From the IMG/VR virus record IMGVR_UViG_3300027704_000092, positions 1 to 32,101 of that record: a stretch of 32,101 nt of DNA, one strand, 5' to 3'. This DNA is from a virus. The notes under the pieces were generated by a model. That model did no database searches. It had not been told where the DNA came from and saw nothing but the letters and a program-made list of their open reading frames with translations. This document shows positions 1-32,101 of the stretch, piece by piece. The position numbers were made by a program, and so were the translations under genes. Within the stretch, counting starts at the first letter, position 1. Every line of letters starts with the position of its first letter.

Positions 1-1
1 A

Positions 2-688
2 CAATTTATTGGGCATACTAACGGTAGTTACAGTCCTAGCATACTAACCGACGATGCTAATGATTATTATCCAGGACTAGATATTATTAGAAATATGTTT
101 GGTAACGTAGACTTTATTTGGGAAAGTGATGACACTGCTGCGGGCTATACCGCTGATAGTGCGACTATGGAAGTAATGGAACACGTATTACATACACTTA
201 CTGTATATGCATTACCAGGAGCATACCCAACACAGTTTAATCAAACTAATCAAACTAGTGCTTTATATGACGCATGTGCTCAAGCTATTACTAACAACGT
301 ATTTGACATAAGTGGATACAGCGGAACGTGGCCAGGATCAGATCCTGATTTTAGAGCGTTAATAATGCGTGAGTACTATTATTTGTTAACATTAGCAATG
401 TGGGAGTATTTTTCCTTTGCGTCAGGCGGGTCACTAAGTCCTGAATGGAATGATAATAGTAGAACACAATCAGGCGTACAATCAAATAATCCGTTAGGTT
501 ACGCACTATACAATAGTTATGGTAAGAAAGTACTTACTAAACCTATCGAAACAGTACTAGACGCAATGCATGCAACAAGTGGTCCATCTGGATGGATTCC
601 AAACGCTAATACAAATTTAATTATGCACACACCTTTTGCAAGTGCCGAATCATTTACTACTACGTCAAACGTAGGATTATCTACATAA
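2..688 (+). CDS. Virion structural protein, 5' end cut by window
   Basis: The reading frame is open from the left edge (first full codon at base 2) to a TAA at 686-688, so at least 228 residues of a longer protein are present; the internal ATG at 95 is not the true start. I do not recognise a named family. The visible part is rich in Asn, Thr, Ser, Tyr and Gly, as in phage tail proteins. It contains a motif EHVLH near the window start that recalls a metal-binding helix, but no complete metalloprotease signature follows. It lies directly upstream of other tail-type genes and ends across a late promoter motif that serves the next gene, which supports a virion role by context only. Confidence 0.7.
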   Translation, partial: QFIGHTNGSYSPSILTDDANDYYPGLDIIRNMFGNVDFIWESDDTAAGYTADSATMEVMEHVLHTLTVYALPGAYPTQFNQTNQTSALYDACAQAITNNVFDISGYSGTWPGSDPDFRALIMREYYYLLTLAMWEYFSFASGGSLSPEWNDNSRTQSGVQSNNPLGYALYNSYGKKVLTKPIETVLDAMHATSGPSGWIPNANTNLIMHTPFASAESFTTTSNVGLST

Positions 689-691
689 ATA
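684..691 (+). promoter_or_regulatory. T4-type late promoter motif (CATAAATA)
   Basis: CATAAATA, one base from the T4 late -10 consensus TATAAATA, overlaps the stop codon of the upstream gene and lies 19 bases before the ATG at 711. An AAGGA ribosome site sits between. Late promoters of T4 relatives are read by a gp55-type sigma factor. Confidence 0.55.
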
Positions 692-710
692 GTATAACAA
701 GGAAAAATAG

Positions 711-1508
711 ATGGCAGTTCAATTAATTAACATAGGCAACACCGCAAACGACGGCACTGGTGATGATTTACGAGAAGCATTTGTAAAAGTAAATAACAAC
801 TTTAACGAATTGGACCTGCGTGACGATGAACAAACAACAGTAACTAATCTCGGTGCTACAGGCACAGGCATATTTAAAGAAAAAATTAATTACGACTTAA
901 AATTTAAAAAAATAATAGGTGGTACAGGTCTTACGCTAACAGCTACAGACGATAATATTACAATAGCTAATGATAAAGTTTATGACTTTACGCAAGCTGC
1001 TGTTGCTGGTAGTAGCTATGTTACAAAGCAATACGACTTTTCGGATAGTAGAATACTTTACAACAACGTGTATGCTTCTTTAGCTGATTTACCAAGTGCA
1101 AGCACATATCACGGGTTATTTGTACATGTACACGGTACAGGCGGCGCATATTATAGTCATGGTGGTGTATGGGTAGAACTTGCAAATAAAACAGATGTAG
1201 CAGAATTATCAGAAGATACAACTCCTGCACTAGGTGGAAACTTAGATGCCGGCGGATTCAATATAACAAATGCTGGTACTATTATTTCAACAGGCATTAC
1301 TGGAAATTTAACAGGTAATGTTACTGGTTTAATTAATGGTATTGATCCAGCGGCGAGTTATGCTACATATAGTAACATGGACATGGGCGGCGTAATTAAT
1401 ACAGTAAACAATATTGTAGACTTTAGAATGCTTAATGATGATGTAGATATGGGCACTTGTGTATCAGCAAACGAAATAGAAGTCGACTTTGGCGCAATTG
1501 CCGTATAA
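711..1508 (+). CDS. Tail fibre/baseplate-type structural protein
   Basis: 265 residues. The N-terminus (residues about 5-34) carries the motif INIGNTANDGTGDDLREAF followed by VKVNNNFNEL, a short domain that recurs at the start of tail and baseplate wedge-type proteins of T4-like marine phages. The rest is Gly/Asn/Thr-rich, with a later stretch (about 170-210) of the type TPALGGNLDAGGFNITN that is typical of phage fibre collars. The ATG at 711 has AAGGA a few bases upstream and a late promoter motif at 684. The role as a virion component is from this family resemblance and from its place between two other structural genes; the exact virion position is unknown. Confidence 0.75.
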   Translation: MAVQLINIGNTANDGTGDDLREAFVKVNNNFNELDLRDDEQTTVTNLGATGTGIFKEKINYDLKFKKIIGGTGLTLTATDDNITIANDKVYDFTQAAVAGSSYVTKQYDFSDSRILYNNVYASLADLPSASTYHGLFVHVHGTGGAYYSHGGVWVELANKTDVAELSEDTTPALGGNLDAGGFNITNAGTIISTGITGNLTGNVTGLINGIDPAASYATYSNMDMGGVINTVNNIVDFRMLNDDVDMGTCVSANEIEVDFGAIAV

Positions 1509-1517
1509 TCGAATTCC

Positions 1518-1525
1518 GATAAATA
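1518..1525 (+). promoter_or_regulatory. T4-type late promoter motif (GATAAATA)
   Basis: GATAAATA in the 34-base gap before the 1803-residue tail gene, 17 bases ahead of its ATG at 1543. A separate ribosome site AAGGA is at 1532-1536, so the motif is not just a Shine-Dalgarno sequence. Same motif as at 6959, 14545, 22497, 26951 and 27181. Confidence 0.65.
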
Positions 1526-1542
1526 CGTAGTAAGGAATTGAT

Positions 1543-4500
1543 ATGGCTAAATTACAAACTAATACTACGATCAGCATTACCAAAACTTGGTTCCAGCAGG
1601 CCAATGGGTTTACATATCCAATTTCTGTTAGGGTGCCAAATCTTGCTTCATTGTCTGGAAAAAGAATTCCAGTTGCAATATTACTACACGGATCGGGTAG
1701 TAACGGGCAAGCAACATTAAGTAATTGGGATTCTATATTACCCGACCATATATTAATTGCTCCTACGGGATATCTTAATCAATGGAATATTGCACACGAA
1801 GAAACAAAGGCGCCTGATGTATCGTTTTTGCAGGACCTCTGTACACAGTTAAAAACATACGAAAACGTAGACGGCAATAAGATTAGAATTTTAGGCTTTA
1901 GTAACGGAGCCGGTTTAGCTAACAGAGCTTATATATCATTAGACGAACCAGGTGTTGACCAAATTGTAGCAATTGCTTCTACTTTTGGATCTATGATGTA
2001 TAGAAGTGGTAATTTTTATATTCCAGTAAATGAACAATCAACTGGTGTTAATATATCAAACTTTCCTACTATCAAAATTCCATTCAAGCCAAGAAAATTT
2101 ATAAACTTTCACGGACAAACTGACAGTAGCTTTCCTTATGTAGGAGGTGTACATAATTTTGGATACACTTTTATATCAGCACAGGCTAGTGCATTTGCAG
2201 TAGCAAAAGGGCAAGGCTATACTGGCTCGCAGATTGCAGATAACTTAGGTGTTGCAGACATTGGTGGAACATTTAGGTACACATACGATACACCATTTGG
2301 TGATGTATTACAATACAAATATCCTGAAGGGCACGAAGTAACTGTTTCAATTAAAACGCTAGTAAGTAACAACTTTGCATTTGTGCATCAAGATCAACCA
2401 GATTCACCTAGTGCTATATCAACAGTAGCTTGGAACGCTAGTCAACTAAATGTATCTGATCCTGAAGGAACATATCCAAGTTCAACTACATTTGCGTTTG
2501 ACGGACAGGTAATAACAGCAACTAGTAACGGTGATCCTTATCCTGCACTAGCAGGGCATGGAATGACTAACACTGGAGTTAGATTATTTGGACATAACCC
2601 AAATGTTATTCAATCACAAGCTTATAGTTATAGAATTAAAAACAGAGCAGGTGAAAACACTTCTAATCCTCAAGCAACTGAATTAGGCGCCCAAGGCATA
2701 TTTGCTAATGGTGTAGTAGCCTTTAATCCAAGTGCTGGATTTGGAATATTGCCTGGGTCAACTGTTTATCCTCCTATAGGATTTAATTACAATGCAGTTC
2801 ATTTACAATCTGCATATGGTGTAGATGGTGCTGGGGGACATCCGCAAAGCAACGGGTCTTATCATTATCACGATGGATCTTTTTTATATAGTGGATGGAA
2901 TACAAATAAAATGTATGCGGCCAATGCGTACTTTAATCAAACAGATTTTAATGGTGACAAGTATAGACATATTGATGGCCACAGTAAAATCGTAGGGTAT
3001 TGCTTTGATGGCTATCCTATTTACGGCCCATATGGATATACTACAGGAACAGATAATAATTCAGCAGTAATACAAATGTCCTCGAGTTATATTGTACTCC
3101 CTAATGATGATCATCGTCCGGGCGATTTTAAGTTTGATAGAACTATAGAGGTTGATGGTGTAGGCACTGTGACTCTTACTGCAGGTAGTTTTTTACAAGA
3201 TTTTGAATACCGAGAAACTAAAGGTACATTAGATAGATACAATGGAAGATATGTTAAAACTCCAGACTTTCCAAATGGAACTTATGCTTACTTTTTAACA
3301 TTTGAAGGAACAACAGCTGATATAGGAATAGCTTCAGTTAAATCTAGTTATCCTTATATATTTGGAACAGAAACAAAACAAAATAGAAAACTTGTTCCTG
3401 CAACAGTAGATCAAGTAACATTAGATGCTGCATTAGTACAGAGTGCATTATGGAATGTAGCAACAGGAACACGACTTACTAACTTAATTGAAAGAAGTGT
3501 TGTTGATATTAGTTTGCCAATGGCAAATGGTGTAACTCCTACGCTAAAATTAATTAGTGGAAGTTTGCCCACAGGTACTAGAATAGAAGGTACTAGTATT
3601 GTTGGAACAGTTTACGAAGTTGCATATGATACAGTATTTACAGCAGTACTTCGAGCTAGTTATAATGGACTATGGGAAGACAGGACTATAGAATTTGCAG
3701 TGTCAGGACCTGATGATCCTGTTTGGGGAACTTCAGCAGGAGCATTGCCAATTGGACCAAATAGTGTATTCTATGTGCTTGACAGTGCTTTAATAAATTT
3801 TCAACTTGCAGCAACTGATACAGACATTGCCGCTGGTGATGAATTAACTTACTTTATTGCAGACGGTGACGGAATGCTGCCACCAGGTATTACTATGTCA
3901 GAAGGTGGGTTATTAAGTGGTATTACAGATCCGTTGTTATCCTTAGACAAGCGATTTGAAAGTGGCGGATATGATACAGAAAACTATGCAACACTTCCTT
4001 TAGATTACGGAGTTACTCCATCAAATGGGTTTTCTAGCTTCTTTTACGATAGAGAAACATACGACTATAATGAGCCTACAGTAAATCCAAGAAAGCTTAA
4101 TAGATACTATCCATTTGCAGTAACAGTAACAGATGGCGAATCATTTGTTAAAAGAGAATTTCAAATTTATGTAGTTGGTGATGATTTCTTAAAAGCTGAT
4201 AACACTTTAATGAGTGCTAGTACTGGAATATTTAAATCTTCAGCTACTAACGTGAGAAAACCTGTTTGGATTACTCCTGGAGCGTTAGGATACAGACGAG
4301 CAAATAACTACCAAACTATTTACTTAGATATTGTAAATAATTCTACACTTGAAGGCAAGCTATATTATACTTTAGAAAGCACTAACGATGACGGTACAAA
4401 GAGTATTGTTCCTCCAGGACTAAAGTTAGATGGCTCATCCGGTGAATTAGTTGGAAACATTCCTTACCAAGCAGCAATAACACAGGATTACAAATTTACT

Positions 4501-6954
4501 GTCCGTGCTACACGCATGACATTTGATTTAGAAAGTGTTAGTATTGCTGGAACATATTACGAAGATACAATGTTAGGTAAAACTAGCTTTAAGATTGGCA
4601 AGGTTAATCTAACAGGTGCTCTTGATGGAGTTAATGATCTATTTGAATTAATTAACCGTGAAGTTCTTTTAGGTAACAGTACCTACAAAATTACAAGCGT
4701 AGATGATAGAAATGCTCTTTACGATGTAATTTTTGTTGATCAAACTATTGCTCCTTCACTTAATCTTATTCCTAGTAGAACTGCAATAGTAGGTCAAGAC
4801 AACATGTTTGTTACTAGACTTACAGAAGTACAAAAAGAAAAATATAATAAAAGATTTTTAAGATTTACTGAGTCAGAGAAATATCAAATACAGAGTATTA
4901 CTCCGTATATTGAATATGAAATTACTCAAGTATCTCCTGGCAATGACGAAATGTATCCTGTAGGCATTCCAATGGATATAACTCTTAATGCTAACTATTA
5001 TGTAGGTGACATGATTGAAAATACTACAGCTACAGGTGGTAATGGATATATCTACAAATGTACAACAGCACACACAGTAACTAGTGCAGGATCAGATATC
5101 GGCGGAGTAACACAATTAGTATTTACTGCGTCTAACTGGACACAAATAGCAGAAACAATATCTGGTATGACACTAGCTGATAGAGTTATTGCTACTAAGC
5201 AAGTATTACAAAACAAGTACGGTGGTGTTGCTACAGTACAAGTATTAAACGAGCAAGCTACACGCTGGAGAATACATATTCCTAGCACAGCAACTAGCAG
5301 AATAGTTTCTAACATAAGAGCTCATTTTGCAAATTCTGGAGATAGCACAGCAATGTCCGTTACCCTTCTTAGAGACAACGAAGATAGGATTGGATTTGAT
5401 GTAAACTTAACTAGACAACTTACGCAGGGTAATAACTATGGTATTGGGCTGTTTAGAGGCGACGGATTCTCAGAAGATATTATTGTTGCTAATACTAAAG
5501 ACATTCCGAGTACTGTTAAGACGTTTACAATAAAAGTTATTGGCGAAATTGATAGTGCTATAAAATGGGTTACTCCAGTAAGCTTAGGTACTATTCCTGC
5601 GAACTATATTAGTACGTTACTAATTCAAGCTCAAACTACTGTTCCTGATACTAGAATGATGTATTCTATTAAATTAGGTAAACTTCCATATGGTATGACT
5701 TTAGACATTAACGGAGAAATTCTGGGAAATGCACAACAGTTTGGTACGCCTGCGGACAAAGGCCTTACTACGTTTGAAAAGAAGGCAGTTATGTGGGACG
5801 GTGTTCTTCCTGGTGATACTACTTTTGATAGAAAGTACAAATTTACAGTTGAAGCAAAAGATAGATTTGGATATACAGCTATTGAGCAGGAATTTGATCT
5901 TACTGTAACTGATGTCGATACTAAAAAGTATACAGACATATACATGAGACCAATGTTGCCTAGTGCTGAAAGAACATTATATGCTAACTTTATCTCAGAT
6001 AGAAATATATTTGAACCTGATAAGATTTATAGAGCAAACGATCCAACATTTGGATTACAAAGAAACTTAGACATGCTAGTATATGCAGGCATTGAAGCTA
6101 AGAAGATAGAAAACTTTGTTGCAGCGTCTGCTAAGAATCATAAGCGTAAGAAGTACATATTAGGTGACTTTAAAACAGCAAAGGCAACTACAGGAATAGG
6201 TGCAACTGCTAAAGACGTATACGAAGTAGTATATATAGAAGTTATTGATCCTGCCAATGCTAAACTTGGTAGAACAAAAACTAACTTTGAAATAACTACA
6301 AAAAGTGAAATTACTGTTGATAGTATAGCATACAGTCCTAAAGATGATGAGCAACGTATTAATTCAGGATATGACGCTTTACCTGTGTACACTAGAGGTG
6401 TAACTAAGTTTATATTTGAAGAACTAGAAGATACACTAGTTGTACAGACTAGAGATAGTAGCGATAGTAGCGAAAATCAATTTGTTGATGCAGATAATAA
6501 CGACTTTACTATAGAACTAAAAGACGGAACTGATGTTACAGTTACACTTCAGTTAACAGATGCAGAGTCACAACGTTTTAGACCAGTAACTAATACCATT
6601 AAAACTGATAGCAATGCAGTCAGAGTTAGTCAAGGACTAGACAATATTAGATATATATCTAGTATAGACAACATGAGAAGTAATATTAAAGCTATTGGCG
6701 GTAATGAAAGAACATATTTGCCGCTTTGGATGCGTACTCCGCAAGCAGGGTTTCAAGAATTGGATTATGTAACAGCTATACCAATTTGTTATTGTAAGCC
6801 CGGAACAAGTGCAGATATACTTAGAAACATTGTTAATAATAAGTTTGATACAAAAACAATTACCTTTGATATTGATAGGTATATTGTAAAATCAACCGAA
6901 GACACCACGGATGAGAAATATATCTTGTTCGCAAATTACCAGTATAACGTCTAA
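1543..6954 (+). CDS. Giant tail adhesin: esterase + YHYH + Ig-like repeats
   Basis: 1803 residues, the largest gene here. Residues 1-270 look like an alpha/beta hydrolase of the PHB depolymerase/feruloyl esterase (LpqC-like) group: HGSGSNG oxyanion loop at 49-55, nucleophile elbow GFSNG with Ser120, HGQTD with Asp194 followed by the typical FPY, and PEGHE with His264, giving a full Ser-Asp-His triad. Residues about 310-600 form a YHYH domain: YHYH itself at 440-443, then GYCFDGYPIYGPYGY near 485-499. From about 640 onward there are at least four putative Ig (He_PIG-type) units recognised by LPxG..L...G.I.G turns. I infer a tail-tip or fibre protein that binds and perhaps de-esterifies a host surface polymer. 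Start: ATG with AAGGA six bases upstream. A secreted enzyme is unlikely since no signal peptide is seen. Confidence 0.85.
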   Translation: MAKLQTNTTISITKTWFQQANGFTYPISVRVPNLASLSGKRIPVAILLHGSGSNGQATLSNWDSILPDHILIAPTGYLNQWNIAHEETKAPDVSFLQDLCTQLKTYENVDGNKIRILGFSNGAGLANRAYISLDEPGVDQIVAIASTFGSMMYRSGNFYIPVNEQSTGVNISNFPTIKIPFKPRKFINFHGQTDSSFPYVGGVHNFGYTFISAQASAFAVAKGQGYTGSQIADNLGVADIGGTFRYTYDTPFGDVLQYKYPEGHEVTVSIKTLVSNNFAFVHQDQPDSPSAISTVAWNASQLNVSDPEGTYPSSTTFAFDGQVITATSNGDPYPALAGHGMTNTGVRLFGHNPNVIQSQAYSYRIKNRAGENTSNPQATELGAQGIFANGVVAFNPSAGFGILPGSTVYPPIGFNYNAVHLQSAYGVDGAGGHPQSNGSYHYHDGSFLYSGWNTNKMYAANAYFNQTDFNGDKYRHIDGHSKIVGYCFDGYPIYGPYGYTTGTDNNSAVIQMSSSYIVLPNDDHRPGDFKFDRTIEVDGVGTVTLTAGSFLQDFEYRETKGTLDRYNGRYVKTPDFPNGTYAYFLTFEGTTADIGIASVKSSYPYIFGTETKQNRKLVPATVDQVTLDAALVQSALWNVATGTRLTNLIERSVVDISLPMANGVTPTLKLISGSLPTGTRIEGTSIVGTVYEVAYDTVFTAVLRASYNGLWEDRTIEFAVSGPDDPVWGTSAGALPIGPNSVFYVLDSALINFQLAATDTDIAAGDELTYFIADGDGMLPPGITMSEGGLLSGITDPLLSLDKRFESGGYDTENYATLPLDYGVTPSNGFSSFFYDRETYDYNEPTVNPRKLNRYYPFAVTVTDGESFVKREFQIYVVGDDFLKADNTLMSASTGIFKSSATNVRKPVWITPGALGYRRANNYQTIYLDIVNNSTLEGKLYYTLESTNDDGTKSIVPPGLKLDGSSGELVGNIPYQAAITQDYKFTVRATRMTFDLESVSIAGTYYEDTMLGKTSFKIGKVNLTGALDGVNDLFELINREVLLGNSTYKITSVDDRNALYDVIFVDQTIAPSLNLIPSRTAIVGQDNMFVTRLTEVQKEKYNKRFLRFTESEKYQIQSITPYIEYEITQVSPGNDEMYPVGIPMDITLNANYYVGDMIENTTATGGNGYIYKCTTAHTVTSAGSDIGGVTQLVFTASNWTQIAETISGMTLADRVIATKQVLQNKYGGVATVQVLNEQATRWRIHIPSTATSRIVSNIRAHFANSGDSTAMSVTLLRDNEDRIGFDVNLTRQLTQGNNYGIGLFRGDGFSEDIIVANTKDIPSTVKTFTIKVIGEIDSAIKWVTPVSLGTIPANYISTLLIQAQTTVPDTRMMYSIKLGKLPYGMTLDINGEILGNAQQFGTPADKGLTTFEKKAVMWDGVLPGDTTFDRKYKFTVEAKDRFGYTAIEQEFDLTVTDVDTKKYTDIYMRPMLPSAERTLYANFISDRNIFEPDKIYRANDPTFGLQRNLDMLVYAGIEAKKIENFVAASAKNHKRKKYILGDFKTAKATTGIGATAKDVYEVVYIEVIDPANAKLGRTKTNFEITTKSEITVDSIAYSPKDDEQRINSGYDALPVYTRGVTKFIFEELEDTLVVQTRDSSDSSENQFVDADNNDFTIELKDGTDVTVTLQLTDAESQRFRPVTNTIKTDSNAVRVSQGLDNIRYISSIDNMRSNIKAIGGNERTYLPLWMRTPQAGFQELDYVTAIPICYCKPGTSADILRNIVNNKFDTKTITFDIDRYIVKSTEDTTDEKYILFANYQYNV

Positions 6955-6958
6955 CAGC

Positions 6959-6966
6959 GATAAATA
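6959..6966 (+). promoter_or_regulatory. T4-type late promoter motif (GATAAATA)
   Basis: GATAAATA in the short gap after the giant tail gene, 19 bases before the ATG at 6986, with a separate AGAGGA ribosome site in between. Confidence 0.65.
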
Positions 6967-6985
6967 ATACAGTAGAGGAAATAAA

Positions 6986-7573
6986 ATGGCCAGTAATATT
7001 ATAAGTGACACAATTGATGCAGCATACCCAATTGCAGGTGTTGACAACGACACGCAAGGATTTCGTGATAACTTTACAGTTATTAAGACAGGGTTATCAA
7101 CAGCAACATCAGAAATATCAACATTGCAAAGTTCAACAGCAAAGCTGAACGCATCAAATGATTTTAATGGTACTAACATTGCAGATGCAAATATACAAGT
7201 ACAAACTTCGCAATATCATAACGTAGGTACAGTAGTTGCTGGACTTAACATTAGTTTCCTTAACGGACATTACCAAAGCATTACAACAAACCTTCCAGTA
7301 GCTACAACATCTATTGCATTTAACTTATCAGACTGGCCAGCAAGAACTATGTATGCTGAAATGACTGTTAGCTTTTTAGGCAATGATACAGCAAAGTCAG
7401 CTACATTTACAGTAGCAGGTGGCGGAAGTATTAAATATGATACAAACTATCCAAAAGTATCTAATGTGCCTACACTAACATTAGACAGTTCTACTAACCC
7501 ATTACTTGTTAAGTTTTGGACTTATAACTCAGGTACAACAGTGTTTGCACAATACTTAGGTCAGTACACTTAA
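6986..7573 (+). CDS. Virion structural protein (tail/baseplate)
   Basis: 195 residues. The N-terminal block (about residues 10-40) with YPIAGVDNDTQGFRDNF followed by a short helix rich in Ser/Thr and ending in STLQSS is a module I know from structural proteins of T4-like cyanophages; it is distantly like the start of the gene at 711. The rest is predicted beta-rich, with many Thr, Ser, Val and Gly and no charged clusters. Strong ribosome site AGAGGA upstream and its own late promoter motif at 6959 fit expression late in infection. Precise virion location is not shown by the sequence. Confidence 0.7.
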   Translation: MASNIISDTIDAAYPIAGVDNDTQGFRDNFTVIKTGLSTATSEISTLQSSTAKLNASNDFNGTNIADANIQVQTSQYHNVGTVVAGLNISFLNGHYQSITTNLPVATTSIAFNLSDWPARTMYAEMTVSFLGNDTAKSATFTVAGGGSIKYDTNYPKVSNVPTLTLDSSTNPLLVKFWTYNSGTTVFAQYLGQYT

Positions 7574-7575
7574 AA

Positions 7576-7815
7576 ATGATTAATCCATTAATAGATAACC
7601 TAGATGGATTTACACTACAAGAGTTAGACCAAAAAGTATCTGACTTACAACGTAAGTACTTTATGACCCCCAATCCTCAAGTGCAAGCACAAATTGCAAA
7701 TGTTCTTGATATCTATAGGCTCGAACAGCAAGACCGCAGAGTAAAAGAGATGATGCGCCAACAAAATGACGAAAATGGCGAGAATTCACTTGACAAATTG
7801 ATTAATATCAGTTAA
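7576..7815 (+). CDS. Small conserved phage protein, unknown function
   Basis: 79 residues, ATG two bases after the stop of the structural gene, so probably translationally coupled to it. The sequence is helical and rich in Gln and charged residues (two helices of roughly 20 residues each, DGFTLQELDQKVSDLQRKYF and the region around QQDRRVKEMMRQQ), with no transmembrane segment or Cys pair. It resembles small proteins found at this place in T4-like marine phages, but I cannot assign a function. Its last codons contain a TTGACA that may be the -35 box of a promoter for the next gene. Confidence 0.65.
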   Translation: MINPLIDNLDGFTLQELDQKVSDLQRKYFMTPNPQVQAQIANVLDIYRLEQQDRRVKEMMRQQNDENGENSLDKLINIS

Positions 7816-7818
7816 ACT
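7790..7818 (+). promoter_or_regulatory. Candidate sigma70 early promoter
   Basis: TTGACA at 7790-7795, 17-base spacer, TAAACT at 7813-7818 (4 of 6 matches to TATAAT). It lies inside the end of the previous gene and the short gap before 7825. The predicted start of transcription falls at or next to the ATG at 7825. A chance match in a Leu-Asp-Lys stretch cannot be excluded. Confidence 0.4.
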
Positions 7819-7824
7819 ATATAC

Positions 7825-8346
7825 ATGCTTATGAAAACAGACGAACTAGGTATTCCACGATTCTCTAATAGAGATCTTGTTGATATGATCTATACAGGTA
7901 ATATCAACAAGTGTCATGTAGTTCTATGTGACGAAAGTGACGATATTAATTTGTTTAATAAAGCAGCTCAAGAGCAAGGGTTAGACAAACTAACCACATA
8001 TATCCCAATTGATGTAGAGCAAAAAGACTTTGACAGTGCGTTACAGTCAGAATGGTTTATGCCTGATGAATATAAAAACATGGATATTTATTCTTACTTA
8101 GAACAGAAATGTCAAACAAATCCATCAGTAGCTAGACTAGACGAAGAATTCATAGAGTATGATAATCGAAACATGTTAGACTTGTTACGTTATATGGTAT
8201 ATCTAGTCGACTTTATGCGAGAGAATGATATTGTTTGGGGTGTAGGTCGAGGATCAAGTGTAGCAAGCTATATTTTGTTTTTAATTGGCGTACATAAAGT
8301 AAACTCGATCCAGTATGGCCTGGACTATAAGGAGTTCTTGAGATAA
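7825..8346 (+). CDS. DnaE-like (DNA Pol III alpha) fragment protein
   Basis: 173 residues (171 if the ATG at 7831 is used). The C-terminal half (about 103-173) matches the start of the C-family polymerase palm: a helix of the type YMVYLVDFMRENDIVWGVG, the GRGSS motif at 141-145, then a segment ending YGLDYKEFLR like the bacterial YGLLFERFL. The protein stops exactly where bacterial DnaE continues with NPER and the PDFD catalytic aspartates, so it keeps the nucleotide-binding GS turn but lacks the metal-binding residues. No PHP nuclease, thumb or tau-binding parts are present. Homologues in T4-like marine phages are often annotated as Pol III alpha; a decoy or regulatory partner is as likely as an enzyme. 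No clear ribosome site precedes it. Confidence 0.7.
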   Translation: MLMKTDELGIPRFSNRDLVDMIYTGNINKCHVVLCDESDDINLFNKAAQEQGLDKLTTYIPIDVEQKDFDSALQSEWFMPDEYKNMDIYSYLEQKCQTNPSVARLDEEFIEYDNRNMLDLLRYMVYLVDFMRENDIVWGVGRGSSVASYILFLIGVHKVNSIQYGLDYKEFLR

Positions 8347-8373
8347 GTATGTATATAACAAAAGGAGACAAAT

Positions 8374-8796
8374 ATGTCAAAAGTATCAGCAGGTAAGAAG
8401 CAACACAGAAGTTTACGAGGAAAGCCAGTAGATATGGCTCTTCTTCAAAAGCGTAACGAACTTACTCCAGCAGTAGGTAATGCTCGTGTAAATGCACGTG
8501 GCGACGAACTTGGACCAGGTGGAACAATTATTCGTAAAAGAGAAGATATTGTCGATGAGCATTATCAACAAGCAGGCCAATCTGTACACTCAGCACCAGT
8601 TAATCCGGTAGCCGATACACCAGTAGTAGCTGAAGCTGCGCCAGTAGTTGAAAAAGCAACTAGAAAAGTAAAAGTTAAAGCAGATCCAGTAGCGGCAGAA
8701 TTAACATCAGAAGAAGCTGAAATTATGGCAGAAGCTGATGCTGACGATAAATGGATTGAAGACGAATCCGGAAACTTTGTACAAAAAGGAAGCTAA
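8374..8796 (+). CDS. Charged Ala/Lys/Glu-rich phage protein, unknown function
   Basis: 140 residues, ATG preceded by AAGGAG six bases upstream. The N-terminal 70 residues are basic and glycine-containing (RSLRGKPVDM, GDELGPGGTIIRKREDIV) and look conserved; the middle is low-complexity Val/Pro/Ala/Glu (PVVAEAAPVVEKATRKVKVK); the C-terminus is acidic (EADADDKWIEDESG). No enzyme motif, membrane segment or signal peptide. It lies two bases before the co-chaperonin gene, in the same transcription unit. Function not recognised; a disordered linker or nucleic-acid-binding role is only a guess from composition. Confidence 0.65.
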   Translation: MSKVSAGKKQHRSLRGKPVDMALLQKRNELTPAVGNARVNARGDELGPGGTIIRKREDIVDEHYQQAGQSVHSAPVNPVADTPVVAEAAPVVEKATRKVKVKADPVAAELTSEEAEIMAEADADDKWIEDESGNFVQKGS

Positions 8797-8798
8797 GA

Positions 8799-9209
8799 AT
8801 GGCTCAGAACTATTCCGCAATCAAAGGCACTCCACGTGCTATTGGTGAACAAGTATTAGTAACTGAAATGCACTTTGGTGAACAGGTAACTAAAGCAGGT
8901 TTGATTATTAGTAGTGACGATGGTGACACTAGAGGAATTTATCCGCGTTGGGGTAAAGTATATTCTAAAGGTCCAGACAACAAAGACGACTATGAAGTAG
9001 GTGACTGGATTTTAGTTTCGCATGGTCGTTGGACTCGAGGTCTTAAACTTGAAACTGAGGCTGATGGCGAAATTGAAATTAGAAAAGCTGAGCTAGAAAG
9101 TATTCTAGCATACAGCAAAGAAAAACCGAATGGTATCCATATTGGCGCAGAGTTCACAGACGGACAAGCGGCTACTATTGATCCATCATCTTTTATAACC
9201 GGCGCTTAA
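8799..9209 (+). CDS. GroES-like co-chaperonin (T4 gp31 analogue)
   Basis: 136 residues. The fold signature of Cpn10 is visible: GEQVLVTEMHF near residue 17, a mobile-loop region followed by AGLIISSDDGDTRG, then GKVYSKGPDN and YEVGDWILV, corresponding to the GD-V-L beta strand of GroES. It is longer than GroES (about 97 residues), as phage co-chaperonins are. Such proteins replace or supplement host GroES on GroEL so that the phage major capsid protein can fold. AAGGAAG lies just upstream of the ATG, and the gene follows the preceding one by two bases. Confidence is good on family, moderate on it being a true functional equivalent of gp31. Confidence 0.8.
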   Translation: MAQNYSAIKGTPRAIGEQVLVTEMHFGEQVTKAGLIISSDDGDTRGIYPRWGKVYSKGPDNKDDYEVGDWILVSHGRWTRGLKLETEADGEIEIRKAELESILAYSKEKPNGIHIGAEFTDGQAATIDPSSFITGA

Positions 9210-9225
9210 CAGAAAGAGACCTTTC

Positions 9226-9636
9226 GTGACACAACTAGACTTGAATAAGTATAAAGAATTTGTAGACGCAGTAACTAGTGAAGAAAGTAAAAGCAATGAT
9301 GCTTTTAGTTCTCGTTGGAATAGCTTAGAAAATCAACGGCACGCTGATATGCCTAGACTGCTAACAGCATGTTTAGGACTTAGTGCAGAAGCTGGCGAAT
9401 TTACTGAAGTAGTAAAAAAGATTGTCTTTCAAGGAAAGCCACTAGACGAAGATAACATTTGGCACATGCAACGTGAGCTAGGTGATGTTATGTGGTATTG
9501 GATGCAGGGTTGTATCGCACTAAAGATTGACCCAAATGAAGTTATCCAAATGAACATTGATAAACTAAAATCGCGATATCCGGGTGGTGACTTTGATGCA
9601 CATTACTCCGAAAATCGAAAAGACGGCGATTTATAA
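9226..9636 (+). CDS. mazG: MazG-like nucleotide pyrophosphohydrolase
   Basis: 136 residues from a GTG start at 9226. The metal-binding signature of the all-alpha NTP pyrophosphohydrolases is complete: EAGE (Glu55, Glu58) and, 25 residues on, ELGD (Glu84, Asp87) followed by a VMWYWMQG helix. These enzymes cleave (d)NTPs to the monophosphate plus pyrophosphate; phage members are thought to tune nucleotide pools or (p)ppGpp-type signals, though the substrate cannot be read from sequence. Single-domain length, as in other marine phage MazG proteins and unlike the two-domain E. coli enzyme. It ends just before a strong promoter. The ribosome site (AAAGAGA) is weak. Confidence 0.85.
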   Translation: MTQLDLNKYKEFVDAVTSEESKSNDAFSSRWNSLENQRHADMPRLLTACLGLSAEAGEFTEVVKKIVFQGKPLDEDNIWHMQRELGDVMWYWMQGCIALKIDPNEVIQMNIDKLKSRYPGGDFDAHYSENRKDGDL

Positions 9637-9645
9637 AAAAAACAC

Positions 9646-9674
9646 TTGACAATCTTCTCATTATGCGTTATAAT
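9646..9674 (+). promoter_or_regulatory. Perfect-consensus sigma70 promoter
   Basis: TTGACA at 9646-9651 and TATAAT at 9669-9674 with a 17-base spacer: a full match to the housekeeping sigma70 consensus, located in a 68-base intergenic gap. It fits a T4-style early promoter used by unmodified host RNA polymerase, driving the gene at 9705 and probably those behind it. Confidence 0.9.
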
Positions 9675-9704
9675 AGTATTATTACGTATTAATGAGGAGT
9701 TTGT

Positions 9705-9872
9705 ATGAGATTACCAACACAACTTAGCGGGCTAGGCACTACTGGATTAACTGGTATCGTGCTTATGACTCTGCATATCACCGGATACTTAACAGGATGG
9801 GCATGGCCCTTGCTGTATGTAATGCTTATTATTTCAGGTATCGGCCAAGAAAATAGGAAGGGTTCTTCATGA
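9705..9872 (+). CDS. Small two-helix membrane protein, early gene
   Basis: 55 residues. GAGGAG at 9694-9699 lies five bases before the ATG, and a perfect sigma70 promoter lies about 30 bases upstream. Two hydrophobic segments (about 10-28 and 32-47) separated by a GYLTGWAW turn, ending in a short polar tail (QENRKGSS), indicate a small integral membrane protein. Its stop overlaps the next start (ATGA). No family recognised. Being the first gene behind the strongest promoter of the region it is likely expressed at once after infection; an effect on the host envelope or on superinfection is a guess. Confidence 0.75.
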   Translation: MRLPTQLSGLGTTGLTGIVLMTLHITGYLTGWAWPLLYVMLIISGIGQENRKGSS

Positions 9873-10405
9873 CCACACATGCAATGATCGATCTAGAAAC
9901 ACTAGATACAAAGCCTACTTGTCAAATTTTAAGTATGGGTTGTGTGAAGTTTAATGCTTTAGATGACAGTGAACCGCATAGTGAGCTATATATTAAGCCT
10001 GATATTGATCAGCAAGATAAGTTAGGTCGTACTACAAGCGATAGCACTATTGAATGGTGGGGCAAACAAGACCCTAAAGCAATGGAAGAAGCATTCTCTG
10101 AACACGGACGAATGAATCTAGATATGATGTTAGATCAACTTACTAAATGGTTAGTTGGTGTTGATGTTATTTGGGGACACGGTTACGGGTTTGACATTAC
10201 TATTTTAGAAGACCTTTATCGAAACTGTGAACGCCCTATTCCATGGCAGTTTTGGCAAATCAAAGATAGCCGAACATTGCTTAGTGCATGCAAAGTAGAC
10301 CCACGTAAGGCAATGCAAAGCGATTTACACAATGCTCTTGCAGATGCTTATTTTCAAGCAAAGAGTGTACAAGTAGCATACAAGGAACTAGGTATTTTAA
10401 GATGA
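9869..10405 (+). CDS. dexA: DexA-like 3'-5' exonuclease
   Basis: 178 residues of the DEDDh exonuclease superfamily, closest in pattern to T4 DexA and the exoribonuclease domain family of Rv2179c. Motif residues: Asp8 and Glu10 in MIDLETL, Asp109 in HGYGFDITIL, and His154 with Asp159 in HNALADAYF, so all five catalytic positions are present. T4 DexA degrades single-stranded DNA 3' to 5'. The gene starts within an ATGA overlap with the small membrane protein and ends in an ATGA overlap with the next gene, so it is part of the operon from the 9646 promoter, consistent with early expression. RNA as substrate is an alternative. Confidence 0.85.
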   Translation: MTTHAMIDLETLDTKPTCQILSMGCVKFNALDDSEPHSELYIKPDIDQQDKLGRTTSDSTIEWWGKQDPKAMEEAFSEHGRMNLDMMLDQLTKWLVGVDVIWGHGYGFDITILEDLYRNCERPIPWQFWQIKDSRTLLSACKVDPRKAMQSDLHNALADAYFQAKSVQVAYKELGILR

Positions 10406-10686
10406 CACATGCTACAAGATGTCCAAAGTGTGATGTTACATGGCAAGAAACACAATCAATTTACCAAACGTTTTTGGGAAGGTTTAATAACGATCCAATC
10501 AAAGCAAGAGAATCTTCTGAGATGTATGGTTGCACAGAAGAATCACCTAAATACTTTGGTAAGAATGTAACAGGCATTGAGGTACAAGGCAAGTATGATG
10601 GTGTAAGCTTTTGGAAGTGTATTCCTTGTGCTACAGTGTTTGATAGATGGACAATGGAGGAAGCTACTATTGACAAATACTGTTAA
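10402..10686 (+). CDS. Zinc-ribbon-like small protein, unknown function
   Basis: 94 residues, start overlapping the exonuclease stop by ATGA. Two CxxC pairs, CPKC at about 8-11 and CIPC at about 75-78, flank the domain and would form a zinc ribbon. The region between is helical and polar, with several aromatic residues near the second knuckle (VSFWKCIPC). No catalytic motif. Operon position with DexA-like exonuclease and clamp loader suggests a nucleic-acid-related role, but this is inference only. Confidence 0.75.
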   Translation: MTHATRCPKCDVTWQETQSIYQTFLGRFNNDPIKARESSEMYGCTEESPKYFGKNVTGIEVQGKYDGVSFWKCIPCATVFDRWTMEEATIDKYC

Positions 10687-10698
10687 ACGTGTTAAACT
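10670..10698 (+). promoter_or_regulatory. Candidate sigma70 promoter with direct repeat
   Basis: TTGACA at 10670-10675, 17-base spacer, TAAACT at 10693-10698, the same -10 variant and spacing as the candidate at 7790. The 8-base repeat TGTTAAAC occurs at 10681-10688 and, as TGTTAAAC again, at 10690-10697, overlapping the -10 box. It would drive the clamp-loader gene and what follows. The -35 lies within the coding end of the upstream gene, so a chance match is possible. Confidence 0.4.
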
Positions 10699-10705
10699 AA
10701 GTGAT

Positions 10706-10840
10706 ATGTTAGATGATGATAGCGACATCATGAACGAACTAGCAGTTAAATTTGAACAACAATACGGAGAAGAACTTGAAAGAATTATGGGTAGAAAAGT
10801 ATCGTCCGAAAACAGTACAAGGGTACGTGTTTCGAGATGA
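10706..10840 (+). CDS. Small acidic protein overlapping gp44 start
   Basis: 44 residues from the ATG at 10706, or 56 residues from a TTG at 10670, which has GGAGG nine bases upstream. Its visible part (MLDDDSDIMNELAVKF, then EQQYGEELERIMG) reads like a genuine acidic helical peptide, whereas the last part, which overlaps the clamp-loader gene in another frame by 65 bases, looks random. No family recognised. It could be a real small protein translationally coupled to gp44, or only the leader region of gp44. The TTG also forms the -35 box of the candidate promoter, so only one of the two readings is likely to be used at a time. Confidence 0.4.
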   Translation: MLDDDSDIMNELAVKFEQQYGEELERIMGRKVSSENSTRVRVSR

Positions 10841-11690
10841 TGCACAACGTAACCAAGTAAACACTTGGATTAAAGAAAAGACTATTCCGCATTTGTTGTT
10901 TAGTGGCGCCGCAGGTATTGGTAAGACAACACTTGCTAAACTATTGTTTAACGAACTTGATCTTGAACCGTTAGACATTCTTGAAATTAACGCAAGCCGA
11001 ACTAACAGTGTTGATGATGTGCGTGACAAGATTGTAAACTTTGTACAAATGATTCCGTTTGGTGACTTTAAGGTTGTACTACTTGATGAGGCTGATTATT
11101 TGTCGCCTAACGCACAAGCCGCACTACGTGGTGTAATGGAAGAGTATCACACAACTGCACGTTTTATCTTAACGTGTAACTATCCTAACAGAATTATTCC
11201 TGCATTACACAGTCGTTGTCAAGGATTTCACATTGCTAAGATTGACCAAACAGAGTTTACAGCAAGAGTAGCAGAGATTCTTATTACAGAAGGCGTTACT
11301 CCAGACTTAGACACGCTTGACACTTATGTTAAAGCAACGTATCCTGATTTGCGTAAATGTATTAATACAGTACAAATGAACTGCCAAGATAATAGTTTAC
11401 TTAAACCTAATGAAGGTGACACAGGCGAAGCTGACTGGAAACTTGAAATGGTTGAGCTGTTTAAAGCAGGCAAGATTCAACAAGCACGTAAGCTACTTTG
11501 TGGTGCTGTGCGACCAGAAGAAATGGAAGAGATATTTCGCTGGCTTTATGATAACATTGAATTGTTTGGCAACGACGAACAACAAGACCAAGCAGTTTTA
11601 GTTATTAAGAAAGGCTTAGTGGATCATACATTGGTTGTAGATCCGGAGATTAACCTAGCAGCAACATTAATTAACCTAGCGAGGATATAA
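10776..11690 (+). CDS. 44: Clamp loader large subunit gp44
   Basis: 304 residues from a TTG at 10776, chosen because GGAGA lies six bases upstream and the protein then begins KELWVEKYRPK, the usual N-terminus of this family; a TTG at 10752 would add eight residues. AAA+ motifs: Walker A GAAGIGKT at 44-51, Walker B LLDEAD with Asp104/Glu105, and an SRC motif (HSRCQGF) that supplies the arginine finger. It is the ATPase subunit that loads the gp45 sliding clamp for the gp43 polymerase. T4 gp44 has 319 residues. In T4 and its relatives genes 44, 62 and 43 are close together, but here gp62 does not follow and gp43 is 18 kb away. The 29-base gap after it leads to a ferredoxin gene. Confidence 0.93.
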   Translation: MKELWVEKYRPKTVQGYVFRDDAQRNQVNTWIKEKTIPHLLFSGAAGIGKTTLAKLLFNELDLEPLDILEINASRTNSVDDVRDKIVNFVQMIPFGDFKVVLLDEADYLSPNAQAALRGVMEEYHTTARFILTCNYPNRIIPALHSRCQGFHIAKIDQTEFTARVAEILITEGVTPDLDTLDTYVKATYPDLRKCINTVQMNCQDNSLLKPNEGDTGEADWKLEMVELFKAGKIQQARKLLCGAVRPEEMEEIFRWLYDNIELFGNDEQQDQAVLVIKKGLVDHTLVVDPEINLAATLINLARI

Positions 11691-11719
11691 TGACTACTAA
11701 ATATTGTTGGAGATAATAA

Positions 11720-12073
11720 ATGACGTATTTAGTAACTGATAATTGCATTAAGTGCAAGCATATGGATTGTGTAGAAGTGTGTCCAGTAGACTGTTTTTAC
11801 GAAGGTGCAAACATGTTGGTAATTAACCCAGATGAATGTATTGACTGCGGAGTATGTGTACCTGAGTGTCCGGTAGATGCAATTATACCGGACAATGCTG
11901 TAGCTGATTATCCTAATATTGATCTACTAGCAATAAACACAAAGTATAGTGAACTATGGCCTAATATTACAGATGCTAGGCCCGACGATGTTCCAGCAGA
12001 TGCAGCAGAATGGGATGGAGTTGCAAACAAATTTGAAGAACACTTTTCAGAGGAGCCAGGGATTGGTGACTAG
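11720..12073 (+). CDS. fdxA: 7Fe ferredoxin, FdxA type
   Basis: 117 residues, full length for the FdxA family (about 107-112). The cysteine layout is that of Azotobacter ferredoxin I shifted by one: Cys9, Cys12, Cys17, Cys21, Cys25 and Cys40, Cys43, Cys46, Cys50, giving a [3Fe-4S] cluster (9, 17, 50) and a [4Fe-4S] cluster (21, 40, 43, 46). Family hallmarks [15 protein letters not shown] and PDECIDC are all there, as is the C-terminal extension with ELWPNIT. It carries electrons at low potential; a phage partner is unknown but the flavoenzymes ThyX (two genes on) and the nitroreductase-like protein are possible. GGAG precedes the ATG. All ligands are intact, so it is likely functional. Confidence 0.93.
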
Positions 12074-12233
12074 CAATAAAACACTGATAAATGATATAGT
12101 ACGCATAGACGTAATAGAAGAAGAAGTAGAGTATTATAAAACCTTGTTACAAGAATCTGACACTGGGCATATACATACTACTATTGGATTCTTAAACAAC
12201 CGAATTAAAGAACTTAAAGGAGAAGAAAAATAA
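12066..12233 (+). CDS. Small helical protein between fdxA and thyX
   Basis: 55 residues from a GTG at 12066 that overlaps the end of fdxA by eight bases; AGGAG at 12051-12055 lies ten bases upstream. A longer frame reaching back to 11949 exists but would run through the whole conserved end of fdxA, so I reject that start. The stop overlaps the thyX ATG (TAATG). The protein is charged and helical ([15 protein letters not shown], then [14 protein letters not shown]), perhaps a helical hairpin. No family recognised. Tight coupling on both sides supports that it is translated. Confidence 0.65.
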
Positions 12234-12910
12234 TGGCCGCTAGATTAGTATGCTATAGTAAAGCAACAGACGAATTTGAAGCAGAAGGGTTAACAGATCT
12301 ACAGGAACTTATTGCATTTTGTGCAAAAGTATCAAACCCTACAGCACAGATCAATACAGCAACTAGCGAAAAGCTGATTAAGTATTTGATTAAGCATCAG
12401 CATTGGTCACCATTAGAGATGGTTAATGCTACAATTGAAATTAAAACAACACGCGACATTGCACATCAAATTGTACGTCATCGTAGTTTTGCCTTCCAAG
12501 AGTTTAGTCAGCGTTATGCAGATCCTAAAGAACAAGGTGAAGTATTTGAAACTAGTGAAGCACGTTTACAAGACACTAAGAATAGACAAAACTCGATTGA
12601 TATTAACTTAGGTGATGAAGGCATGCCTGAGCTTATTAACCGCTGGGAAGAATTGCAGCAGGACGTAATCTTTACAGCAGGACGAGCATATGACTGGGCT
12701 ATTAATGCAGGTATTGCTAAAGAAGTAGCACGTAAAGTATTGCCAGAAGGTCTTACAAAAACAACGCTATATATGAATGGCAGTATACGTAGTTGGGTAC
12801 ATTATATTCAGTTGCGTAGTGCCAATGGAACACAAAAAGAGCATATGGATATTGCACTTGCTGTTGCAAAGGTTATTACAGAAATCTTTCCAATAACTGA
12901 GACTTTGTAA
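12233..12910 (+). CDS. thyX: Flavin-dependent thymidylate synthase ThyX
   Basis: 225 residues, normal length. The ThyX signature RHRx7SxRY is present: Arg82-His83-Arg84, Ser92, Arg94-Tyr95 within RHRSFAFQEFSQRY. Upstream HWSPLEMVNATIEI and the DIAHQIVRHR helix also fit. The enzyme makes dTMP from dUMP with methylene-tetrahydrofolate and NADPH through FAD, supplying thymine for phage DNA. It starts in a TAATG overlap with the small upstream gene and ends in a TAATG overlap with the next one, so it sits in an operon with fdxA. Replacement of the td/ThyA type seen in T4 by ThyX is common in marine T4-like phages. Confidence 0.95.
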   Translation: MAARLVCYSKATDEFEAEGLTDLQELIAFCAKVSNPTAQINTATSEKLIKYLIKHQHWSPLEMVNATIEIKTTRDIAHQIVRHRSFAFQEFSQRYADPKEQGEVFETSEARLQDTKNRQNSIDINLGDEGMPELINRWEELQQDVIFTAGRAYDWAINAGIAKEVARKVLPEGLTKTTLYMNGSIRSWVHYIQLRSANGTQKEHMDIALAVAKVITEIFPITETL

Positions 12911-13665
12911 TGTTTAACTTTTTTAAGAAAGATTCTCCTGAATTAGTATTTGAATGTGACAATTGGGCTACACGTAAGTATAGTCCAATTAGACCTGCTT
13001 CAGAATTTATTCCGGAAAAGTTTGGTAATTTGCCATCTACTCTTAAAAAAGGTGCTTATCAAAAAGAAAATATTTATAGTGTTAAAATTTGCCCGGGCCT
13101 ACAAGACTATATAGGAAGCGGATTTGTTATTACTGCATGGTGCGACATACACTTTAAAATACAAAATGGACATCCTGAAACTGTATACAGTGATCCAGAT
13201 TTACAAGCATCGTATCACCCGCCGCAACAAATGGGTAACTTTTTAGATACAAAGTTTCCTATACGAACTCCGGTTAAGTTAGATAATCCTTGGGTTACTT
13301 ACAGTAAAGATGATTGGAGTATTATGTACTTGCCAATGCATTTTCATGAAAACCCATACTTTGAAGCAATTCCAGGTGTAATTGATCATGATAAAGGGCC
13401 AGGCAGATCGCCTTTAAATATCATGCTTAAAACTCATGAAGACTTTGTAATTAAACAAGGAACTCCGTTAGTACAGATGATACCGTTTAAACGACAGATA
13501 GTAACTGCACGAACTGGTAATGTCCGGCCAAATACTATTAACAGATTTAATGCACTAGTTAAAACTAGTGGGCTAACCTTTAAAGGTTGGAGCTTCTTTA
13601 TGAAGGAAAAGAAATCCTATAAAGTTGATACGCACGATTTAAACATTCCATCTGATATAGAATAG
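12910..13665 (+). CDS. Conserved phage protein, DUF6065-like?, unknown function
   Basis: 251 residues, coupled to thyX by a TAATG overlap. It is predicted mostly beta with many Pro, Trp and Tyr. Recognisable stretches are GSGFVITAWCDIHFKIQ in the middle, a MHFHENPYF segment around 140, and GTPLVQMIPFKRQIV near 190. This order recalls the DUF6065 family, whose members have a similar beta barrel and a closing LVQxIP(F/V)xR strand, but I hold this weakly. No signal peptide or membrane segment. The pairing with thyX is the only context. It ends at a hairpin terminator facing phoH. Confidence 0.6.
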   Translation: MFNFFKKDSPELVFECDNWATRKYSPIRPASEFIPEKFGNLPSTLKKGAYQKENIYSVKICPGLQDYIGSGFVITAWCDIHFKIQNGHPETVYSDPDLQASYHPPQQMGNFLDTKFPIRTPVKLDNPWVTYSKDDWSIMYLPMHFHENPYFEAIPGVIDHDKGPGRSPLNIMLKTHEDFVIKQGTPLVQMIPFKRQIVTARTGNVRPNTINRFNALVKTSGLTFKGWSFFMKEKKSYKVDTHDLNIPSDIE

Positions 13666-13667
13666 AT

Positions 13668-13691
13668 GATTGGGGAGCAAGCTCCCCAATC
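13668..13691. terminator. Bidirectional hairpin terminator
   Basis: Perfect 11-base inverted repeat, GATTGGGGAGC at 13668-13678 and GCTCCCCAATC at 13681-13691, separated by two bases. It fills the 28-base gap between the convergent ends of the 12910 gene and phoH, so it can stop transcription from both sides. The T-run after it is short on either strand. Confidence 0.8.
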
Positions 13692-13693
13692 CT

Positions 13694-14419
13694 TTACTCG
13701 TCGCCGTAAATCTTAAGGACCTCCTTAACTGCTTCGTGTCGCTCGATGTCGCCTTGAGCGAAGTGGACTATGTCCAAGTGGGCCGAGTTACTAGCTTTCA
13801 ACTTCTTAGTGAAGTCTACTAAACCGTTCTGGTCAATACGATCAGCCTGAGCTAAATCACCAGTTACAGCCATCATACTGCCTTCGCCGAGTCTTGTTAG
13901 TAACATTTTCATTTGATTTGGGGTAGCGTTTTGCATTTCGTCTGCTAATATGAAGCTACTTTTAAAAGTACGACCACGCATATATGCAAGTGGTGCAATT
14001 TCAATAATACCTTCTTCTATCATACCTTCTATTTCCTTTGCATTAAAGTACTCACGTAACACATCAAATATTGGTCTCGTCCATGGTGCCATTTTTTGTT
14101 CTAATGTACCTGGTAAAAACCCTAAATCCTCATCAGCAGACACAGCTGGCCTAGTGACAATGATTTTATCGACAGTCCCTGCTTTAAATAGCTTCACAGC
14201 TACCTGACATGCTAGTAGTGTTTTACCAGTACCAGCCGGACCAATGCCAAAGACTATGTCTTTAGATTCGTCTAACAGTTTTAAAACATATGTTTCTTGA
14301 TTTTTGTTTCGGGGAATTATCGTAACGCTTTGTTGTTTTTGATATGTGTTGAATTCAACTACGTTGGTGTAGTTGTTAGTTGAGGTTTGTCTCTTGCGAG
14401 AAGCTCGTTTTGCACCCAT
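13694..14419 (-). CDS. phoH: PhoH-like P-loop ATPase
   Basis: 241 residues, the only minus-strand gene. Walker A GPAGTGKT at 60-67, motif IIVTRPAVSADEDLGFLPG right after it, Walker B LADE with Asp160/Glu161, and the TGDxxQ sensor (TGDLAQAD), all standard for PhoH. This is the single-domain form without an N-terminal PIN nuclease domain. PhoH-like genes are widespread in marine phages; in bacteria they are often in the phosphate regulon, but the phage role is not established (RNA metabolism is often suggested). A strong AAAGGAGG (plus-strand 14427-14434) precedes the ATG. Its opposite orientation, own leader and own terminator make it a separate unit, perhaps acquired as a cassette. Confidence 0.93.
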   Translation of the reverse strand: MGAKRASRKRQTSTNNYTNVVEFNTYQKQQSVTIIPRNKNQETYVLKLLDESKDIVFGIGPAGTGKTLLACQVAVKLFKAGTVDKIIVTRPAVSADEDLGFLPGTLEQKMAPWTRPIFDVLREYFNAKEIEGMIEEGIIEIAPLAYMRGRTFKSSFILADEMQNATPNQMKMLLTRLGEGSMMAVTGDLAQADRIDQNGLVDFTKKLKASNSAHLDIVHFAQGDIERHEAVKEVLKIYGDE

Positions 14420-14488
14420 TAAGTGTCCTCCTTTGGGATATTAAAGAAGTAAGTTCTGTTCAACCGGTAGAGGCCGAAAGTCCCTACA

Positions 14489-14517
14489 CTAATATTTAGC
14501 ACATGAGGACTGGCCAA
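14489..14517 (-). promoter_or_regulatory. Candidate phoH promoter
   Basis: On the minus strand TTGGCC, 17-base spacer, TATTAG: four of six matches to each sigma70 box. It would start a leader of roughly 60-70 bases that includes the hairpin at 14467-14487 and the strong phoH ribosome site. Weak evidence. Confidence 0.3.
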
Positions 14518-14544
14518 AAAAAGGTATGTTAACTCGTAAATGTC

Positions 14545-14552
14545 GATAAATA
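14545..14552 (+). promoter_or_regulatory. T4-type late promoter motif (GATAAATA)
   Basis: GATAAATA preceded by GTC, 31 bases before the ATG at 14584, in the divergent region. It would drive the two unknown genes and perhaps the lysis cassette behind them. Confidence 0.65.
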
Positions 14553-14583
14553 AGTATAGTAAATAAAAACGGGTAGATAACAC

Positions 14584-15108
14584 ATGCAAGATGTAATGGA
14601 TATTATTAAAAACATTGAGTCTATATATGATTCAAATACTTCTTTCCAAGTCCTCAAAGACTTTGAACGAGTGTTAGATGAATTGGACATTTATGTATAC
14701 GCTAACTGGAAAGATGGCGAGTTAGCAAGCGGTCCAACCATTGAGCGTCACTGGGTTACATGTAGCTTTATGTGGGATCGAGAAGAAATGCCTGATCCAA
14801 TGGGCGGAAAGCGTCTATTAGATTACGACTGTAAAGTATCATACGAAAAGACACATATGATAGAGCCTAGAAAAATTGAAGAGCCTGATGATATCCGTCC
14901 AGGAACTAAAAAAGGAAAATTAGACAGACGCCCAATATGGGTTGTTACTATTCAGATGCCTAAAAAATTAATTGCAGACATATACACAGGGTATATTGAA
15001 GATGCATTTATTGATCCAACAGAGGCGCCTGGACCGGCGGCAGAAGCACAGCCTGCAGATGATGTAGCAGCTGCTGAACCAGACCCAGCTATGGAGCCAG
15101 CAGTATGA
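14584..15108 (+). CDS. Conserved late phage protein, unknown function
   Basis: 174 residues. The N-terminal 140 residues form one compact domain, with a helical start (DVMDIIKNIESIYD), a WKDGELASGP turn, a HWVTCSFMWDRE strand and a PIWVVTIQMPKKLI strand. The last 35 residues are a low-complexity Ala/Pro/Glu/Asp tail (AEAQPADDVAAAEPDPAMEP). No enzyme motif is recognised. It follows a late promoter motif, has no clear ribosome site, and overlaps the next start by four bases (ATGA), so both proteins probably work together or are made in fixed ratio. I recall similar pairs in T4-like marine phages without assigned role. Confidence 0.65.
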   Translation: MQDVMDIIKNIESIYDSNTSFQVLKDFERVLDELDIYVYANWKDGELASGPTIERHWVTCSFMWDREEMPDPMGGKRLLDYDCKVSYEKTHMIEPRKIEEPDDIRPGTKKGKLDRRPIWVVTIQMPKKLIADIYTGYIEDAFIDPTEAPGPAAEAQPADDVAAAEPDPAMEPAV

Positions 15109-15836
15109 CCTTACAAAGACACGACTTAAGAGACCTAGTAGATGACGTTTTAGAAATTGATTCGTTTAAATCTAAAATGGGCGATGATAAAGATATTATT
15201 ACTGTATCTGTTAGCACACTTTCTAGGGAGTCAGCACAAGACCTTACAAACTTCTTTGAAAGAGGTTATACATTTGTACTAGATGCAGATACTACAACTA
15301 GCGAACAGGCTGACGGCACATATAAAGTATTTGTAGAGCTTGAAAGAAACAAACATGCCGGTGACAACATAATGGAACTAGCTGACGGTATGTCAAACTT
15401 AACCGGTCTAGATAAATTTAGATTCCGTTACTACAAAGAATTCCGTAGTATGGATTTAACACTCGACTCACTAGAAGAACATATGCCATCAGATCCGGAA
15501 ATGTACGGTATTAACCAAAAAGGCATGTTAGACGAATCTACTATTAACAACTATACTAACTTTTTTAATAAGAGTATGTTAGAGTCAGTTAGTATGAGAA
15601 ATAACACTATTACATTAAAAAAGAAATGGGCTGATCCTATTCAATTAACATTTGTAGATTTTGGTCCTACGCAACAAACTCTTAACAGTATAAAAGAGTC
15701 ATTTAACGCTAATGATTTCGCTGAGATCATTTACCTAAGTAAATATATTGGTGATTACAATATTACCAAATACGGTGACAAGCTAACTTTGGATAACGAA
15801 GGTCAAACGCTTGTTGTCAAACGAATTAGTCATTAA
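15105..15836 (+). CDS. Conserved late phage protein, unknown function
   Basis: 243 residues, start overlapping the preceding stop (ATGA). The protein appears to have two parts: residues 1-120 with ITVSVSTLSRESAQDLTNFF and a long FVLDADTTT... strand pattern, and residues 140-243 starting with a helix (ESTINNYTNFFNKSMLESV) followed by short strands and a Lys-rich end. No Cys, membrane segment or signal peptide. No motif I can name. Context, between a late promoter and the lysis cassette, suggests a late protein; a tail or head assembly role is possible but not shown. Confidence 0.65.
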   Translation: MTLQRHDLRDLVDDVLEIDSFKSKMGDDKDIITVSVSTLSRESAQDLTNFFERGYTFVLDADTTTSEQADGTYKVFVELERNKHAGDNIMELADGMSNLTGLDKFRFRYYKEFRSMDLTLDSLEEHMPSDPEMYGINQKGMLDESTINNYTNFFNKSMLESVSMRNNTITLKKKWADPIQLTFVDFGPTQQTLNSIKESFNANDFAEIIYLSKYIGDYNITKYGDKLTLDNEGQTLVVKRISH

Positions 15837-15861
15837 AGATCACTGAAAGGAAATAAGAAAA

Positions 15862-16737
15862 GTGTCGTTTGAACTACAAAAAGAACACCTAGCAAAGTTA
15901 ATTCCAGGCAACAAAGAAGTTGATGCCTGGTATACAGCATTAGTAGATGTATTACCTAAGTACGGTATTACTACAGAAAGACGTATGGCTCACTTTATTA
16001 GCCAAACATCACATGAATCAAACAACTTCCGCTCACTTACTGAAAACTTAAACTATAGTGAGAAAGCACTTAACGCAGTCTTTAGTCGTTACTTTGGTGC
16101 AGCGCCTAAGCGTAATGCAGCAGAGTATGCACGTAATCCAGAAAAGATTGCAAACTATGTATACCAAGACGAGTTCCGCTCTAAGCGTGGACAACTAGGC
16201 AACACAGAAGACGGTGATGGCTGGAAGTTTTGTGGACGTGGACTAAAGCAACTTACTGGACGCAACAACTATGCACGTTTTGCTAAAACAGTAGGTATGA
16301 CAGCAGACGAAGCAGCAGTGTATGTTGCAACTGAAAAAGGTGCTGTTGAAAGTGCTTGCTGGTTCTGGAAGGCAAACGATTTAAATTCAATTGCAGATAC
16401 AGATGACGTAACAAAGATGACTAAAAAGATTAACGGTGGTAACATTGGTCTTGCTGATCGTCAAAAGCGTTATGCTAAAGCAATGGAAGTCTTTGGTAAT
16501 CCAGTATCGCTTGCAGATGATGACGGAGATCATGATTTTGAACTTGACGAAATTGGTGTACTACGCAAAGGTTCTAAAGGTGAAGGCGTTAAGATGATGC
16601 AAGAAGCATTAGGCGTCGGAGCAGACGGAGCATTTGGTCCAGGTACAGAACGTGCTTTAAAAGCATGGCAAACTGCTAACGGCTTAACTGCTGATGGTAT
16701 TGCTGGACCATACACATTGGAAAAACTACTAGGATAA
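15862..16737 (+). CDS. Endolysin: GH19 muramidase/chitinase + PG-binding domain
   Basis: 291 residues from a GTG at 15862. Residues about 10-210 are a glycoside hydrolase family 19 domain: ISQTSHESNNF with Glu52, ENLNYSEKAL with Glu61 (the two expected catalytic acids), then the GRGLKQLTGRNNY substrate loop and a WFWKANDLN segment. Residues about 234-291 are a PG_binding_1 domain (LRKGSKGEGVKMMQ, GADGAFGPGTERALKAWQ). It would cut peptidoglycan glycan strands at the end of infection. There is no signal peptide, so it needs a holin; candidates lie 1-2 kb downstream. It replaces the T4 lysozyme. The ribosome site AAAGGA is about 11 bases from the GTG. Confidence 0.92.
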   Translation: MSFELQKEHLAKLIPGNKEVDAWYTALVDVLPKYGITTERRMAHFISQTSHESNNFRSLTENLNYSEKALNAVFSRYFGAAPKRNAAEYARNPEKIANYVYQDEFRSKRGQLGNTEDGDGWKFCGRGLKQLTGRNNYARFAKTVGMTADEAAVYVATEKGAVESACWFWKANDLNSIADTDDVTKMTKKINGGNIGLADRQKRYAKAMEVFGNPVSLADDDGDHDFELDEIGVLRKGSKGEGVKMMQEALGVGADGAFGPGTERALKAWQTANGLTADGIAGPYTLEKLLG

Positions 16738-16740
16738 ACT

Positions 16741-17205
16741 ATGTTTGGATCAATCAAAATTGCCCTTTTATTAATGTTGTTAGCTTCGGCTGGTGGAGCG
16801 TATGTATACGTAACAGATCTACAAAAGACATCAGAAATACATCGGTTAAATGCTGAGAAATTCGAACAAGCTGTCAAAACAAACGAAGAAGCATTGCGTG
16901 TACAAAAAGAAAACTACTTAGCAATGGCTAAAAACCTAGAAGTTGTAAATAAGGAATTTGCAGCTACTAGAGCACAAAATACTGTATTAGCTGATAAGCT
17001 AGCAAAACATGATTTAAACTCACTTGCGGCTAAGAAGCCTAAAAGCATTACGAGATTAATAAACAGAGGTTCTGCTAATGCAGGAAGATGTTTTGAACTA
17101 CTTAGTGGTGCAGATTTAAACGATAGAGAAATGGAGGCAAAAAGTGCTAAATCGTTCAACAATGAATGCCCTTGGTTGTGGCCTGGTATTATCAGTACTC
17201 CTTAG
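16741..17205 (+). CDS. i-spanin (Rz-like)
   Basis: 154 residues. One N-terminal hydrophobic segment (about 5-24, IALLLMLLASAGGAYVYV) is followed by a long periplasmic coiled coil (about 27-90; for example KFEQAVKTNEEALRVQK) and a C-terminal part with two Cys (CFELL, NNECPW). This type II topology with a coiled coil is that of inner-membrane spanins, which join the outer-membrane partner to fuse the two membranes after peptidoglycan loss. The gene begins three bases after the endolysin stop and its last 62 bases overlap the lipoprotein gene in another frame, as Rz/Rz1 pairs do. Function is inferred from topology and arrangement, since spanins have little sequence conservation. Confidence 0.75.
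   Translation: MFGSIKIALLLMLLASAGGAYVYVTDLQKTSEIHRLNAEKFEQAVKTNEEALRVQKENYLAMAKNLEVVNKEFAATRAQNTVLADKLAKHDLNSLAAKKPKSITRLINRGSANAGRCFELLSGADLNDREMEAKSAKSFNNECPWLWPGIISTP
17133..17137 (+). promoter_or_regulatory. Ribosome site fixing the o-spanin GTG start
   Basis: GGAGG inside the i-spanin reading frame, six bases before the GTG at 17144. It shows that the overlapped lipoprotein frame is translated from within the upstream gene. Confidence 0.7.
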
Positions 17206-17623
17206 TGCTTGTTCCAGTTTACCGCCTGTTATAACTGTAAGTACAGTTCCAATTGAGAAACCTCAATTAGTATTACCTCTAGTTGACAAAGTTGCTATGA
17301 ATGAGGTAAAATGGGTTATAGTTACTGAAGATAATATAGAAGAAATATTAACAGAAATAAAATCAAGCGGACAACCCCTTGCTATATTTGGGTTGACTGG
17401 CCAGGGATATGAAAATTTAAGTACAAACTTTAGTGCTATAAGAACACTAGTCCAGCAACAGCAAACTATTATTGCAGCCTACAAAGACTACTACGAAAAA
17501 TCTAACGAAGCACTTGATAGTGCTAACGAACAAATTGAGTCTACTCAATCTTCTATTGACGAACAACAGTCTATTAATAAAGAAAATAATTCTATATTAG
17601 ATAAACTAAATCCCTTTAAATAA
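17144..17623 (+). CDS. o-spanin-like outer membrane lipoprotein
   Basis: 159 residues from a GTG at 17144. The start has a signal peptide with lipobox LSAC ending at Cys23, followed by SS, which would direct the protein to the outer membrane after acylation. A Pro-containing stretch (SSLPPVITV, PIEKPQLVLP) follows, then a folded part and a C-terminal coiled coil (about 110-150) with Gln/Asn-rich heptads. Its first 62 bases overlap the i-spanin gene. Lipoprotein plus overlapped position just behind the endolysin fits an Rz1-type partner. It is longer than most Rz1 proteins (about 60-100 residues), so a different periplasmic lipoprotein remains possible. Confidence 0.7.
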   Translation: MLNRSTMNALGCGLVLSVLLSACSSLPPVITVSTVPIEKPQLVLPLVDKVAMNEVKWVIVTEDNIEEILTEIKSSGQPLAIFGLTGQGYENLSTNFSAIRTLVQQQQTIIAAYKDYYEKSNEALDSANEQIESTQSSIDEQQSINKENNSILDKLNPFK

Positions 17624-17636
17624 TCCTCTAAATAGT

Positions 17637-17644
17637 TATAAATA
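17637..17644 (+). promoter_or_regulatory. T4 late promoter, exact consensus TATAAATA
   Basis: TATAAATA, identical to the T4 late -10 box, in the 44-base gap between the lipoprotein gene and the ATG at 17668, 23 bases ahead of the start. GGAG at 17658-17661 is the separate ribosome site. Confidence 0.7.
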
Positions 17645-17667
17645 CAATATAACAATTGGAGACCTAT

Positions 17668-17952
17668 ATGTGGCTATGGCTAATATCAAGTATTGCAGGC
17701 AGTTTGCTTGGCGCAGCATCAACTAGATGGTTTAAAGATACCAGAGCTGGTGTTTGGTGCTACAATAAGTACGATGATATAGCTAATTGGGCTGTGGACC
17801 GTTATGGTATAGACATTCTTGATAAAGAAGCTATAGCATGGCGTACAAAATACCCCAATGTAGCAAAAAGGACTGATGAACTTGAGCATAGAATTAACTT
17901 TCTCGAGCTAGAAATCAAAAGGCTCCGCGAAGGGAAGGGCAATGGGAAATGA
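17668..17952 (+). CDS. Small membrane-anchored protein of lysis region
   Basis: 94 residues from the ATG at 17668, preferred to an in-frame TTG at 17656 because GGAG then lies six bases upstream. A short N-terminal hydrophobic segment (WLWLISSIAGSLLGAAS) is followed by a soluble part ending in a charged helix with heptad pattern (ELEHRINFLELEIKRLRE). No family recognised. The gene overlaps the MscS-like gene by 11 bases and follows the spanins, so a part in lysis or envelope control is suggested by context. Confidence 0.65.
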   Translation: MWLWLISSIAGSLLGAASTRWFKDTRAGVWCYNKYDDIANWAVDRYGIDILDKEAIAWRTKYPNVAKRTDELEHRINFLELEIKRLREGKGNGK

Positions 17953-18355
17953 AATAATGGATGTAGCAACACTAGCAGAAGATATTACCTTACTAATAAT
18001 GCCATTTTTAGGTGTACTAGTAATGGTAGTAATTACTTTATGGTTTAAAGACTTCGCTATGAAGATTGCTAAGGGCATGGCGTTCCAAATGAACAAACAA
18101 TTCCAAGAGGGTGACAAAGTTATCCTTGATGGAGAACGTGCTTTAATTGTAAAAATTGGAATAACAGAAACTGTGTTTGGTGTTACTAAATCATCAGGCG
18201 AGTTTGAAGGCGATTATGTTTGGAGATACGTACCTAATGAACGTATTGCGTTTTTAAAATTAGAAAAAGTTATATTCGACAACGTACCAAATAGAAATGG
18301 TGAGAGAATCGATGACAACTCCCAAGAAATTAATCACTTAAAGAAGAGAGGATAA
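17942..18355 (+). CDS. MscS-like mini channel protein
   Basis: 137 residues (132 from a second ATG at 17957). One transmembrane helix at about 14-34 leads into an amphipathic part (FKDFAMKIAKGMAFQMNKQF) and then a small beta domain with the MscS pattern: FQEGDKVIL (Gly57-Asp58), IVKIGITETVFG, and YVPNERIAF with Pro98-Asn99. This matches the third helix plus the beta domain of mechanosensitive channels; the first two helices and the C-terminal alpha-beta domain of MscS are missing. It could form a minimal pore or act as a subunit or inhibitor of host channels. The neighbouring lysis genes suggest an action on membrane tension at lysis, which is inference. Confidence 0.65.
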   Translation: MGNEIMDVATLAEDITLLIMPFLGVLVMVVITLWFKDFAMKIAKGMAFQMNKQFQEGDKVILDGERALIVKIGITETVFGVTKSSGEFEGDYVWRYVPNERIAFLKLEKVIFDNVPNRNGERIDDNSQEINHLKKRG

Positions 18356-18359
18356 TATT

Positions 18360-18707
18360 ATGGCAGACGATAAGAACACAGTAAATGTTGACAGGGCAGA
18401 CTATGATGCTATGCGTGATAAGATTGCAGAATTAGAATCAGCAGAGCCGGCAGCAACTGAAGGATGGCGCGAAACATCAGCAAATGCAATGTGGGTTGCA
18501 CCTGAATACTTTAGTAGATGGAGATTATTTCCACGAGCGTTTATTTCAATGTACATCTACTTACTATATGAAGTAGTAACATGGTTTATGTTATTAACAG
18601 CTCCTGTAGCAGAGCAGGCGGCACTTGTTAGTGTTGTTGTAGGTGCCGGTGCTGCATGGTTTGGTCTATATGTAAACTCAACAGCAGGCGGCGGCAAAGA
18701 CAAGTAG
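18360..18707 (+). CDS. Holin candidate, two transmembrane helices
   Basis: 115 residues. A charged N-terminal region of about 55 residues precedes two hydrophobic segments, about 60-80 (FISMYIYLLYEVVTWFMLL) and 85-104 (QAALVSVVVGAGAAWFGLY), and a short polar Gly/Lys tail (STAGGGKDK). Both ends would be cytoplasmic, as in class II holins. It follows the endolysin, spanins and MscS-like gene in one row, each within a few bases of the next, with AGAGGA before the ATG. No sequence motif proves a holin, so the call rests on topology and context; T4 holin gpT is different (one helix with a large periplasmic domain). Confidence 0.6.
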   Translation: MADDKNTVNVDRADYDAMRDKIAELESAEPAATEGWRETSANAMWVAPEYFSRWRLFPRAFISMYIYLLYEVVTWFMLLTAPVAEQAALVSVVVGAGAAWFGLYVNSTAGGGKDK

Positions 18708-18727
18708 CCGCAACTTGTAAGTTCAAT

Positions 18728-18748
18728 TACTACATAAAATAAGTAGTA
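18728..18748 (+). repeat. Inverted repeat before dnaJ-like start
   Basis: TACTAC at 18728-18733 and GTAGTA at 18743-18748 can pair around a nine-base AT loop (ATAAAATAA). The right arm ends two bases before the ATG at 18751, where no Shine-Dalgarno sequence is seen. It may hold the start region in a weak hairpin. Short and AT-rich, so it may be chance. Confidence 0.3.
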
Positions 18749-18750
18749 GT

Positions 18751-19581
18751 ATGACAGACTATTATAGTAGACTAGGTGTAAGCAGAAATGCTACACAAGA
18801 AGACCTCAAAAAGGCATATAAAAAAGCTAGTATGCAACACCATCCTGACAGGGGTGGTGATGCCGAGAAATTCAAAAGAATTAACGAAGCATATAGTACA
18901 CTAAAAGATCCTGCTAAAAAACAACAGTACGATAATCCTCAACAGCAACAACGTAATCCATTTGGGCAAGGGCAACAAGAGCATAACCCATTTGAAGGAA
19001 CGCCATTTGAACATCATTTCCATCACGGGTTTGGCCAACAACGACCAAGGCGTCCTTTAAATCAAGACATACGTATAATGGCTAACGTTGATCTTAGAGA
19101 TATAGTTACAGGTAAAAATCTATTTGTACAACTGCCGCTTGGCTCGGGCAGAACTGAATCAATGAATGTAGATATTCCTGCAGGTGCAAAACAAGGTGAC
19201 ACAATACAATACGAAGGGCTTGGAGACGATACACATAGACAGTTTCCGAGAGGAAACTTACACGTTGTTATACAAGTTGCACCGGTTATTGGGTGGGAAA
19301 GGAATGGTAACGATTTAATTACTAAAAAAACCGTAAATCTATTTGACTTATTGCTAGGAGATGTTATAATAGTAACAACACTAGACGATAGAAACATTAA
19401 ATTAACTATTCCAAAAGGCACAAATTCAGGTCAACGATTCAGTATACCAGGATACGGGATCCCCGATATTAATACAGCACAACGTGGTAACATCCATGTC
19501 ATTGTTGAAGCGGAAACTCCGGAAATAACAGACGAAAATCTGTTAAACAAGATTAAGCAAATTAGAGAAGAGATCGAATAA
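18751..19581 (+). CDS. DnaJ/CbpA-like J-domain co-chaperone
   Basis: 276 residues. J domain at 1-62 with the HPD motif at 31-33 (HHPDRGG) and the YYSRLGV start; then a Gly/Phe/Gln/His-rich linker (about 65-100; NPFGQGQQ, EHHFHHGFGQQ); then two C-terminal substrate-binding beta domains (about 105-275) with VDIPAGAKQGDTI and LTIPKGTNSGQRF. The four CxxCxGxG zinc modules of DnaJ are absent, so it is a class B protein like CbpA. It would bring host DnaK to phage substrates through the HPD motif. The gene ends one base before the ClpA-like gene, implying one transcript and a shared task in protein remodelling. Confidence 0.92.
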   Translation: MTDYYSRLGVSRNATQEDLKKAYKKASMQHHPDRGGDAEKFKRINEAYSTLKDPAKKQQYDNPQQQQRNPFGQGQQEHNPFEGTPFEHHFHHGFGQQRPRRPLNQDIRIMANVDLRDIVTGKNLFVQLPLGSGRTESMNVDIPAGAKQGDTIQYEGLGDDTHRQFPRGNLHVVIQVAPVIGWERNGNDLITKKTVNLFDLLLGDVIIVTTLDDRNIKLTIPKGTNSGQRFSIPGYGIPDINTAQRGNIHVIVEAETPEITDENLLNKIKQIREEIE

Positions 19582-19582
19582 T

Positions 19583-21829
19583 ATGGTAGAACCAAGTAAA
19601 GAGTTACAATTAGTTTTTGATAAAGCAATTAATGATGCTAAAAAGCTGCAGCACGAGTATGTTACACTTGAGCATTTGCTACACGCAATCTTTTGTGAAG
19701 AAAAGTTCTGTAATATTATGACTATGTTTGGTGCTGATGTAGCTTACATTAAGTCTAATCTAGAACATCATTTAAAAACTAACATGGCTGATATTATTAC
19801 TGACAAAGTTAAGATTAAGCCAAAAAAGACACATACTGTAGAACGTGTACTAAATCGTGCATTTACTCAAGTACTATTTGCAGGACGTAATACAATTGAC
19901 TTAACTGATGTTGTATTAAGTATGCTAAATGAAAGAAAATCTATTTCAGTATACTATTTAGAGAAGGGCGGAGTTGAGAAAGCGAAGTTTGCAGAATTTC
20001 TTAACAGTGAACTTGAAGAAGATTTACTAAGTGACGATGAAATAAGTAGTGATGCTAAACGTGCATTACGTGCATTTACTACTAATCTAAACGATGAAGT
20101 AAAGCGTGATAAGATTGATCCTATTATCGGACGTAGTTCCGAACTTGAAACACTAGCACTAGCATTAGGCCGTAGACAAAAGAATAATGTGCTAATGGTA
20201 GGCGATCCAGGTGTTGGTAAAACAGCTATTGCTGAAGGACTTGCATACAATATTGAAAATGGCAAGGTTCCTAGCTTCTTGTCAGAGTATAAAGTATACA
20301 ACTTAGACATTGGTGCAATGCTTGCCGGCAGTAAGTATCGCGGAGACTTTGAAGAACGCTTTAAACTTGTTATGCAAGCACTTACCAAACAAGGTAAAAC
20401 TATTATGTTCATCGACGAAGCACACATGATGAGCGGTGCTGGTGCGTCAGGTGGTGGTGGTAGCAATGACCTTGCTAATATGCTAAAGCCTGCACTTACT
20501 AAAGGTGACTTGAAGGTTGTTGCGTCAACTACATGGGAAGAATACCGTAAGTACTTTGAATCGGACCGTGCGTTGATGCGTAGGTTCCAACGTATTACTA
20601 TTGGTGAGCCTAGCAAAGCAACTACAAGAGATATTTTAATTGGAATTAAGAAATACTATGAAGAATTCCATAACACTACTATTACAGAAGAAGCTATTGA
20701 TTCAGCTATTAAGTTAAGTGTAAAATATCAGCCTGATAAGAAGCTTCCAGATAAAGCAATTGATCTTATTGATATTGCATGCTCAAGATTTAAAGTAAAT
20801 GATGACGAATCAGAAGAGAAAATTGTTGGTGAATCACAAATACAGTTTGAACTTGCTAAGTTAGTTGATATGCCTACAGAGCGTATTGCTGAAAAAGAAA
20901 CTGAAAGCTTAATGAACTTAGAAAAGAACCTTAAAGGCGAAGTGTACGGACAAGACGAAGCTATTGAATCAATTGTTGATAAGGTACTAGTTAACCAAGC
21001 TGGCCTAAAAGCTGATGACAAGCCAATTGGATCGTTTGTGTTTATGGGCCCAACAGGAACAGGTAAAACTGAGACAGCAAAGCAGTTAGCAAAATGTTTA
21101 GGCGTAAACTTAGTACGTTTTGATATGAGTGAATACCAAGAAAAGCATTCAGTTGCTAAACTGATTGGTTCACCTCCAGGTTATGTTGGACACGAAGATA
21201 ATGCAGGACAGTTAATTACTAAACTGCAAGAATCACCTAACTGTGTACTACTACTTGACGAAATTGAAAAGGCGCATCCAGATGTTTCACAAATATTGTT
21301 GCAACTTATGGACAATGGTAGAGTTACAGGTTCTAATGGTAAGGTAGCTGACGCACGTAATGCCACACTTATACTTACTACTAACTTAGGTGCTCGAGAC
21401 GCAGAGAAAAACACCATTGGCTTTAATGAAGACTTTGAAAATGTTCAAGATGATACTGAACTAAAACGTTTCTTTAGTCCAGAGTTTAGAAATAGACTAG
21501 ATGGTGTGATTACATTTGCCAAACTAGGTAAAGAAGTAATGATGAAGATTGTTGGCAAGTTCCTAGTTGAGCTTAAAGACATGGTTAAAGATAAAAACAT
21601 AGCAATTACTATTACTGATGATACACTTGACTACTTAGTAGACAAAGGATTTGACCCTGCTATGGGTGCAAGGCCTTTACAACGTGTTATTGACAAGGAT
21701 ATCAAACGTAAACTAGCAAGAGAAATGTTATTCGGTGATCTTAAAGACGGTGGTTCATTAACTATCGATTATAGAGATGGTGAGATTCAATTGGACTGTG
21801 TTAAAGATGAAATCACTACAACTGTTTGA
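19583..21829 (+). CDS. clpA: ClpA-type AAA+ unfoldase with ClpP-binding loop
   Basis: 748 residues (E. coli ClpA has 758). Clp N-domain at about 1-145; first AAA domain with Walker A GDPGVGKT at 207-214 and Walker B MFIDEAH; second AAA domain with Walker A GPTGTGKT at 489-496 and Walker B LLLDEIEKAH; sensor and Arg residues in the PEFRNRLD segment; C-terminal AMGARPLQRVI. The long coiled-coil middle domain of ClpB is missing. An IGF tripeptide at 612-614 (NTIGFNED) sits where E. coli ClpA has its IGL ClpP-docking loop. It probably unfolds proteins for host ClpP; a host-independent remodelling role with the adjacent J-protein is an alternative. Translationally linked to that gene by a one-base gap. 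Confidence 0.93.
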   Translation: MVEPSKELQLVFDKAINDAKKLQHEYVTLEHLLHAIFCEEKFCNIMTMFGADVAYIKSNLEHHLKTNMADIITDKVKIKPKKTHTVERVLNRAFTQVLFAGRNTIDLTDVVLSMLNERKSISVYYLEKGGVEKAKFAEFLNSELEEDLLSDDEISSDAKRALRAFTTNLNDEVKRDKIDPIIGRSSELETLALALGRRQKNNVLMVGDPGVGKTAIAEGLAYNIENGKVPSFLSEYKVYNLDIGAMLAGSKYRGDFEERFKLVMQALTKQGKTIMFIDEAHMMSGAGASGGGGSNDLANMLKPALTKGDLKVVASTTWEEYRKYFESDRALMRRFQRITIGEPSKATTRDILIGIKKYYEEFHNTTITEEAIDSAIKLSVKYQPDKKLPDKAIDLIDIACSRFKVNDDESEEKIVGESQIQFELAKLVDMPTERIAEKETESLMNLEKNLKGEVYGQDEAIESIVDKVLVNQAGLKADDKPIGSFVFMGPTGTGKTETAKQLAKCLGVNLVRFDMSEYQEKHSVAKLIGSPPGYVGHEDNAGQLITKLQESPNCVLLLDEIEKAHPDVSQILLQLMDNGRVTGSNGKVADARNATLILTTNLGARDAEKNTIGFNEDFENVQDDTELKRFFSPEFRNRLDGVITFAKLGKEVMMKIVGKFLVELKDMVKDKNIAITITDDTLDYLVDKGFDPAMGARPLQRVIDKDIKRKLAREMLFGDLKDGGSLTIDYRDGEIQLDCVKDEITTTV

Positions 21830-22505
21830 TACTAAGAAGCTTTTTTATAAGACATATCTTTATAAATTAGACCTAAATAACTGTCTTAATTTTATGTTTA
21901 GAACTGGACTGCAAAAAGGTACAAATTTAGAATATGCTAGAGGCGAATTGGATGAATTGGCTAGAAAATACCGAGCCGGTGAGCCTCTAGTACGTACTGT
22001 TTTTAGGAGTGTACACGAAGTATCAATAGATGATTACTTAGATGCTAAAGATCTATATCTTATACTAAAAAATGAAACTAATTATAAGGTTAGGATTGAG
22101 AATAGAGCTAGTATTAGTATATACACAAACAATAAAGAACTATTAGATAAAATAGTTATGCGTTTGCGCCGAGGGGCAGTAGGTCTTTGGGGGCCTAGGA
22201 AAGGTACAAAAAATATATTAACACCTGAAGTAATACTTGTTAATACTGAGCCTGAATTTCCGATAAGAGTAATGCTTAAAGACGTTAGAATATCACCTGA
22301 CTTTGCTATTTGGTTAAGAGCTAACCGAGATAAAGCTAGGATTGGCGATACAGCATTACATTGTATTGATAAACACATGCATATGACTAATTTTTATTTC
22401 CATGTAAGAGATGAAAAAGTAATGTCTATAGCGTACATGTTAATAGGACATGCTATAAGAGATATTTACAATTTAGTGTACATGCCTGCAAAGAATGATA
22501 AATAG
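21807..22505 (+). CDS. Conserved phage protein, unknown function
   Basis: 232 residues from the ATG at 21807, which overlaps the end of the clpA-like gene by 23 bases; an in-frame ATG at 21777 would overlap more and adds a segment that does not look conserved. The start is LFDTKKLFYKTYLYKLDLNN, rich in Tyr, Leu and Lys; later comes a REST-like block of basic residues (MRLRRGAVGLWGPRKGTKN) and a C-terminal helix with HIRD-type residues (MLIGHAIRDIYNLVY). No catalytic motif is certain. Basic stretches could bind nucleic acid. Overlap with clpA suggests cotranscription only. Confidence 0.65.
   Translation: MKSLQLFDTKKLFYKTYLYKLDLNNCLNFMFRTGLQKGTNLEYARGELDELARKYRAGEPLVRTVFRSVHEVSIDDYLDAKDLYLILKNETNYKVRIENRASISIYTNNKELLDKIVMRLRRGAVGLWGPRKGTKNILTPEVILVNTEPEFPIRVMLKDVRISPDFAIWLRANRDKARIGDTALHCIDKHMHMTNFYFHVRDEKVMSIAYMLIGHAIRDIYNLVYMPAKNDK
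22497..22504 (+). promoter_or_regulatory. T4-type late promoter motif (GATAAATA)
   Basis: GATAAATA overlaps the stop codon of the upstream gene and ends five bases before the ATG at 22510. If used as a T4-type -10 box, transcription would begin at or next to that ATG, giving a leaderless message, or the motif is fortuitous here. Confidence 0.45.
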
Positions 22506-22509
22506 TTAT

Positions 22510-22851
22510 ATGTCCAATAATAGCGAAACACTTTTAACAGCAAACACACACCCAGGAGATAGTACTTCTGTAACACTAACCGGCTCTGATTTTAAAGGGG
22601 ATGGTTACTACGGGCGTAGTGACGGCTTACACACAGTACAGTATGACTACGTTGGTTTAACTGGCGTAATTCAAATACAAGCAACGCTTGCAACTGTTCC
22701 GGTGGCAGCTGATTGGTTTGGTGTTGCTACCACAACACTAGTTAACGAAACTGGTACTAATATACAGAACTTTACTGGAAATTATGTATGGTTAAGAGCT
22801 CAACTAGTTTACTCTGACGGTACTATAAACTCCGTTGTAATGAATCATTAG
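22510..22851 (+). CDS. Small virion structural-type protein
   Basis: 113 residues from the ATG at 22510 (118 from an ATG at 22495, which would overlap the previous gene). The protein is beta-rich with the pattern FKGDGYYGRSDGLHTVQYDY, then VIQIQATLAT, DWFGV, and NYVWLRAQLVYSDGTIN. This short single domain, a beta sandwich by its strand pattern, recurs in T4-like cyanophages and pelagiphages among virion proteins. I infer a decoration, fibre or collar component. There is no good ribosome site at either start. Confidence 0.65.
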   Translation: MSNNSETLLTANTHPGDSTSVTLTGSDFKGDGYYGRSDGLHTVQYDYVGLTGVIQIQATLATVPVAADWFGVATTTLVNETGTNIQNFTGNYVWLRAQLVYSDGTINSVVMNH

Positions 22852-22863
22852 GAATAAAACATA

Positions 22864-23457
22864 ATGGAACACTTTGTAAGAATAGTAATGGAAAAGAATG
22901 ATAATCTAAATGAAAGTTTAGACGAATCAATATTCCCATCAAGTGAGCTATACGAATCTGAGCAAGGTGCAACAATAATACAGATTCCGTTAGCAAGACA
23001 ATTATCTGAAGAAGAATCAACAGAGTATGCTAACCGTTTAGCAAATTATATGTTTGAACAAGGTCACGAAGACTTTGATATTGAAGTTAGTACTGATATA
23101 ACAGACGATCTTGATGAAGAAACGTATGATGACGATGACGAGTTTTACGAAGAATATGGTGAGATGTGGTTTAACGAAGATGATATTATGGACGAAGCAG
23201 ATTATCAAGGACGTAAAGTTAAACTAGGCAAGCCAATGCAAGGTGACGTAAAAAAGTTTAAGGTGTATGTCAAAGATCCCAAGACTGGGAACACCAAGAA
23301 AGTTAACTTTGGCCACGGTGGAAGCAGTGTTAAAGGCAAGGCAATGAGTATTAAAAAGAATAACCCAGGTGCCAGACGTTCATTTAGAGCAAGACATAAT
23401 TGTGATAACCCTGGACCAAGAACAAAAGCAAGATATTGGAGTTGTAGAAAATGGTAA
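22864..23457 (+). CDS. DUF5872-type phage protein
   Basis: 197 residues, AGGAA nine bases before the ATG. The N-terminal 120 residues are very acidic (DDLDEETYDDDDEFYEEYGE). The C-terminal 75 residues are strongly basic and carry the DUF5872 pattern: KLGKPMQGDVKKFKVYV, KVNFGHGG, then RRSFRARHNCDNPGP and TKARYWSCRKW with two Cys. The charge split suggests an acidic region that is removed or masks a basic, nucleic-acid-binding end. The family is known from large phages and some virus-like sequences but its function is unknown. It overlaps the next start by seven bases. Confidence 0.7.
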   Translation: MEHFVRIVMEKNDNLNESLDESIFPSSELYESEQGATIIQIPLARQLSEEESTEYANRLANYMFEQGHEDFDIEVSTDITDDLDEETYDDDDEFYEEYGEMWFNEDDIMDEADYQGRKVKLGKPMQGDVKKFKVYVKDPKTGNTKKVNFGHGGSSVKGKAMSIKKNNPGARRSFRARHNCDNPGPRTKARYWSCRKW

Positions 23458-23723
23458 AATCAGTTGCACAAGAAATTAGAGATCTAGGTAACAGACTAGC
23501 ACAAATTAATGGACTTGATGAGCCTGGTGTTCCAGTTAATCCTCCGGCACCTGTACCTCATAGTGTTCCAGTACCGCCACCGGGTCCAACTACACCGCCA
23601 CCAGCAATGGTTGCAATGAATTCAGGTGCAATGGGGCATGCGGCACCAACTAAAGTACAAGATTGGTTTGAAGAGCCTTCATATCCTCCGTTATTTCAAG
23701 CTTATAATCCAGGCGTGAAGTAA
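23451..23723 (+). CDS. Proline-rich small protein
   Basis: 90 residues; the ATG lies inside the last codons of the DUF5872-type gene. An N-terminal helix (SVAQEIRDLGNRLAQINGL) is followed by a Pro-rich middle (about 25-50; VPVNPPAPVPHSVPVPPPGP) and a short aromatic end (WFEEPSYPPLFQAYNPG). Likely extended and flexible, perhaps a linker or scaffold. No family recognised. Tight packing with neighbours supports that it is expressed. Confidence 0.65.
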   Translation: MVKSVAQEIRDLGNRLAQINGLDEPGVPVNPPAPVPHSVPVPPPGPTTPPPAMVAMNSGAMGHAAPTKVQDWFEEPSYPPLFQAYNPGVK

Positions 23724-23724
23724 T

Positions 23725-24054
23725 ATGAAAATTAATGAATTTGCAGCACCTCAAGATGATAACTTACCGTATGATGTAGTTGATGACCTTACTATCTTTA
23801 TGCGTAACGATCCTATGTTTTACCGTAAAAAATTGTTTCCATGTATTATGCAAATGAAAGACAAATACGATGGTAAAAAAAGTATAGTACCACAAGAAGC
23901 ATTTGGTCCAATAGTTGATGAAGCTATGGAATCATACTGTCAGCAGTACGGATTAGGCAGACGAGACAAGATCTTTAAGTTACAAGATCGAGACGATGTT
24001 ATTAATAAGCTATATGGTGAAGAAATGAAACAAATTGAGTGCGGAGCCTACTAA
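23725..24054 (+). CDS. Small phage protein with MKINEF start
   Basis: 109 residues, ATG one base after the previous stop. It is helical and charged with no Gly-rich loop or membrane segment; conserved-looking parts are DDLTIFMRNDPMFYRKKLFP and the end YGEEMKQIECGAY. Its first residues MKINEF look like those of the likely capsid-targeted proteins nearby (MKIREI, MKISEI), but it lacks the following (L/I)-x-E, so I count it only as a weak member. I recall homologues in T4-like marine phages in this setting without function. Confidence 0.7.
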   Translation: MKINEFAAPQDDNLPYDVVDDLTIFMRNDPMFYRKKLFPCIMQMKDKYDGKKSIVPQEAFGPIVDEAMESYCQQYGLGRRDKIFKLQDRDDVINKLYGEEMKQIECGAY

Positions 24055-25107
24055 ATGCTATTGCGAGAGTTGTACGAAGCAGGCACTGAAAAAGTAGTTG
24101 CCGTTATGCCAGGCGGGTTTCATCCCTTTCATCCCGGTCATAAAAGTTTGTACGATTGGGCTGTAAAAACTTTTGGTAATGTATATGTTGCTGCAACTAA
24201 CGACACCGCAGCTAGACCTTTTCCATTTGATGTAAAGAAAAAACTTGCTGTATTAGCAGGTATTCCATCAGATAAGTTTATTCAAGTAAAATCACCTTTT
24301 AACGCTATGAGCTATCAAGACATTGTAGATGACAATACTGCACTTGTATTTGTACGCAGTGAAAAAGACAAAGCTGAACATCCTAAGCCAGACCAAACTA
24401 AGAAGAATGGTGAGCCAGGCTACTTAAAGTCTTACACAGGTAAAGACATGGAAAGTTCTAATACTTCAGGCTATATGGCGTACGGTCCTACTGTTAACTT
24501 TGACTTTAGTGGCATGCAAATTAAGAGTGCAAGTGAATTACGTGCAACTTGGCCCAACATGAGTGACGAAGACAAACATAAAGCAGCCGCTCTTATGTAC
24601 GGCAAAGGACACGACGAAGCAGTACAGTTACTTGACAAAGCACTTGGTGGTTCTGATACAACAGAAGCTGTTAGATCTTATAGATCAAGTGCATCAGACC
24701 AAGCGGCAGCAGCTGGCGCTTATAATGGTGGCAAGAGTGTTGGTAAGCAAAAAAAAGCAGCCAAGGTAAAAGACCCTAAGTCGCAAGAGCGTAAAGACGC
24801 TGGCGTTGCAAGGATGCGTGATCAAGACGAAGCCGCTAAAAAAGCACAAAGAGATAGATTTGCCGCAATTAAGAAAGCTACAACTGAAGCTCTTGTACTA
24901 GATAAAGAATCACTTATTGACTATTTGCAGAAAGCAATCACTGACTGGGCAGCAAAAGAAAAAGATGTTGATAAGTTAAGTTATGTACTAAAGCACCTAA
25001 GTGGTAAAACAATTTCAACCCGAAATCATAAGTCTGGCAGAGAATATTTTACTGTAAATAAAGAGGACATTCTAGAAGCATTACGTAGAATACACGCTGA
25101 TGGATGA
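24055..25107 (+). CDS. Nucleotidyltransferase-like protein, likely capsid-targeted
   Basis: 350 residues, ATG directly after the previous stop. Residues about 13-190 are an HxGH nucleotidyltransferase domain (NMN adenylyltransferase/cytidylyltransferase superfamily): PGGFHPFHPGHKSLYDWA with His26 and His29, and a later SASELRA segment resembling the ISSTxIR motif. Residues about 190-290 are a charged, Ala/Lys-rich low-complexity stretch, and about 297-350 a helical end. The first residues MLLRELYE followed by AG match a short targeting peptide with LYE as an (L/I)-x-E protease site. The substrate is not certain; NAD or CDP-linked activation are both possible. Its last bases overlap the next start by eight. 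Confidence 0.8.
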   Translation: MLLRELYEAGTEKVVAVMPGGFHPFHPGHKSLYDWAVKTFGNVYVAATNDTAARPFPFDVKKKLAVLAGIPSDKFIQVKSPFNAMSYQDIVDDNTALVFVRSEKDKAEHPKPDQTKKNGEPGYLKSYTGKDMESSNTSGYMAYGPTVNFDFSGMQIKSASELRATWPNMSDEDKHKAAALMYGKGHDEAVQLLDKALGGSDTTEAVRSYRSSASDQAAAAGAYNGGKSVGKQKKAAKVKDPKSQERKDAGVARMRDQDEAAKKAQRDRFAAIKKATTEALVLDKESLIDYLQKAITDWAAKEKDVDKLSYVLKHLSGKTISTRNHKSGREYFTVNKEDILEALRRIHADG

Positions 25108-25324
25108 ACTAGAACGCATAAAGAAACTTGCAGGTGTAAACGAATTCAAAGGTTACACAGAGTACACTCTAGAAAACATCAGTGACGCTGCTGCAAGCAA
25201 TGTCAAACAAATGAAATCAAAAAACATCAAGCCCGGCGATAAAGAATGGTTCGAACTATGGTTTGGCCTTCCAAAAATGACAGGTGAGAATATGCCACGG
25301 GGCTTCCGAGGGCGTAAAAAATGA
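25100..25324 (+). CDS. Small phage protein with KLAGV motif
   Basis: 74 residues, overlapping the nucleotidyltransferase gene by eight bases and the next gene by ATGA. It begins MDELERIKKLAGVNEF; the short motif KLAGV followed by NE returns in the protein at 27826 (FAKLAGVKLNEG) and is common at the start or inside small proteins of T4-like marine phages. The C-terminal half contains DKEWFELWFGLPKMTG and a basic end. No known function. Confidence 0.65.
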   Translation: MDELERIKKLAGVNEFKGYTEYTLENISDAAASNVKQMKSKNIKPGDKEWFELWFGLPKMTGENMPRGFRGRKK

Positions 25325-25566
25325 GTTTAAGAACGTGGTGGCAAAGAGTTACTAGAGAAGAGTATGAACTAATTTTAACAGTAACTAAAGATGTTACAGT
25401 ACATACTGATGGAACAAGAACTGAGTCTACTAAACAAGTTAAATACAAAGCAAAGAAGCTTGTAAAGCTAACTCCTAAACACATTATATTTAAAGATTTA
25501 GATAACAATAGGAACGAACTTAAATTTTTAAAACCTATTGAGTATCATATAAAGAAGATTTGGTAA
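25321..25566 (+). CDS. Small basic phage protein, unknown function
   Basis: 81 residues, start in an ATGA overlap. Predicted beta-rich with a VTVHTDGTRTESTKQVKYKA hairpin and a Lys-rich end (EYHIKKIW). Reads like one compact domain. No membrane segment or Cys. Function not recognised; conserved neighbourhood and tight overlap are the only support. Confidence 0.6.
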   Translation: MSLRTWWQRVTREEYELILTVTKDVTVHTDGTRTESTKQVKYKAKKLVKLTPKHIIFKDLDNNRNELKFLKPIEYHIKKIW

Positions 25567-25567
25567 C

Positions 25568-25723
25568 ATGAAAATACGTGAAATAACAGAAGGCGTTGGA
25601 CGCATCACCAAACAGAATCAAACAGTTGATGTTGGTCCTAATCAAGTATCTATTGAAGCAAAAAAGATGGGGTTTACTGTTGACAAAGACGGACGACCTC
25701 CTACACTAAGTACCAAAGGCTAG
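25568..25723 (+). CDS. 51-residue protein with capsid-targeting-like N-terminus
   Basis: 51 residues, ATG one base after the previous stop. Starts MKIREITE then GV; ITE fits the T4 prohead protease (gp21) site (L/I)-x-E with a small residue after it. The remainder (TVDVGPNQVSIEAKKMGFTV, DKDGRPPTLSTKG) is a short sequence I know as conserved in T4-like cyanophages. If the leader is cleaved a 43-residue peptide remains, which could be an internal head protein. Confidence 0.7.
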   Translation: MKIREITEGVGRITKQNQTVDVGPNQVSIEAKKMGFTVDKDGRPPTLSTKG

Positions 25724-25734
25724 TTAACCAAGTA

Positions 25735-25929
25735 ATGAAGATATCTGAGATAACAGAAAACTTTGCTGACGGTAAAGTAAAAGGTAAAAGTAAACCAGGT
25801 CGTGTTAAAAAGTCCGGTGCTAGTTGTAACGGTAGTGTAACTGCACTACGTAAGAAAGCTAAGAACGCAAGCGGCGAAAAGGCTAAAATGTATCACTGGT
25901 GTGCTAATATGAAGGCCGGCAAGAAGTAG
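25735..25929 (+). CDS. Small basic protein with capsid-targeting-like N-terminus
   Basis: 64 residues. Starts MKISEITE, then NF, almost identical to the leader of the gene 160 bases upstream. The rest is very basic (KVKGKSKPGRVKKSG) with a conserved block SCNGSVTALRKKAKN and GEKAKMYHWCAN, including two Cys. The end KAKMYHWC resembles KARYWSC at the end of the DUF5872-type protein. A basic DNA-associated protein inside the head is a reasonable guess. A late promoter motif is not seen directly upstream, so it probably shares a transcript. Confidence 0.7.
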   Translation: MKISEITENFADGKVKGKSKPGRVKKSGASCNGSVTALRKKAKNASGEKAKMYHWCANMKAGKK

Positions 25930-25933
25930 TAAT

Positions 25934-26644
25934 ATGGATAGAGATAATAAGTCGCCAGTCATGACTACTATTAAAGCTAGACACCAAACACCTCATGTAG
26001 ATACAACTCCCCTTCCAGAAAACGACGTAGAATTTATAACTAGAGCAATTAGGAATACTCCTAGCAAACAAAATCTCCTTCCTTATAGAGTAGTAGTATT
26101 ACCTGCACAACAAGAATTTAAAAAATATCTTGTAGAACATATTACTTGGTGTTCTAATCAAGATTACGAACGATTAGGCAAAGTAAGATCTTGGAAAGAG
26201 ATAGTGGCAAACAATCAATACAATCACCCGTTAGTGATTATGTTCTTAACTAACAAAAAATTAGATAGTCAGGGCCAAGCTAACATTGAAATAGGACTAG
26301 CGGCGTCTAATGCAATGTATGCAGCAGCTGAATTAGGTTACAGTACTTCTTTTGCAAGATGCTTAGGTGGTGATAGTAAATTTGTAACATCAGTATTAAA
26401 CTATCCAAAATTAAGTGTACAGTTGAGTGTGTGCATAGGAAAAGAAATTGACAATCCTCCAAGCTTAGATAACTACAATAGTATTTTGTTTAATGAAACT
26501 GGTGATCCTTGGGCTACTGATCGGAAGAATGTAAACTCATTAGATAGATTAACACATGAGCGGCGCAATAGAGGCGATCATGTGGAAATATTAGATAAAG
26601 AAATACCTATTTCAAAAAAGTGGAAGCTTACACGCCATCCTTAA
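25934..26644 (+). CDS. Nitroreductase-like flavoprotein
   Basis: 236 residues. The nitroreductase fold is suggested by AIRNTPSKQNLLPYRVVVLP (residues about 37-56; the family has R-x-x-PS-x-N-x-Q-P-W/Y and FMN phosphate contacts here) and by IEIGLAASNAMYAAAELGYS (about 118-137), the long central helix, followed by a SFARCLGG turn. The end of the protein is polar and less conserved (DRLTHERRNRGDHVEIL). Phage members of this superfamily reduce unknown substrates using FMN and NAD(P)H. The FMN-binding pattern is partly degenerate, so the catalytic status is open. It is three bases past its neighbour. Confidence 0.65.
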   Translation: MDRDNKSPVMTTIKARHQTPHVDTTPLPENDVEFITRAIRNTPSKQNLLPYRVVVLPAQQEFKKYLVEHITWCSNQDYERLGKVRSWKEIVANNQYNHPLVIMFLTNKKLDSQGQANIEIGLAASNAMYAAAELGYSTSFARCLGGDSKFVTSVLNYPKLSVQLSVCIGKEIDNPPSLDNYNSILFNETGDPWATDRKNVNSLDRLTHERRNRGDHVEILDKEIPISKKWKLTRHP

Positions 26645-26655
26645 TAACTACTAGT

Positions 26656-26946
26656 ATGAAACTAATAAGCACAGGACTGCTAGTAGTAGTCTTTTTTTGG
26701 ATCTGGCCTGTAAGATTATTTACTAAAAAGAATAACTGTTATTTTTGGACATTAGAAACACTTATTGTTCAAGGCGGTAGTATGGAATGGTACCCATCAC
26801 GTAGGTGGGTAGGATATCATGTAGTATGGATAGATCAAAATAACGTAGCTTGGGAATATACTAGAAAAATGCAACGTCATGATCCATGGTATACTATGAT
26901 ATTCTACAATGGACATATACGTAAGTTCCGTGGCAAAAGAAAATAA
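26656..26946 (+). CDS. Small membrane-anchored protein, unknown function
   Basis: 96 residues from the ATG at 26656; a GTG further upstream at 26620 would run inside the nitroreductase-like gene and has a poor start. One N-terminal hydrophobic segment (about 4-18; ISTGLLVVVFFWIWPV) precedes a soluble Trp/Tyr-rich part (MEWYPSRRWVGYHVVWID, NVAWEY). It ends with a basic tail (RKFRGKRK). No ribosome site is clear. No function recognised. The soluble part may face the periplasm or the cytoplasm. Confidence 0.6.
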   Translation: MKLISTGLLVVVFFWIWPVRLFTKKNNCYFWTLETLIVQGGSMEWYPSRRWVGYHVVWIDQNNVAWEYTRKMQRHDPWYTMIFYNGHIRKFRGKRK

Positions 26947-26950
26947 TAAG

Positions 26951-26958
26951 GATAAATA
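26951..26958 (+). promoter_or_regulatory. Late promoter motif overlapping a ribosome site
   Basis: GATAAATA five bases before the ATG at 26964 (11 before the in-frame ATG at 26970). The preceding AAGGA (26948-26952) overlaps it, so it may serve as a ribosome site, a promoter, or both. If a promoter, the message would be leaderless. Confidence 0.45.
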
Positions 26959-26963
26959 TTATT

Positions 26964-27185
26964 ATGAAAATGAATGAAATATTAGACGAAGAAGTAGCTG
27001 CCGGTGGAACAAGTGCTGGTAATATTGCGGCTGTTGCAAGTGTTCCAGGTGCTAAACGTAAAGTAGGCAAAGGTGGCAAATACGGCGCCCCTAAAGCTCC
27101 ACAAGCTACAAACGCAGATGGTACAGCTAAAAACGCATTAGATATGAAGGCCAACGTTATGGGTGGCAAGGCTATCAAACGATAA
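26964..27185 (+). CDS. Small basic protein with capsid-targeting-like N-terminus
   Basis: 73 residues. Starts MKMNEILDE then EV; LDE fits the (L/I)-x-E protease rule. After it comes a Gly/Ala/Lys-rich basic part with GTSAGNIAAVASVPGAKRK and GKGGKYGAPKAP, and no stable fold is expected. T4 internal proteins IPI-IPIII are also small, basic and carry such a removable leader (MKTYQEFIAE in T4). Late promoter-like motifs precede it and follow it. Packaging with DNA is inference. Confidence 0.7.
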   Translation: MKMNEILDEEVAAGGTSAGNIAAVASVPGAKRKVGKGGKYGAPKAPQATNADGTAKNALDMKANVMGGKAIKR

Positions 27186-27188
27186 ATA
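27181..27188 (+). promoter_or_regulatory. T4-type late promoter motif (GATAAATA)
   Basis: GATAAATA overlaps the upstream stop codon and is 27 bases before the ATG at 27216, with AGGA and GGGGA between. Confidence 0.6.
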
Positions 27189-27215
27189 CAAGTAATAGGA
27201 ATTACGGGGATTCAA

Positions 27216-27824
27216 ATGAGAAAACAAGAGATAGAAGAAGGGTTAGGCGAATTGGCAGATGTTGCCGAACGTGATCACGAAGTACAAATGGCCCGTGCTG
27301 AACTATACAAACTAGCAAAGTATGCTATCAAACTACACGACAAGCTAAAGAGTGTTAGCGAACGTGAAGGTTTGGAAGGTTGGGTACAATCTAAAATTAC
27401 TAAATCAGCAGATATGATTGGTAGTGTATATCATCACTTAGATTATCAAGAAGTAGATGACCAGCCTATGATGGACTTAGAGCTTCCTGCTAAAGAAATG
27501 GCAGAAAGCGGCTTACAAGCTCATATTGGTGATAAAAAATATGGCAAAGCTGGCATGGACAAGCTAAGAAAAGCTGGACGTGATGGCGGTGGTGAAGAAG
27601 CCAAAGGTAAGATTAAAGATAAGATACTAGGTAAGAAAACTAACGAAGCATCATCATGCGATTGTAACTGTGGTAAAGCAATTTGCGAAAGCTGTGGTAA
27701 GCCTCATCATAAAAAGAAAGATAAATCTTACAAAGAATCACTTCAAGCTAAATTAGAAGGCAAATTTAAATCAGCTGCACAACGTAAAGCAGTACACGCC
27801 GCTAAAGCTTCAGGCAAAAAATAA
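27216..27824 (+). CDS. Conserved phage protein with Cys cluster
   Basis: 202 residues. Starts MRKQEIEE then GLGEL; IEE fits (L/I)-x-E. The block GELADVAERDHEVQMARAEL and LEGWVQSKITKSADMIGSVYHHLDYQ (about 10-90) is strongly conserved in T4-like marine phages as far as I remember. A Cys cluster follows near 145-160 (CDCNCGKAICESCGKPHH), a possible zinc site, and the end is Lys/Ala-rich and basic. Function unknown; likely virion-associated by its leader and its late promoter motif. Confidence 0.75.
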   Translation: MRKQEIEEGLGELADVAERDHEVQMARAELYKLAKYAIKLHDKLKSVSEREGLEGWVQSKITKSADMIGSVYHHLDYQEVDDQPMMDLELPAKEMAESGLQAHIGDKKYGKAGMDKLRKAGRDGGGEEAKGKIKDKILGKKTNEASSCDCNCGKAICESCGKPHHKKKDKSYKESLQAKLEGKFKSAAQRKAVHAAKASGKK

Positions 27825-27825
27825 A

Positions 27826-28521
27826 ATGGATTACGCAGCACTACAGCAAAAACTATTTGATATAGAACCAACTGATCGAGCAGAAGACTTACGTCAACTA
27901 GCTGGGTCTGCTGGTAGTAATACGCAGGAAAGTGTGCAACCCCAGCAAAACATCGTGCAGGAAAGTGCAAACGTACAAGAAGGCACTATGCCTGTTGAAG
28001 GTGATTACAGTTTAAATGACTTTGCTAAACTAGCAGGCGTTAAACTTAATGAAGGTCCTGTAGATGCTTGGAAGGCTGGCTTCAATAACTATAACAAAAC
28101 AGACGGCATTAAAAAGGCTATGAAGGCAATGGGCGATGGTCCAGCGGATAAGTCTAAAGACAAAGACAAAAAACAATCTGCTTCTAGTAATGTAAGTTCA
28201 AGCTTGTGGAAATCTTTCTTAAAAGAGCACACAGCAGGTCTACAAAAAATTGCATCTAATCCTCGCAAGAAGGCAGAGTTTGACAAGTTTATGGCAAAGA
28301 TGGGCGAAAGTGTACAAGAAGCTCCTAAACCAAAGAATAAAAACACACGTCATCGTAAAGATTTAGACGACCTTGAAAGAACAATTCGCCAATCAAAAGA
28401 TGGCATGGACAAAGACACACAAGCACATATTAATAAAAAGCGTAAAGAACTTACTCTAAACAACTCAGTTAAAGTTGAATCCATCAAGTCCCGACTCTGG
28501 GACGCATTAAACTCAAAATAA
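27826..28521 (+). CDS. Conserved phage protein with KLAGV/LNEG motif
   Basis: 231 residues, ATG one base after the previous stop. The start MDYAALQQKLFDIEPTDRAEDL is a pattern I know from T4-like marine phages. The middle contains NDFAKLAGVKLNEGPVDAW and is followed by a Lys/Ser-rich stretch (DKSKDKDKKQSASS) and a helical, charged C-terminal half. LNE before G could be a prohead protease site inside the protein. No enzyme motif. It ends just before the strong promoter at 28525, and its role is unknown. Confidence 0.7.
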   Translation: MDYAALQQKLFDIEPTDRAEDLRQLAGSAGSNTQESVQPQQNIVQESANVQEGTMPVEGDYSLNDFAKLAGVKLNEGPVDAWKAGFNNYNKTDGIKKAMKAMGDGPADKSKDKDKKQSASSNVSSSLWKSFLKEHTAGLQKIASNPRKKAEFDKFMAKMGESVQEAPKPKNKNTRHRKDLDDLERTIRQSKDGMDKDTQAHINKKRKELTLNNSVKVESIKSRLWDALNSK

Positions 28522-28524
28522 TAC

Positions 28525-28553
28525 TTGACAACCTCCAAATAATGTAGTATAAT
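28525..28553 (+). promoter_or_regulatory. Perfect-consensus sigma70 promoter
   Basis: TTGACA at 28525-28530 and TATAAT at 28548-28553, 17-base spacer, in the gap between two genes. The same perfect boxes and flanks (CTTGACAA; TATAATAG) occur at 9646. It drives the DsbA-like gene and probably the polymerase operon, as an early host-read promoter. Confidence 0.9.
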
Positions 28554-28588
28554 AGTTATATTGCATCTACTACCTAATGGAGGAATTT

Positions 28589-28849
28589 ATGAGCGATAGA
28601 ACCTATGGCGCTGAAGAGAAGGCCAAACTAGAACGTCTTGTTAACGAAGGCGTTACAGTACTACAAGAGATTGAAGATTTAAGCGGCGGCTTAAAAGAAA
28701 CTGTTAAAGCAGTAGCCGAAGAATTAGACATGAAACCTAGTCTAATTAACAAAGCAATTAAGATTGCACAAAAAGGTGATTGGTCACGAGTATATGACGA
28801 ATTTGATGATTTAGAAACACTTGTTACTACGGTGGGCAAGGATAAATGA
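28589..28849 (+). CDS. dsbA: DsbA-like late transcription/dsDNA-binding protein
   Basis: 86 residues from the ATG at 28589; an in-frame ATG at 28577 overlaps the ribosome site, as GGAGG (28579-28583) is five bases before 28589. The protein is charged, helical and Cys-free. The order of residues (LERLVNEG at the start, TVKAVAEELDMKPSLINKAI in the middle, then a DFDDLETLV-type end) follows the short T4 DsbA protein of 89 residues, a dsDNA-binding protein that stimulates late transcription. The assignment is from this loose alignment, so it is moderate. First gene behind a perfect early promoter. The next gene starts in an ATGA overlap. Confidence 0.6.
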   Translation: MSDRTYGAEEKAKLERLVNEGVTVLQEIEDLSGGLKETVKAVAEELDMKPSLINKAIKIAQKGDWSRVYDEFDDLETLVTTVGKDK

Positions 28850-29154
28850 TTATAGCAGTTCAAACTTTCTTTAAGAAAATCATATCGTACTTTGGCGAAA
28901 CATATAAACTATCGCCTGTAATTTTCTATGCAGAGTTAATTGAACTTGTTTTACTAGTAGGTGCAAGTATTGTCCTAACTGTGACTGTACTTGATCCTGC
29001 TACACAGTGGTTTATTCCACTGTACTTAGTTGGAAGCCTATTTGGTCTTACAAGTGCAATACTTCGTAGGGCAGGATTTGTTATATTGCTTTGTGGATGG
29101 TTTTCTATAATGAATATGATAGCACTCACAAGACTAATAGTCGATGCCCTATAA
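28846..29154 (+). CDS. Three-helix membrane protein, unknown function
   Basis: 102 residues, start overlapping the DsbA-like stop (ATGA). Hydrophobic segments at about 26-48, 55-72 and 76-94 predict three membrane helices after a short cationic N-terminal part (FFKKIISYF). No family recognised. In the early operon with dsbA-like and polymerase genes. It might act on the host membrane early; its function is not shown. Confidence 0.65.
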   Translation: MIIAVQTFFKKIISYFGETYKLSPVIFYAELIELVLLVGASIVLTVTVLDPATQWFIPLYLVGSLFGLTSAILRRAGFVILLCGWFSIMNMIALTRLIVDAL

Positions 29155-29237
29155 TGATATATACTATTATAGATTCGCTCACTAACGAGCAAGCATGGTT
29201 AGCGTTGGCCTTAAGCAACGAGGAGGCAATAAATTGA
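29154..29237 (+). CDS. Possible 27-residue leader peptide before gp43
   Basis: ATG overlaps the stop of the upstream gene (TAATG) and the TGA overlaps the polymerase TTG start (TTGA), which is a typical coupling arrangement. It reads MIYTIIDSLTNEQAWLALAL and then SNEEAIN. Too short to judge; its use may be to couple polymerase translation to the upstream genes. Confidence 0.4.
   Translation: MIYTIIDSLTNEQAWLALALSNEEAIN
29221..29226 (+). promoter_or_regulatory. Ribosome site fixing the gp43 TTG start
   Basis: AGGAGG seven bases before TTG at 29234. The alternative ATG at 29195 has no such site and would add 13 residues that do not fit the family start. Chosen start therefore 29234. Confidence 0.75.
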
Positions 29238-31903
29238 GTTACGTAGACGCAATGTTTGATCGCGATGCTGATATTATCAGAGCAGTTGAACGCAGAGATG
29301 GTAAAAGACATTTTACCGAATATCAAGCAAAATATACATTTTACTATAAAGACCAAAGAGGCAAATACAAGAGTATCTTTGGCGATCCGTTAAGTCGTAT
29401 CGTGTGCAAAAGCACAAAAGACTTCCGCAAAGAAGTTGCTATTAACAGAGACAAAGCTCTCTTTGAAAGCGACATTAATCCTATTTTCCAATGTTTAAGC
29501 GAAAACTATCTTAACCAAGATGCACCTAAACTAAACATTGCATTCTTTGATATTGAGACTGACTTTGATCCTGAGCGTGGCTTTGCTGATCCTAGTGATC
29601 CGTTTATGCCTATTACAAGTGTAAGTGTATATTTGCAGTGGCTCGACACAATGGTATGTTTAGCAGTTCCACCTAAGACACTTACTATGGAGCAAGCAAA
29701 AGCAGAGCTTGAAGGTATTGACAATGTAATGTTGTTTGAGAAAGAAGGCGAAATGCTTGATACCTTCTTAACACTTATTGAAGACAGTGACGTACTAAGT
29801 GGCTGGAACAGTGAAGGATATGATATCCCGTATATTGTTAACAGAACTAGTCGTGTACTAAGCAAGAATGACACACGTAGATTCTGCTTGTGGGGACAAC
29901 TTCCTAAGAAGCGTATGTACGAAAAGTACGGCAAAGAAAGTGAAACGTTTGACCTAGTTGGTCGTGTACACTTGGATAGTTTGAACTTGTATCGTAAGTA
30001 CACTTATGAGGAGCGTCACACATATCGACTGGATGCTATCGGCGAAGTTGAAGTGGGCGAGAACAAGGTTCCGTATGAAGGAACACTTGACGCACTTTAC
30101 AACAATGACTTTCGTAAGTTTATTGAATATAACATTCAGGATACTGCACTACTTGACAAACTAGACAAGAAGCTTCGCTTTATTGATCTAAGCAACGAAC
30201 TAGCACACAGCAACACAGTACTTCTACAAACAACAATGGGTGCTGTTGCAGTTACAGAGCAAGCTATTGTTAACGAAGCACACCACAGAGGCTTCCAAGT
30301 ACCCAATCGTACAAAGCGTGATGACGAAGCTACACAAGCGGCTGGTGCATATGTTGCATTTCCTAAAAAGGGCTTGCATAAGTGGATTGGGTCAATGGAT
30401 TTGAACTCACTGTATCCTTCAGTGATTCGTGCATTGAATATGGACCCTGCAACTATTATAGGACAAATACGTCCAGAGATTAGTGATGCTCGTGTACATG
30501 AAGACATGTTCTTAAAGAAGAAAAGCTTTGCCGGTAGTTGGGAAGGACGTTTTAGCACAGAAGAATACGAAGCTGTTATGGAGCAAAAGCGTGACATAGC
30601 ACTTACTGTTGAGTTTGAAAACGGCGAATCAAAAGTAATGAGCGGCGCTGAAATTTATCAAGTAATTTTTAATTCTAACAAACCCTGGATGCTTAGTTCA
30701 AATGGTACTATCTTTACTACAGAACACGAAGGTGTTATTCCTGGATTACTTAAACGCTGGTATGCTGAACGTAAAGACTTGCAGAAGAATCTTAAAAAAG
30801 CAAAAGATGCAGGCAATGCAATCGAAACAGAATACTGGGACAAGCGACAGCTAGTTAAGAAGATTAACTTGAACAGTTTGTATGGTGCTATCCTTAATCC
30901 TGGTTGTAGATTCTTTGATAAGCGTATTGGGCAATCAACAACGCTTACTGGTCGTACTATTGTTAAGCATATGAGTGCAGAAGTTAACAAAACTATTACA
31001 GGAGTATACGATCACGTAGGTGATGCAATGATATACGGTGACACTGACTCTTGTTACTTTAGTGCATTTCCTACTTTAAAGAAAGATATTGATGCAGGTA
31101 GTATTCCTTGGAGCAAGGACAATGTTATTACACTTTACGATCAAGTATGTGAAGCAGCAAACTTAACATTTGAAGGCTTTATGTTAGAAGCATTTCATTG
31201 TCCAAAGAGTAGGTCGGACGTTATTGCAGCGGCTAGAGAAATTGTAGCACAGTCAGGTTTGTTTATTACTAAGAAGCGGTATGCGGCACTAGTGTATGAT
31301 ATTGAAGGCTTTAGGAGTGACACAGATGGCAAGCCAGGCAAAGTAAAAGCTATGGGATTGGACTTACGTAGATCAGATACTCCTGTGTTTATGCAAGAGT
31401 TTCTAAGTGAGCTATTACTTATGGTACTTACTGATAAGCCGCAGAAAGACATACTTGATCGTATTACAGAATTCCGTTTACAGTTTCATGAACGGCCTGG
31501 ATACGAAAAAGGTAGTCCGAAACGTGCAAACAAAGTTGGCCACTATCGCCGCTTAGAAGAGAAGCAAGGTAAAGCTAACATGCCTGGGCATGTACGAGCA
31601 AGTATTAATTGGAATACGCTTAAACGTATGAACGGAGACAAGTACTCTGAAGAGATCGTTGACGGTATGAAAGTTATTGTTTGTAAACTAAAACAGAATC
31701 CGCTAGGGTACACAAGTGTTGCTTATCCAACAGATGAGATGCATATTCCTAGCTGGTTTAAAGAACTGCCATTTGATGATTTAGCAATGGCAGAGACTAT
31801 TATTGATAATAAGTTAGACAACTTGATCGGAGTGCTTAACTATCCATTAGAGGATACAAAGCGTCATAACACGTTTAGTAGTTTGTTTGACTTCGGAGAA
31901 TAA
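29234..31903 (+). CDS. 43: Family B DNA polymerase gp43
   Basis: 889 residues from a TTG start with AGGAGG seven bases upstream (T4 gp43 has 898). Proofreading exonuclease: ExoI FFDIETDF with Asp106/Glu108 (T4 Asp112/Glu114) and further Exo motifs including GWNSEGYDIPYI. Polymerase motif A SMDLNSLYPS with Asp389, motif B KKINLNSLYG, motif C YGDTDSCYF with Asp603 and Asp605. The last residues LFDFGE suit a clamp-binding tail. It is the replicative polymerase that works with gp44/62 and gp45. All catalytic residues are intact. It lies in the operon behind the 28525 early promoter. The rare TTG start may moderate the amount made. Confidence 0.95.
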   Translation: MSYVDAMFDRDADIIRAVERRDGKRHFTEYQAKYTFYYKDQRGKYKSIFGDPLSRIVCKSTKDFRKEVAINRDKALFESDINPIFQCLSENYLNQDAPKLNIAFFDIETDFDPERGFADPSDPFMPITSVSVYLQWLDTMVCLAVPPKTLTMEQAKAELEGIDNVMLFEKEGEMLDTFLTLIEDSDVLSGWNSEGYDIPYIVNRTSRVLSKNDTRRFCLWGQLPKKRMYEKYGKESETFDLVGRVHLDSLNLYRKYTYEERHTYRLDAIGEVEVGENKVPYEGTLDALYNNDFRKFIEYNIQDTALLDKLDKKLRFIDLSNELAHSNTVLLQTTMGAVAVTEQAIVNEAHHRGFQVPNRTKRDDEATQAAGAYVAFPKKGLHKWIGSMDLNSLYPSVIRALNMDPATIIGQIRPEISDARVHEDMFLKKKSFAGSWEGRFSTEEYEAVMEQKRDIALTVEFENGESKVMSGAEIYQVIFNSNKPWMLSSNGTIFTTEHEGVIPGLLKRWYAERKDLQKNLKKAKDAGNAIETEYWDKRQLVKKINLNSLYGAILNPGCRFFDKRIGQSTTLTGRTIVKHMSAEVNKTITGVYDHVGDAMIYGDTDSCYFSAFPTLKKDIDAGSIPWSKDNVITLYDQVCEAANLTFEGFMLEAFHCPKSRSDVIAAAREIVAQSGLFITKKRYAALVYDIEGFRSDTDGKPGKVKAMGLDLRRSDTPVFMQEFLSELLLMVLTDKPQKDILDRITEFRLQFHERPGYEKGSPKRANKVGHYRRLEEKQGKANMPGHVRASINWNTLKRMNGDKYSEEIVDGMKVIVCKLKQNPLGYTSVAYPTDEMHIPSWFKELPFDDLAMAETIIDNKLDNLIGVLNYPLEDTKRHNTFSSLFDFGE

Positions 31904-31905
31904 AA

Positions 31906-32013
31906 ATGAAGATCAAACTAGAGATAGAAATTGATACAGAGAACGAACAGGACCTAAATACTATTGAAGAAATTATAGAAAAACTTCAAGAGTTAAAGGA
32001 AAGTCTATCATGA
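31906..32013 (+). CDS. Short acidic helical peptide downstream of gp43
   Basis: 35 residues: starts MKIKLEIEIDTENEQD and ends in a helix (EEIIEKLQELKESLS). The ATG is three bases after the polymerase stop and the TGA overlaps the next ATG. It is too short to be in most automatic calls, but the packing and codon use fit a true small gene. No function known. Confidence 0.6.
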   Translation: MKIKLEIEIDTENEQDLNTIEEIIEKLQELKESLS

Positions 32014-32101
32014 AAGTATCAATAAATGACATAGGAGGCCTAATTGCTAAGGAAGATGAACGTTATATAGTTAAAGATAACACTATCCTTAACAACTTAG
32101 T
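32010..32101 (+). CDS. Partial gene cut by window end, possible cupin
   Basis: ATG at 32010 overlaps the previous stop (ATGA), and the frame is open to the window end (30 codons). It reads MKVSINDIGGLIAKEDER and then YIVKDNTILNNLV. The segment YIVKDNTxLNNL recalls the start of small cupin (sugar isomerase-like) proteins in T4-like marine phages, but no metal-binding His motif is within the window, so this is weak. Confidence 0.5.
   Translation, partial: MKVSINDIGGLIAKEDERYIVKDNTILNNL

Follow-up and report, generated by a model that had tools for sequence, protein, structure and literature searches.

Short leader peptides ending in (L/I)-x-E mark a block of likely head-packed cargo proteins in an uncultivated marine T4-related phage

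Five proteins encoded within 3.8 kb of a viral DNA fragment begin with short leaders that are likely to be capsid-targeting sequences, and the proteins behind them are likely to be cargo polyproteins that are packed into the head and cut by the prohead protease. The fragment, referred to here as the window, is the whole stretch of 32,101 nucleotides of IMG/VR virus record IMGVR_UViG_3300027704_000092. The leaders, their conservation, the Glu-joined modules, the protease and capsid protein of relatives and a motif common with the capsid protein are shown by sequence. Presence of leader proteins in virions is shown by published mass spectrometry of relatives, not of the window phage; the targeting role of the leaders, cleavage in the window phage, injection and what the payloads do are inferred. 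An earlier note had proposed T4-like capsid-targeting leaders and head-packed cargo. This interpretation was supported and extended, with cleavage and injection still inferred.

The window is part of the genome of an uncultivated marine T4-related phage whose nearest cultured relatives are jumbo phages. A DNA-level search of isolates with the window gave zero matches. One context gene was informative:

29195..31903, + strand, T4-type DNA polymerase

The closest isolates for this polymerase were Sinorhizobium phage Phosso (50%) and Agrobacterium phage Atu_ph07 (45%), and its gene neighbourhood matches that in PA5oct.

The earlier note had claimed five ORFs with leaders ending in (L/I)-x-E between 24055 and 27824. 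The claim held, and all five were found at the following positions and starts (the arrow marks the predicted cleavage site):

24055-25107, + strand, leader ORF, 350 aa, MLLRELYE↓AGTE, Glu8 codon 24076-24078
25568-25723, + strand, leader ORF, 51 aa, MKIREITE↓GVGR, Glu codon 25589-25591
25735-25929, + strand, leader ORF, 64 aa, MKISEITE↓NFAD, Glu codon 25756-25758
26964-27185, + strand, leader ORF, 73 aa, MKMNEILDE↓EVAA, Glu codon 26988-26990
27216-27824, + strand, leader ORF, 202 aa, MRKQEIEE↓GLGE, Glu codon 27237-27239

The consensus of the window leaders was M-[KLR]-hydrophobic-x-[E/D/Q]-[L/I]-x-E, and the propeptide ended in (L/I)-x-E in 5/5. A small or polar residue (A, G, N) had been noted after the site in most; the residues following Glu are A, G, N, E and G. 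Chance occurrence was assessed by shuffling residues 2-40 in all 47 called genes of the window. The pattern M.{4,6}[LI]xE was found six times against 1.6 expected (P 0.004), and five leaders within 3.8 kb occurred in roughly 1 in 20,000 shuffles (P about 5e-5).

Neighbouring ORFs were also found to carry predicted sites or leader-like starts:

22864..23457, + strand, non-leader protein with a C-terminal shared basic module, phrog_7595
23725..24054, + strand, weak member with a MKINEF/MRIDEF leader-like start
25100..25324, + strand, MDELERIKKLAGVNE↓FKGYTEY, alternative 'LAG[VI]-x-E↓F' start, predicted site codon 25142-25144
27826..28521, + strand, leaderless protein with a repeated LAG motif

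Leaders in the window are 8-9 residues long, and 15 residues in ORF 25100, compared to 10-19 in T4. In ORF 24055 the leader is followed by a nucleotidyltransferase (CTP_transf_like, HPGH motif) to about residue 200 and by two further predicted modules, after TTE↓AVRSY (24664-24666) and TTE↓ALVLD (24886-24888). ORF 25568 consists of the leader and a 43-aa N-terminal module which forms the start of cargo proteins as long as 895 aa in relatives. The Lys-rich NFADG...MYHWCANMK module behind the leader of ORF 25735 lies at or near the C-terminus of cargo proteins in relatives; the NFADG module had no match in the annotated phage collection. In ORF 26964 the stretch behind the leader is similar to the N-terminus of the mature gp23-type major capsid protein (EVAAGGTSAGNIAAV). 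ORF 27216 has a DHEVQMAR module after its leader MRKQEIEE↓G and predicted internal sites at MAE↓SGLQ (27504-27506), TNE↓ASSCDCNCGK (27645-27647, a Cys cluster) and KLE↓GKFKS (27756-27758). The phrog_7595 module of ORF 22864 follows MDE↓ADYQGRKVK (codon 23194-23196), and the leader protein of Methylophilales phage Melnitz-3 terminates in a similar module. PHROG contains no family for most of the cargo.

ORF 25100 (MDELERIKKLAGVNE↓FKG), whose [VI]-x-E↓F is kept in nearly all homologues, and the internal predicted sites in ORFs 22864, 24055 and 27216 had been overlooked in the earlier note. Its two "weaker members" proved real but different. LNE-G at about 28050 is one of several predicted internal sites of ORF 27826, namely GVKLNE↓GPVD (28051-28053), another being VQE↓GTMP (27979-27981), and MKINEF at 23725 is a leader-like start without (L/I)xE, as in most homologues. 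The count of five proteins was too small, as relatives string many modules at (L/I/V/M)-x-E junctions. The comparison with the T4 sequence MKTYQEFIAE was corrected, since both the consensus and the spacing of the window leaders differ from it.

In the family of the nucleotidyltransferase (ORF 24055), residue 6 was L or I and Glu8 was invariant in 33/33 distinct leaders, with residues 5, 7 and 10 variable. Retention of the motif in homologues, proposed as a check in the earlier note, was thereby confirmed. In relatives the same proteins are built as series of shuffled modules (5'-nucleotidase, Cu/Zn-SOD, NUDIX, small basic peptides) with (L/I/V/M)-x-E at the joints, and mosaic proteins of up to 895 aa contain NT5C, SOD, GH19-like and ParB-like modules. 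The window itself differs from these long proteins in that its modules are mostly separate ORFs. The same modules could directly follow a leader or lie within a long protein, with the boundary marked by Glu in both settings, and this Glu was kept even where unrelated upstream sequence replaces the leader. At held-out junctions P1 was Glu in 128/133 (background 7%) and P3 was in LIVTM in 110/133 (background 24%); P3 was looser than in T4, V being as frequent as I or L. An alignment-boundary test without chosen anchors gave 415/954 ends against 165±12 at random and 111/344 starts against 54±6. No peptidase domain was found above cut-off in those cargo modules that were scanned with Pfam. A sub-threshold Peptidase_M78 match was seen in L114, and L140 has an HExxH stretch.

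The expected processing machinery was present in relatives. In G014 and G016 the leader block lies on the same record as a portal, a gp21-type protease and a gp23-type capsid protein, which satisfies a second check proposed earlier, and a gp21-family protease is present in PA5oct. Neither protease nor capsid protein was detected in the window with Pfam PF03420 and PF07068, phrog_207 and phrog_138, nor with the same models in G001 and G002, the two largest relatives. These four models gave no match in the control genome either, so absence is not shown. The lack of a detected protease and capsid protein counts against the head-cargo reading, although the window, G001 and G002 are all fragments. 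The presumed cleavage Glu of the gp23-type capsid protein is followed by the motif E↓xA(T/S)AGATSAGNIA, a similar form of which follows the leader of ORF 26964.

Published mass spectrometry of two cultured relatives was consistent with packaging. In PA5oct, 8/11 motif proteins were detected in the virion compared to 84/487 (p=1e-4). The pattern used, an M-[KRHL]-hydrophobic-x-[ED]-hydrophobic start, was written after the window leaders were known, and abundant non-structural enzymes are also on the virion list, which means that detection does not prove packaging. Used alone, the plain (L/I/V/F)xE pattern showed no significant enrichment among PA5oct virion proteins (5/15, p=0.12). One detected motif protein, gp135, contains a payload module with homology to modules of the marine proteins (E 1.6e-16). 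The PA5oct cytidyltransferase gp177, leaderless and undetected, fits the model as a single case only. As a possible second virion signal, the LAG motif had weak support (p from 0.007 to 0.34 across patterns) and is a lead only. In S-CREM2, leaders with T4 spacing occur on five proteins, and 5/5 were detected in the virion (p=4e-4; mass spectrometry from PMC10665884), including a SAM hydrolase, a kinase and a cytidylyltransferase. These leaders fit M-K-x-[FY]-x-x-F-[L/I]-x-E, unlike those of the window. PMC10665884 does not mention leader, N-terminal, capsid targeting or injected; the signal was recognised in the present analysis. No proteomics exist for the window phage, and no cleaved N-terminus was observed in any data used.

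In T4 the first 10 residues target the protein and gp21 cuts at L/I-x-E (PMC9026906). The window leaders resemble those of T4 IPI-IPIII and Alt in being short, N-terminal, ending in (L/I)-x-E with a small or polar residue next, and preceding varied cargo, and a gp21-family protease and gp23-family capsid protein accompany both, here in relatives. They differ in length (8-9 residues), in consensus and in the looser P3. In relatives, unlike T4, a single leader precedes a string of modules that has additional (L/I/V/M)-x-E sites. One segment of cargo looks like the N-terminus of the capsid protein, and the cargo repertoire is different and larger. As they lack the MKTYQEFIAE-like consensus, the window leaders are a T4-like variant and not members of the T4 internal-protein leader family; that consensus characterises the T4 internal proteins rather than the capsid-targeting class. 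Polyvalent proteins of phages and conjugative elements (P1 DdrB, N4 vRNAP; PMC5512222) are likewise multidomain mosaics with enzymes, predicted to be packaged and injected, and ParB-like and lysozyme-type domains are common to the two groups. However, their release is attributed to embedded peptidase domains, whereas the junctions here look like sites for a separate prohead protease, many of the modules are basic and much smaller, and a targeting leader stands at the start of most proteins. In phiKZ and SPN3US (PMC5694885, PMC9026906) the prohead protease also processes many head proteins after Glu, but the propeptides are mostly long (several >100 residues) with the motif A/S-x-E; shuffled payload modules at such sites are not described in the sections of these papers bearing on it. 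Nucleotidyltransferase-type proteins have been detected by mass spectrometry in cyanophage virions (cytidylyltransferase T4-GC190 in S-SM1, PMC3037559; S-CREM2, PMC10665884), and those of S-CREM2 bear leaders.

In the proposed mechanism, the leader would bind each protein to the prohead core late in infection. The gp21-type protease would then cut after (L/I/V/M)-x-E, removing the leader and separating strung modules. The products (nucleotidyltransferase, small basic DNA-binding-like peptides, Cys-rich peptide) would be retained in the head alongside the genome and would probably be carried with it into the next host. Phages would exchange modules at the protease sites, and one leader could therefore serve many payloads.

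An alternative that remains possible is that the proteins are prohead core or scaffold components, like T4 gp22, gp67 and gp68, chopped during maturation into fragments that condense DNA or fill the head, with nothing functional delivered. Many modules are indeed short and Lys-rich, a core-type gene adjoining the portal has a leader-like start in PA5oct (gp333) and G014, and one leader protein of G001, a member of a head-and-packaging family, is encoded within the head gene block. However, many payloads are recognisable enzymes (nucleotidyltransferase, 5'-nucleotidase, SOD, NUDIX, tRNA nucleotidyltransferase), which filler would not need, and the leader proteins in the S-CREM2 virion also include enzymes.

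It is very unlikely that the leader is a general N-terminal signal for membrane targeting, host-factor docking or translation regulation with a coincidental likeness to T4. The small size of the leaders and the lack of a detected protease in the window would suit such a signal, but the boundary Glu persists without the leader, the capsid protein has the same boundary motif, and leader proteins are enriched among virion proteins of both PA5oct and S-CREM2. Chance, with (L/I)xE common in Lys/Glu-rich phage proteins and the cluster a selection effect, can practically be dismissed. The loosest pattern, M.{3,8}[LI]xE, was modestly, indeed barely, enriched genome-wide in G001 (27 against 23 expected), and the case is therefore not built on it; the clustering, the invariance in 33 leaders and the held-out junction test speak against chance, which the homologue data contradict.

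The head-cargo reading is thus preferred, and a bolder form of it is, on balance, slightly favoured. A leader and a string of exchangeable modules with prohead-protease sites between them may form a general head-cargo system common to marine T4-related phages (uncultivated jumbo phages, cyanophages and Methylophilales phages), in which maturation would turn one polyprotein into a packaged effector set. Some cargo (PA5oct gp281, G016 ORF 8538 and S-CREM2 gp160) would carry by its cut site a copy of its own phage's capsid-protein N-terminus, tracking the capsid protein of its own lineage, perhaps as a docking signal for protease or shell.

A little-known group of large marine bacterial viruses appears to tag diverse proteins, some of them made up of small modules in series, with short peptides inferred to target the head and then to be cut off. 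This would provide a sequence rule predicting which proteins of marine T4-related phages are head-packed, and could explain enzymes whose presence in virions has been puzzling: cytidylyltransferase, SAM hydrolase, kinase and possibly a Cas9-like nuclease in S-CREM2. Hundreds of "hypothetical" proteins would become candidate injected effectors, and the T4 model would come to include, besides single cargo proteins, cargo polyproteins that the protease processes and whose modules are exchangeable.

The earlier note had claimed that five ORFs, starting at 24055 (a nucleotidyltransferase), 25568, 25735, 26964 and 27216, begin with a short leader ending in (L/I)-x-E. All five were confirmed (5/5) with the claimed positions and starts. 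When residues 2-40 were shuffled in each of the 47 genes of the window, at least five M.{4,6}[LI]xE starts inside 3.8 kb occurred in about 1 of 20,000 trials, and the leader-start pattern is therefore real. Of two weaker members suggested, ORF 23725 was only partly supported, in that its start resembles a leader but lacks the Glu; the other, near 28050, is an internal site. A nitroreductase-family protein (25934-26644; PF00881, E 1e-12) lies within the leader cluster and has no leader itself.

The nucleotidyltransferase leaders were compared among the loci recovered with this gene, plus the window, giving 33 distinct leader DNAs. Residue 6 was Leu or Ile and residue 8 was Glu in 33/33; residue 7 was Phe, Tyr or Thr, residue 9 mostly Ala and residue 10 unconstrained. 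Arg4 was unchanging at the amino acid level despite being encoded by five codons, and eight codons were found at residue 6, so that selection acts at the peptide level. The motif was also kept in many homologues of ORFs 25568, 26964 and 27216, a check that the earlier note had proposed. In ORF 25100 the start LAG[VI]-x-E/F (slash, presumed prohead-protease cut) was retained in nearly all homologues. Here LAG[VI] immediately precedes the conserved [VI]-x-E/F, and it recurs in virion and cargo proteins, the latter presumably packed in the head (window 25100-25324 and 27826-28521; gp249 and gp281 of Pseudomonas jumbo phage PA5oct). It might be a second targeting or core-binding motif, a tentative suggestion given the weak statistics.

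The window record, 32,101 bases, is from an uncultivated virus, and no DNA-level match was found in the part of the annotated phages searched. Its DNA polymerase is T4-type and nearest to those of Sinorhizobium phage Phosso (50%) and Agrobacterium phage Atu_ph07 (45%), followed by RaK2/PBECO4-type jumbo phages. One stretch of PA5oct matches the window both in its genes and in how they are ordered: clamp loader, PhoH, DnaJ, ClpA, nucleotidyltransferase, a small transcription-regulator-like gene and DNA polymerase. Two large relatives, G001 (275,366 bases) and G002 (236,751 bases), were examined in full; genes were called with a simple gene caller. The following features were also observed:

Window 1543-6954: tail-type protein of 1803 aa, N-terminus esterase/hydrolase-like (LLHGSGSNG motif)
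Window 11720-12073: ferredoxin-like protein with two Cys clusters
Window 18751-21829: adjoining DnaJ-like and ClpA-like chaperone genes, likewise adjoining in PA5oct and G001
G001:C1, about 19-56 kb (L049-L051): long series of radical-SAM/SPASM-type-looking genes with repeated Cys-rich motifs (by eye only)

In relatives, the 51-aa product of ORF 25568 recurs as the opening, N-terminal module of proteins that reach 895 aa. The module at or near the C-terminus of these proteins corresponds to the 64-aa product of ORF 25735 (NFADG...MYHWCANMK). Exchangeable payloads between the two modules included 5'-deoxynucleotidase (NT5C) and Cu/Zn superoxide dismutase and, slightly under the cut-off, GH19 and sigma-70 region 4-like domains. 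Other proteins sharing the NFADG C-terminal module carried tRNA nucleotidyltransferase, NUDIX, cytidylyltransferase-like and weak ParB-like domains. In the nucleotidyltransferase family the first 200 residues are constant and the tail varies. Members of the 27216 and 27826 families are likewise built as chains of short modules, Lys-rich or Cys-rich. Modular proteins of the same kind are encoded by the cultured phages S-SM2, S-SCSM2R and Melnitz-3.

Where modules were met in differing contexts, the preceding residue was nearly always Glu, and two positions upstream of it stood a hydrophobic residue; directly after a leader, the junction position was filled by the Glu of the leader. Module patterns from a first set of loci were applied to later-fetched loci, with shared contexts removed. 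At these held-out junctions P1 was Glu in 128/133 (background 7%) and P3 was L/I/V/T/M in 110/133 (background 24%), P2 being free. A second, anchor-free test looked solely at where local alignments of deduplicated cargo proteins begin and end: 415 of 954 alignment ends lay near such a site, compared with 165±12 at random positions, and 111 of 344 alignment starts, compared with 54±6.

A gp21-type protease alongside the leaders, also proposed as a check, was found in two relatives, each with a leader-gene block. G014 (145,946 bases) and G016 (138,699 bases) carry together the NFADG module, a gp21-type protease (phrog_207; E 1e-60 and 4e-55, respectively) and a gp23-type capsid protein (phrog_138). 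Examples of their leaders are:

G014: MRLRHLFE/AETK (nucleotidyltransferase), MKFHQIKE/GVGR, MLVSEITE/NFAD
G016: MRFKDIISE/ASKP, MKVREIVSE/AAGS, MKIVEITE/KALL, MKILEIIE/SASA

The capsid proteins of G014 and G016 carry LAE/NATAGATSAGN and LSE/SATAGATSAGN, inferred by analogy with T4 to be the prohead-protease cut positions. No protease or capsid gene was detectable in the window, G001 or G002, presumably because these records are fragments.

Across all the loci examined, 20 contexts contained the motif [ATS]AG.{1,3}AG.[IV]A, comprising 3 capsid proteins, where it lies directly past the presumed cleavage Glu, and 17 cargo proteins or junctions. A Glu was closely upstream in 20/20, window ORF 26964 among them. 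When the capsid N-arm was searched within its own genome, the second-best match was a cargo protein in PA5oct (gp281, E 0.02), G016 (ORF 8538, E 0.002) and the cultured cyanophage S-CREM2. The first two matches are weak because the stretch is short. The N-arm of S-CREM2 is quite different in sequence and matched gp160 at 75% identity across 24 residues (E 4e-10). Both gp281 and gp160 (PMC10665884) are virion proteins by mass spectrometry (MS). A near copy of the phage's own capsid-protein N-terminus was seen adjoining the presumed cut site in cargo proteins, varying by lineage with the capsid protein:

S-CREM2 (OR473000.1) 128342-129235: gp160
PA5oct: gp281
G016 (L179) 8538-8714: cargo protein
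Window 26964-27185: cargo protein

Virion evidence was available for two cultured relatives. The PA5oct record flags proteins detected by ESI-MS/MS, a list that includes abundant non-structural enzymes. Among genes with M-[KRHL]-hydrophobic-x-[ED]-hydrophobic starts, a pattern derived from the window's leaders, 8/11 were detected, compared with 84/487 others (p 1e-4). One of the eight, gp135, is made up of a leader plus a domain that shares homology with a payload module of marine cargo proteins (E 1.6e-16). PA5oct gp104 and gp105 (260677-262099, minus strand) are MS-detected, have leaders and contain an HExxH-like stretch (VHELRHALD, VHELQHALD); they are possible packaged metallopeptidases. 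A published virion proteome exists for S-CREM2 (PMC10665884, Table 3). Exactly five S-CREM2 genes matched the T4-spaced pattern M[KRNQ]x[FYLI]xx[FL][LIFMA]xE; they encode a SAM hydrolase, an APH-like kinase, a cytidylyltransferase and two unknowns, and all five products were in the virion (5/5, p 4e-4). S-SM1 virions also contain cytidylyltransferase (PMC3037559). The virion-detected Cas9-like nuclease gp12 of S-CREM2 (L189; 7704-10313, minus strand) has the capsid-targeting-like RFASFMAE/AA at residues 18-25, and its true start may lie downstream of the annotated one. The terms leader, N-terminal and capsid targeting are all absent from the S-CREM2 paper.

For the leader principle the precedent is T4, where the first ten residues of IPIII are enough for targeting and gp21 cleaves at L/I-x-E (PMC9026906). 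Cleavage after Glu is already known in phiKZ and SPN3US (PMC5694885), as are mosaic, packaged, multidomain proteins in the form of polyvalent proteins (PMC5512222). In the open-access literature searched, no report was found that describes capsid-targeting leaders for marine T4-related phages, cargo trains with cuts at prohead-protease sites, or cargo carrying copies of the capsid N-arm; absence of such reports is unproven. By inference from the T4 precedent, and without data for the window's own phage, the leaders would target proteins to the head, where the prohead protease would cut them and also separate the modules, and the cleaved products would be packed along with the DNA. For the small basic peptides, DNA condensation may be the main role. 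The enzymes are likely delivered to the host, by analogy with T4 Alt and IPI, though this has not been shown.
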